Shown here: piece by piece, positions 1 through 64,000 of the stretch
Layout of the letters: each line of letters begins with the position of its first letter
How positions within the stretch are numbered: position 1 is the stretch's first letter
Source of the DNA: Owenia fusiformis
Taxonomy: Eukaryota; Annelida; Polychaeta; Sabellida; Oweniidae
DNA length: 64,000 bases
Assembly (NCBI GenBank): GCA_903813345.2
Contig: CAIIXF020000007.1
Location: 4,099,730 to 4,163,729 of the forward strand
Reading direction: 5' to 3'
Position numbers and translations under genes: made by a program
The notes under the pieces: model-generated
What the model was told of the DNA's origin: nothing
Seen by the model: only the letters and a program-made list of their open reading frames with translations
The model's database searches: none

Positions 1-881
1 CCACTTTGGCATTCTTGACTTGTGAAGCTAAATCTTCTGTAACCTTTCTCCGTTTTCTGGGAGAATTTACCTGCTTCCTACATATGCAGCATGATTAGCA
101 TTTGGCCATTTTGAATAATCAACAAAAATGGCAGGCAAAATTTTCTATAAAGTTCTAAAATTCACATCGAGCATAATAAGTCTCCATCAAAATTATTCTT
201 TGTATGCAACAATATAACATTTATGTAACTAAAGAAGCACATATTAGAGTGGAGACTTGTTATGCTCTATGTGAAAACACTCAAAGGATTACTACCTCCA
301 GTGAATAAAAATGTCACCCAGACTCAGCATGAAATGTCCTTTCAAAGCTTTACTTACCTCTAAACTGTACATATTGTTTAAATCAATTGTATGTATGGAT
401 CAAATAAATATATATTTACATAATCCTGGACAGATAAATCAAAAACATTCATTCATAGCTGAGTAAATTGAATTTATCAAGAGGGTTGCAAAATATGTGA
501 TTTTTTTTCCTTCTGGCCCCCACCCTCTTTGAAGGTCTCCAGACACCGTAACAATTTTTTCTAAATTTTTTTAAAAATACTACCCAAAAATATAGACTTC
601 AATCTATCCATTTCTGATGTTTTTTTCTCCTATTCTTAAAAAAAGTTTTTTCACACTTCAATTGGGGCACTCTCTGTTGCTAGTTTACCCAACTCCTTTT
701 TAATTTTTCTCGTAGTCACTTTACAACATTGAATTGATATTCATTGACTGATGTTTGAAGTGGTTGCACTGAGGGAAGCCTAAATACTATTTATTGAATC
801 ATATTACAAGTGAGCTTTATTATCTTAGCTTGCACTTTTTATTAAACATTTTGTGTTAATAGTTAGTCTATTGCTCCATAG
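1..881. other. No coding exon seen; probably intron of the TBC gene
   Basis: AT-rich DNA with T- and A-runs. I found no exon with credible splice sites or TBC-domain similarity on either strand. The first recognisable exon starts after the acceptor at 880-881 and already lies inside a TBC domain, so this stretch is most likely the end of an upstream intron. Confidence 0.6.
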
Positions 882-3800
882 GTCTATGCTGGCAGACAGA
901 ATATTGACATTGGTCAACTAAAGCCCTATATCAGAGTCATTGACAAAGATGTTCCACGCACAGATCGAGATGTACCATATTTCAGGTATGAACTCAAATG
1001 AAATCAGTAAATTTTTAAAAATACTAGTTATCACACTTTTTCGAAGTGCTACAATGTTGTCATCTTGGGCTATTGGGCAATGCATGCATGTGTCTGTCTG
1101 AGCATGCGCCACATAAGTTCAGTCACCAAAATTTTACAGATGCAAGAGTAAACTTAGTGTCAAAATCTAATTAGGTTTTGGGCATGCTCAAGGGTAAATC
1201 ACTTGGTGGTTATAAAAAACTGTGATATTTTTCCTGTTTGTACAAGTTTTTGTACAAGTTTTTAAACTCATCATCTTTCTCTTAATCAAATACATGTGTC
1301 AATATAGAATGTCCTGGAACTGGCTCATGAGATCTTGACACATGCATTTTATGTATATTTCAGTGGAGACAGTAACCCCCACCTTGCAGTATTACGTGAC
1401 ATCTTGATTACATTTGCTGCATATCATCCCACCGTCGGCTATGCTCAAGGCATGAATGATATCTTAAGCAGGTTCTTAGTTATCTTTGATTCAGAGGTAA
1501 ATATGCAATGTCAGGTCATCACAAATAAAAATGCAATATAGTTCAGAAGAGTGCAATACAAATATATGACTGTCGTCTTATACGTGTTATTCAATATTTT
1601 GTCCAAATTAATGAAATTGATGTAAATAAATCTGTCTCAATCAAAGATAGGTTGAATGTGGGATCTTGTCCAAAATTGATTTTTAATATGTAAAAAACAA
1701 GTCTTATGATTTCTCTTTCTGCAAATGTACAGGTGGAAGCTTATTGGTGCTTTAGCAGCTACTTAGAAACAATTAAACAAGAGTTCATGGAGAAAGGAAT
1801 GATGAGAAAATTAGGTATGTTTAAAGCAGATATGAAATGGTATTTTTAACCTAAAGGAATCAATATAAAATTTTGATAGATGTATTTGGACATGTTTTCT
1901 AATCAGTAGTGTGAAAACTATTTCACTCTAACGATCGTTATAGCTGCTTAATAAGCAATATTCGAATTGGTTGTGACGTTATTGGCCCCCACGTGATCTC
2001 TCACTGGCCCCCACGTGATCTCTCACTGGCCCCCACGTGACCCCCATTTTGGTCCATTAGATCATGACGTCATAATGCCAAAATGTTTTGTTATTTGTTT
2101 ACACAACAATCCTATGGTTGCCGTGACGTTGTAATTACTATGGAACCAATAAACCAAAGCTATAATTTGTATATGACGTTACTAATCACGTGGGGGCCAA
2201 TTTGATTTATCAGTTAATTTTATTTCGTTATCTATGACCGTTAGCAGTTATCTAACATTTATTTTATAATGGCTATCGCAAGAACTCTACGGTGGGCTTA
2301 CAATAGAGAAAACCGCATTTTTGTAGCTGCAAGTTGAGAAAAGCTATTTCAGTTGTCCTTTAAGCTTTCAAAATGGTTGCTCAATTCAAAATGGCAGCCA
2401 TATTTTTGAAAAATGTTATCTTTGATAACTCAAATATCAATTGATGGATTTGGTTCAAACTCAATATGCTGATACCTTTGGACCAAATGGTCATAGCATT
2501 TATGTTTTAATATGTATAATAAAAACAAGTTGAAAGCCATGGTTTAACCATCATAATTATGCATTGTGAAAATTATTATTTCAGAGCTTCTTCAGCAACT
2601 TCTGATTAAACTAGACCCAGATCTTTTTAATTACTTGGACCAGTGTGAAGTTGGTGATTTAACATTATGCCACAGGTAAGCCTAAATACAAGAAGTGCAT
2701 CGCTTAAATGTTCTATCTTTAAAATATAATCGCATGTGAATATTAGTACTCTGGTTACATGTAGCATTTGACATATATCTAGGAATGGAGTGACACGCAC
2801 ATACATGGAATTGCATTGTTTTATTTTGTATAGTTTTGTGTAGCATTGTATCATATTGTATTATATTACAATACATTCTATTGTATTGTATTTCATTTCA
2901 TTGTATAGGCTTTGATTGTTTTATTGTTAGATATTGTTTTTGGTTATTATATTATTATTAATTTTTCTAAATCCTTTGACTTTAACAGGTGGTTGCTGTT
3001 AGGTTTCAAGAGAGAGTTCCCTTATGATGATTCTTTGCGTTGTTTTGAGATCTTAAGCAGCCATCATCTTGAAATGACAAGCATGGAAGCAGAGAAAGTT
3101 AGGGATGTAGAAATCAGGAAAGATTTTGAGCAGCAAGGTAATATATTATGTCACCTCTTCAACAATTTACTCATTTTTGTCTAATGTTATTCTCATTCAT
3201 CTAAAAGTGAATGAACTACATTGCTTTCTAACTCAACTGGTTCACAATGAAGAACATTAACTTGCAACAATTACATTCAACTTGTACAACTATATTTCTA
3301 GGCCAATAAGATACTTATATTTCATATTTGATTTATTAATATGTTTGGTTTTCTATTATATTTATTTGTGGTGACATATTGTTATGGTCTCCTATTTTTT
3401 TGTGATGGCGTTCAGCATCTGGGACAAATGGCAGGTGGTGACATTTTGTATGTTAATGCCTTGTCTTATTTCAGAGGGTAAGGTTCGCAATGCAGAGGTG
3501 ACAGTTAATACAGAATTCACATTTGACTTGTTCATGTGTGTGACAGTTTTAATGGAACACAGAGAGAAACTGTTCAGGTGTACTGATCCTGCCGAAATAT
3601 TTCAAGTCATTAACAGGTAAGTAAAGTACAGTATTTTGAGTCACATTCAGGTCAGAACTGAACTAAACTGAACTTTGGCCAAATACTAAGTTTTGAAATG
3701 CCTGTAACTTTTTCAGATTTGTTAGTTGAACCATGATATTTGGTGAATTAATGTAACGTTTGATAAGCTTTAAAATGATATATGACACATACTATGGAGA

Positions 3801-4029
3801 CATTGGTACATGTCTGCCTAGGGGGTGGGGGCCCATACTTTCGGGACACCCTGTATACTTGTATAAAATATCTTTTTTTGCTATTTTCAGTTTAACAATG
3901 TGCCTGAAACTGGAAGATGTTTTTTCAAAGTCAGAAACTATGTTTTTCAAATATTGTCGTAAATCTGTCCTGGAATGCTTTGAGGTTCTTGATGTTAATC
4001 CAGCCATGAGAAAAATTAAGAAAAAATGA
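882..4029 (+). CDS. TBC-domain Rab GTPase-activating protein, C-terminal part (7 exons)
   Basis: TBC proteins stimulate GTP hydrolysis by Rab GTPases on membranes. Exons: 882-985, 1364-1496, 1733-1814, 2585-2675, 2989-3137, 3475-3616, 3891-4029. All junctions are GT-AG and the phases agree, giving 279 residues before the stop. The visible part carries the arginine-finger segment (IDKDVPRTDR, residues 20-29), the glutamine-finger segment (GYAQGMND) and a later HRWLLLGFKREF block, so both catalytic fingers are present. The closest groups I recognise are TBC1D15/17 and TBC1D25-like proteins; I cannot choose between them. The short Lys-rich C terminus (IKKK) ends soon after the domain. The N-terminal exons are outside the window or unrecognised. 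A possible poly(A) signal AATAAA lies at 5152-5157. Confidence 0.93.
1982..2200. mobile_element. Inverted-repeat element with three 22-bp E-box repeats
   Basis: Lies in TBC intron 3. A segment reading TTGGCCCCCACGTGA is tandemly repeated three times at 22-bp spacing from about 1982, and its reverse complement occurs at 2186-2200. The outer flanks (about 1930-1980 and 2200-2260) are also weakly palindromic, so the full element may be about 330 bp. It has no coding capacity. Each arm copy carries the palindrome CACGTG. Looks like a MITE; the family is not identified. Confidence 0.6.
3367..3465 (+). repeat. Dispersed ~110-bp repeat, family 1, copy A
   Basis: Shares the blocks GGTCTCC, a T-run followed by TGTGGAT-like sequence, AACAAATGGCAGGTGGTGAC and ATTTTGCATGTTAATGCC with copies at 5514-5640, 39146-39260, 52186-52302 and 63668-63795. 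This copy ends about 10 bp before the splice acceptor of the TBC exon at 3475. Confidence 0.8.
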
Positions 4030-4079
4030 CGATGACGTTCATATGACCAAAATGCTCATTGCCAAAGAAAGTGCATCAA

Positions 4080-4655
4080 TTGGAGGATAATGGAGGCTTC
4101 TCCTTCAGCAGACAATAATAGATATACCTGAGTGGGAGGATTCTCCTTTGGGAGACAATGATGGATATAATTGACTGAGATACTTCTCCTTGGGAGACAA
4201 TGAATGATGGATATACCTGACTGAGATACTTCTCTTTGGGAGACAATGAATGATGGATATACCTGACTGAGATACTTCTCCTTGGGGGACTATGAATGAT
4301 GGATATACCTGACTGAGATACTTCTCTTTGGGAGACAATGGATGATGGATATACCTGACTGAGATACTTCTCCTTGGGGGACAATGAATGATGGATATAC
4401 CTGACTGGGAGACTTCTCCTTGGGAGACAATGAATGATGGATATACCTGACTGAGATACTTCTCTTTGGGAGACAATGGATGATGGATATACCTGACTGA
4501 GATACTTCTCCTTGGGGGACAATGAATGATGGATATACCTGACTGAGATACTTCTCTTTGGGAGACAATGGATGATGGATATACCTGACTGAGATACATC
4601 TCTTTGGGAGACAATGGATGATGGATATATACCTGACTGGGGAGACTTCTCCTTT
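4080..4655. repeat. 46-bp minisatellite, about 12 copies
   Basis: Tandem units read GATACTTCTCYTTGGGRGAC followed by AATGRATGATGGATATACCTGACTGA; the period counted on the sequence is 46 bp. Units at both ends are more diverged. It begins about 50 bp after the TBC stop codon and may lie in that gene's 3' UTR. Because 46 is not a multiple of three, several long open frames run through it on the minus strand; these are repeat artefacts. Confidence 0.95.
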
Positions 4656-5228
4656 AGGAAACATTGGGTTTAATGGATAAACAATGTTTTAATATTGTAA
4701 CATTTTTAAACATGATCATCATAACATTTTCTTATGGGATGGCCATTAAATATTTTAATGAAAGTGCAATGATTAGGAAACTTGTCAGTCCAATCAAATG
4801 CTTAGTAGTGTATTGTAGAATTTGCAATTAATTGCAGAGTTTGGTAGGCACGCCAATTACAATGTGATCGGCAGTTTGAGAATTTTTCTGCCTGTTATTT
4901 CATATTTAATTACAAATTGAATTATTTTGAGAGATTTATTTACAATATGAAATGTTGAATTCATGCATGTTAATTTTTTTCCTAGCTTATTTCTTTCTTT
5001 TTCTCTTGTCTTTAATTTTGAAACATGACTGGCGCTATTAATTATTTGTCATGATTCAGTTGTCGGTTGCCATTTTTATGATTGTTTATGTTATTCAAGT
5101 CTCAGTATGCTGACTACGGGTAACCCGGCATTTAGAAGGGATGTCTACAATAATAAAGTCACCTGTAGTTAATAATAGTTAAAAATATCAAACAGTTCAT
5201 TTAGACTTTAGAGAAAAATGTGGAGAAG

Positions 5229-5350
5229 CAATCAAGGCTTTCAAGAGATGGGTATATATGCAAACATAGAAACCTCATTATGAACATTGCCACACACCCC
5301 TTTGGTTGTTTATTTTCGCTTATATACCCATCTCTTGAAAGCCCATGATT
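5229..5350. repeat. Hairpin / MITE-like inverted repeat
   Basis: Arms CTTTCAAGAGATGGGTATAT at 5238-5257 and its perfect reverse complement at 5322-5341, with a 64-bp loop. Similarity extends outward to about 5229 and 5350 with a few mismatches. It has no coding potential. Confidence 0.85.
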
Positions 5351-5513
5351 AACATGACAATTTTCTCATAGCCACACCAGACTTTACAGTATTATTCTAA
5401 TTGCCATAAGTAGGTTTATGTAGATGTATATATAAATTATTTTTCACATATTAAAACATATATACACACTGTATGACATTGTCTTGTTACTTGTTAGTCA
5501 TATGCATCTTATC

Positions 5514-5640
5514 AACAAGGCATTAACATGGAAAATGTCACCACCTGCCATTTGTTACAGATGGCAAATGCCAATTGCCTGAAACCAACCACCGAACACT
5601 GTCCACAAAAAAGTTGGAGACTATAAAAATATGTCGCCAC
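5514..5640 (-). repeat. Dispersed ~110-bp repeat, family 1, copy B
   Basis: Reverse-strand copy of the element at 3367-3465, with AACAAGGCATTAACATG at one end and CCACAAAAAAGTTGGAGACT at the other. Confidence 0.8.
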
Positions 5641-5997
5641 TTTGAACAATTTTACATTTTCATTACTATACCATCCATCTACTATACTAGTATTTGAATT
5701 ATTTTCCGTATAGACTGACTGAGGGATGGCTGGATGGGGGGGGGGGGGGGGGGGTTCATTTTTCCCTAACAAACTTGTTCAATTGGATAATAATTTTGAT
5801 AAATGAATGCAAGTTACGCATTGGTTTGTAAAATCACATGGTTTATTGTAGAATGAGTAATGTTGGATTACTCAGTTGATACCTAACCAAATTCAAATTT
5901 TTTAAGATATTCACTCTGAATATCCCACAAATGTTTTTACTTCAAATTATACATTTTTGAATATCAAATGTTAAAATCAAAGTTGGCCTAATGTTCT

Positions 5998-6014
5998 CTT
6001 ACTTTGACATTATT
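5998..6014. repeat. Target-site duplication of the L1/Tx1 insertion (3' side)
   Basis: CTTACTTTGACATTATT here and again at 8744-8760; 17 of 17 bases are identical. Confidence 0.93.
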
Positions 6015-8743
6015 ATTATTTCTTTTTTTTTTTTTTATACTACAATTACAATATTGTAGAAAGAAAACATATAGTAGTTGCATATGCTATAATATCGTAT
6101 TTATATATAATATTAGCCTTATTTAGCATAGTAGTTTTGATAAAAAGAGGAAGGGAAGGGGGGGGGGGCAGGGGAAAAGGCAAGAGGGGGACTTTTTGTG
6201 ATTTTCTGCTCGATGGTTTGAGCTTGGTGAGGGTTTTTTTATGTTCCCAGTGTGTATTTTACTACGTTATGAAATGTTTGAGTTTCAACCATTGCTGTTC
6301 CATAAGTTCAGGTTTTTTTCTTCTTTGGCTGATGCTTTCTTCTATTTTTTTCTCTGTTTTTAGGAAGTTTTGCCAGCCTATCATGTTAGGTCTCCTTATT
6401 TTCCTTTTACATGTGTTTAGGAATATCTTTTGTTTCAGGAATAGATGTTCGTTTTCTGTTTTTCCATCTCCGAAAAAGAATTTCTCAATTGTGGGTACAT
6501 CTTCGTCAAGTTGGTTGAAAGATGTTATTAGGAAGTCTTGTACGGCTTCACAATGGTATATTCCATGTTCTAAAGTATCTATGTCACTACGGCATAGACT
6601 GCATATATCAGTGTTATAGCCGTCTATGTTCATTTGTTTTAGTTGTTATAGTATAGTATCCGGAAGAATATTTTTATTTGGAAATATTTCTCTTTTGTCC
6701 TGAGAATATTTTTTCTATTTTTGTGGATTTTGGCCCACATCAATGGATTTTGTAGTTGCAGTTTGTTTTGCCAATTATCTTCCATCTTCTTTGGCAGTTT
6801 CACAGCATTGTTCTTTTTTAGTAAAATCTTGTAAACTTCTTTATTGTTTGTCTTTTTTAACCATTCTGTGTTAATTGTGACATTCGGATTCTCGGTTTCT
6901 TCTTCATTTTCTCTCGGGTGTCTTAATTTTCTTTTCCAATTTTGGGGGATGGCTGTAATTATACTGTTATATTTCAAAGTATTCCTTTGGTTCATAACAA
7001 TATCATATTTATGGCCTAATTCTGCTGCTGTGAGGAATCGATTTTCGTCCTGGATGTCTTTTATAAATTCAATACCTTTTTGTATCCATACTTCGTTTTT
7101 CATGATTTCTCCATTGATTTTTATCTGTTCATTGTGCCATAATGATTGTTGCTCTGGGTTTCTCGTATCCGGAATTGTTTGATATTTTAGACTGCACCAA
7201 TTTTTGTAGACTGTCTTCAGGTACCTTAAGTCTAAAACATTTATTTTGTCACTATTTTTTGAAAGGTTCAAAGCCCATACTTCTCCCTGCGTCAGGTTCT
7301 TCAGGTAGTAGTTCCATATCTTCTTCCATTTGCCACTATATGTAGGGTCTATATATTTCTTTATCCATTTGATGCTTAGGTTTTTTACGTATGATTGTAA
7401 GTGGAGCATGTTTAGGCCACCTCTCTCTTGTTCGTTCATCATTATCTTTCTTCCAATTTTGTCTGGCTTCTCATCCCATATAAAGTTGAAAAACATGTTT
7501 TCTATTTCTTTGATAAAGTCATCTGTTGGTGTGAGCACTGTACATAGATATGTCAGCTGAGATACGAGGAGTGATTTTATCATTATTATTTTTCCTAGAG
7601 GTGTGATGTTTCTACTTTTCCATGCTCTAATAAGTCCTTGAATTTTGTTTCTTTTCTCTGGGAAATTTAAACTGTTTATGTCTCTTCCATCTAAAGGAAT
7701 GGTTATACCAAGGACTTTTATATCTTTTTCTTGGTATTTTAGCCCTGATGCCATGCTTTCATCTCTTACTTGTTGCTGTAATAGTGCATTTTCTCTGCCT
7801 ATCACGGCTTCTTCGGTTTTGTGGAGATTGATGTTCAGTCCTGAGATTTCTCCAAAATTTCTGAACTTTTTAATTACTTTTTTTGCGGATGCAATATTTC
7901 TTACAAAGACTGATGTATCATCGGCGTATTGTGAAATCTTTACTTCTCCATCTGGTATTTGTATGCCTTCAATTTCTTCATCTCTTCTGATTGATTCACT
8001 CAATATTTCGGCACATAGAATAAATAAATACGGACTTAGGGGGCATCCCTGTCGTACTCCTCTGTTCAGGTTAAAGTAGCGTGATGTATACCCGTTATTT
8101 ATTACTGAGCTTTTTGCATCGTTGTATATGGTTTCGATCCATTTTCTAAAGTCTGGTCCAAAATTGAAGTAATCTAGCGTCCGATCAATAAATTTCCATT
8201 CCACTGTGTCAAAAGCTTTTTCAAAGTCGATGAAAAGCATTATGCCAGATTCATTGTTTGATTTTAGGTGTTCCATACAGTCTATTATGAGTCTAATATT
8301 CTCTGATATATTTCTCCCTTTAATAAAACCTGTTTGGTCTTCGTTAATTATTTTTGTTAAATGGGCTTTCATTCTTTCTGCTAGACATCCTGTAATTATT
8401 TTGTAGTCTGTGTTTAGCAATGATATTGGTCGCCAATTTAATAGGCGTAGAATGTCACGGTCTTTTTTAGGTAGTTGGGTTATAATGCTTCTTTTTTGTT
8501 CGGTTGATAATTCTTCTTTATCCAATGCTTCCTTGTAGCTTTTTACCAGTATTGGCACAACTGGTTCTTGGAAACATCTATAAAATTCGCTTGTTAAGCC
8601 GTCGCTACCTGGTGACTTCCCGGTCTTCAGGGACTTGATCTGTGTTGTTATTTCTTCTAAGGTAATATAGCCCTCGCAGCTCTGTTTTTCCTCTTCTGTG
8701 AGACTGGTGATTGATTTTATAGCAGGGAAGAATACTTTACTTA
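6015..8743 (-). mobile_element. 5'-truncated L1/Tx1-clade LINE insertion
   Basis: A non-LTR retrotransposon copy on the minus strand, between identical 17-bp direct repeats. Its 3' end is marked by a T-run on the plus strand (about 6021-6036), the expected poly(A) tail. The 5' end is truncated inside the reverse-transcriptase linker at 8743, so the endonuclease and ORF1 are missing. It lies in the intergenic space between the TBC gene and VPS8. Clean duplications suggest a fairly recent insertion, though the ORF carries at least two lesions. Confidence 0.93.
6262..8741 (-). pseudogene. LINE ORF2 remnant: reverse transcriptase and C-terminal zinc knuckle
   Basis: Copies element RNA into DNA at the target site in the intact family. 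The frame is open from the truncation point near 8741 to a stop at 6639. Recognisable blocks are RPISLLNTDYKI, DQTGFIKGR, FIDFEKAFDTVEW, RGVRQGCPLSPYLF and the catalytic QYADD, all typical of the L1/Tx1 group. A frameshift near 6690 and an in-frame stop near 6655 separate the main frame from the remaining C-terminal part (6262-6633), which holds a CSLC...H...C knuckle. The copy is therefore non-functional as read. Confidence 0.9.
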
Positions 8744-8760
8744 CTTACTTTGACATTATT
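8744..8760. repeat. Target-site duplication of the L1/Tx1 insertion (5' side)
   Basis: Second copy of the 17-bp duplication at 5998-6014, directly abutting the truncated 5' end of the LINE. Confidence 0.93.
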
Positions 8761-9161
8761 GTATCCATGGCGACAACAACTGATGAAGTAATTCTTAACT
8801 TTTTGAAGTTTCTCTTAATGACCCTGAGATTATTGTTTATCATCAACTTAATCAATAAAGAACAAACAATAAGGTAGAATTATTATATTTATTGCACAAT
8901 ATACTCTTACATATAATTTATATATATACATGTACACTCTAATGCACTTCTTCAAATATTGTGCACATAAATTCACTCAATTTCCTCAACTGTAAAGTTC
9001 ACATTTGTAATGTAATGTATTCTAATCTAAACAATCAGAGTTCAGAGAATACAGTATTGCAACAATACAACTTTTTTAAAGCAGCCAGAACTCATGAGGC
9101 TTCTGAAGTGTAACTTTATGTACAGGCTTTTGTAAAAAATAGAAAATTCCCAAACATCATT
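8761..9161. other. Intergenic, AT-rich, no gene seen
   Basis: No credible ORF or RNA gene. A minus-strand AATAAA (TTTATT on the plus strand, near 8889) could serve VPS8 but is far from its stop codon. Confidence 0.6.
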
Positions 9162-9547
9162 ATTGACTCCTCACTTCCACTTATGGGAGCAGATCCTTGT
9201 TTGTAAGTTAAATCTGACAAAGTCTAAACGTTGTGAGTAGCCAATTATTTACCCCTGGGTTACCTTTTACAATAAGAACCACCCCAATTTTATTGACTCC
9301 TAACTTCCACTTAGGGGAGCAGACCCAGGTTTATAAATTAAATCTGACAAAGTCTAAAGGTTGTGAGTAGCCAATTATTCACCCCTGGGTTACCTTTAAC
9401 AATAAGAACCACCCCAATTTTATTGACTCCTAACTTCCACTTATGGGAGCAGATCCATGTTTATAAGTTAGATCTGACAAAGTCTAAACGTTGTGAGTAG
9501 CCAATTATTTACCCCTGGGTTACCTTTTACAATAAGAACCACCCCAT
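9162..9547. repeat. ~129-bp tandem repeat, three copies, downstream of VPS8
   Basis: Units begin near 9162, 9291 and 9420 with TATTGACTCC and end with AATAAGAACCACCCCA. On the minus strand the second and third units carry AATAAA (in AGTCAATAAAATTGG). They lie about 400-530 bp after the VPS8 stop and are the nearest candidate poly(A) signals I see for that gene. Confidence 0.9.
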
Positions 9548-9811
9548 TTTTAGCTCTGATGAGGAAAAACAAATACAAAATTTTGATAGTGAAAAAGTCA
9601 TGGGCTAAAATGGGAGTTTGCATATGAAATTAAACCGAGTTACTTATAATTCTGTATGGCAAGGTGTTTTTTGATCAACCAAATCAGATAATTTCAATTA
9701 TTTCTTGTTAGGAGAATGTACAGGGTGTCCAATAAATAAGGTGAAAGAAACGATAGGTTTTTTAATGTTGCACCGATGCGAATCTACCATATTCTTAAAA
9801 TATATTATTAC

Positions 9812-12800
9812 TCAGTCTCTATCAAATCCAGGTGGCGCTGCTAGTCTCAACTGAAAGTTCTCATTGGACAGAATGCTGCTCCCACTCCGACTTTGTTTTG
9901 AACTTTTACTGGCTGCTGTGTCCATTTTCGATAGTTCATGCAAAACAACCAACTGAAAACCAAAATTAACAATGCCAACTGAATAAAGGAATCTCAACTT
10001 CTCATTTTACTAAATACATTTATTGGAATTTTAAGTGTTAAATCTTGGGTTTTAACAAGTAGCAGAACACACTCATCTGTAAACTGAAATAGGACTTCCA
10101 GATTATGGCTAACCAAAATGTAAAAAATTAAAAAAGGATGATCTTTTCCGCAACTATTAACAAAATTTTGATCTTTAACAGATATTCTAAGTGAGTCTCA
10201 ATAAGTCGAGGAATTGAACAACATCATGCAATTGTGAGACCCCTAATACATACCCTGGATCTTGTTTTTTGACTTTTCTTGAGGTTATCTATGGCCTGGA
10301 TCTGCTGAGGGTTTATATAAACCTGTAATAAAAGTTACAATTAATAAACATTGATTGTATCCCTATTTATACATTATTCTTGGATGATTTCCCAGTTGTT
10401 TCAATGTCAAGTTTCTTTTTATTATTCCATAGTAACTGATATTCATAGGATATCTGATGACAAAAATGTGACTGTGTGAAAAATATCATATTTTGGCAAA
10501 CATACACCAAACCATCAAATAAGGCTTTTAAAACAAGATGCTGTATCCGATGGATACCAGAATTTTGTGACTTGAACAATTGCTAATCAGTAGAGCATGT
10601 AGTTCGGAAAGTTTGATTTGAATCATTTTAGCACTCTTTGACCATGATGTAAAGAGAAATTTATAAGCTTTACTCATGATATGATACTCGTATATGCTCC
10701 CTTGTGCATTCATGGATAAAAATCATAAACATAGGATATCCTTTATATATCCTATAAAAAAGTTCCTATCAAAAATTACTACTTGCCTCTTTTTTAGTTT
10801 TATCAGGCTTTATAGATGGCGCTTGCTGTGTTCCATCCTTGGATGATAACCTTTGTATACGTGAGCTTGGTGCCACACCCCTCTTACTGCTATTACACAG
10901 ATAACAGACCCATTGTTCTTCTCCATCAACCATGTGACTTGACCCAGTGCTCTGCAGGCAAGGAATGTGATATGCATGACTGCATCTGAAAATCAATGTA
11001 TTTAATTTACACAATTTATGCAAATAAAACCTGGATGTATTAAATAGTATACAAATAGTGACTGCCATTGAGGGCAATAGTGTAAATTATTTCCCCGAGG
11101 GAATATCCTCTACAATGTACTATTCCCGAAGCCGCAGGCTGAGGGAATAGTATATTGTAGAGGATATTCCCAAGGGGAAATCATTTACACTATTGCTCGA
11201 AATTAGGCAGTCACTATTTGTTTTATTATATACCCTATACTGACTCTTGTCCCGTTTCCTCTGCGAAGGCCAAAAAGGCTTAGAAAGCCCCCTCCCCGGG
11301 TCCATTGTTAGCATTATAAGCTGTGACGTCATCAGATGCTCAACAGAAATTTTTGCCTCTGAGACTCTCACTTGACAAATTCAATCGCGTTTAACACGCG
11401 GAATAGATTATCATAACACTTGAAATTACACAGAAGTATTGAGCTTAGGGAACTTTATACACGTTGCTTATATTGTATCGTTCACGCACGTCTGTCATGG
11501 TGAACGGAGTTGATTTGTGTTTGTGCTCATCCTCCATTTTTCTGTTTTTCGTCTGCGCAGTGATGATGAGCAGACGTTTCCAAGGGTAATAGAGCTTGCA
11601 ATTGTGACGTCAGCGGGCAATAGTTCAAATGTATATTCCCGCTGACGTCACATTTGAGGGAATATAACTTTCCGAGGGAAATAGTAAATCTATTTCGGAA
11701 CACGTGACTAGGTATTGACCAATCAGGATTAGTGTTACATATTGGGTATATAATAATACTAAATATGTGAATTGTGAAATGGGCAACCATCTATTAAAAT
11801 GTCATCATCATCTCGCTTCACTTGCTTTCTTTTTTTCAATGAAACCAAACTGAACTGTTGGTTGGCTATCACAAAAACACATGTTTCGATCTTTAATGCT
11901 GCCCTTCACCTATGGAGATTACAAAAATAAATCAAAATTCTTTGATGAGAATATTACCCCAAGTGGGTTTGTTGTATGTGACAAGGCTTTAGTTCATTTT
12001 TAATTTTGCCTATGTATATATATCTTTATCAAAAATATAATCACTTGTATCAATCAATCAAAAAATGTTTGGCATACACACAAATAGAAATCGTTCCAAG
12101 TACACTGAACTATGAAAATGTTATAAAAAACATGTAGAGGTCCAAGAAAATTCAGTTTGTACTGTCATAATTTTGGCAAACATGTCCTGTATGCAAGAAG
12201 CGTATCAAAATCAAGTGCAAAAACAGTCTGGTATCCATTTGGGTGAAAGAGAGGAGATTGATAAGACAGAGCAAAATCTGAGCATTTCGAAAATGTTGAA
12301 CAAGATCATATTAGGAGGATTGGCACTCGTGTGTCTGGTGAATATCGCAGGTTCTGCACCAGTTGACGAATATGGGTATGTACCTCAAATGTTACCATTC
12401 GATAGCAATAGTGTGATATCCTATATTATAATATCACAGTACATGAATTACAACTATATTATTCTCTCAAAATCATACAGGTAGTACATGATCTTTGATT
12501 TCCATTTATACATCATCAAAATCATTACAAAGCTACATATTTGCAGTATGGGTTATCACTTTTGTAGCCAAGACAACACTTTTTTATTACCAATGATGCA
12601 AGATGGGAATATGCAATCAAGATACATTTATTGTACTGTATTAGAAAAGTACACTGAATAAATAATGTAATATCCATCAATACCAAATTCTAATCAATGC
12701 ACACATACAATATAGCCCAAATATTTCGACCCAAAATAAAATTATATACAATGTAGTAGATATATTTTTTGTTTATACAATCATACCTAAATAATGTTTC

Positions 12801-15800
12801 ATAATGGTGTCACCAACTTTGATTTTTACTTAATCTGAAAAACATTTTACGATTCCATGTTAGGGAATTGGAGAGTATGTGATTTAGAAACTGCACAAGA
12901 GGATTTTTGAATTTTTGCAGACTACACTGAATAATTTGATAATTTAAATTAAGTTGATTTGAATTCGTATTTATATGGAGAAAACAGATATTTTAAAAAA
13001 TTCTACAAAAAAACAGACCACAGTGGCTTGGCTCAAGTTGCGAGCCGGTCATGTGTGAAGTCTAGCTCACTGATTTCAGATTGGAACGTTTTCAACTTGC
13101 CCAGCATTAAACTACAATATGTCAGCTTGATTCCCATATGAACTAATGACTTCTGGCAAACGTTCTGGCAAATCGAGATAATTAATGCATTTTAATGCCA
13201 AAGTATTTCAACATATACTTAATATCCCAGGCCCAAGAACACGGTCCAGTTCCCCCTCCCCCACTCACCATATACTAAAGGTCCAGGGCTTAATATAGAT
13301 TATATGTTTTATATGTTAGTCGCTTTATATTGTAATCTACAGTCTTTTGCTTTGTTATTCTTAGGGAGAATCTCGATGACATTGAATCGGTCCTTGAGAC
13401 TGAAGACCGTGAGGTGAACGAGGATGAGATTGAATCGGTCCTTGAGACTGAATACCGTGAGGTGAACGAGGATGAATTGGAATTTGAGATAAGGGTAAGT
13501 CAGGTCCACAAATTGCCACTTGTATACATTAAACAACATTTCCTTTGTTGTCATGGCCAATTTGAAAAAAATGTGTAAAATAACCACATTAAAATTACTT
13601 TACAATAATTGTCACTTTTTCTGAAGATATATACAGAAAAAAGTAACCATATAAATCACCCCCTCTCACAAAAGTTTTATAACTTTTGCGAAATCATTTA
13701 CCTTTTTGGCAAAGCTTTTTAAATGATAATCTGAAGTGACAGGTTTAAATGAAGTGACAGGTTTAAATGAAGTGACAGGTTTAAATGAAGTGACATGTTT
13801 AAATGAAGTGACAGGTTTAAATGAAGTGACAGGTTTAAATGAAGTGACAGGTTTAAATGAAGTGACAGGTTTAAATGAAGTGACAGGTTTAAATGAAATG
13901 ACAGGTTTAAATGCACATGCTCATATTGAGATATGCATAGCAATACAGTTATTTGATGATAAAACCAGGCCTTTTAAAAAATACTGTTAAAATCATGCCC
14001 ATTTGAGTCCTAAATCACTCTAATTTTGTCTTGCAGGGTACTGCATGGCGCTTTTTCAAGGCAAAAGAGTCTTTTAAAGCCACCAAATCAGGGGACCTCA
14101 AGTTCAAGAAGAATGCAGCAATTTTGCTCCAACTGGATTATCTCCCTAGAAAAAACATGAAAGTAAAAGGCTATAAAAGGATTAACAATGGTAAGAAATG
14201 GATCAGTGGTAAAGTTAACACCAAATATTTGAACTACTATGGGAAGAGTATTATGGAAAGAAAATACAGCGAACCAAGTAACGGAAAGATTAAGCTACTT
14301 GCCTAATTCATCCAGCTGCGTCGAACAGATGTGTTATCTAAGAAACATAACTCATTGAACTGAGGAAAAAACAGATTAAGCTACCGACTAATTTTTCCAG
14401 CTGTATTAAATATAATATGTAATAGAAACTCATTCAACAAACCAAAGGACAGATAAATTGAGCTAGGTCTTAATTTATTCAGTTGTGCTCAATGTTGATT
14501 TCACTTCATTTTTCACCAATAATGTTATGTAAATCGTTAAAATTATTAAAAACTATCAACTGGAAAAAAACTTTATTTGGTTGGTATATCATAGAACTTA
14601 ATTAATTTGAATTGAAAAATTTCCACTTACTCAGTAACACATCAGTTTTCTGTAATTTAATTACTTGGAGAAATAAATGACCATATGAAAATGTGTATTA
14701 ACTATAGTTCATAGTTTGTATTTCAGAAGTTAAAAGTGTGTATTTCAAAGCTAATAACAGTATTGAGTATTTCAGGAGTGAAAAGAGAGTATTACAGAAG
14801 TTAGTAACTGCATATTTCAGGAGTTTATAATAAGGGTGTATTGCAGAAGTTCTTGACTGCATAATTCAGAAATCAAAAGCATGTTTTTCAGAAGTTAAAA
14901 AAACAATGCTGAGAAAGCTAACTCTAAGTGCTCATGACCCCTTCCCCTCAAAAGGTTCCACCCTTATGAAATGTCATCTTTGCAATGATACATTGTATGG
15001 ATTCATCGAGCAGTTTGCAGTGTATTATTACCAGAAAAAGCCCTATAGACTTCTTTACAGCAGTGCAGCCTGTATTGCTTTAAAATGGTACCATAGTATT
15101 GTGAACTTGTTGACAGATAGCCAAAAACCATGTGGGCCAAAAATCATTTAGCATCCAAACTCAAATTTATTTTCTATTTTCCACCCTTGTAACTTCTATC
15201 ATAAAATCATAAAAATACATTTGAGCCAGGCCACAGGAAAAGGGGTCTTATCACAAATTTTTTCAATATTCTGATTTTTTGTTTATCTTAAAAATTAGTA
15301 CCATGGGTACTGGGCTCACATGGTAACAGAAAAAAACGGATATATTTTTTTGCTGATTTTTTGTTACAAAATTATTTCAAGCCATCTGTCTCTCAGTCAA
15401 TTAAAATGGCTGAAAAAAAAACGGATATAATTTTTTGCCAATAATTTGTAACAAAATTATTTCATACAACTACTCTTTACAGTGACATGGCTTTTTGCAA
15501 TGCAAGACACCTGAAATTATTTGTAAAGCTAGGAAATGGGCCAAAATTGAATTTCGCGAGACAAAAATGGCGACCATTTTGAAATCAGGCAAGCTTTTGA
15601 ACCAGGAGTCATAGGGGATTTTTTTGTATTGATGTTGAACAAAAATAACTTGAAACTGGAATCCTATCGACAGAGGTTTGAAGCAAACGGTCCAAAAGAG
15701 GATTTCGCGAGACAGATGGACAAATCAATGTTAACTAAAATGGCTGAAAATAAAAAAAAAGGATATAGTATTTTGTCGATTTTTTGTAACAAAATTATTT

Positions 15801-18800
15801 CATACAACTACCTTTTACAGTGACATGGCTTTTTACAATGCAGGACAGCTGAAATTATTTGTAAAGCTAGGAACTTGGCAAAAAGTGAATTTCGCGAAAC
15901 AAGAATGGCAACCATTTTGAAAATAGGCGAGCTTTTGAACCAAGAGTCATAGGAGAGTTTTTTGTATTGATGTTGAACAAAATTAACTTAAAATGGGTAT
16001 CCTATCGACAGAGGGTTTAAGGTAAATGGTCCAAAAGTGGATTTTGCGAGACAAATGGACAAATCAATGTTAACTAAAATGGCTGAAAATAAATAAATGG
16101 ATATAATTTTTCGCTGATTTTTCGTAACAAAATTATTTCATACATCTACTCTTTACATTGACATGGATTTTTACAATGTAGGACACTTGAAATTATTTGC
16201 AAAGCTAGGAAATGGGTCAAAAGTGAATTTCGCGAGACAAAAATGGCGGCCATTTTGAAAATAGGCAAGCTTTTGAACCAGGAGTCATAGGGGAGTTTTC
16301 TGAATTGATGTTGAACAGAAATAACTTAAAACAGGAATCCTATCGACAGAGGTTTTAAAACGTGCCACAGAAAGTGGATTTCGCGAGTCAGATAGACAAA
16401 TCAATGTTAACTAAAATGGCTGAAAATAAAAAAATGGATACAATTTTTCGCTGATTTTTTGTAACAAAATTATTTCATATATCTACCCTTTACATTGACA
16501 TGAATTTTTACAATGTAGGACACCTGAAATTATTTGTAAAGCTAGGAAATGGGTCAAAAGTGAATTTCGCGATACAAAAGTGACGGCCATTTTAAAAATA
16601 GCCGAGCTTTTGAACCAAGAGTCATAGGAGAGTTTTTTGTATTGATGTTGAACAAAAATAACTTAAAATGGGAATCCTATCGACAGAGGGTTTAAGGTAA
16701 ATGGTCCAAAAGTGAATTTTGCGAGACAGATGGACAAATCAATGTTAACTAAAGTGGCTGAAAATAAATAAATGGATATAATTTTTCGCTGATTTTTTGT
16801 AACAAAATTATTTCATACATCTACTCTTTACTTTGCAATGGATTTCTACAATGTAGGACACTTGAAATTATTTGTAAAGCTAGGAAATGGGTCAAAAGTG
16901 AATTTCGCGAGACAAAAATGGCGGCCATTTTGAAAATAGGCGAGCTTTTGAACCAGGAGTCATAGGGGAGTTTTCTGAATTCATGTTGAACAGAAATAAC
17001 TTAAAACAGGAATCCTATCGACAGAGGTTTTAAAACGTGCCACTGTTATTGACAGAAAGTGGATTTCGCGAGTCAGATAGACAAATCAATGTTAACTAAA
17101 ATGGCTGAAAATAAAAAAATGGAAACAATTTTTCGCTGATTTTTTGTAACAAAATTATTTCATATATCTAATCTTTACATTGACATGGATTTTTACAATG
17201 TAGGACACCTGAAATTATTTGTAAAGCTAGGGAATGGGCCAAAAGTCAATTTCGCGAGACAAAAGTGACCGCCATTTTGAAAATAGGCGAGCTTTTGAAC
17301 CAGGAGTCATAGGGGGGTTTTCTGTATTGATGTTGAACAGAAATACCTTAAAACAGGAATCCTATCGACAGAGGTTAGCTAGGAAATGGGCTAAAAGTGA
17401 ATTTCGCGAGACAAAAGTGACGGCCATTTTGAAAATAGGCGAGCTTTTAAACCAGGAGTCATAGGGGGGTTTTCTATATTGATGTTGAACAGAAATAACT
17501 TAAAACAGGAATCCTATCGACAGAGGTTTTAAAACGTGCCACTATTGTTGACGGACAGACGGACGGACGGACGGACAGACGGACGGACGGACAGACAGAC
17601 GGACAAGTGAGTGATTGCAAAAGCTCACCATGTGAGCTAATAAAAAGCACAAAAAGACCTTTCAATTGAGCCATGGCTTGTGTTTTAACAATTTTCCCTT
17701 GCATATATGGACCAAAAAGTCAGATTTGAATTTAGCATATTTTCATCTTAATCTTGGGCACATTTTTGGCTCTGTAGCACAATTTAAATTTTTGTGATAA
17801 GACCAGTTTTCCTATGGCCAGGCTCATTTAATAACATTTTGCTGTAAGACAAAGAATGACAATTGAATTCTGGGATTTTCCCCCTCTGCTGTAATACACT
17901 TACTTGAATACAATAGCTGTGTCATTGTCTGTACTGGCAGAGAATGTTTTATTACATAGGCTGCAACTATTACTCCTAGCTATGTAGCCTCGTGTAGCGA
18001 CTCTCGTCAGACTGGTCAACTGGGCATGCAGGTCGTGGTTTAGCAGACTATTACACGTGTTTAACAATGTCTGAAATATGATATATCTTTTATTTGATAG
18101 AACTCAATCTGTTACTTTCACAGGCTGAAGAGATGAGATTTTTTACAGTAACACTAATCCCCCAAAGAGAAATGGGCCAAATATGGAAAATGGACCTCAA
18201 TTTTAGAGATATGGCCCAGATTTTCAAAATGGCCTGGTTTAAAAAAGAGGCCAAATATTTAGTTTGGTCTAAACAATTTCATCTACTCCTTGTCAATGTA
18301 CAAAGTGTTCACAAAGCTCTATTTTATATATACCTTTTCATAGTTATAGGTTTCCAACATTCCTAATATGAGGTCCTTGATCTCTTCAAACTTTCCTGTA
18401 CTGTATGTTGGGTCCTGCATGATTTTCTGGAGTATTGCTGGTAGCGAGATATACCCCGACATACTGTTTAGCACATGACGTGTCATCTCTTTAAACTCTG
18501 GAAAAAATTAATGATAATAATAAAATACATGGAAATGTTTTTTCATTCCTATGTTTTTATTAAGTTTTCTGAATGTTGAGATTATGATTAGATATAAATA
18601 TCATATAGTATGCAACATGAGTATAATTTGATATACTTAGAATTCACAAATATCCAGAGTTACTTGTCTTGTCTTCGTTAGCCCAGCTTTCTACATTTCA
18701 GTGATATGAGACTTAAATTCTTAATCAAATTCAAAAGCATCTCCACTTTAAATCTGAAGCCATTATTTAACATGTGGTTTTATGCTATTCACCTTGTAGA

Positions 18801-21800
18801 CAGTCTTTGTCCACCAGATCTTTTACCTTTCTGTATGGGGCCATCATGGTCTCAAGGAGAGGGAACCATAGCGACTACAACATGAAAAAAGAATACCGTG
18901 TACAAATAACAGACAGGCGATCATTAACAAATATTTTGTAAAGTTTAGAATTCCTAATCCAATTGTTGTTTACTATGGATGATGTCATAGTGAGATAACA
19001 ATGGTGTTATGAATTTTTTACTTTACGAAGTTCCTGTTAAACAACTTAAGTAGAAGGATTTCAAAAATAATATCATTTATTACAACTTTTCAAATATACC
19101 TCTCTGTCTTGCTCATTCATTTTGCCAGTGTTCCGCTGACAGAGTTGGATAAGAACTGTTAAGGATGACTGCACACTGGACATACTGATTGGAATATCTA
19201 TAATAAAGACAAACCCCTATCAAGAATACATATGCATTGGCCATGTGTTAAATCAAAAATGACTGCTTTCAAATTTACCTAATATCCCCAAAATCAAATC
19301 AGTGCGAGATTTACAAAAACATCCATGAAAATTTCAAATCAAACCATCCATCTGTTTGTCTGGAATAAACAGACAAGTGACAACCCATCCCTTTAATATG
19401 ATTAATAAAAACTGTGCATCAAAAAGAGTTACCATCATTTGTGGTGTTGTTCTTAGCCTGCTCAATTAGCAGACCAGTAAGGCCATCTAGCTTATGCTGT
19501 AGGTTCTGTAAAATAAGACATAAATTCATAGGTATAATTCTTAATAGTATAGGGACCTAGCACAGGGGAGCTTTTCACTGCCATAACATTCAAAGAAGGT
19601 CAGTCATCTAGTCTATGGCTTATAACATAAAGTCTATTATTCTAAGGAGAGATTTAAAGGCCCAATGTATTTTAGCTCTATAAAGGTCCCATGTATTTCA
19701 CTTCTGTAAAGGCCTGATGCGTTTCACCTCTTTAAAGGCCCCATGCATTTTATTTCTGACATAATGTTAAATGCTTAGCATATTTTACCTCCAGTACAAT
19801 GTTAAAGGCCCCGTGTATTTTACCTCTAGTATAATGTTGAAGGCCCCATGTATGTCCCCAGCCTTCTCCAATAGATAGGCTGTTGCATCGGTAACCTGTC
19901 TCCTTCGACATATCTGAAAATAAAATAAAACGTGTTCAAAGTCCAAACATATTCATCTAAATAATAAACCAAGGCGATTCCCTTTAATTATGAATCAAAT
20001 TTAAACCAATATGAATTATTGATATTTTGATGGCAAGATTTCTTGAAGTGCCACACGCATACCCTCCCATCATCACAATAAAGCACTTATCAAGTGCCAT
20101 ACATACGTCTATGTCACCAACACTTAAAATTGTAAAGATATTCAAGAAAACAATGATTAGGTCTTTCACAATCTTGAGGAAAACAATGGTACAAACAATT
20201 CATGTCTAAGAAGTATATATGAAAAAAGGTACACAACTATACATACATTGAGTGTTTCTTCAAGCCTATAACCCTCTGCCCCCTTCAGGTACGTATATAC
20301 ACTATTAGGTTCATGTTGACACATTAGGTCTATGAATCGCTCGTGAATGTTTGCCTCCAATGTAATTTGCTTTTCGCTATATATTGCACTTCCGTTCGAC
20401 TCCCTGTAAAATTAAAATAATAAATAATAGAAATTCATATGTATATTCATGTTTCAGATATAAGTATATCATCAAAAGATAACTCAAAGTTACATTGAAG
20501 TGGATAGCTGTGGATATATGACCTTGAGGCAGGCACAAAATCCAATTGTATGTATGGTAACTGAATTTGACTGTAAAAAATAAAACTCTATCACTTACTT
20601 GTATTCAAAGACCCCATGCAGAAACTTATATAAAAGCTCTGGGTTGGGCTCCAGCTTACCGATGGTGTCCGAGAGAGGGTTGTTAAAACCTACAAGGACC
20701 AACTGCGCTGTTTTCCCAGCATCTATACCCACTAGTTCCTACAATCATATCAAACTTACTTTATATTTTATCCTATAGAATAATTGTGAATTGTTTCTCA
20801 CAACAATTGAACCCACTGAATCAGGAAATATAACATTTGCTTTGGCAAAGATTAGCTTAGATATAGAGCTTCATGCATGAGTAACTATGCAAGATGTCCA
20901 TTCACACTGGTGAATCCAGAAGCTAACAAGGGGGGCAAACTTTGAGTCAGGAAAAAACCAAAAAGGCCTTAAAAAGCCAAATTATGCCCAAAAGGCCCAT
21001 ATTTTGAGGCCTAACAATTTTTTGGGCCATGAAATTTTTTTAATGGGCCCACAAAAAGGGGGGCCATGGGCCCCGCAAGCTTATCCCCCTGGATCCGCCA
21101 GTGATATATAAACCTTTATCATGAAAATAGCTCCAATGAGATTTAATAAAATATAACACATACCTGTATATGGCTGCAGGCCTCAATTTCAACACTTTGC
21201 TTCTCAGCTGCAGTGTATTCAGCGCTCAACATTACAACTTCAATGTAATTGAATGCTGCGTCCTAAAGTAATGAATTTCAAATAAGGATATAGCTCATGA
21301 ATTGAATGGCCCCGAAGAACTTAACAATATTACCAATTTTTGAATATTAACCAAGGTTGTTTAAAAGTTTTAAGAACTACTGAAAGTTTCCAATGGGTGC
21401 AAAACTGAATACAGTAATGGTATCGTTAGTTAGCAATATCCTATTACTTTCTATAATACACATGTAACATCGTAGGTGAAGAGATTGTAAGAATTTCATC
21501 CTAGAAATTGATATGTATTTCTAGTACAAAGGAATTAAAAAAATGAGACTCTTCACGCCATCCCAAAAAATGTGTCTATACCTGCCTGGCTGGATCATTC
21601 CAGTAACAGGAGAGTATTTTGTCAAATCTTCGTTGTTTTTGGTAAAGCAGCTCACATACACGGAAACTGAAATACATACATCATAGGTACTTTAGCATTA
21701 CAATACACAGAAGAAGACATCAGAGGTCACCCAGAGCTAGAGGACAGTGGCATTTACATATACATGTACAACAATTCGCACCATTCTAGCAACTGACAAT

Positions 21801-24800
21801 TAACCATAATGGCATTCACAGGCATGTCAACTTAGGAACACCAAAAAGGAGTGACTTACAAATGTTGGGGGTAGGGACAAAAGCAAATGCGTGACATATA
21901 CGCAATTAGAGTGAAAATTCATAACGAACTGTGTTCGTTTTTTCAGCCTTCGTTTTTTGATGTTTAGCCATTCGTTTTTTTGAAATATACCTGCATTAAG
22001 TGGTTACCATTAGCAGTTAGGCAGCTGTGAGTGTCGAATCCCGGTCATAATGCTTACTGGGTCAAAATTTAAATTTACTCCATCTCCATCTGATCCCCCT
22101 AATACCATTAAGTCAAAAACTTACAATTTGGCATTCTCAGCAAGTGTGAGAAGTCTCTTTTCATCAAACTGTTGAAAGCCACCTGCATGAAGTAGTTCAA
22201 GGAGAGCCTGCTCCCTTTCTTCATGTCTTGAACCTTCACCTGGCTTCGACAAAAACTCTAGCACCTAAAAATGACAGCTTTGTTACACAAATGGACAACC
22301 TATAGTACTACAGCATGAACATCACACACCGAAAGTGACATAGCATGTCATAATACATACAATCACTTGAACAATGCTGAAATATTTTGGCAAATAAATT
22401 TCATTGAAATTTGTATTCGTATAAGCGTACTTGATGGAATAAACAGAAGTTAGAAAATAGAAGCAGGGAGATATTTCTCAACAACCACATTCACATGCAC
22501 AATAACATCTTTACAATGAGATACAATTAACTTTTTTAAATAAATTACAAATTACAACAGTAAACTTTACTGTGCCAAAGATTTTCACTTCATTATAATG
22601 CCACTAATGACTGGGCTCCTTATGCGCTTAAGTGAACTAATGGTAATAAAATCTGTTCGTAATAAAAAAACGTTTACCTGTTCAAACAGCAGTCTGTTTA
22701 CCATGATCTTGTTCTCATGTCTGGCCATGAGACGCGCCAGGAAAGTAAACAACATTCCAATTTGGGATGGCTGCAAAAAATATTTATATTCAGGATAAGA
22801 TTCCCATACTCCCATCAAACTCTGAGAAAATCATCTGATACTTCCTCACAAGTGTGAGTTTTGTTATATTTGCGATTCTGATTCTTAATAATTACTAAAT
22901 CACCAGTTTTACCTCATCCCATAGACAATGACCTTCTCTGATTTAGAAAGGTATGCCATCATTGTATACAGCGAATGAAGACTTGATAAGTAGCAGAGTG
23001 AGAATGCTTCTTTTAAACTTTTAACAAATAACACTCACAGTGAATCCTACACTTTCTACCATGATCTGGAGTAAGATATCAACTATTCGTTGTCTTTGAT
23101 TCACTCTGAAAAAACAAACAAACAAACATGGACATGTTGCTAAAATGCATGACTCTAGGCTATACATTATTACCGATACAATCCATGTTTAGATTTATGG
23201 GATTCTAATTTATTTTCATAATAGATTTTCAGATTTTCTAAGCCTGGCCTTAAAGGGGAAAATAAACATACCGTATTCACCGTAATAAGCGCCCTAATAA
23301 GCGCTTTTTAAATTGAAATTCCCATTGTAACCCATTACAAAGAGCGCCCATATATGAGAGAAGTATAAAATCCCCGGGAATTTCATGTATGGGAATTTTT
23401 CTTGTGAAAAATGCCTTATTTGCAACAAAAGTGAAAGCATATTTTTACAATAATGATATGTATTGATATTGGAGAGAATATGGTAAAGATCGCTAAAATA
23501 AAGAATCCAACTATATTGACAGTGATCGAAGAACTCCCCTGAGCAGAGCCCCTCCAGGTCAAGGAATTGTTTCTCGCGATTATCTTCAATATAATTTTTT
23601 TAATTTGATGACAGATCATCATTTTTTATGTAAAAGTTATGAAAAAGTCGAGAAATCTTAAAAAGAAACAAGAAAGTTCACGACCTTGAGATGACCTTGA
23701 CGATCGCTAAGTGGGTAAAATGTCGAAACAAATCTCTGAAACGTGATCATTTCCTTCATTCATTATGGACTATTTGAGATAATTAGCTTACCTTATTAAC
23801 TTAGTATGATGTGGGAAGCACCCACTGATAGATGATTCATCGAGGGGATGCATTAGGGGTGGACCCTTAATACGGCGATTACGGTACATGTATTTTGGCT
23901 TCTGGACTTCTGGATTCAAATGTTAATACTTTCTGTCAAAATGTATATGATGAAAAGCTTTAGATTTACAATAGTCTGATTTTGGCCAACTAAACAAAAA
24001 TTACTGGACAGAAGTGCACAAATAGAAACATATGGATGAAAGGAAAAACAGACATGCAAAATGAGTGGTTGATTCCACAGGCTCACCATGTAAGCTAAAG
24101 GAGTTCCCTTACCCATCTTCTGTGTTAAATTCCTCCTCTTCAAAGGCCAAAGCAAGAACATTGAGGAACTCTCTTGTGTCAAACTGTAGTAAGCTCTTCA
24201 AATGTGGATAAACTGGTTCATCTAAAATAAAAAATAGATGAATGTTATTTTGATAAAAAGTGTTAAAGGTCAAAGGTCAGAAATAGAATACTTAAACTTA
24301 AATTAAAGCAAATTGCAACTAATGATACAAACAAGTTTTTACACAAGACTGCTCATTTAAATTATTTTCTCTTGTGTAAGGCTTTCTATGATTCAATATT
24401 TCTCACATTAAACACAATCTCATGCGTGTTATACCTGAATCTGGATTCTTAGTGTGGAGACATGTGATAGATTTAGTGACATCTTCCTTGACGACAGATA
24501 CGAGATGTTCGGGGATATCTCCAAGTGGGTAGGCGCGACCAGCTAGACAGCAACTGATGTACACCAATAATTTATTTCCAAGTTTAATCTGCTCATCTGC
24601 AATCGTGGAAAAAAATATGACATAAGCAATTTCATTTTCTTACCATTTTTGAGTAGGCAAAGAAAATCTGAAAATGATGATGTCACTGTTTGCTGTTTGT
24701 GTATGACAGACAGTTTTAAGGAGTATACTAGTTATACTTTATTGCATTGTAGTAGTAACAAACTAAATCAAGTTAACAACAAAACAAAACACAGTTATAA

Positions 24801-27800
24801 AGATCATCTAGTTTTGAACATTCTTGTAAAACTCAGAATGTTATTCTTAACAAAACTCAATCATCCTTTTCTCTAGTGATTCAAATTATGAACAGATTGA
24901 TATTCATTATTTTCCTTTTTTTTCAAATAAACAATTTGCTACGTAGATGAATAAATAGATGACAGCACATGTGTTGATAGGGCTAGATATACAGCTATAA
25001 CAACTGGAAAAACTTATAAATCACTTTTCTTGATTTTGTTGACGTGTGCATTGTGAATGAACAATAAAACTGTGATCCTTGAGAGAACAAATCAATTTAA
25101 AAAGATTTTTAACATGGTGTCAATGGGATTTTAAGTCAACTGTCTTCAGAAAAGTTAAATATCCTTGGAAATTGAATAATATGAAATGACTATAAATCAA
25201 AGTTCTTCTAGTAGAAAATTATGCACAGAATTCAATCATTGTCATACCTAGTTGCTCACAAAATTATGATTTCAATCTTAGTCTGATTTGAGAACTTGTA
25301 GATGATTTTGAAAAAGAAAATTGGTCAATTTGAAGCATGTTGAAGAAGACCTTTTTGACCTTGAGAAGGTTTATTGATGGTGACATAAAACAAAAGAAAC
25401 TGTAAATCCTTGAAAGAAAATAACTCCTCTTTCATTTCATGATGTGAATGGACTGACCTGTTAATTGCTTGCCAGTTATAACTGCAGCTCTTAAAAGTCT
25501 GAGTAATTCTTCTAGAGGTGTTGTGTAGTCATTCATCCCCTTGTTGTAGACGTACAATATGGCGTCATATAAACCATGGCTCCAACATAATATGACAACC
25601 TGCCAGAAGACATACTTAGTGAGAAAACAACTCATCCTATCAAACAAACAGTGATAAATATCACACTCTTTTGGGAAATTCAAAATGGCCACCAAGTAAT
25701 TTTACCAGCATGCCTGAGACTTTATCAGATCTTGCATCTGTAAAAATTGCAAATTGAACAGATAAGTTGTTTTCCTAAAATTTGATGACAAGATTTATGC
25801 GGTACTCGGGTACCTGCCTACCAACGCTACCAGCAGCACAAGATGACAATATACATGTACCTGTAACACTTTGAAAGTGTGATAAAAGGACTACAAATTT
25901 CCATAATCATTTCTGTTGGTTTGATACTAGATATAGTAAGGTTTCAACCATCTCAAATGCATATTCTGTACTAAATATAGTATTCTATGCACAGTTTGAA
26001 TGTAAGATGAAACAAATTTGATATGAGCTAAAGCACAGAATTACCTCTATTTTGAAGAGTCTAGAAAAAACCTACCTGGTGAATATCAAGGCTTGCTATA
26101 TCTAGGTGCACAATACAGGCCTCAACATCCTGTAGCATTCCTTTCTGTTCATAGTGATTCACAAAATCCTTCATTACGACAGGGGTGATGAACACAAGTC
26201 GGTCACTTAAGATATATGGCTCGAGGCACTCAAGGAAGAATCCATGTGCTATCATATCTGCACTGAACTTTTCATAGATTTCTCCAAATAATATATCCCT
26301 GGTAAAAACAAATGAATTATCTTTTTTAATTACAGTTAATAACAACAAGAAAAAGGATGATGACTAGGCGTTTTAATTTTTCTTTAATATTAAAATAGCA
26401 AAAAGATGTCAAAAGGAAAAAAATCTTAGAATCCTTTAACTTAAAGGCAGAATCAGATCTGGTACAAGAAAAAATACAGATTTTGGGATGGCCAGGTTGT
26501 TAGGTACTACTAAACATAACGAATTTGTAAAGGCCTTAGTGTATCATACAATAAAATCTGTCTAATCTAAACGCTACACCAAAAATGTTCTGATTGGCAT
26601 TTTGAGATTTTTGACAAAGCAGATTAAAATTGGACAGAAAAAAGTATTCAGATTGACAGGTGTTTGGTTATACAAGTTTTATTGTACAAGGACTAATGTA
26701 CTTACATTCTATCCAAATTGAGACAATAGTCCACACAGACAGGCACCACATCCAGATAATGGGATTCAAGCTCCTGAATGCTACCTAGAATATTAAATAA
26801 ATTCACCACAGTCATATTGTATTTCAACATGGCATTAAAAAGTAGAATTCGAAAGGCTTAATAGACAGATGTGTCATTAATGCTCAAGAGTGTATCGTAT
26901 ATTAAGAATAGACCTTTCCAATAAATCCTGAACCCTTTTAGTGAACCAATGAACTTAGGGTATATTAACTAGATTTATGATCCCATACTTTGTAGATAGT
27001 AAAACTGTGGGAAGATTTGGAAAATTAGCAGCAAGTTTATCCTTTTTCTCCCCTAGAACTGTAATAATCTAATACTGAAATGGAGGCCTCTGAGGGTCCA
27101 AGTGGTTTAAAGAGCATTATTAGCCTCAAGTTTTTACCTCTTTGTGGGCAGTCAGTTGTCATCGAACGATCCACAAAGTCATGAAGTAGCTGCAACATCT
27201 ATAAAATAAAATAAAAAACTGAAAAAAGTGGCTATTTCCTGTTTTTCTAAATTATCATGGGGGGCTATTTAAAGATTCCTCTAAACATCCCAATGTGAAA
27301 GATTATATTTGTGAAAAACTGAATATTTGTAATCTCCTCTTCTTTCCTTTAATGTGAAAAGGATGACTACAAGGTCCAGGATTCAGCTTTAATACTGAGC
27401 TCTCCATTAAAGGAGGTGCAATTGTGACATGGTTATGATGTCCACAAATCCAACATGGCAGGGGTACAATGAGAATACATGGATCAATGATCTGCTTGTA
27501 CTGAATTCATAAGATTTACTGAATTATCATTTCAAGCCTTCAAAAGAAAGAAAAGAAATTCTGTTTTTTTAAATCTATTATTTGGAAATAACATAAACAT
27601 TGAGGATTTTCCTACCTTCTCTGCCACAACCACTTTGCGCCTCTGTATGTTTCCCGCTAGGCCCACAACAGCTCTAGCTTTGTTCGAGTAGAACGACTGT
27701 GCCAGGGCAAGGGCATCTTTGTAGTTGTTTTGTTTCACAAGAACGTTGATTCTCTGCAACAGAAATACTTGAAGTTCTTCAATGATTCGAGCAAAAGACA

Positions 27801-30800
27801 GAAAAGATTGTACCTGAGAATGACTCGTCACATTTCCCCATCATCGAATAAAGATGTGTTAGAACAAATTCATAGTTGACCATGACTGTTTCACACTTTT
27901 CTCTCAAATATCTGAATGAACTGACTGATCTTTTAACATACCTCATCCCATTTCCTCATTGTCATAACATGGACAGACTTTGTTCCAAGGAGTATCAGCT
28001 GGCTTGTATAGCTCACTATAGAATTGTAGCATGCCCTCTCACCAGCGTATGCCTATATACAAAGAAACAGAGAACCATGATGTGCAGCTTTTAATAAAAA
28101 CACATTTACACAATCTATTTGTTCAATTTCATGAGTATTTTGTACAAAATATTCAATTCTGAGAATTAATGAGTTAAATGAATACAAATATAAAATTGCT
28201 CTGTAATGTTATCATTTCTCAATCAAAACAATACATAAGCAGTTGTCACTTACCAATGCTTTGCTTACATTTCCCCCTGTAGCTAGTGACTTAAAGTATG
28301 AGGTCCCATAGACCAGTTCTATGCCAGATATGTCTATTACCTGTAATACAGAGTAATATACAGAGTTCAATGGTGAACAGTATGTTACGAAACTAATCTG
28401 TCACAAAAATCTGTCACAAAACAAAAAGTGTTAATGACATCTATAGATGCACTGATCTCCAAAGGATTTTTTCTCAAGTGGGTGCAAAATTCACATTTTC
28501 ACAATTCCGACTGAAATTGGTCAAAATATATGTATGACTATTTTTCTTGATTTTTCTCATTGTCAAGTGGGTGCAAATGGATTTTCAGGTGGGTCCAAGC
28601 CTATTTTCAAAATCTCAGGTGAGCGCTGCGCTTTAATGCTGGGGAGATCACTGAGATGACATCGGATATGACATCAAGTCAGATACACTGTGGTACATCC
28701 ACAATCTCTACTATCTCTTGAAAAAAGTAGGTGCAAGCAAAGGGGAGTCTGGAGAATCAGGATGATATAATCTGTTTTATCCTATAACCTTTTTATTTAC
28801 AATGTTATATAACAAAATCACTGGGGTGCTATGGTTATCTCTCTTTCTTACAAACAAAATGTGGTGTTGTATATATGTTGCTATGGTTACCTCTATTTCT
28901 TCCTCTGTGCGCACATCAATAACATGAACTTTCTCCAAAGAGTCAATTGTGACTAATGTACGAGAGTTCATCCACTGAAATGGAAAATGACAATATTTTA
29001 TAAAGACGGTGATAAGCTACCAAACACTACTTCTCAAAGTTCCAACCCTTTTACCTAATTACAATCCAATCTTTGATGTAGCAAAGCACCTTAGTGTCAA
29101 GGTATTTACAAAGGGGAAAAAAAGAAATATATCCCGAAATTAACCCATGTTACAAAATCAGACCCTTTTTAACATTTAACATTGTATAGTCTGTATGATA
29201 TCTGGTTCATGTAATATGCAAATAAGAAAATTAATAATATTGGGATATTCCATGATATCTGAATAGTGTGTCCATCAATATTAAACCACTGTCTATTTGA
29301 TCAAACCTGGTATTTATTCAATACAAATGCTATTAAGCCTGGATCATGGTCACTCCACATCATTAACCTTAAAACTTACATCATAATAGTGGACAGTGAT
29401 TTAAAAAGTATAAAACCCTCATCGCTACGTTTTAATCAACTTAGTCAAGCAGAAGTTGAATAAAGCCTAAATGGGGATTTATACAATTCATTATACACGT
29501 GTACAAACCATGATACTTACACTGATAGACATTAGTTTATAACTAAGTTCCATTTTCTGCAGTGGGCACATCTTAATATCCTCTGGGCTGTTACATACAA
29601 CCTGAAAATCATATAGATTTCTTCCTAAGAAAGATATCACAACTTATCACAATTTTAGAATTTTGTTGTTGATATTTTTATGTTCATTCTTAAAAAGGTT
29701 TCTACCTATGTCAGACATATGGAGGGAAAATAGGTATATTCATTGTAACATACAAATTTTTACTTACTATATTTACTTCATATTGAAGTTGGGTCATTAA
29801 GTTATTGTAATATAACCAGATAACGGCAACTCCACGGAGTAGCAAATCCCAACGAACAAAATATCAATTACCGAATTCCAATCAATTATACTCATAACTT
29901 TGGTTAAAATTGAAAAAATTAGATTTTAGAATTGCGAATTCCTGCAAAGCAGCCATTATGAATTTTCTGAGGTACAAATCTGAAAAATAATACCATAATT
30001 GTGATCTACTCCAAAAATCCTTCAATTTGAGTATAATATAGCCATACTTTGAAGGGATCGAAAAATTATTGCGAAATCGTACATTAGACGGCCATTTTGA
30101 ATTTTACGAGGCTCGAATCAGAAAAAAGATACAATATTTGCAATCTACTCTTAATTGCCTTTCATTTGAGTATAATAAAGCTATACTTCAGAAAGATCTA
30201 AAAATTAGCGAAAATTTCTGTTTTCCTGACCCCCCATACACGGCCCCTGGGGGTCAGGATGAAAAACACGGAATATATGTGAAATAGATAAATGTTGTGA
30301 ATATACTACCAAAATTTCAAACAATAATATTAATTACTTTGGTTTAGAATGAAAAATGAAAAATTTATGATTTTTGCAAAAAAGTCCCGTCATTTTTAAA
30401 GCGGCGGCCATCTTGAAAAATTTTTTTTTGCGTAAAACTATTCACCAATATACATCTTTCCACTAAATATGAAGAAAATCCGTCTACTAGTATTCGAGTT
30501 ATCTTCCGGACGGACAGACGGACGGACGGACTGACGGACGGACTGACTGACGGACGTCATTTGTTGTTGCTGCATTGGTTTCTTCATTCATTTTCTTCTT
30601 TCTTTGTCTTGATTTGATTGCGATGTTACTTATCTTTCTTCAGGGTCCACAGACTTGAGACTGCGCATAGGTGGGTTAAACGTTTTGATCCGGCCGGAAA
30701 ACTCTCCCCTTCCCCTTACTGTTGGTCTTATGCTGATTTGTCATCTTAGTTTACCCTCTTTGCGGAGAAGATACTGTTTCATATTAATTTGTTAATGTTC

Positions 30801-33800
30801 TCTTCTCTCATTAATTTTCCAGTCCTTCATGATGATATTCTCCTGCATATTGTATTTTTTTTTTTTTTTTTTTTTTTTCATGTTATCAATTTATTTCTAA
30901 TATAAACATTTACATTCAATTACAAATTCTAATTGCCAAGGTTTTGCAACATTAGCGGCAATTTAATATATATATTATATATACATGTAGATATTAGATA
31001 ATGAAATAAGATAAATTTGTTAAGGTTATTTCAAAATACCTGAAGGTTATCCCATGGGCCAGGATGTTAACGGAACTTGAAAAATAATTCGGTCATTGCA
31101 GAAAAAAGGACTTGTCAAATTACTACTAGATAGATAATAAAACAAGGCTTGTATGTATATAATAGCTAACAATATGAATTAAAGCTTCATTCATAGTAGC
31201 ATCCAGGTTAGTGCTTCCAAACAGTAAAAATTGTAATTTGTCATTCAAGTTGTAGTTATTGAACAAGTCACTTAAATTGTAAGTACGAAGGCCTGCAATG
31301 AGGTTGTTTCTTTCATTCTGTAGCAGTGGGCATTTTAAAAGAAAATGCATGGTTGTCATTGGTACACCACAATGGCACAAAGGATCAGTAATGTCTTTGA
31401 AGTTGTGAGCATAAAGGTGTGATTTTAATAAGAGGCCAGATCTAAGTCTATTAAGTTTTATTTCGAGATGTCTGGGTAAGGTCACATTTAATTTAGTAGT
31501 TGGGATTAAAGAGACAGGGCTCTTGTACTCTCGCACTAATCTTTTAAAACTAGAAATAGGTTGACCCCTTCTAGTATCAGGTGGCAAATCATTCCACAAT
31601 GTTATAGCCTGAAATATGGTACTTCTTTTAGAAGACATGCTCAGTCGAGTTGGAAGAGAATAATCTCTTTGATCTCTTAAATTACGGGCAGGTATATGCT
31701 CATATTTACGAAGTAAATCACAAATAAACGGGGGGTTGATATTATATCTGCATTTAAAAACAAACATTTTTAGGTGCTCGATTCTTCTAACGGATAAGGA
31801 TTTCCAATTCAAAGAATTTAAGACTTTAATAGTATTGGATCCATGAATAGAACCAGATACCAAACAGGCTGCTCGGTAGTGGAGTCTGTCAAGAGCTTGT
31901 AGTTTCAAATTTGAAGCCTTATTGTAAATTACATCGCAATAATCAAAATGTGGCATGATATACGTATTATATATTATCTCTAAGTGCATACTATTTAAAA
32001 GTTTGCTCAATTTTTTCATTGGTCTTAGGAGTGAGGTAACTCTTTTTATAATCTGATCAATATGGTAATTGAAGTTAAGGTGTTTGTCAAGATTAAGCCC
32101 TAGATGTTTGTGATTCTCACAACTGGGAATAACATCTGCACCTAATCTCAATGGTGGTGGGTCAAAAGGAATATTTCTTCTAGAGAAAATGATGTCGGCG
32201 CTTTTTTGAGCTTTGAATTGCATCTTCCAGGTGGCAGCCCAGAGAGCAAGCTTGTCCAAATCACTTTGAATTGGTTGATGAATATTGAAGAACACTGTAT
32301 TTTTGTCATATGGGCAATAAATGGAAGTATCATCGGCAAAAATGAACGATTTTGATAGTAATTCATCTGGCAAATCATTTATATAAATTAGAAATAGTAA
32401 CGGTCCAAGGACAGACCCTTGTGGCACTCCAGCATTGATGGTATAGTTCACAGACTGCTCATTAGGTTCATTTTGATTGTTAATATTATTTGAAGACCAT
32501 TTTGAAAGGGTGCCATTCACGCGGACTCTTACTCTTCTGTTATCTAAGTATGAGGACATTAAATTGATAAATTTATCATTACAACCGTATCCCTTAAGTT
32601 TTGAAATTAATAGTTTATGTGGAACTAAATCAAAAGCTGATGTTAAATCCAAAAATACTGATCTTACATTCTTGTTATCATCAATGTGTTCATGAATATC
32701 ATGAACTATATTAATAAGCTGATTGACAGTACTATGTTTGGGTAAGAACCCACTCTGAAGCCTATAAATAAGATCATGTTGCACGAGGTGAGAATATAGT
32801 CTTTTATGAATTATAGATTCCAAGATTTTAGAGATTGAACTAAGAAGAGTAACTGGTCTGTAATTAGTAACTAGTGCTCTGTCTCCCTTTTTAAATATTG
32901 GAACTATTGTACCCTCTTTCCAAATGTCAGGAAAAATGTTGTCTTGAAAAATTCTGTTAAATAGTAATGAAAGTGGATCTGCTATAGAATGTGCACATAA
33001 TTTGAGCATTTTATTGGATATCTCATCAGGACCATGTGCTTTAGTGACATCAATATCATTAATTAGATGTAAAATCTCTTCAGGTGAGGTTGACATCTCA
33101 GCTAGGATACTTTGAGTTCTTGGTCTAAAAAAGGGAATATAATTGTCATTGATATTTACAATGTTCTTATTGACAAAATATTTGCATATTGTATTTAGTA
33201 CATATCCATTTATTTCTTGTTATAGCTTTCTTAGTATACGAATTTAGTATGTTGCTCCTGTAGCCTTGACATTGTAGTTTATTTCCCAGGCTGGTAACTC
33301 TGTTTGTTGCATCTTCCAGTTGACTGCAGATTCTTGAAATCCTTATTATTTGTGATATAAATATTCCATAAGATTGGTTTCTAGGAATATTTCCAGATAG
33401 ATCAGGATATGAGACTATTTGGAAATTGAAGTTTTCCCTTTTGTCGTATAGTTTTGTAGTGATTTGTTTATTTACTATTTTCATTTGTATGTCCAGAAAA
33501 GTTGTTTCTGTATCCTTCTCATTTTCCTTGTTTAACACTAGTTCTTCAGGATAGATGTTCTTCATATCAGTCTCCATTTCTCCGTCGTTGTTTATAGTAC
33601 ATAAATCATCGATGAATCTTGTAGTTTTAGCATATTTTAGTACTTTGGAGTAGTCTTCCCTATACATTTTCTCAATGGCTTGAAATTCATAACTGTATAA
33701 GTATAGGTTTGCCATATATGGCGCCGGATCGATTCCCATCGGTATTCCAATTTTCTGTCTTAGAATTGATTTCCCTGCTTTAAAGTAGGCTGTATCCACG

Positions 33801-36800
33801 ATGAAATCCACTAGATCATTGCACTCTCCTTTGGTATATGCCTTTTTATTATCCGCCTTTCCACCCCATTTGGCTTCATCTCCACCTACTGTTATCTTTT
33901 GGTTAGTTCCTCCTCTGAAGGCTTTATCTATCACCCATTTCAGTTTTTCCTTTATGTCAGTTAGATTAATCTTTGTGTATAGTGTAGAGAAATCATACGA
34001 GGCTATGTTTCTTGCCGCGTTCCTTAAATTTACACTTTTAATGTTATCTAACATATTTTGGTTATTGTCACTGATCCACATCCTATTGGCACCTGTATAA
34101 TCCTTAATCTTCTCACAGTATCTTTTGTTAGTATATTGCACTAGTTTAAGAATTTTGGTCAGTTTTTTGGCAGCTGGTTTTACAGAACTTTTCTTTGAGC
34201 CAATGATATATCTAAATTTAATTGGCTGTTTATGCATTTTAATTGTAAGATGAATCCTTGGTATAATATTTTGTTCTTCTCCCGGTTCAATCTTGAATTT
34301 TGTTTTCATTGTCTCTTTGATTTCCTCCACTATATCTTGTTCTCCTTTATCTTCTACCCTTTGATAGGTGTCACTCCCAATTTCCTCTTTAATCTTCTTT
34401 ATGTAGTATTGTTTGCACATAAACCCAATATTATTTGCTGCCTTATCAATAGGTACAATGGCATATTTTTCCTTGAGTTGATTGAGTTCTTCCATAGCAT
34501 TATGGTCCTTTAGTGTCTGCTTTGGATTTTTAATATGTCTAAATTTTGTATTTTGAAGTAACTCAATTTTTTGTTTAACCTTTTCCATTACAGTATTTTT
34601 CCATTCATTTAAGTATACTTTTGAAACTTTTTCATTTTTTGTCCAACTTATTGCAAATTCATCTATTCCTTTCTTTATTTCTTCTTTTGCTTTCCTGAAG
34701 TTAATGTTTCGTTTTTCTCTATAGCCAGGACCTTTACTAAATAGCTTTCTCAATTTTGAATTTTGTATAATCTTCAGATTTCCTGTTATGACGTGACCAT
34801 GGTCTTCATCCTTAAATTCAGATGTATTACAATCACATTCTCCTGTATTGTTGCCTTCGTCGATACTTTCTGTAATCTCACTATAGTTGAACAGTTTATT
34901 CCTTATTGGCTTTGTGTATATATAGACAATTCCTGGTGGTTCCTTATTTTTGATACTTGAAGGTATTGTCTTGATCACTTCTTCATCTCTTAAGATATTT
35001 GCAATGTTGATTACTTCTACTGCTTTGTTTTCAAATAGTATTTTACAGAATTTTGTTGGTTTCTTTTTCCTATTCTTGGTCTTTAGTTCATTGTTTTTCC
35101 TAAGTTTTGATTGGATTCTGTCCTCCAGAGTAATTTTAAGTCGTGTGTGTAGTCTATCATTATCTTCTATATTTATCATTCCAAGTTTTTTCAATTCTGT
35201 CTTCTTCATTTGTGGGACTAATCTCAAGATTGTTTTCATACCTGCCAGTACATTTCCATTGCTTTGTTCCACTATAGTTTCAAATACGTCATTGGCTTTT
35301 AATGCCTTTTCTTTACGGTGGTTTCCCTTTGGCCTTTTGTTTTTCTTCTTCCGTTTGTTATCAAAGTCGTTGTATATTACATCATCTTCTGTTCTTTGCT
35401 GAAGATTTTTCTCCAGTCTGTTGTTTAATCAATATGGGTGTACACATTGGAATTTCTTTATCCAGTATGACTCCTTGTCCTCTCTTTGTTTTTGGTCTGC
35501 TGCCTTTTTGATTTCATATTTTTTACTTAGTTTGCTAATTTTCTTATCCTCTATTGGAACTCTTTCAATTATTTGTACATTATATTCTGAATCTTTACAT
35601 GGGCCTTCATTGAAGTGACGGAGGGCTTCACTATATCCCTACCGAACTTCGTTCGTTGGGATAATAAGTATATGGTAAAATATTAATACCCTCCTCTTAC
35701 CTGATAGAAGTGAATGGTCTGATCTCTGCCAAAAGCAAGTACAGGGTCAATGACTCTGTCCTTCTGTGAGACCTGAATGATCACAAATTGCCACGCCAAC
35801 AGGGGAAGGGTAGCGGGATCTCCCTGAAGAACAAAAAGGCAGAGTCAACGAAACAAACATATTAAGACAAAGATAGGCTGTTAAGTAGGACTGGTACAAT
35901 TGGAATGGTTTTTGGAACTTGCTTTGGGTTCAGGACTTCAGGAAGTTAGAACTGCCGGTAAAAATTAAATACTGGCTGGATTATCAGTTCATTGATATTC
36001 AGAAACCCCAACCCCAGTATCCAAGGTTTGTACACCCTTACATACATTACAATAAAATACAATGCAAAAACTGCAATCAAATCTTTTTCAGTATAGAAAC
36101 ACCTGTATTGTATTACTGCATCCTATTACCTTTAATGGATGGGCAAACATGACCTTGAGTTGTGGTCTAAGTCTCACGAGGAGAACCTTAGAGAAGCTTG
36201 CCATTGCCAAGATCATGACGTCTTTCATAGGGTGGTCTTTCACTGTGTAGTTCATATGTAACGGTTCCACGATACATACTTCCCCACGACTCCCTGAGAA
36301 CAGGCATTTAGACTCACACTTCCTGACTCCAATCAATCGTCTGAAATTATAGGATGTTTCGTTTACTATTTATCTTTCATGAGTGGTCCTTTACTGTGTA
36401 TAGTTCATATGTAGCCATTGCACCATGACGAAAATACTTGTTCTACAAGTTAAAGATAGCCCGTTATGAATTTGCCGGCAATGCCAGGCATTAAAACAGG
36501 TGTTTACAGGTATTTTGTTATCAATAAACCAAATGTGTTAATTACAACATGTTATAAAACAGATTCTTGAACCCAATCAATTAACAACATGAGCAATTTT
36601 ATATATTTTTAATTTAGGGGAATTAAGAGTTTTTGAAATAAACAAGAATTATATGGTGCCCAGGCAGACGAACGCATGTCAATAATACATAAAAAATTGT
36701 TTTGATGTATACTGTTATTTATAAAACATGAGCAATTTTATATATTTTTAATTTAGGGAAATTAACAGTTTTTAAAGTAATCAAAATTTGTGTGGCACCC

Positions 36801-39800
36801 ACCCGTCCACCTGTCTAGACAGAAGCACACAAGAATCAGTTACATAAAGATGTATTTTGTTGTTAAAACAAATAATTAAAAAATAAGCCAAATGTGTCAA
36901 TTACAACATGTTATAAAACAGATTCTTGAACTCAATCAATTAACAACATCAGCAATTTTATATATTTTTAATTTAGGGGAATTAACAGTTTTTGAAATAA
37001 ACAAAATATATGTGGCACCCAAAAAACCCACCCACTCACCCACCCACCCACCTGTCTAGATGAGATATATAAAATATTGAGATGTATTTTGTTATCAAAT
37101 TAATTCGAAAATAAAGCAAATGTGTTTGTTACAACATGAAAAAACAGATTTTTGGTGACTGAGGTATGTGGGTTCATTAAAGATGCAGTTCTAAAATAAT
37201 ATTCAACTCAACATTTTTATTTTAATTGTGAGTTAGAGCCTTTCTTATTGAGGTGACCAAAATAACTTAAAGTATTATGCTCGTATATACTTACTTCATT
37301 TCTAGCTCAAACACAGAGCCCCCACTGTCGCAACAAATTGCAATCGTCAAATCGTCAGTGAACTGAAATACAAAAACAATTAATGGAAAACACTTAATAT
37401 ACTCAATTTCATTGGTCCTAAGTGAAGTAAGCTTCTTCTAAACAACTACTACAGACATCTCCAAAATTGGAGAATTTTAAAGAAAACAGCTTCACTTAGG
37501 ATGACTAGAGCTCAAAAAATATTTTTTTAGCACAACTTACTTCTTTCCTTCCAGTATGAATTGTTAAATATCTGACAATCAAAGCAGATCAAAGCACTCT
37601 ATTCCTTGCATCCTTTCTTACATAATGTTGCATTTTGCATTTTGGAACCTGAGGCCCAAATAGGATCTAGTTCATGTATGCATTTTCCAACTTATCAAAT
37701 ATATCAATAGTATCTTATATTTCTGATACATTGCAAGGTACCTTAACATGCAAGACAGCAGTACCAGGGGGATGAGCATCTGTTATTGTGCGTATAAGTT
37801 TACCATTGGTCAAGTCCCACATTGTGATCTGAAACAAATATATATATATTAATATATTAATAATAAACATAGCAAGATACATTGTCCATGTATACTTTAT
37901 AAAATTGTGAATATACTATACCTGTGTGTAATTGAATCAATTTATGTAGATATACTAAAAGAAAATGTGTTAATAAAATTGATTCACCCAGGCAGTCCCC
38001 TTCCTAGGATTTAATATGTAAACGCAATTTTGACACTAATTGGGATTATCAACAATGTCTTCAAAATGAGTGATGCAAAAAAAGGTAATCAAAAGCTGGT
38101 GTTAAAAGAGAGGACTAAAGAGTAATTAGAGTACCCATTTAAAATATTGATGATTTTAATTAAGGAATAAATAATGAAAGGCCATTCAATATGGTGAAAT
38201 TCAGCATGAGTTGGACAGAATGTTGTACAAAGCACAAACTGATGATCAATGCTGAGTATAGTCTATATAAGTCTAAGTCTAACCCATAAACTCAAACAAA
38301 TTGTAAAACCGTGATTTGATGAGAAGGGTGTATACCTGTCCTTTAGCAAAGCCACATAGCAGTCTTGTGCAGTCCCTATTAAAGCTAAGTGCAGACACTG
38401 CCCCATATTGAGCCCCCACTGCAGTGCTACCTAAGCACCACTTCAACACCTGCTTGGGATCTACAACACACAACATATATCTGTAACACAGGGTGGAGTA
38501 ACAGGAATCTATAAATGTTCAAATACAGGTATATTAGTCTAAAGTACATGTACATTGTAGCTAATAGACAATTGAACAAAGACAATTGAAGACAATTATA
38601 TTTTTCCATTGTTTCTCTAACCATGGGTTTTCAAGGTCTGACCAAAAATGAAATATATTCATAGATGTTTTATGCATTGCAATTTACTTACCAAAAACAA
38701 GTACAAGCCCATGGGATGTTCCAACACTAATCATAGAATTGACTGCCTAAAACAAAGAAAAACACTGGAGTACCATTACCTGTAAAGTTGTTATATAACT
38801 TTATAGCCTTGATCAAAGGATTTTAGTTTACTTTTATATTCTTTGAGTATTTCCCTTGTGGTTTCTTCCAGAGATTCAACCAAAACATTATTTTGCAAAA
38901 TAAATATAATTTCACAGATCAACAGCTAGGGCAGTTCAGATGGATTAAGGAAATACTAAACAGCAAAAATAAAAGAAAAGATATCCTTTAATAATCAAAA
39001 AATTAATTTGCTTTAAAAACTTATATAAAATGCTGGAATATTAAATAGCTACTTACAATGGCAGTGGGCATTCCTGCATTCACTCTGTCCTGAAAGCAAA
39101 AGAAGCAGGAAATATAATCAAATGTTGAAACAGTAAACGACTAGAAACAAGGCATTAAGATGCAAAATGTCAATAACTGCCACTTGTTACAGACACTGAC
39201 CACTGAACACCAACCATTGAACATCAACCACCGTCCACAAAAAAGTTGAAGACTATAACTCTCCTTTGAAAATTATGCAGCACTGCCATTGTACAGATGA
39301 ATTAATATTAATATGTGTTTATAGTACACCCTCAGTACTAAACATAGAGTCAATAGAACAATGGAAATGGAAATTTTCTGTATAGAGAGGCTCAATCATA
39401 CATTTTTTACTGAAATATAAAATATAAGATCATTCAGGAGAAATTGACTTACAGCAGCTGACATGAGCTGTGACGAGATTCCTTTTAGAATAACATGACG
39501 TAGAATAGACCCATGTATAGCATAGGACTCATCCTTCTTTCTACTGAAAAACAGAATGGTTAAAATACAAATCTTTATGTACAAGTACCTTTTTATTGAT
39601 GGGACTCTTTATGTTCTTCTTACTTTTATTCTCAACATAAAGAAGAAAGAGAATTTTATCCACTTTTTTTATTGATGGGACCCAGTTTTATTCCTCAATC
39701 ATTTTACTTTAACAAAGAGGCTTATTAGAGTATTTATTTTAATTCTCAATTATTTTACTTTAATAAAGAGGTTTATCAGAGTATGTTTAACAGATTTCAT

Positions 39801-42425
39801 TTTGTAGCCTGATTATATTCATGAAGATATGATACTCATTTTCCTCATATTTCAAAGAGGTTATGTCTCAAGAATTTGGGCTAAATTTTCTGCTAAAGAC
39901 ATTTCTGTTTCCTTCACTGATAAGCCTCTCTACCAACACATGTTAAATAAACAAGACTCAGCTTTTTAATGAAAGACTTAAACTTACTTTAGTTTGATCT
40001 TGCTGTCAGATAGAATTCCCTCCTGACTGGACATTGATGAAGAGTCCCCAGCATCATTATTAAATATGTCAACATCATCTTCATCATCAAACGCTGACTC
40101 AGCATCAGGCTAAAAATGATCAATCCCTATGGTAGTATACATTGCTTTAAGAATGGGTTCTTAAAAATTTGTCAGTACATTGTAATATTGCAAGTCCGCC
40201 AAATGTTCAAAAAAAACAAATCTGCCAAAATAAGTCGTGCCAAATTAAGTATAAGTACACTATATTAAATAAACAATCCATTGTACAAAATCAAAATTTT
40301 TTTGGATACATTAATACATCCTCTTATCCACTACAGGCCTATACCTTCTTTTGGGATCAACATGTTTTCTAGGTTTAAAAAACCAAGTTCAGTGACACCA
40401 ATTTGTTTGCTAATTATATCAATACACTTTATTAGTACAGTGTAGTTATTTTTAGGCCTCCAAAGATATCAGTATAACTGAACCTAAAACAATGTTACTT
40501 ACCTCATTTAGGATGCTTTCAAGGGTAGGGGCATTTCCTATAGGAGGAATATCTATTCCAAGCTGTAATTAATAAACATTGTTTTATAGGATACATTAAG
40601 AAGAGGAAGCAAACATAGTTCTTAATAGACCTTGAAATACTGTAACCTCTTCAACACACCACTTTCGGTTCATATAAATCTTTTACAAATATCTGGTACT
40701 AAAGACATCCGTGTAATGTTTTGGTATTCCTTTCATTTTTCTTTATTTGTATGTACATGTATATGTAAAATGACAAGTTCTAATATTGCTGATTTACCCA
40801 AGAAACTAGTGCTTTATTTTATTTTATTGTTCAAGGCTTGTTTGGGAATTATCATTCATCGATTTTGCTTCTCTTTGCTACATAATCAATGTTTTTTCTT
40901 CGTGTGCAGTACAGACTCCTATTAGAGGATATTTTGTACTTTGTACCACCAAACAACAATGATATGTGATTGACAGGATATTTCATGTCTTAGATATATT
41001 ACAGATACTCCTAAATAGTAACTTTAGAAAAACCAAGTTTAAATACAGGGTGAGCCAAATAAGTAGCCTTGCCCATGTCGGTATTTTTTTACTTATCTGA
41101 TCTTGAATTATTACCACCTTGTACAATCCAATACATCTCCGCTGACATTATTCTAAGTTATTCAGCGGTTTCAAGATTTCTATAATACCTGTCAGGGCAA
41201 TCGCAAAACCTTATTGATTGACAAGATCGCATGGACACGACACGACGTGTGACTTCAGGCTGATTGATCAATCAAAATGTTATCAGATCGATCTGCATAT
41301 AAAACAAAGCAAACTATCCGTCCAAATTCAATGATCTGACCGAGTGTTTCTTTAGAGATTCAATATATATTATGTATAAATGTACATTGGAATGTAAGCA
41401 GTCATTAATATAAAAAATTAAATCATGCAATTCAATGTTGATTTAAAACTGAATTCGTGATAAAAATGCACGAAGACCTAGCAGTAGTAGTTGTTGATCT
41501 GATTCACCGATTGAATCTCAGCCTAGACGTTCGATCATTTCAGCGATCGTTCCAACGTTTCTTGTTGAAATCTCACCTCCGGGTCTCCGATCGATGCTCC
41601 GGCATCCACTAAGCTCTGATTGATATTTATCTGATAAAATATTTGTATTTTCATGATGAATTTGTGCAAGATTCGTTGTGAAAAGTGTACTTGTTTTTGA
41701 CCATGCATAATAATGAGCTAACGCGTCAGGGCTGTCGTTGATTGGTCCAATTTTACCGACACAAACATTGGGTTGGTAAAGCACGTGGCTTTCTCTCAAT
41801 ACAAGGTGGTCATAATAGAAATCAAGATAAGTAAAAGAGACCGACTTGGGCAAGGCTACCAAATAAGTAACCCAATGAAATCTAATAACTCGCTCATGCA
41901 GTATGCAGTCAGTGGTAATCCACTCAAGTGTCGCCTGGTATGCGAACTCTAAGTGTCGCAAATAATGATGTACACAGATAAGCCCAGATACGTAGCATGC
42001 TAACACGACGAATTATGAATTAAAAAATGTAATTTCTTATATCTTGCTTGTTTTCTATAAAGTATGAAACTAGGGTCAGAAATTATCCATTGTAATGCAT
42101 AATATTGACTCTTCTTTCAAAAAAGTATAATACCATTTTTTATCTTATGGTATATCCTTTTCGCTGTGATACATTCAAGAGAAAAATATTACAGTAAGAT
42201 TACTCATTTATTTACTGGGCGATAATATGTGAAAAAGTAGAAATTTAATTTTTCATGGACAATTTCGATCTTTTTCAAAGTGCATCTGGTTTATTTCTAT
42301 ACACCAATATATATTCAAATAATATCAGAAAGCAATGATATGTTGCTATTTCATCCACATACCTCATCAAGGTCAATATCAAAGTCTTCAGTGGCTGCAA
42401 GAATATTTTCAACTCCCTCCGCCAT
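9812..42425 (-). CDS. VPS8: Vacuolar protein sorting-associated protein 8 (CORVET subunit), complete
   Basis: Endosome-specific subunit of the CORVET tether that links Rab5-positive early endosomes. Exons in transcription order: 42425-42363, 40562-40503, 40109-39988, 39540-39453, 39089-39057, 38746-38692, 38460-38336, 37828-37742, 37362-37295, 36340-36130, 35823-35701, 29601-29521, 28974-28891, 28340-28254, 28052-27942, 27753-27616, 27198-27138, 26784-26706, 26298-26076, 25599-25458, 24596-24435, 24221-24113, 23105-23039, 22770-22678, 22264-22125, 21666-21582, 21262-21164, 20738-20599, 20403-20247, 19913-19824, 19505-19433, 19197-19100, 18874-18793, 18497-18334, 18070-17904, 10985-10787, 10322-10254, 9952-9812. 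All phases agree; 4176 nt gives 1391 residues (human about 1430). No frame break was found. The exon 4 acceptor is ambiguous by 3 nt (CAGTAG). Start: the first ATG, after ACTTCCGG, opening with MAEGVENIL. Confidence 0.97.
10323..10786 (-). other. GC-AG intron of VPS8 (intron 36)
   Basis: The donor reads AGAG|GCAAGTAG at 10787/10786; the acceptor is CAG at 10325-10323. Only this junction keeps exon 37 in frame. The alternative GT donor three bases on (GCAA|GTAG) shifts the frame and hits a stop in exon 37. GCAAGT is the usual form of GC donors. Confidence 0.85.
10787..18070 (-). CDS. VPS8: VPS8 RING-H2 finger exons 35 and 36, split by a 6.9-kb intron
   Basis: Zinc ligands by the reconstructed numbering: C1236 and C1239 (CSLC), C1257 and H1259 (KCSHAYH), H1262 and C1265 (HIPC), C1283 and C1286 (CYLC). 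The pattern is C-x2-C-x17-C-x-H-x2-H-x2-C-x17-C-x2-C, the C-terminal RING typical of VPS8. The 6918-bp intron between the two halves (10986-17903) carries a nested plus-strand gene and a satellite array. Exon 36 ends at a non-canonical GC donor. Confidence 0.93.
11058..11765. mobile_element. Composite foldback element with hairpins and paired CRE palindromes
   Basis: Lies in VPS8 intron 35. It holds a hairpin with 27-bp arms (one mismatch) around 11110-11175, built of GGGAATATCCTCTACAATG-type arms. A second perfect 15-bp inverted repeat, TGTGACGTCAGCGGG, lies at 11603-11617 and 11638-11652; each arm contains the palindrome TGACGTCA. Recurrent 'GAGGGAATA' and 'GGGCAATAGT' motifs occur through the region. 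No coding capacity. Likely a non-autonomous DNA transposon; the ends are not defined. Confidence 0.6.
12293..14306 (+). CDS. Nested gene: small secreted cationic protein precursor (3 exons), orphan
   Basis: Function unknown. Exons 12293-12375, 13365-13494 and 14037-14306 join in frame with canonical GT-AG sites to give 160 residues. Residues 1-22 are a convincing signal peptide (MLNKIILGGLALVCLVNIAG, then SA). Next comes a short acidic segment (PVDEYG) and a strongly acidic exon 2 made of two 16-residue repeats (IESVLETEDREVNEDE and a copy with Y for D). Exon 3 encodes an 89-residue Lys-rich, cysteine-free basic domain (starts GTAWRFFKAKES, ends KIKLLA). The layout of signal, acidic pro-segment and cationic domain recalls antimicrobial or secreted matrix precursors, but I recognise no family. 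An in-frame upstream ATG at 12173 exists, but the signal peptide favours the ATG at 12293. The gene lies inside VPS8 intron 35 on the opposite strand. Confidence 0.72.
13733..13915. repeat. 18-bp minisatellite, about 10 copies
   Basis: Unit GAAGTGACAGGTTTAAAT, nearly perfect, in the second intron of the nested secreted-protein gene. The unit length is a multiple of three and lacks stops in some frames, so it reads as hexapeptide repeats on both strands (TGLNEV and LHLNLS). The splice sites on both sides mark it as intronic. Confidence 0.95.
14307..15329. other. Nested-gene 3' flank; degenerate short repeats
   Basis: No further coding exon seen. A candidate AATAAA for the nested gene lies near 14673 (in GGAGAAATAAATG). 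From about 14707 to 14900 a degenerate motif of about 35 bp (GTATTTCAGAAGTTAAAAG) recurs five or six times. Confidence 0.6.
15330..17640 (+). mobile_element. 338-bp core-repeat array ending in GACG microsatellite and hairpin (pearl-like)
   Basis: About six units, with TTCATACAACTACTCTTTAC-type starts near 15461, 15799, 16137, 16473, 16812 and 17159 (spacing 336-347 bp). Each unit carries CGCGAGACAAAAATGGCGGC and ATCCTATCGACAGAGG. The array ends in a (GACG/GACA)n microsatellite at 17550-17605, then the hairpin AGCTCACCATGTGAGCT (17622-17638) followed by AAT. Tandem core plus terminal microsatellite is the layout of bivalve 'pearl' and related Helentron-derived elements, whose 3' ends also carry a hairpin. 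Array boundaries are clear; the class is inferred. Confidence 0.75.
17904..27198 (-). CDS. VPS8: VPS8 exons 17-35: alpha-solenoid (clathrin-repeat-like) region
   Basis: Mostly helical region that builds the CORVET scaffold. Conserved blocks in order: HGFFLECLEPYILSDRL (exon 19), HGLYDAILYVYNKGMND (exon 20), LLVYISCCLAGRAYPLGDIP (exon 21), LLQFDTREFLNVLALAFE (exon 22), LFTFLARLMA (exon 24), AYLLEKAGDIHGAF (exon 30) and LWFPLLETMMAP (exon 33). Introns here are short to moderate and hold only small repeats and MITEs. No unusual residue substitutions were noted. Confidence 0.95.
20905..21103. mobile_element. hAT-like MITE (199 bp)
   Basis: Terminal inverted repeats: CACTGGTGAATCCAG at the left and the complement of CACTGGCGGATCCAGG at the right, enclosing purine-rich GGGCCC/AAAGGCC sequence. 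It lies in a VPS8 intron between exons 28 and 27. No intact target duplication was seen. Confidence 0.75.
23271..23884. mobile_element. MITE with TA target duplication (614 bp)
   Basis: Left end TACCGTATTCACCGTAATAA; right end is the complement of TACCGTAATCGCCGTATTAA. The dinucleotide TA flanks both ends (23269-23270 and 23885-23886), as for Tc1/mariner-type insertions. It lies in the VPS8 intron between exons 23 and 22. No transposase ORF is present. Confidence 0.75.
27616..42425 (-). CDS. VPS8: VPS8 exons 1-16: acidic N terminus and WD40-type beta-propeller
   Basis: Residues 1-100 are acidic and Ser-rich and include the conserved TLESILNE block (exon 2). Residues of about 100-510 form the propeller region, with HGSILRHVILKGIS (exon 4), VGTSHGLVLVFG (exon 6), GAVSALSFNRDCTRLLCGF (exon 7), TDAHPPGTAVLHVK (exon 8), CESKCLFSGSRGEVC (exon 10), LLAWQFVIIQV (exon 11) and LGTKSVHVM (exon 15). 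These match the animal VPS8 family in order. Intron 11 (29602-35700) is the large one, filled by nested retroelements; a Naiad-type element ends only about 40-60 bp from the exon 11 donor. Confidence 0.95.
28450..28653. mobile_element. hAT-like MITE with 5-bp target duplication (204 bp)
   Basis: Ends CACTGATCTCC and GGAGATCACTG are inverted repeats with one mismatch. AGATG occurs directly on both sides (28445-28449 and 28654-28658). It lies in the VPS8 intron between exons 14 and 13. Confidence 0.8.
29815..30556 (+). mobile_element. Second core-repeat element ending in GACG microsatellite
   Basis: Two core units of about 139 bp (similar blocks at 29952 and 30091 reading GCCATTWTGAATTTTMYGAG) and a partial third near 30405 (GGCGGCCATCTTGAAAAATT). 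They are followed by a GACG/GACT microsatellite at 30507-30556. The architecture matches the array at 15330-17640, though the cores differ. The Naiad-type element abuts the microsatellite. Confidence 0.65.
30557..30857 (-). mobile_element. 3' portion of Naiad-type Penelope-like element, cut off by a LINE
   Basis: When the LINE at 30858-33182 and one target duplication are ignored, the Penelope-like frame ending near 33197 continues here for about 25 codons to a stop. The rest is 3' non-coding sequence running into the GACG microsatellite at 30556. Confidence 0.75.
30844..30857. repeat. Target-site duplication of the inner LINE (3' side)
   Basis: TGCATATTGTATTT, identical to 33183-33196 (14 of 14). 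Confidence 0.92.
30858..33182 (-). mobile_element. 5'-truncated LINE (CR1/L2/Jockey-like) inserted in the Penelope-like element
   Basis: A minus-strand copy of 2325 bp bounded by 14-bp direct repeats. A T-run on the plus strand (about 30858-30878) is its poly(A) tail. It is truncated 5' of the reverse transcriptase. It lies in VPS8 intron 11 in the same orientation as VPS8. Confidence 0.93.
31126..33172 (-). CDS. LINE reverse transcriptase ORF, N-terminally truncated
   Basis: The first Met is at 33096, but the frame is open up to the truncation point near 33172. The 656 residues from Met carry [49 protein letters not shown] and the catalytic FADD. A C-terminal CHCG...H...C cluster (CHCGVPMTTMHFLLKCPLL) follows. 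The blocks fit the Jockey/CR1/L2 group rather than L1. The frame is intact to a stop at 31126, but the missing endonuclease makes it dead as an autonomous element. Confidence 0.92.
33183..33196. repeat. Target-site duplication of the inner LINE (5' side)
   Basis: Second copy of TGCATATTGTATTT, directly at the LINE truncation point. Confidence 0.92.
33197..35640 (-). mobile_element. Naiad-type Penelope-like retroelement, 5' and central part
   Basis: Reverse transcriptases of this superfamily are related to telomerase. The main ORF (about 35272 to 33167) has KYAIVPIDKAANN, RIHLTIKMHKQPIKFRYI, SYDFSTLYTKI, IGIPMGIDPAPYMANLYLYS and the catalytic RFIDDL. A CxC motif (GECDCN) precedes the RT, and an insertion rich in Gly/Lys lies between fingers blocks. 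Upstream, 35430-35640 encodes an endonuclease-like tail (ALRHFNEGPCKD ... YWIKKFQCVHPY, then LNN). An N-terminal GIY-YIG-type endonuclease tail plus a CxC linker is the published signature of Naiad elements. The endonuclease start is missing, an in-frame TGA interrupts the PY-LNN motif near 35428, and a frame change lies between that part and the RT. A degraded copy. Confidence 0.83.
36510..37160. repeat. Imperfect direct repeats in VPS8 intron 9
   Basis: A block reading AATGTGTTAATTACAACATG and on to AATTTAGGGGAATTAA recurs near 36530 and 36890, with partial copies near 36726 and 37115. CCCACC-rich stretches lie between them. It has no coding potential. Confidence 0.75.
38161..38239 (+). repeat. 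Dispersed ~80-bp repeat, family 2, copy A
   Basis: Shares AAGGAATAAAT, GGCCATTCAATATGGTGAAA, GAGTTGGACAGAATG and TGTACAAAGCAC with 56184-56263, in the same order and orientation. Confidence 0.85.
39146..39260 (-). repeat. Dispersed ~110-bp repeat, family 1, copy C
   Basis: Reverse-strand copy with AACAAGGCATTAAGATGC at one end and CCACAAAAAAGTTGAAGACT at the other. It lies in VPS8 intron 4. Confidence 0.8.
41046..41885. mobile_element. Inverted-repeat DNA element in VPS8 intron 1
   Basis: Arms of about 80 bp, imperfect: 41056-41131 (CCAAATAAGTAGCCTTGCCC, then GTCGGT and ACCACCTTGTA) and the reverse complement at about 41800-41880. It starts CAGGGTGAGCCAAATAAGTA; similar CAGGGTGT starts occur alone at 9719. 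Minus-strand ORF 41518-42006 overlaps it but shows no transposase motif. Confidence 0.65.
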
Positions 42426-42555
42426 AGTACTTCCGGGTGCAACACCCAATCAGAACGCTGTATTATGTCACGTGATTAACCCAGCAACCATAAACATTTC
42501 AGAGGATTAATTTACAAAATTTCTCCAATTTTAACATCGAATTGTGCAAATATAG
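42426..42555. promoter_or_regulatory. Probable bidirectional promoter and non-coding first exon of the NME8-like gene
   Basis: The VPS8 ATG is at 42425 on the minus strand. A strong plus-strand donor, AATATAG|GTAAGA, lies at 42555/42556, and the NME8-like start codon sits just inside an exon with an acceptor at 44671-44672. A non-coding exon 1 ending at 42555 fits. Between them lie ACTTCCGG (ETS, 42429-42436), CCAAT (42446-42450), GTCACGTGAT (42467-42476, nine of ten bases of the CLEAR/TFEB consensus) and AGCAAC (42483-42488, an RFX half-site). No TATA box at a useful position was seen. Confidence 0.6.
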
Positions 42556-42879
42556 GTAAGAATTCGATATTTTACTCACGTTTTTATTGTGTATGAACGT
42601 TTCGTGATTCATAATTGAGGTAGTTTTTTAAACGTTTATGTCCTGTTCATTTTGTCCAGGTGATTGTTTGGAACTTGTATTTTCAATTTTTATTTTGAAA
42701 TTGAGTCTGAATTTGAACACTATGCATGCATCTTAGCCGAGTGTTTTGAATATCACGATTTGTAACTAAGTAACTACAGTTCACTATTTTATCAAAATGT
42801 CTTAGAAAATGTTTCACCTAAACTGCCTCATCTCATGTCTAAATTTTATTTTACCATCATTCACTGATTCAACACAGTA

Positions 42880-43501
42880 GGGGAAGTGGTCCTAATTATC
42901 GCACGGTCCTAATTATCGCACGATTGTCCTAAACAGCTAAAATATATACCCACCATCTTTTAAACCAGTGTTACGAAAAGCAGTTCAACACCATTACTCC
43001 CAATCTTTATGATTTATTCATATATTTAGAAATATCTCTTCATTTTTAAGAATTGTTTACTTCCGCTATTGTCTTATATCCTATTGCTCAAGAAGTGAAA
43101 TTCGTCTGACAAAGTTTGACCCCCCTCCAAATAAAGACAGAAAAGTAAGTGTATAATGTATATTTTGTTGATATTTTACATTAAAACTGATAGAAAAATG
43201 ATTATAGCATATGTGTGTATCTGTTATAAACAGAGAAATGTATACAGTATCGTGAAATGACATCTGAAACACAACTTTGCGATAATTAGGACGACTGTGC
43301 GATAATTAGGACCACCGCACATGCGAGTCTAAGGGGTCTTAAAGTGTTAGCGTTCGGAGATTGAGAAATGTCAAACACTACTTAAATTTTAGAAGAAAGG
43401 TTGATCTTTCATCTCATATTCTCAAAGTAATTTGAAGTTATCATATTTGAAATCGTCAGTAGTTTTCCAGAGTACCCGTGCGGTGATAGGACCATTTCCC
43501 C
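42880..43501. mobile_element. MITE with TA target duplication (622 bp)
   Basis: Ends GGGGAAGTGGTCCTAATTAT and the complement of GGGGAAATGGTCCTATCACC, flanked by TA (42878-42879 and 43502-43503). Subterminal copies of GCGATAATTAGGAC occur twice near each end in inverted orientation. It lies in intron 1 of the NME8-like gene and has no transposase. Confidence 0.85.
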
Positions 43502-43727
43502 TACCCCCATAAATCAAATGTGGGGTTGATTTCTCAAATGTCCCCCACAACTACTTGTGAAATCTTGTGAAAACGTTGTCAGTAGATGACAAAAAGTTGA
43601 ATTTTATTTAAATAACCACTAGATGTCTTATCAGCTTATTTTCAACTGAACACTTTCATTACACAGTGCACAGGTAGCTGGGGGGGATGCTGGTTTTTCA
43701 CTCTTCCAAAATACATGTAATTAGGAT

Positions 43728-44618
43728 GGTTTTGTAGAAAATACCGGGTACTGGGTAGTAAATCCTCCATGCTGGGTTCAAACTTGGTACCCAGTACCCG
43801 TTTGAAAAAACTGGGTACCCCAAAAAACGAAAAATACGAATATATAGCATATTAAGTTAAATATCATTAGAAAGTCTCTGTCGTTTTCACCCAATTTTTT
43901 TGACATGAATATAACGAGTAATATTTGAAAAACATGACAAATCAATCTTACTCTATTTTCAAAAGTTGGTATGTGAATTCTTTTGATTATGATTTAAATC
44001 TGGGGGGTGCGATGATGCAATCATCGCAATTTTGAAGGAAGTTACATACATTTTTGTAAATTCAAAACAAATCTTAGTTATTGCTTATGCCACGATCACA
44101 CACCCCCTGACTGAAAGCTGTCTACGCCCCTGAATGTACTTCGTGTGTTTGAAGTGATGATGTTGTGCTATTATTAACTTTGAAATGATTACATATTTCA
44201 GAAACATAGAATAAGTGAAACATGTACAAAAACACCTCTTAATATTATATAGCAGCGCTATAAGGCAGGACTGAATCGGGATTTGAAATAATTTACAAAG
44301 TAAATTCATTTTGATCGGTTAAATTAAGACTTTCTTACGATGGTAGAACATTATTAACTGTACAATGAGTTATAAAAACACTTTGATTGAATTTTGTGTC
44401 AAAGGTATTGTCTATTAAACATACAGTTCATGAAAATATAATTAATATAATCAGGTGTGAATAGAACAGCAAATATGACGTAAATAAAGGGATAACAAGC
44501 TTTATTACTGTTCTAGTCTACTGCAAAGAAACATATACGTGTACCTGTTTTTGGGGTACCAAGTTTGAACCCAGCATGGAGGATTTACTACCTGGTATCC
44601 GGTATTTTCTTCAAACCC
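43728..44618. mobile_element. Non-autonomous element with ~75-bp inverted repeats and 9-bp target duplication (MULE-like)
   Basis: Left end GGTTTTGTAGAAAATACCGG; right end is the complement of GGGTTTGAAGAAAATACCGG. Arms continue through AAATCCTCCATGCTGGGTTC. AATTAGGAT occurs directly on both sides (43719-43727 and 44619-44627). Long inverted repeats and a 9-bp duplication suggest a Mutator-type origin. The interior has no transposase ORF. It ends 54 bp before the acceptor of the first coding NME8-like exon. Confidence 0.85.
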
Positions 44619-44683
44619 AATTAGGATTTAAGACTGTTCATCAATCATTATGATATTTTCCTCATCTTACAGGTTGAGCTATA

Positions 44684-46262
44684 ATGTCAAAGAGGAAGCA
44701 AGAAATTGCTCTCCAACAGGAGTTGGAGACTCAGGAAGAATGGGAGGAGATGCTAGCAAAGGAGGGACTCATAGGTAAAATACCCTCTAGTGAATAATGA
44801 TAATTAGTTATCACCCTTGAAACATTCAAGTATGTCATTTCTAGAGACGAGGAAAAAGACATGTGTAACATGCATTTTGCTGAAAATCTATTGTCATTTT
44901 TTGTAGTGTTGTCTTTTGCAAAGTTAGCAATCAAAGGACAACAGTGAAATAGTGTATGTCAAAATACAGTCAAATACATATTATAAACCTAACTTTTGTT
45001 TATTTTATTTGTTTAGGTTTAGTTATTAAAAATGTGGTCTCACATTTTAACATTCAGTTATGACCATTTCTGACGTTATACCCATTTTAGCAACCATTTT
45101 TTATTAACATTTGGAATGTACATTTTTATCCAGGATTTTGTCAAGGCTATGCTTTTTGAAACTTTTGCTGCCATTGTTGCAAGTCATAGTGCTATTGTTA
45201 AATGCCATGCTACCATTGTTATTGGTCACGCTCCCAGTTGCAGGCCTTTTCACTCTTGAAATCACTTGAAGTCTGTTTTTCATGAATATATAAAGTCTGC
45301 TTTACATGAATTCATATATATATTTCAGTTATTGATGTGTACCAGGAGTGGTGTGGTCCATGTAAGGCACTCGTTACAAACCTCAAGAGGTACAAGAATG
45401 AGACGGCTGATGATTTGTTACATTTTGCTGTTGCTAAGGCAGATACCATAGATGCATTAGAACGATACAGAGGCAAATGTGAACCATGTTTTCTCTTTTT
45501 TGCTGTGAGTACTTATGGGTCTGTCGTAGAGAAACTTAAGTGAACATCCATATATGTATTCTTTAATTCAACTTTCTTTACAATGAAAAGCAAGATTTAG
45601 AATCAAATTCAAACATTGTTTTTCACTTTTGATAAAATGTTAATTGGTATTAAAATTGGTATTAAAATGTTAATTGGTATTAAAATGTTAATTGGTATTA
45701 ACACAATGAAGGTAATACCCGACTGTATATTAACCATGTTCATACATTGATTTTTAACAATGTCTCTTGGTTACAAAACAAAACAAATGATAAAAATGTT
45801 ATTAAATTACAAAGTGCCAGTCATGTTGAGAATTCTAATCCTTTATTTATTGGTACAGTAATCTATTTATCCCTAAATTCCATTAGTTTCCAATGACAGA
45901 TACCATCACATCCTATATATTATATTTTTGTGGTTAAGATAATAATTTGACTGTACAAATGTATGTTACATTTTGAGTGAAAAAGGTTCAATAATAATTT
46001 TGAGTGATAAAAACCCAAAAAATGAAAAATTACACTTAAACTATAAAATCTGATTTCACTCTTTTCTGTCTTAAAATATGAACATATTTAATTTTAGGCC
46101 TACATGTATTTTATTCATTGGTCATATAATGCTTTAAATGTGTAGGGTGGTGTACTGGTCGCTGTACGTAGGGGGGCTAATAGTCCCTGTATACTGAAGT
46201 CCATTGCAGAGCAGCTAAAAAAAGAGCACGCAGTCCTCGATGGCGATGCAGAAAGGGAGGAG
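44684..46262 (+). CDS. NME8: NME8-like thioredoxin domain (exons 1-3)
   Basis: The active-site motif WCGPC is at residues 38-42, within VIDVYQEWCGPCKAL. KCEPCFLFF follows later, in place of the usual cis-Pro region. Both redox cysteines are present. Exon 3 (46146-46262) encodes the last strand and helix (GGVLVAVRRGANSPC ...). Introns 2 and 3 carry a short 19-bp repeat (45648-45705) and an antisense LINE (46355-48820). Confidence 0.95.
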
Positions 46263-49200
46263 GTGCGTTCCCAGCATTCTAATAGATGTATCATGTTTGA
46301 TGATTGGTTTCTGAATATTAGCTTGTACTTTAAAATTCCCATACATGTCAATTCAATTCAATTTATTATTCAATTCTAGTTTTCATACAATATTAATTTA
46401 CAAGTGATATGAAAAGGACACCCCGAGGGGTGTATGGATTCCATGTTTTGAAAAAATAAAATGTGTTATACATAAAGCATGTCATGTTAGAACAGTTATT
46501 GTAATGTACAAATTTACAAAGCATACATTTTTAATTATCTTGATGTAACATAGTGGAAGTATGGTTCAAACTAACTAATAATGACTTAACAAATTGGACT
46601 TAAAGGTGCAACAATTAGTGCAGGGGGACCATTCAACGATCATCGACCAGTGTCAAAATATATTTAAGTTTGGATATTTCATCAAGACTAACATATATTT
46701 TTATTATCTACAAAGAAACCCCCTGGATGAACATTATTTCAGCTGATATTCCTCTTGAAATGTGGTGAATCTTAAAATTCTATAAGTGGGACTCCCTTTA
46801 TAGAAGCTTTGGACTGAATTTACACTTCTTATTGCTGAAATTGAGCATTTATCCATACATTTTAAGAAAATAGGTATGTCAAAGAAGATGATAAGACAAA
46901 TATTGACCTGATAGCTCAGAAAAAATAAAAAAATTCGAATTTTCTCTCTACAGTCCTTGTTGCCCCTTTAAACTTTCGTTGAAACATTTTTATATGAATT
47001 GAGTTTCTCAAATCAGTAGATAAAGAGTTATAAATTGATGGGCCACTTGTCCCGATTGATTTCCTTCCATATTCTGTTCTAAAAGGTTGAACAATCAAAT
47101 CATTTTTTGATTTTGTGTCATGTGAGTGAATTGTTGATCTTAATGAGAAAAGACGGTTGAATTTTTTAAAAGGGAAATCAGGCGATTCAGAAAGTGTTTT
47201 TTGTACAAAGCTAGCTGTTTGATGGGAATGTATATCAAATACATTTAAAATTTTTAGCTTCTGAAATAGTGGACCTGAAGCGGCAAAGCTATCAGAATAC
47301 GTAATGACTCTTAAGAATTTCTTTTGCAAAATATATAATTTCTGAATGAGTGTTTTTATGGCATTTCCCCATAAGATATTTCCATAGCTTAAGTAAGAAT
47401 AAATCATTGAATAATAAATTGTAGTCATGGCATTCAAGCTCAGTCGATGTCTAGTCCTGTATACTATACCAATCAAATTAGAGATTTTTGTACATATAGC
47501 ATTAATGTGAGGAGACCAGTGTAACTTTGAATCAATGATAACGCCAAGGAAATTAATTTCTTTCACCTCTTCAATTGGTTGATTGTCAATCTTAAGGATA
47601 ATATTCTTGTCGTTCAGATCTCTTTTATTGCTAAATATCATAAACTTGGTTTTTTCAACATTAAGAGTTAGTTTATTTGCCTTCATCCAATTTGAGACAT
47701 TTTGTAATTCTTCATTCATTTCAATGACTAGATTTTCAATATTTTTGTCAGTAAGCGCAATATTTGTGTCGTCAGCATATAAAACAAAGGATAGTTTATT
47801 TGAGACGAGATATATGTCATTAATGAATATTATAAATAAGAGGGGGCCTATTACCGACCCTTGTGGTACTCCATATTCAACTGTATTTTCAATTGATCTA
47901 TATTTCACATCAGTCTCTGTAAATTGGTCAAGTGAAACATTCTTCTTTGTAAATTCAGTGATGATTCTTCTATTTTCAAGATAACTTGTGAACCAAGAAA
48001 GAGCTACTCCACGAATGCCATAGAATTCAAGTTTTTGTAATAATATTTTATGATCAACGGTGTCAAAGGCTTTAGTTAAATCAATATAAATACCAAGACT
48101 AGTTTTCCCTGTATCTAAAGACTTTCTAATATTTTCAATGAAATTTAAAAGGGCCATGTATGTTGAATGTTTTTTCCTAAAGCCATATTGGTGTAAGTAT
48201 AAAATTTCATATTTTTCAAGAAATACGGTAACCTTATCATGAACAATTTTTTCCAACATTTTAGAAAATACACTTAAGATAGAAATGGGTCTGTAGTTAT
48301 TAAAAATTTCTTTTAAACCTTTTTTAAATATAGGAATGACTCTAGCAATTTTCAATGCATCAGGAAATGTTCCAGTAGAGATTGACAGGTTAAAAATCTG
48401 TGTAAGTGGGGCTGATAAAGATTCTTTTAGTAATTTGACAACTGAGGGCTTAATATCGTCTATTGAAGCAGCAGAAGGTTTCAAAGATTTAAGTTGATTC
48501 TTAACATCAGTTTCTGTTACAGGAGATAAAAAGAGTGATTTATCATTTGAATTAATTTTTCTTAAATTTACCATTGGATCAGCATTGCTTTGAATCTTAT
48601 TTGCAAGTTTATTGCCAATAGAGCTAAAGAAATTATTAAAGTTTTCAGCTATTTCAGCGCCATCTGTAGTTTGTCGATTATTAAGGTTAAATGTATTATT
48701 TATTTTTGATTGACCAGACTTTTTCTTTAAGATGGTGTTAATTAAATTCCAGGATTTTTTTATGTTGCCTTTATTTGCATGTAATTTGATTACTGCACAT
48801 AGATTGAATGTTTTCAGCATCTCAATATAAGTAATATAATATATATGATATATAGTATGAGTAATTTAATATTAACTGTATTTTATAAATGTAATTTTAA
48901 CAATCAAAATTAATTTTTGCATTTGTAGATTCGTGATCCTGGGCTTGCAGATATTGAACCAGAAAAAGGTGCTGATGATGAAGACGATACTGAAAAAGAG
49001 GCAGAGGAAGGTATGTGCTGCCCTCTTTATTGTCTAACATTTATACCGTTTGATTTAACTTCTACTATTATACAAACCTTTTGTCTTTCCTACTTTGATA
49101 TGACATATATTCTAAAATACCTATACTTAATAATAAAACTGACGATAAGCTTTTTATACTGTACCATCATTTTTCCCTAAAGCTTGATTTGTATTTCAGT

Positions 49201-52200
49201 CTCATATATAGTCCACATTTTAGCCAATGTCTTCATTTATTTACATAATTAACTCAATTGTCAGTGTTTTGGGGGCTTTGTAGTAGATTATTTTAACAGT
49301 ATAGGGTATCTTGAAAGTTGATACGTTTTGTAGTTGTCATCATACATGTAAATGTTGATGAAATAAGACCATGATAAAATGTGATACTTTCTCTCTGCAT
49401 ACCTCATATTTGAAGTGAAGTAGCAGCCATTGGTGTGTTCATTTGTGGTCTGAGATAAGCCTTAGAGGCTAGGTCTTGATAAAATGGGCAATTTTGAAAG
49501 TGGTCCTTAATTTTTGAAAAATGGGTCCAAATTTGGAAAAAAAGAAAAGTGGAGGGAATTTTCAGAAAATGTTCAAGCTCTCCCCCATTGTGTGATTTAT
49601 AATAAACCTTCTGTTAGTCACTCATGCATGATTTATTTATACTCAGATCCTGAAAAGGCTCACTGTAGTATGAGAGGTGTCCCAAAAGTTATGTTGTTCA
49701 AATGAGTAACACTCAATTAATAAAAGTTATATTTGATTTGAAACCTGGAATGACTGCTTGTATTGGATAAGATTGTAAAATGTTCTTTTATACATTTTGA
49801 CAATTCTAGCAGTAGGATTTTATAAATGTTCATCATTTCTTGGACACCCTTCGTATGATCTTATGAACCTGAAATTTATTGCATGGTACTGTGTCTTTGA
49901 TGTGAATGATGAAATAACATGCAAAGGTATAATAATAAATTATGGCATTTTTATTCATCATTTTCTATTTTTAACACACTTTCTATGAAAACTCTCAGAA
50001 TGTCAATTCTTTATCCACATACGAGACTCAGACATGTCCCCTCAAAGAAAGAAGGGGAAATGTTCAAAACAATCTTCACATGAATCACTCCTTCAAAACA
50101 TCCTTCTGAGAATTTTCAATTTTCTGCATGTTTTTCTCACTCTCTCTTTACTTAGTTTAAACTTTAACCTATAGAGGGAGATACTAGTAGTGGTGAAGTA
50201 AAAAGCAAAACTAGCGCCAAGATTAGATCGAGAGCTCCTTCTAGTAAAACATCTGGTAGGTCTTTAACGATTTAGTCAAAATGTATTTTGTACCTCCCAA
50301 GTTTTATAAGGGTCATGTTTTGAAATAGAACAAGAGCCTTTAATCTAAAATAGTTACGTCTAATGTGTCGCCAAACCTTCCATTCATTTTTTGCAATGCA
50401 CTTATATACCTTGAGCAATTTGATATTCCAAAGTACATTTTGTGGTGATTTTCTCATTATAAGGAAAGTCATGGTTGTCCGGCTTTGAAACAAAGAACAG
50501 TATGGAACCAAGGGATCCCACAATATACAATTTTCGATTTTGATATGAACATTGTTATTTACCTCACAATAATAGCAATTTTTTCATGCCCAGCATTATG
50601 ATTAAGACTACAATACATAGAGGTGATGCCCTTAGAAAAATATGTCGACTATTTCACATACATTTTAACATCAGAACGAATATGACTAGAAATCAAGAGG
50701 TTGATCAACATTTTGGAGATAATATTCAATGACTCCCATGACTTTTCTCATATTTCATGTCTTGTATCAAGTTCACAGTTTCTCACCCCTTTCTCCAACC
50801 CTTCCCTTTCCATACCACTCCCCTGTCCCACACCACTACCCAGTCCAATAGCAGGCCCGTAGCCAGGGGGGGTTCGGGGGGTTCGGACGAACCCCCCCCC
50901 TGGCGAAAATTTCTTTCAAAATCATGCAGTTTTTCACCATTCTGACTAATTTTTGAGTGATTTTTGGCCATATTTGCCAAAGTGAACCCCCCCCTAGAAT
51001 TTTTTAGAAAAACGAACCCCCCCTTGGAAAATTCTGGCTACGGGCCTGAATAGCCCAACCCTGTCCCACACCCCTACCCTGAATTTGAAACTATAAAAGT
51101 ATAATCCTTGATGCAAGACCTATAACTATTCTGTTTTATTTATATTTCTTTACCTATTTCTCATTCTGTGTTTGTTTCACTCTTCTTGTTCATCTGTTTC
51201 ACATTTTATGCTTCACATTTAAAACTGCTTGTATAACATATAAAACCTTCTCTAAATCTTTCTTTGTTTAAATCTTGCTTACAAAGGAATGAGATTTAGA
51301 GGTGAAAATGTGAATTTCATGGAAGGTCCGCCAACATATGATGGTGAGCTTAATCTTGTTTAGATTTGGGTCTTAAACGTAGATCTGCATGTTAAGTATT
51401 TTCATGTTATTTTCATGAAGATAATTATTATGAACAAAAATGTGATAATTTCTAAAACTTTTTGTGGATATTTTCCATGTCATGGTAGAATATATCTCAC
51501 ATTTTTAAACCTGTTTCTAAATGTGCAGAACTACTTTAAACTGACTTATACAGTAGACATACAGGGTGTGACATATGCGATGTCCCAGAGTTCCTTAGCC
51601 TATTAGCTTTGCCTGATAGCTTTGAGCTGAGACATCTTAATATTTTAACATGCATATGAAAATAACATGACAATTACTGGTCCGTAATTCCATTTTGTAT
51701 TTAGCTCAGTACCTACAAAATTCTTATGACACACCTTGTATATTATACATGTTTGACCAAGATATGATAAGAATTTAAAATATCATCATCATAAGCATGA
51801 AGCTTGCATGTAAATGTGCTGAAGCGTACTTACATTTAGAATGTCACAAAAGTTATAAACAATGTATGTCTTAAATTAATATAGGGACATTTATGATGTT
51901 AAACGTATTTTCATGAACATTTTTTTGTTTTTATGATTTAGAGAAAAATTTAGAGGAATGGAATTTTTTTAAAAAGGTTCAGCTTGTATATGTTATGTAA
52001 TGTTATTGCAGAAGCCATTAAGAAGGAAGTCACTGTTGCAATACTTAAACCAGATATTGTTAAGGAAGAAGGAAAGGTGGAAGAAATCCTACAAAAGGTA
52101 AGGAAAAGCTAAACCTTCAGTGTAATTTAGACACCATATGGGTCATTGAATAGTAACAGTGTTTTTGGTTATTATGCCAATACCACAAGTGGTGACATTA

Positions 52201-55200
52201 TTATGGTCTCCAACTTTTTTTGTGGATGGTGTCCAGCAGTTGGTGTTTAGCAGTCGGTAACAAATGGCAGGTGATGACATTTTGCATGTTGATGTCTTGT
52301 TTTTCTGGTGCAATCATTTTAAGTGCAGTTAATATTTGAAAGAAATTTTTGCCATTTGCACATCCTTCTTTAGGCATAACCCTATCATAAAACGTTTCAT
52401 ATTTTGTTCTCCATAAAACCCGAAAAACCTCTATGACTGCAAAACACTTCCGTCCTTATGACTGAAATTAACTTAAATTAATATATTTGATCTCTAATGA
52501 CAGATGGAAGAGGCTGGTATTGAAGTACTTGAAAAAACAGAGAAACAATTAACAGAAGAGGAAGCTCGCGAGTTTTATGCTCATCAGAAGGAGGAGGAGT
52601 GGTTTGAAGAGCTCATCACACATATGACGAGTGGTCCAAGTTTTGTTCTAGTCTTAACAAAGGGAGACACAGGTAAGTTATTTTAGATCAAACATAATTT
52701 GCTATTTTTGATAGTACCCTTAATCTCGCTCAGGTAGGAGATTTTATGATGACCCATGATGTCTCATTAATGCATCTTGAATTGTTTTTTATCTTTTATT
52801 CAATTCAATTTCAGGTGCTTGTCGAATGAAAATAGGCACGACATACATGAATACAAATAACACAAATCTTATACAGAGAATGTTTTGTGTATGATTTCAA
52901 TAAATCTACAAGCATTTTGGTGGGATAATCCAATGCTGTTTAAATATCAATGATTTTCTTTCATTCAGGAGAGAATGTCATCCAAGGCTGGCGAGATATG
53001 ATTGGGCCCACAATGGTGGAAGATGCCAAAGAAAATGCTCCAGAAAGTTTACGTGCTCAATATGGTTCAGAAAAATATTTCAACGCACTCCATGGTTCTG
53101 ATTCCAAGGAGACTTCAGCCAGGTATTGTATGCTCCAGATATTTCCCAGAAATTATTTTTAAAACCATGTGCAAAATATGCTCCAGAATTTATTTTCAAA
53201 ATCAGGACCAAGATAAGCTCAAGAATTTAATACATCCAAATTGAAATGAAATATTTAAATGGTCGGCTGTGTTTGTATTCTCATATCAAGGTTTTTATCA
53301 TGGAAATCTATGACAGATTAAAAAATTGGTATTGAAAAAGCGTTTCCATTAAGAGGTGTTTAGATATAAAGGTTTCACTGTATACATTTACTTTATTTTT
53401 TTATTAACTTAAAGTCCATATATGACATTTTTGCAGGGAACTTGCATTTTTCTTCCCAGACTTCAATGTGCCTGTGGTGCCTGGCTCAGGCCCTAAACCC
53501 AAGATTCAGCGAACACTTGCCCTCATACGACCAGATGCCCTCACAGAAAGCAAAGGTGAGTAAACCCTATTGTCCATTATAGTAATAACATGATGAAAAT
53601 CCAATGGGAAATGTATCAATCTTAAAAACCAGACACTCCACGTTTGTTGCAAGTGAATCTAAGTTTTTTTTCTGATGTTGACCTGGACATATCTTTTAAC
53701 ATTGTATTGTGGTCAGATGATTACTTTCACTCAACAGTATTATTTTGAATTTTAGAAATGCTCCCAAACAATATTTAAAGTACATTTAAACAGGGTATGT
53801 TTTCATAATATATACTGCTCACTAGCAGAAAACATCAAAAAGAAGGCATTGACTAAATCAGCAACATACATTGAAGTGTCAAATGTTAATGTTTTATCAT
53901 TGTCCATATTAATTGCAGATGCTATTTTGGAGAAGATTCGTGCTGCAGGGTTTGAAGTGGCCCTCCAGAAAGAGGTTCAGCTCACAAAAGAGCAGGCAGA
54001 AGAGTTCTATAAGGAACATGAAGGACAGGATTACTTTGAAGAGCTCACTACAAGGATGTCAAGGTATTGCTAAAACCATGCCAGTATAGTAGTGAACCTG
54101 GAAATTAGCACATTTTGAATTCATATTTATGTATTTTTTACAGATTTCTCACTGTTGTTAGAAAGTTAAGAAATGTTAACATCATCCTCCTTCAGCAGGG
54201 TCTCAAGATCTAGAATACCTTCTTACTCTTTCCATAAGAGAAGGAAAGTTGTTTGCTTTGAAGGATGTGCAGATATAAAAGAAAAACAATAAGACATCTT
54301 CCCCTCATGTATCATTCATACTTGTTAAAGAAACCAGGTGCAATATATATTTGACTAACACATAAGCTATACAACTCTATTGTTTTCAGTGGCCCATTGT
54401 TGGCCCTTGGTTTGGCAAGAGAGGATGGTATAGAAAGATGGAGGGATATGTTAGGACCTAAAGAAGTAGACAAAGCAAAAGAAGAAGCCCCTGAGAGGTA
54501 AGAATGAATACGGAATATCAGCTAATAATAAAGTCCCTTTAACAGGGTTCGAAATTCACAGCTGCCTGACTGCCAACAGCTGTTGGCTATGGACTTGGAA
54601 AACAGTTGTCTATTGGGCAATGGACTGAATGCCAATATAGTGAATTGTGGCAGTCACTTTTAGATTTAACCTTAGTTGTGAGCTTTCATCAAGTCTTATG
54701 TTACCTGTATATATTATATAACGTATACATGTATTTTCGTTTTCTTCAGTTTACGTGCCCAGTTTGCTGTAGAAGACGTCCCCATAAACCCACTTCACGG
54801 TTCAGACTCTCCAAGCACTGCAGAAAAAGAAATAGACTATTTCTTCCCTATGCAACAAACTTTAGCTGTAGTCAAACCAGATGCTTATGATAATAGAGGT
54901 AAGCTTTTGAAATGATGAATGATAGTAAATCCTGGGTTAATTTGTATTCAGAATACATGCAGGATTGACACTCAACTGCATTATAAGGTATAGACTGAGA
55001 TTGGATTTTTATTGCGTTTTATACATATCTGGTATTTCATCAGGAATGCTATTTTAATGTAATTTACAAATCGGATGCAAAATGCGCCAAAATATAAACT
55101 GAATATGTACTCCATGTTCAGGAGGTGAAGATTTCAGAAAGTAGTGGTAAAACATAATATTGAATTTTTTGTATAAATATTTTATAATGAATATTTATTT

Positions 55201-58200
55201 GTGTTTTAGATGAAATTATGGATAAAATAAAAGAAGCAGGATTCCACATAGCAGCCAGGAAAGAAACCGAATTAACAAAAGAAATGGCAGAGGCATTTTA
55301 TAAAGACCAAAATGATAAAGAATTTTTCAGTGATCTCACGGAACATATGACAAGGTATGAAATGAGTACATGTAATTATACAATAAAGGTTGATTATTAT
55401 TATAGTCAAATAACAAGCATATTTTCAAATACATGGAATTCCGTGATTAACTCATGATATACTTGTTCAAATAAAGAGCATGTTTTTAAAAATTCTATGA
55501 TAACTCATAATAGACTTGTTCATGGATAAAACATATCCCATCCCCCTTTTAATAATTTGGTTTTGAATAGTAGTCTCTATTAGGCTTTGGGGATTAGGGT
55601 ACATATTCTAGGATACCCTGTATATAATTATGCCTCATTCAATATTTTCATTCAATTATAATGCTGAAATTAAGACACACCATGGATTGCCTTAACTAAT
55701 TTAAAAATAGACAAAGGAGCCAGTACACATCCCATCATACATTGTATGTATTCATATATATTTCTTGTAGTGGTCCAACTCTATTTATGGTATTATCTCG
55801 GAATGATGCGGTGGATGGTTGGAGGTCTGTAATAGGCCCTACTGACCCAGAACAAGCAAAGGAGGCAGCTCCAGAAACGTAAGTCCAAATTCAACACAAT
55901 ACGAACATCTTCAATACAAAAGATGTGAAAACCATTGAGTGTAAGGAATATAACAATTTATATAAGTACAGTGCATAACAGTACAGTATACTGTTATGGA
56001 ACAGCTCTGTTAGTGGAACACTTCATAGTCCTTAGACCAACTAACTTAATGCTAAATGCACCTCTTTAAGTGGAACACCTCCCAAATGGAACACTTTTAA
56101 GAGGTACCAAAGGTGTTCCACTTAGAGTGTATTAAGCTGGATATCTTATGGTTGATAAATGTTTAATTATAAGGAATGTAATGATTAAGGAATAAATTCT
56201 GATAGGCCATTCAATATGGTGAAATTCATCACGAGTTGGACAGAATGCTGTACAAAGCACGAACCGAAGGTGAGTGCATTTGTACTGACATTCTGTCCAA
56301 CGTAACAATATATAGATACCCGGATGATTGAATAGGGCATGGTCGTGCAACTATGGAGAAATAAATTATTATTGGCCATGCTGCATTCTGATTGGTTGAG
56401 AAATTCAATTGGAGCATGGTCATGTTTGAATGTTGTATTAAGAGTCAGTATCTCAAATCACAATCCTACTATTTCAGCTTACGTGCCAAATATGGAAAAG
56501 ATGTGAAAGCGAATGCACTTCACGGCAGCTCTAGTGTGAACCATGCTCACGAAGGAATCAAAGAAATATTTGGAGATCTTGAATTCAACAAAGATGGTAC
56601 ATTGAAAGGTGGTAACTTGGTTTATTATTCTGCATGCAGTTGGTTGTGGTCGCTATAGTAACCTATGCATATATATATTGTTATCTCTTATCAATTTCCA
56701 TATGGGCTTAACTCCTTAATTGATTTAACTCCTTAGATGCTTATTTAATGGAATATGTGGTTATCAAAATGAAAATGTAACATGTTGAAAATTACAAATT
56801 ACAACCATGATTCCTTTGAATAAAGACTCTAATTTTAACAATGTCGATAACAACGTTAACAATAATAATATTTTCCATATACTGTAATACCTTTTCTATG
56901 CATGTGCATTTATGGTATATTCCTTATACTGATATATCCTTTGATTCAGAGTGTTACTTTTTAAGCTTAACATTGTGCTTCAATAACTTGAACACTAATA
57001 GCTTTAATCCATTTACTAACACTTGGAACATACATTTATTAACCAAATATTACTATAATGTTTATTTTTTATTTTATAAACATACATGTGCTATAAGCTA
57101 TTTTGAAAAACATCAAGAAACAAATCTTGTTTCTGTTTCTGCTATTGATTGTATATTGTACGCTTGTTTAATAAAGCCTTTACAAAGTCTTAATCCATCC
57201 TTATATGCGCCCTTGACCGTGAATGACCTTAAACCCTTATCCTCTTGAATGTGACCTTGATTTTTGAATGACTTCTCAGTAATGACTCAATCCTTTATCC
57301 TCTTGTTTGTGACCTTGAGATTTGCATGACCTCATTGATGGCTACCCTTGCCCTTGACATTTGATTGACATAAGCGTTGGCTATTTACCCTCTTCTACAT
57401 GACCTTGACATTTAAATGACCTCAATGTTGGCTACCCTTACCCTCTTGTATGTGACCTTGACCTTTGAATGACCTCAATGTTGGCTAGCCTTACCCTCTT
57501 GTAAGTGACCTTGAGCTTTGAATGACCTCAATGTTGGCTACCCTTACCCTCTTGTAGGTGACCTTGACCTTTGAATGACCTCAATGTTGGCTAGCCTTAC
57601 CCTCTTGTAAGTGACCTTGAGCTTTGAATGACCTCAATGTTGGCTACCCTTACCCTCTTGTATGTGACCTTGACCTTTGAATGACCTCAATGTTGGCTAG
57701 CCTTACCCTCTTGTAAGTGACCTTGAGCTTTGAATGACCTCAATGTTGGCTACCCTGACCCTCTTGTAAGTGACAGTGACCTTTTCATCATAGGGCTGAG
57801 CCAGAGCCACATTCCTTCACAAGGTGTAGAAGTTATGGTAAATCAGGCATCCCTTAAAATACATTAATAGTTGTATAATGAGATCTCTTTATCTAATCAT
57901 TTGACCTTTAAAATTTGGAATATATTCACTTGGATGCCTTCAGATAACTAATAGGTCTAAAGATCTACTCATGCCTGCCATCAATTACTAAAATCCTTTC
58001 GTATCAAATATTTAAGCATTTTCACTTTATACTACTCAATTTTTCAATCTCAAATATTTATACTAATGTAGAATACTATAAATTATTCTGAACTTTGTCT
58101 CAAAGCTATTTATTCTTATTTCCAAAACTACATACATAGGATGCTAGCCTGGGCCATAACTGCTATATGTTAGGGTAATAGATCAAGCTGCCATGTTTGT

Positions 58201-61200
58201 CTATTATGTCTATGTGTAGACCTGTCTGTAATGTCCGCTTGCATTTTCATATGGAATGCTTATTATGAAATATTGAAATTATGAAAGAGTAGAGCTCACA
58301 ATGTTTGGAATGTGAGTCTACAAATTATAATGAAACCAAGTAGAGTGATTTGTAATTAGTGTTTTCCTGTTTTGTTAAGAATTGTTTGTCATGCAATAGT
58401 GTTGTCCTATATTCTAGAAGAGACTGGTGAAGGAGAAAAGGAAAACGAGGATACTGATGAACCAGCTGATGGAGAAGGGGAGGAGAAGGAAGAGGATCCT
58501 GCTGGAGAAGAGGAGCAAGAAGGGGCCGGTAAGACACTTTTACATAGTCAAACTATTGCATTGTAACATAATCGTACAAATGACTAATTAATATAAAGGG
58601 GAGTCCAAGATTATGTGTCTTTGAGCTTTTGCTTTATTTTTGACAAAAACTGAACAAATTATTTTGTGATTAAATTTACCAATGGTGAAAGTATTGGATT
58701 TTAATGGTAATGAATAACAATACACAAAAACGTCTTTCCCAAAATGTAGGTGATGCTGACGACGAATATGCTGATGAATTTGATGAAGGTACAATTGTAG
58801 AATGCATGTCTAGAACAACTCCTGTGAAAAATGTCATACTGGTCATGCTTTGAAAATGCAAAATAAAGTAGGAAAGAGTGGAATTGGCAAGGAAAAGTAA
58901 ACTGGCAAACTGGCAAAACTTTAGATTGTATAGAAGATAGTCCTAGAATAGTACTCTAAAGGCATATAACCTACATGACATTTTCTTCATTGATCCTTAG
59001 TACATACTTTACTCTGTACATTTACCTCTATCTATAAAAGTAGTGAGGATCTTGCACAGATAAGTGTGTATTTATTACACATTGCTCTGACCTAGATAGG
59101 AAAAATGAAAATCACCTAATATTTAATTGTATTATAGGTTATAATTAATCAACTTTGATTCTGGTCCATGTATTAGTAGTATATATTGTAAGAAATGTAA
59201 GATTAAGAAACTAGAAACTTTATACTACAATTTAATTCTTGATCCTTATACTATTCTCTTTCTACATAAGTATTCTGATTCTTCTATTTTCTCTTCTGCC
59301 ATAAATCGTTGTGCCATGTTTACAGTTCTTGGGGGCATGGTTGAATATAGAGAGGGTGTCAGTGGACCTATACGTGTTAAACCTAAGAAATTTAAAACAA
59401 AAACCAAACAAAAAGATGAAGAAAACTCTGAAGATGATCACGAAATGGAAGATGATTACCTGATGGATGAATTTGAAGATGAGGCTGAACTTGACCTTGA
59501 CCTTCAAAGCAGACAGATTTTCAAAAAAGGCGGGAAAATCAAGGTTGAATGGGACAAAGTTTCAACAGACACTGCAACAAGCTATGAAACCATAATGTCC
59601 ATTCAAGAGCCTAAAACAAGAATACAAGTTGCATTTGATTCTAGTTCTATTGATACATATTCAATGAGAAGTGATCAGAGGAGACTAGATAATGACAATG
59701 AAAGTTTACAAATAAACACTGAGACTGGTATGCTATGGCAGTGTTGTTTTCTTCACAGATGTAACCCAGTAGAAAGTCACTAGAGAAAGCAGACATGAAT
59801 TGGAACAAACATCAACAACACAATAGATAATGCCCTATTATCACAAATTTACACCAAGAAAATGAAGTGTTAACATAAATCTTTATTTATCTAACAATTC
59901 ATTTTCTGGTAGATCTTACAACAGAATAGGATTTTTTACATTTATTAGAGAGCAATCACATCAATAGCAACATATCACAATGATACCTACTCCCCTCATA
60001 CTAGTTTTTACTGCCCACCCTTCTCTTTCCCATGCATACAAACTGTATTTCATCATAATAAGATTATCATTTCAAAATCTATCAATTGTTTAAAACATAA
60101 CTTAATATTGAGATGTACATTTAAAAAAGCCCCACACTAATTATTGTACATTCATATTTAAATTTCATCCTTCCCTTATTAACAAAATTTTACCTAACAT
60201 TTAGAAATGTCAATGAACATTTTAAAAAGGTAAAAAAATAGTTGCTTTACATTGCTAAGTTCTACTGTCCACATTATATTTATATTTCTTATTTCAGCCT
60301 TTACTTATTCACATGAATGACTTGGTTTACATGTTGTTGTTGCTTTTATGAACTTAGGTCTGGAACAAGATGATGGTGATGGTAGCAAAGAAGCTAGACG
60401 TGAATCATTAAATGAGGAATATGTTGATGATGATCAGAGAGAAGATGATAAAATAAGTGACGATGATGTAAAAGATAAGACAGAGGACAAAAATGACGAT
60501 ACACTTGAAGACAAACAAGAAGAGAAAATAAATGAAGAAGAGAAGCAAGAACGTTCTGAAGATGAGAATAAACTGGAAAAAGAGGAGGAAAATATAGAAG
60601 AGGATCAAAAAGATGAGCAATCACAGAAATCAGAAGAAGATAACAAGTATGATAATACAGAACAAAAAGTTGAAACCCAAAATGAAGAACAGATAAAATT
60701 AGAACAGACAGAAGAAAAAGAAGAAACAAATTTTGAGAAGTCTGAAATTAAGCAAGATGATGATAACACAAAGACAAAAGAAGAAAAAGAATCTGTTGAT
60801 AGTAAAGATGAATTGGAAGATGATGAACAAAAAGTGGAAGATAAAGAAGCTGCTGATTCACAAGAAGAAGCTCAGACAAATGATCATCAAGTGGAAAACA
60901 ATGTAAAAGGGGAGCTGATTGAAGAAGAAAAAGCAGAAAAGGAGCAACCTGTTGAAGAAATTGTTACTAATAAAGAAAAGTCTGAAAATGAAGTTAATAA
61001 TGAAGGTGGAAGCAATGGAAATGGTGTTGCCATTAATGATCAAAATGTTGTAAGAGGTGAACTGTTGGATAAAGAAATGGATGGTGATAACCAAATTGAA
61101 GAGACAAACGATGAGGATGTAAGACCTCAAGGAAATAAACAGCTTGAAGAAGATATTGATGATGGAATTAAAGATGAGTTGAAAGAAGGAAACATTGAAG

Positions 61201-62228
61201 AAGGAGAAAAAGAGCAGAACTCTCCAAATAAGGAAACCTCTGAGGAAGGAAAAGTGAGTCCCCAAGAAGACAAAGAACATGAAAAGACAGAAGGTGATGA
61301 TGGCATTATAAGAGGTGAACTTCGTAGTAGAGCAAGCATAACAAGTGCTTCCTCAATAAAAAGTAAAAAACAAACACCAGTATCCTCCCCTGGAAAATCT
61401 AGTTTAAAAAAGAGTGAATCTTCAAGAAGTTTAAGATCAAGAAGCTCATCTAGAGGCTCGTTAAAACGTGCAGCAGATACTGGAAAACCAGATGGCAGGC
61501 ACACACCTCAATCTGTTCTTAAGAAACAGGATTCCAAGACGAGCCAGAAATCAGCAAGTAGCCTCAGATCTGTAAAGCAAGACTCTACAGAGAGTCAAAG
61601 ATCAGACAGAAAAGGGTCTAGTGGAAGTCAAAAATCTATAAGACAAAGGTCTGGAGGTAGTCAAAAGTCCTTGAGAAAAGGATCAACTGGAAGTCAAAAG
61701 TCTGCTAAAAGCTCCACCAGCAGTATACATCAAGAGTCTCCCATTAAATCATCTAAAGAGCCAGGGCAGGCAGAGGTGAAACCTCAGAGTAAAGATAAAA
61801 GGGAATTGAAAGATCCCAAGCCCAAGGCTGAGACACCTGAACCTCTGGAGAACAGGGCAGTTAAAGGTGAAATGGTTGAACCAGGAGAGTCCAGACACAG
61901 TTCACCCCAACCAATACTTAAAGCAAAGGCTGAGCTTTATGATAGTGAGAAAGATGCAAAAATTGCAGAAAAAGATGAAGGTCATGCTGATAAAGGAGAA
62001 TTGGCAGATGAGGAAGTAAAATCTGAAACAGAAAATGTGAAAGAAGAAGTTCTAGAAGATGAAATAGTTACTCCACAGGATAGAAGTTATCACAATGTTG
62101 AGAAAGGTGAACTAACAGACCAGCAAGATGTACCACAAAATGAGGCTATAGATGCTAACAAAGGCCCAGATGGTCTAAAGGATGAACTTGTTGAACAGAA
62201 AGACGGAGCTGGTTCTACAAAAGGCTAG
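44684..62228 (+). CDS. NME8: NME8/TXNDC3-like protein: thioredoxin, three NDK domains, long charged tail
   Basis: Relative of outer-arm dynein thioredoxin-NDK intermediate chains of cilia and flagella. Exons: 44684-44774 (exon starts 44673), 45329-45504, 46146-46262, 48929-49010, 50175-50255, 51287-51343, 52012-52097, 52504-52672, 52969-53122, 53437-53555, 53919-54063, 54390-54497, 54750-54898, 55210-55354, 55771-55878, 56478-56596 (or 56608), 58418-58528, 58750-58788, 59326-59727, 60358-62228. All phases fit, giving about 1442 residues against about 590 in human NME8. Residues 1-640 match the family throughout; the rest is a low-complexity tail. Start: the ATG at 44684, with MSKRKQEIALQQEL fitting the family N terminus. 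An AG acceptor just upstream implies a non-coding first exon. Confidence 0.95.
45648..45705. repeat. Short tandem repeat GTTAATTGGTATTAAAAT
   Basis: Three to four imperfect copies of an 18-19 bp unit in intron 2 of the NME8-like gene. Confidence 0.8.
46355..48820 (-). mobile_element. 5'-truncated CR1/L2-like LINE in NME8-like intron 3, antisense
   Basis: A minus-strand element between exons 3 and 4. Its 3' end probably lies near 46355, where a TTCAATTCAATTTATT repeat begins; CR1/L2 elements end in short tandem repeats rather than poly(A). Target duplications were not recognised. Two thirds of the intron is this element. Confidence 0.85.
46916..48820 (-). CDS. LINE reverse transcriptase ORF (634 residues)
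   Basis: Blocks NNYRPISILSVFSKMLEK, YGFRKKHSTYMALLNF, YIDLTKAFDTVDH, EYGVPQGSVIGPLLFIIFIN and the catalytic YADD define a CR1/L2/Jockey-type RT. The N-terminal 120 residues are the linker between endonuclease and RT, and the endonuclease is missing. The frame is uninterrupted to a stop at 46916, so this copy looks young despite its 5' truncation. Confidence 0.92.
   Translation of the reverse strand: MLKTFNLCAVIKLHANKGNIKKSWNLINTILKKKSGQSKINNTFNLNNRQTTDGAEIAENFNNFFSSIGNKLANKIQSNADPMVNLRKINSNDKSLFLSPVTETDVKNQLKSLKPSAASIDDIKPSVVKLLKESLSAPLTQIFNLSISTGTFPDALKIARVIPIFKKGLKEIFNNYRPISILSVFSKMLEKIVHDKVTVFLEKYEILYLHQYGFRKKHSTYMALLNFIENIRKSLDTGKTSLGIYIDLTKAFDTVDHKILLQKLEFYGIRGVALSWFTSYLENRRIITEFTKKNVSLDQFTETDVKYRSIENTVEYGVPQGSVIGPLLFIIFINDIYLVSNKLSFVLYADDTNIALTDKNIENLVIEMNEELQNVSNWMKANKLTLNVEKTKFMIFSNKRDLNDKNIILKIDNQPIEEVKEINFLGVIIDSKLHWSPHINAICTKISNLIGIVYRTRHRLSLNAMTTIYYSMIYSYLSYGNILWGNAIKTLIQKLYILQKKFLRVITYSDSFAASGPLFQKLKILNVFDIHSHQTASFVQKTLSESPDFPFKKFNRLFSLRSTIHSHDTKSKNDLIVQPFRTEYGRKSIGTSGPSIYNSLSTDLRNSIHIKMFQRKFKGATRTVERKFEFFYFF
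48929..51343 (+). CDS. NME8: NME8-like linker exons 4-6
   Basis: Three small exons (82, 81 and 57 nt). Exons 5 and 6 are of symmetric phase 1. They encode an acidic segment (PEKGADDEDDTEKEAEE), a Ser/Lys/Arg-rich segment (SGEVKSKTSAKIRSRAPSSK) and a short GMRFRGENVNFMEG piece. They separate the thioredoxin from NDK1. Exons 5 and 6 can be skipped without frame loss. Confidence 0.88.
50852..51048. mobile_element. hAT-like MITE with perfect 15-bp ends and 5-bp target duplication (197 bp)
   Basis: CAGGCCCGTAGCCAG at 50852-50866 and its exact complement at 51034-51048. AATAG flanks both sides (50847-50851 and 51049-51053). The interior is rich in GGGGGTTCG/CGAACCCCC. It lies in intron 5 of the NME8-like gene. 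Confidence 0.9.
52012..53555 (+). CDS. NME8: NME8-like NDK domain 1 (exons 7-10)
   Basis: Starts EVTVAILKPDIV (KPD at 214-216). The GWRDMIGPT block follows, and the active-site motif NALHGSDS places the phospho-accepting His at residue 328. Exon 10 also holds the start of domain 2. The nucleotide-binding and catalytic residues I can check are conserved, unlike the degenerate first module of vertebrate NME8. Confidence 0.93.
52186..52302 (+). repeat. Dispersed ~110-bp repeat, family 1, copy D
   Basis: Near-complete copy with ACCACAAGTGGTGACATTAT at its start and TTTTGCATGTTGATGTCTTG at its end. It lies in NME8-like intron 7. Confidence 0.85.
53480..54898 (+). CDS. NME8: NME8-like NDK domain 2 (exons 10-13)
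   Basis: Starts RTLALIRPDAL, so the usual KPD lysine is replaced by Arg (RPD at 369-371). The GWRD equivalent is RWRDMLGPK. NPLHGSDS gives the catalytic His at 478. Exon 13 runs on into domain 3 (TLAVVKPDAY). Confidence 0.93.
54840..56608 (+). CDS. NME8: NME8-like NDK domain 3 (exons 13-16)
   Basis: KPD at 504-506, GWRSVIGPTDPEQAKEAAP block, and NALHGSSS with the catalytic His at 611. Exon 16 has two in-frame donors 12 nt apart (after 56596 or after 56608), changing the protein by four residues. Confidence 0.92.
56184..56263 (+). repeat. Dispersed ~80-bp repeat, family 2, copy B
   Basis: Partner of 38161-38239. It lies in NME8-like intron 15. Confidence 0.85.
56609..57239. other. Intron sequence, no gene seen
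   Basis: AT-rich, with one long open frame (56841-57248) that lacks any domain signal, splice context or coding bias; treated as chance. Confidence 0.6.
57240..57785. repeat. 53-bp minisatellite with 106-bp higher-order structure
   Basis: Units contain TGACCTTGACCTTTGAATGA, then CCTCAATGTTGGCTASCCTT and ACCCTCTTGTA. Two variants alternate: GCTACCC...TATGTGACCTTGACC and GCTAGCC...TAAGTGACCTTGAGC, giving a dimeric 106-bp period over about three dimers. It lies in NME8-like intron 16. Every unit holds TGACCTTGA, the complement of the nuclear-receptor extended half-site TCAAGGTCA. Confidence 0.93.
58418..59727 (+). CDS. NME8: NME8-like acidic tail, exons 17-19
   Basis: Exon 17 (58418-58528) and exon 18 (58750-58788) are pure acidic cassettes of phase 1-1. 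Exon 19 (59326-59727) starts VLGGMVEYREGVSGPIRVKP and continues with an acidic stretch and a more ordered-looking segment (KGGKIKVEWDKVSTDTATSY). All three are multiples of three in length, so each could be an optional cassette. Confidence 0.85.
60358..62228 (+). CDS. NME8: NME8-like exon 20: large charged, repetitive terminal exon
   Basis: The longest exon (1868 nt coding plus stop), entered in phase 1 from exon 19. Three segments are visible: a Glu/Asp/Lys-rich stretch (to about 61300), a basic Ser/Arg/Lys stretch (61310-61750) with GSQKS repeats, and a second acidic stretch. The motif KGEL or RGEL recurs (near 60909, 61054, 61313, 61867, 61995 and 62107), with further KDEL/KAEL variants. 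Predicted intrinsically disordered from composition. It ends at a TAG. Weakest evidence: exon-exon joining rests on splice sites and phase only. Confidence 0.8.
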
Positions 62229-63493
62229 TGGGAAAACCCTAGACATTGTTTACTACCTAGACATTGTTACCACATAGACATTGTTTACCACAGTAGAACT
62301 TATGATTCATCTAGATATTCCCCACATTAATACATTTCCATAAAAGTATGCATGACGAAAAATATTCCAATTTGGTATGGTTGTAACTTCTTCTTTGGTT
62401 GTTTGTCAAACAGATTTTTGTAATACTGGAATATAACAGTTAGTTACTACTATACCAATGACAAACCCTAATTTCTGCATGTGTTGAATCTACATTTTAG
62501 GTTTCCTTTAATTTTCTAGCATGTCCTATCAGGAAATGAATCCACTTTCTTGCATGGTGATCACTGCATGGTTATTCCACTGATTGTCTTTATTCAAGTC
62601 AACATGGAGAGGTTCAGGACAAACTCATTGAGCTACAATCTTCACTTGCAATCGTGCCTCATTACTTTTATTAGTGAGGTACGCATCGAAAGAAACTGCT
62701 TTTGGAGATACGAAAAGAGCCTGAATCTCTCCATATTGACAGATCGTACTATATTTTCATTACAGATTAAGCCAACACTTGCATGAATCGCATGAATCCA
62801 CATTTACACACATTTCTTCACTTTTTGACCAATCAGAACACAGTATAGTCATGCCACATCAGACAAGTAGTCATTCATGGTTTATCACAAGCATCTAAGA
62901 ATTTTCAGATATCATTTCTCGTAGTGTTTCACGAATACTGAATTGATTTTCACAATTGTCCTTTGTTTTCACACGTTTAGTTTATTATATTTCTCATTTT
63001 TATGTAATAGTCACATATATCACACTGGTATGCAGCCATTCCCTGCAGCTGCTTCAGTTGTGTTCTATGTAAAAATGGTTCATTTAGTCATTTCCTCATG
63101 GTACTCCAAGTCCTTGTGTGTCCTTTATGGAAATGGTATAAATGATAATTCTCATAGAACACAAGGTTACCATATAACCCCATGTTTCCTTCACCCAAAG
63201 CTTCGATTCTGACTTAACATTTCTATTAAAACAGATATAACAGTCTACAATGCATTGTTGAATTTTGACTGATAAGAAGCATTTGTGTAAAGGGTTACCA
63301 GAGTTTGAGAACTCTTACAATGTACTGTAGACTGAACACTTTAATCTAATTTGAATTTCTTACATTTAGCTAAAGTACACAATGAATGCTCAATAGTCTC
63401 ACAAAAACACTTACAGTTTTACACTAAGAAAATTATATTGACGTCGAGTTCTTTCTATTAATTGTTTATTAATTGTAGCTTTGCTTGTTTTAG
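62229..63493. other. 3' UTR of exon 20 and/or intron
   Basis: No additional coding exon seen between the exon 20 stop and the exon at 63494. ATTAAA-type poly(A) signals occur (for example near 63224) but none is decisive. Confidence 0.5.
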
Positions 63494-63595
63494 ATGGAGA
63501 TGATGTGAAGTCCTCCCTTGAGGAGAAACAAGAGGATGAAGACACTGAGAAACAGACAGATGGGGAAGATGGAGACAAACAGGAGGACACTCAAG
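63494..63595 (+). CDS. NME8: NME8-like downstream acidic exon 21 (alternative 3' end)
   Basis: Acceptor TTTTAG at 63488-63493 and donor CAAG|GTATGT at 63595. The exon is 102 nt, phase 1 on both sides, and encodes an acidic cassette (DGDDVKSSLEEKQEDEDTEK ...). Phase and composition match exons 17-19. Because exon 20 ends in a stop, a transcript with this exon must skip exon 20 or leave it through an internal donor. The gene therefore probably continues past the window. Confidence 0.75.
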
Positions 63596-63667
63596 GTATG
63601 TTGAAATAATACATGTACATTTACATGAAACTGGATGCAGAATTGTGAATTACGATTAGTGATGTCA

Positions 63668-63795
63668 CTACCACAAGTGATGGCATATTGTTATAGTCTC
63701 TGACTTTTTTTGTGGATAATGTTCAGCAGTTGATGTTCGGATTCTGTAACAAATGGCATGTGGTGACATTTTGCATGTTAATTCCTTGTTTTAAG
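63668..63795 (+). repeat. Dispersed ~110-bp repeat, family 1, copy E
   Basis: Complete-looking copy from ACCACAAGTGATGGCATATT to TTTTGCATGTTAATTCCTTG. Confidence 0.85.
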
Positions 63796-63939
63796 ATGTA
63801 CCATGCAAGGATAATAGAATACTTCAAATTCATGAATCTATATATATCTTGATGTACCCATGATTAAGGATTAACATGTTCATTCTTAATCTTCTTAATA
63901 TGCTTATTTCTTAATCCTGAGACCATTACGTATCTTCAC

Positions 63940-64000
63940 CCTAATACATAAGCCATACATTCATCCTTACATAAGCCATACATTCATCCTTACATAAGCC
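63940..64000. repeat. ~24-bp tandem repeat running off the window
   Basis: CATAAGCCATACATTCATCC-type units repeat at about 24 bp and continue to the last base. Confidence 0.75.

What the first reader, a model, noticed from the sequence alone, without database searches (positions are those of the whole stretch)
12293..14306. Orphan secreted cationic protein gene nested in a VPS8 intron on the opposite strand
Three exons join in frame with canonical splice sites. They give a clear signal peptide, an acidic pro-segment built from an exact 16-residue tandem duplication, and an 89-residue Lys-rich domain with no cysteine. I recognise no family. A charge-balanced precursor (acidic pro-part, basic mature part) suggests an antimicrobial, matrix or peptide-hormone precursor, but that is inference.
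Basis: partly seen in the sequence, partly recalled or inferred. Interest (0 to 1): 0.78.

Follow-up and report, generated by a model that had tools for sequence, protein, structure and literature searches.

The report
Secreted SH3-fold precursor family, non-MIA
A small gene inside an intron of a trafficking gene encodes what looks like a secreted, strongly basic protein folded like an SH3 domain (a module normally found inside cells); it belongs to a small, fast-diverging gene family in this animal genome and does not match the known secreted SH3 protein it was tested against.

Summary
The gene model holds: three exons (12293-12375, 13365-13494, 14037-14306, +) give 160 residues: signal peptide, acidic pro-segment, basic 89-residue domain. 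It lies antisense in the VPS8 intron 10986-17903, which splits the RING finger. It is not an orphan: six other loci in the genome carry the last exon with an open frame, and four of them give the same three-exon model and phases. Paralogs show the last exon to be a diverged SH3 domain (GDL.F..G...KWV.G...G.VP.NYF): profile-profile probability 94.5% (100 shuffles: at most 3.8%); one good AlphaFold model of five, twice; all 50 listed Foldseek hits are SH3, twice. Curated single-sequence searches stay below cut-off. Recalled human MIA is not matched (0.2%), and MIA's four cysteines are missing. The window copy lost the groove Trp and Pro and is the most basic member (+18); two paralogs are acidic, so 'cationic antimicrobial' is no family trait. 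Window versus C11: signal exon 89% identical, mature domain 29%. Best reading: a propeptide-masked secreted SH3-fold binding protein, ligand unknown. Expression and other species could not be checked.

The parts
12293..12375 (+). Exon 1: signal peptide (about residues 1-21) plus the first pro-residues (APVDEY, next codon split); ends in phase 2
   Evidence: similar DNA at 6 other first exons, starting at or just inside the ATG and in 4 of 6 running just past the donor
13365..13494 (+). Exon 2: acidic pro-segment ending ...FEIR, phase 0 at its 3' end
   Evidence: homologous exon at 5 other places
13375..13479 (+). 48-bp tandem duplication inside exon 2; two 16-residue units differing at one residue; not seen in the 5 other exon 2 sequences
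14037..14306 (+). Exon 3: mature basic domain, 89 residues plus stop, predicted diverged SH3 fold
12122..12127 (+). TATAAA upstream of the ATG, possible TATA box
   Evidence: Sequence only
14672..14677 (+). AATAAA, possible polyadenylation signal
   Evidence: Sequence only
10986..17903 (-). Host VPS8 intron, between the two exons that encode the RING finger
10772..10985 (-). VPS8 open frame with the second half of the RING finger (3' limit not defined)
17904..18103 (-). VPS8 open frame with the first half of the RING finger (5' limit not defined)

Best explanation
It is a gene for a secreted preproprotein. The signal peptide sends it to the secretory pathway (inferred from sequence). The acidic exon-2 segment travels as a propeptide that masks the strongly basic domain and is cut off at the exon 2/3 border: ...KR|D in three paralogs, ...EIR|G here (inferred). 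The released 89-residue domain folds as an SH3-type beta barrel (predicted) and works outside the cell as a small binding module (inferred). The paralogs keep the Trp, Pro and Tyr of the usual ligand groove to differing degrees. This copy has Lys for the groove Trp and Asn for the Pro and is net +18, so it most likely binds a polyanionic or acidic partner (matrix glycan, acidic protein or microbial surface) rather than a PxxP peptide (inferred). The family looks like an SH3 exon joined to a signal/pro cassette, then copied and diversified.
For: Gene model. Paralogs with the same exon order and phases. Exon-1 DNA island. Dibasic end of the pro-segment in 3 of 5 complete precursors. SH3: motif in the alignment; SH3_1 listed for 5 of 7 members at E<=10, best E 0.08; 4 of 7 PDB hits of the family profile and 8 of 11 PDB hits of the L015 domain are SH3 domains (one, 1oot, by recall), none better than E 0.05; all 7 members beat 300 of 300 own shuffles against a recalled SH3 profile, and profile-profile probability 94.5, score 39.8, against a maximum of 16.4 in 100 column shuffles; AlphaFold pLDDT 80.9 and 85.2 for the best models, five strands and a short helical turn; all 50 listed Foldseek hits SH3 domains or SH3 proteins in both runs, by title or recall. 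Groove residues. Charges. Signal exon conserved, mature exon diverged.
Against: No transcript or protein evidence. Curated models do not call it SH3: the window domain scores 12.7 bits against a cut-off of 22.9, and SH3_1 did not appear at E<=1 for the full L015 and L013 precursors, whose only hits were Spem1 (E 0.0032) and R-HINP1I (E 0.0031), both below cut-off. The margin over shuffles is small for the window (6.6 against 4.5 bits), L012 (9.7 against 8.7) and L017 (13.4 against 10.4). No Foldseek match reached E 0.001 (best 0.013 and 0.0056). The other four AlphaFold models were poor (35-49 full exon, 43-66 trimmed). The best PDB profile hit (8erw, E 2e-4) is not an SH3 protein; I take it as spurious because its single stretches score 3.4-4.8 bits. 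The window copy lacks the dibasic site; L012 has no basic residue at the end of its pro-segment, and its mature domain is acidic.
Confidence: 0.55

Rival explanations
1. Cationic antimicrobial effector: the acidic propeptide neutralises a basic domain that, once cut free, attacks microbial membranes or binds their surfaces.
For: Pro -19 and mature +18 in this copy; C11 paralog mature +11. A conserved signal peptide with a diverging mature part recalls antimicrobial precursor families (recalled).
Against: Two of seven mature domains are acidic (-3, -4) and three are weakly basic (+2 to +5). The domain is predicted to be a folded SH3 barrel, not a linear or disulfide-rich peptide. No antimicrobial family was among the Pfam hits.
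Confidence: 0.2
2. A divergent invertebrate member of the MIA/OTOR secreted SH3 family, acting on extracellular matrix as MIA does.
For: Single SH3-type domain with a signal peptide and similar size; the passages read describe the MIA family as secreted single-SH3 proteins.
Against: Profile comparison with one recalled human MIA sequence gives 0.2%, although the recalled SH3 set finds it at 91.5%; MIA is not among the PDB hits of the family profile at E<=10 nor in the two listed Foldseek top 50s (lower ranks not seen); no cysteine in three of seven mature domains, window included, and two in the other four, against two disulfides in MIA.
Confidence: 0.07
3. Decaying copy: an old duplicate that still has an open frame but is no longer expressed.
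For: Groove Trp and Pro lost, dibasic site absent, low identity to the other six (24-30%); some other loci look incomplete (no exon 2 found at L017, no exons 1-2 in 11.5 kb upstream of L016, no SH3 exon at C9).
Against: Start, frame, four splice signals and stop are intact. dN/dS of exon 1 is 0.05 against L012 and L013 (but 0.28-0.60 against the other four), and of exon 3 is 0.19-0.34 against the five paralogs with a usable dS (dS saturated, L017 gave none).
Confidence: 0.12
4. Peptide-hormone or neuropeptide precursor whose active part is a short fragment.
For: Signal peptide and pro-segment; the C9 relative shares exons 1-2 but no SH3 exon was found within about 17 kb, and it could end in a short peptide.
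Against: The conserved columns trace an SH3-like core along most of the domain; read by eye, I see no short peptide flanked by dibasic sites.
Confidence: 0.06

Closest known systems
MIA/OTOR (melanoma inhibitory activity) secreted SH3 family
   Same: Small protein with a signal peptide and a single SH3-type domain (PMC10453029, passages)
   Different: MIA has two disulfides and an added sheet and, as I recall, no acidic propeptide; no profile similarity to recalled MIA (0.2%); here no Cys (window, L012, L013) or two (L014-L017) in the mature domain
Canonical intracellular SH3 domains (Src, Sem-5, POSH, nephrocystin)
   Same: Predicted fold; GDL.F..G core and G.VP.NY end in paralogs
   Different: Signal peptide and propeptide; first ALYDY Tyr absent in 5 of 6 rows; the window copy also lacks the groove Trp and Pro
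TANGO1/MIA3
   Same: SH3 domain on the lumenal side of the secretory pathway (PMC7829582, passages)
   Different: TANGO1 is a transmembrane ER-exit-site protein; this is a 160-residue precursor in which I see, by eye, no second long hydrophobic stretch
Myticalins and conopeptides
   Same: Multigene precursors with a conserved signal peptide and a diverging mature part (recalled; one search showed only titles and abstract openings)
   Different: Here the mature part is predicted to be a folded SH3-type domain encoded by one exon, not a linear or cysteine-rich peptide

Membership tests
SH3-fold domain | Five-stranded SH3 barrel | tested here: met
   Predicted only: AlphaFold on window sequence, best models pLDDT 80.9/85.2, other four poor each time; Foldseek top 50 all SH3 domains or SH3 proteins, best E 0.0056
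SH3-fold domain | Sequence profile similarity to SH3 above chance | tested here: met
   Family profile 94.5%, 0 of 100 shuffles near it; 7 of 7 members beat 300 of 300 shuffles, three by narrow margins (recalled SH3 set; L015 and L016 rows share a name, so 6 of 7 rows in the profile)
Pfam SH3_1 (PF00018) | Score above the gathering cut-off | tested here: not met
   12.7 bits against 22.9 for the window domain; listed for 5 of 7 domains, best E 0.08; not listed at E<=1 for the full L015 and L013 precursors
Canonical PxxP-binding SH3 | Groove residues: two Tyr of ALYDY, Trp, Pro, Tyr | tested here: not met
   Window: E, F, K, N, Y; over 6 rows Trp kept in 5, Pro in 4, last Tyr in 4 (recalled Src)
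MIA family | Two disulfides (four Cys) | tested here: not met
   0 Cys in 3 of 7 mature domains (window included), 2 in 4 of 7
MIA family | Profile similarity to MIA | tested here: not met
   0.2% probability to one recalled sequence; control SH3 set versus MIA 91.5%
Secreted precursor | Signal peptide | tested here: inconclusive
   Short start, hydrophobic run and small residues before the conserved Pro at 7 places; no SignalP available
Secreted precursor | Propeptide cut at a basic site | tested here: inconclusive
   KR at the border in 3 of 5 complete precursors, single R here, none in L012
Cationic antimicrobial peptide family | Basic mature part throughout the family | tested here: not met
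   Net +18, +11, +5, +4, +2, -3, -4
Cationic antimicrobial peptide family | Antimicrobial activity | not testable with these tools
   Needs an assay

The most novel reading that the evidence does not exclude
An animal lineage captured an SH3 exon, independently of the MIA family, into a signal-plus-acidic-propeptide cassette and turned it into a dispersed, diversifying family of secreted effectors evolving like venom or immune peptides (fixed signal, changing mature part). In the window copy the peptide groove has been exchanged for a strongly basic surface while the propeptide doubled its acidic stretch to compensate: a second origin of extracellular SH3 proteins with a built-in charge mask.
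Probability: 0.4. Interest if true: 0.72.

Novelty: new variant of a known kind. Interest (0 to 1): 0.55.

Why it matters
SH3 domains are textbook intracellular adaptors; one review calls them exceptional in secreted or ER-resident proteins, and the MIA family is the secreted group that the passages read describe. A second, propeptide-processed secreted SH3 family would show how an intracellular binding module becomes an extracellular effector, and gives a natural series (groove residues mostly kept, partly lost, lost and basic) for testing how SH3 binding can change. It also shows that a gene that looks orphan from one copy can be placed once its paralogs in the same genome are read.

Tried and rejected
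MIA membership: tested, not met. Pfam, PDB and NCBIfam by single sequences: no Pfam hit over its cut-off for the window protein or its relatives, and nothing significant in PDB or NCBIfam. Weak hits taken as chance: TraE, R-HINP1I, Spem1 and RasGAP_C (each below its Pfam cut-off), Ran-specific GAP and erythronolide synthase in PDB (E 0.29-0.89), two NCBIfam models (E 0.045 and 0.1). Two of these, Spem1 and R-HINP1I, have better E-values (0.003) than SH3_1 had; I set them aside because neither recurs over the seven domains (R-HINP1I in 1 of 7, Spem1 in none). PDB 8erw: see the Against line. A partial match on C12 (31 residues, one stop, E 0.08) was not followed. Rfam: nothing at gathering score in the window. 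Looked for and not found: exon 2 of L017, exons 1-2 in 11.5 kb upstream of L016, an SH3 exon in about 17 kb after C9. Literature: searches showed, by titles and abstract openings (15 of 31 and 15 of 95 rows), no secreted SH3 family outside MIA/TANGO1. Opened as passages only: PMC10453029, PMC7829582, PMC6641155, PMC12691039, PMC12960093. PMC6641155 has a comparison table of bivalve shell proteomes whose headings include 'SH3', so SH3-bearing proteins have been recorded in shells; the passage does not say which proteins, and I could not compare. Subscription papers are not held. No animal genome collection was available for relatives.
Full report
What was checked. The three exons were rebuilt from the window: 12293-12375, 13365-13494 and 14037-14306 on the + strand, GT/AG at both introns, phases 2 and 0, 160 residues. 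The precursor splits into a signal peptide (about 21 residues), a pro-segment of net charge -19 and a mature domain of 89 residues, net +18, pI 10.3, no cysteine. The tandem duplication in exon 2 is real (48-bp period, 51 of 54 bases), but its two 16-residue units differ at one residue, so 'exact' is slightly wrong.

Host gene. The Pfam VPS8 TPR model hits exons on the - strand at window 24142-26237. Open frames on both sides of the finding, joined approximately, hit zf_RING_Vps8 (E 3.9e-13) and TPR_VPS8_2 (E 7.4e-10), and PDB Vps8 at E 0.0009, though no single stretch passed there. The exact intron is 10986-17903, 6,918 bases with GT/AG on the - strand; its two exons join in frame as ...SCSLCNKTFSASTDNDTAIVFKCSHAYHIPCL..., so the intron splits the RING finger. 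The nested-antisense description is right.

Not an orphan. A protein search of the same genome (498 Mb, 525 contigs; unnamed) found relatives of exon 1 and exon 3 near each other at several places. Further searches gave 7 loci with this last exon: the window; C10 30.64 Mb (L012); C10 32.23, 32.25 and 32.32 Mb (L014, L015, L016); C2 8.68 Mb (L017); C11 3.44 Mb (L013). All 7 are open from the splice acceptor to the stop; the stops that one search shows inside three matches are absent once the match starts at the exon. A partial match on C12 with one stop (E 0.08) was not followed. Exon 1 has 7 places including C9 12.83 Mb. The acidic exon 2 was found at the window and 5 other places. Complete three-exon models exist for 5 of the 7 loci: window, L012, L013, L014 and L019+L015. 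Exon 2 was not found at L017, and exons 1-2 were not found in 11.5 kb upstream of L016. At C9 exons 1 and 2 are present but no SH3 exon was found within about 17 kb. DNA similarity between window exon 1 and the six other first exons starts within 3 bases of the ATG in three and 4-9 bases inside it in three; it ends 4-9 bases past the donor in four and inside the exon in two, L017 and L018. That is what a real first coding exon predicts.

What the last exon is. Aligned paralogs show W..Y.A......GDL.F..G..LLL.....KWV.G......G.VP.NYF, the layout of an SH3 domain. For: SH3_1 is listed for 5 of 7 domains. SH3 domains are 4 of 7 PDB hits of the family profile and 8 of 11 of the L015 domain, at weak E-values (0.05 or worse). 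AlphaFold on the window sequence alone gives pLDDT 80.9 (89 residues) and 85.2 (72 residues) in the best model, five strands with a short helical turn. Foldseek against PDB listed 50 of 880 and 50 of 812 matches; by title, or by what I recall of the protein, every listed one is an SH3 domain or contains one, best E 0.013 and 0.0056. Against: Pfam scores are below cut-off (12.7 against 22.9 bits); full L015 and L013 precursors gave only Spem1 and R-HINP1I, E 0.003, below cut-off, and no SH3_1 at E<=1; margins over shuffles are narrow for the window, L012 and L017; only one of five AlphaFold models was good in each job; the top PDB profile hit, 8erw, is not an SH3 protein.

What differs from known SH3 proteins. 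Mapping onto Src (recalled) over 6 rows shows the first ALYDY Tyr kept in 1, the groove Trp in 5 (Lys in the window), the Pro in 4 (Asn in the window and L012) and the last Tyr in 4, window included. The window member is the most basic and has lost most of the canonical groove. MIA, the known secreted SH3 family with two disulfides (PMC10453029, passages), is not matched (0.2% to one recalled sequence), although the same SH3 set finds it at 91.5%. A review says SH3 is exceptional in an ER-resident or secreted protein (PMC7829582, passages). Literature searches (titles and abstract openings) showed no secreted SH3 family outside MIA/TANGO1; a bivalve shell paper lists 'SH3' among the headings of a table comparing shell proteomes, without further detail in the passage (PMC6641155). 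A claim of 'unreported' would be limited to those searches.

Evolution. Window versus C11 (L013): exon 1 is 89% identical in protein, exon 3 is 29%; window versus L012: 85% and 30%. Exon-1 dN/dS is 0.05 in both pairs but 0.28-0.60 against the other four. Exon-3 dN/dS of the window against the five paralogs with a usable dS is 0.19-0.34, with dS saturated (1.9-3.5); L017 gave no dS. The young trio L014/L015/L016 gives 0.50-1.39 on very few changes. So the mature part has changed much more than the signal part, but positive selection is not shown. Mature net charges run from +18 to -4, so cationic nature is not a family trait. Pro and mature charge correlate at -0.77 over 5 precursors, p 0.13: suggestive, with the window copy as the extreme point.

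Mechanism. Shown: architecture, paralogy, phases. Predicted: fold. Inferred: secretion, removal of the acidic propeptide at the exon 2/3 border (KR in L013, L014 and L015; single R here; none in L012), extracellular binding role, preference of the basic window copy for anionic partners. Rivals are an antimicrobial effector, a MIA relative, a decaying duplicate and a peptide precursor.

Limits. No expression data, no animal sequence collection, no SignalP, species unknown. The structure tool was given window sequence only.

Noticed in passing
L018:1103-2177 (G000 C9 about 12.8256-12.8267 Mb): A relative with the same signal exon and an acidic exon 2 that runs on into LKKGANRPKGYGMTAELANK, but no SH3 exon found within about 17 kb; may be a short-peptide member or a remnant.
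   Followed up: partly
G000 C12:32320231-32320326: Partial match to the SH3 exon (31 residues, 52% identity, one stop, E 0.08); possible remnant or chance.
   Followed up: no
13732-13913: 18-bp minisatellite, about 10 copies (TGAAGTGACAGGTTTAAA), in the second intron; similar stretches hit on C10, C7 and C4.
   Followed up: no
15402-17413: 338-bp tandem array, about 6 copies, in the same VPS8 intron.
   Followed up: no
6639-8744, 31126-33219, 33167-35428, 46916-48865 (all -): Long open frames that read as reverse transcriptases (ADD motif in three, IDD in 33167-35428, perhaps Penelope-like); identification by eye only.
   Followed up: no
4076-4688 (-): Tandem-repeat stretch open in three frames (SVRYIHHSLSPKEKYLSQ-type units), probably a minisatellite rather than a gene.
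   Followed up: no
L014, L017 and L019 upstream of exon 1: Shared block of 46-48 bases, 79-83% identical, within about 85 bases before the ATG (L014-L019: 77% over 228 bases including exon 1), perhaps promoter or 5' UTR; no such match for the window copy at E<=0.001.
   Followed up: partly
60321-62228: 635-residue open frame very rich in Glu, Asp and Lys on the + strand; not examined.
   Followed up: no
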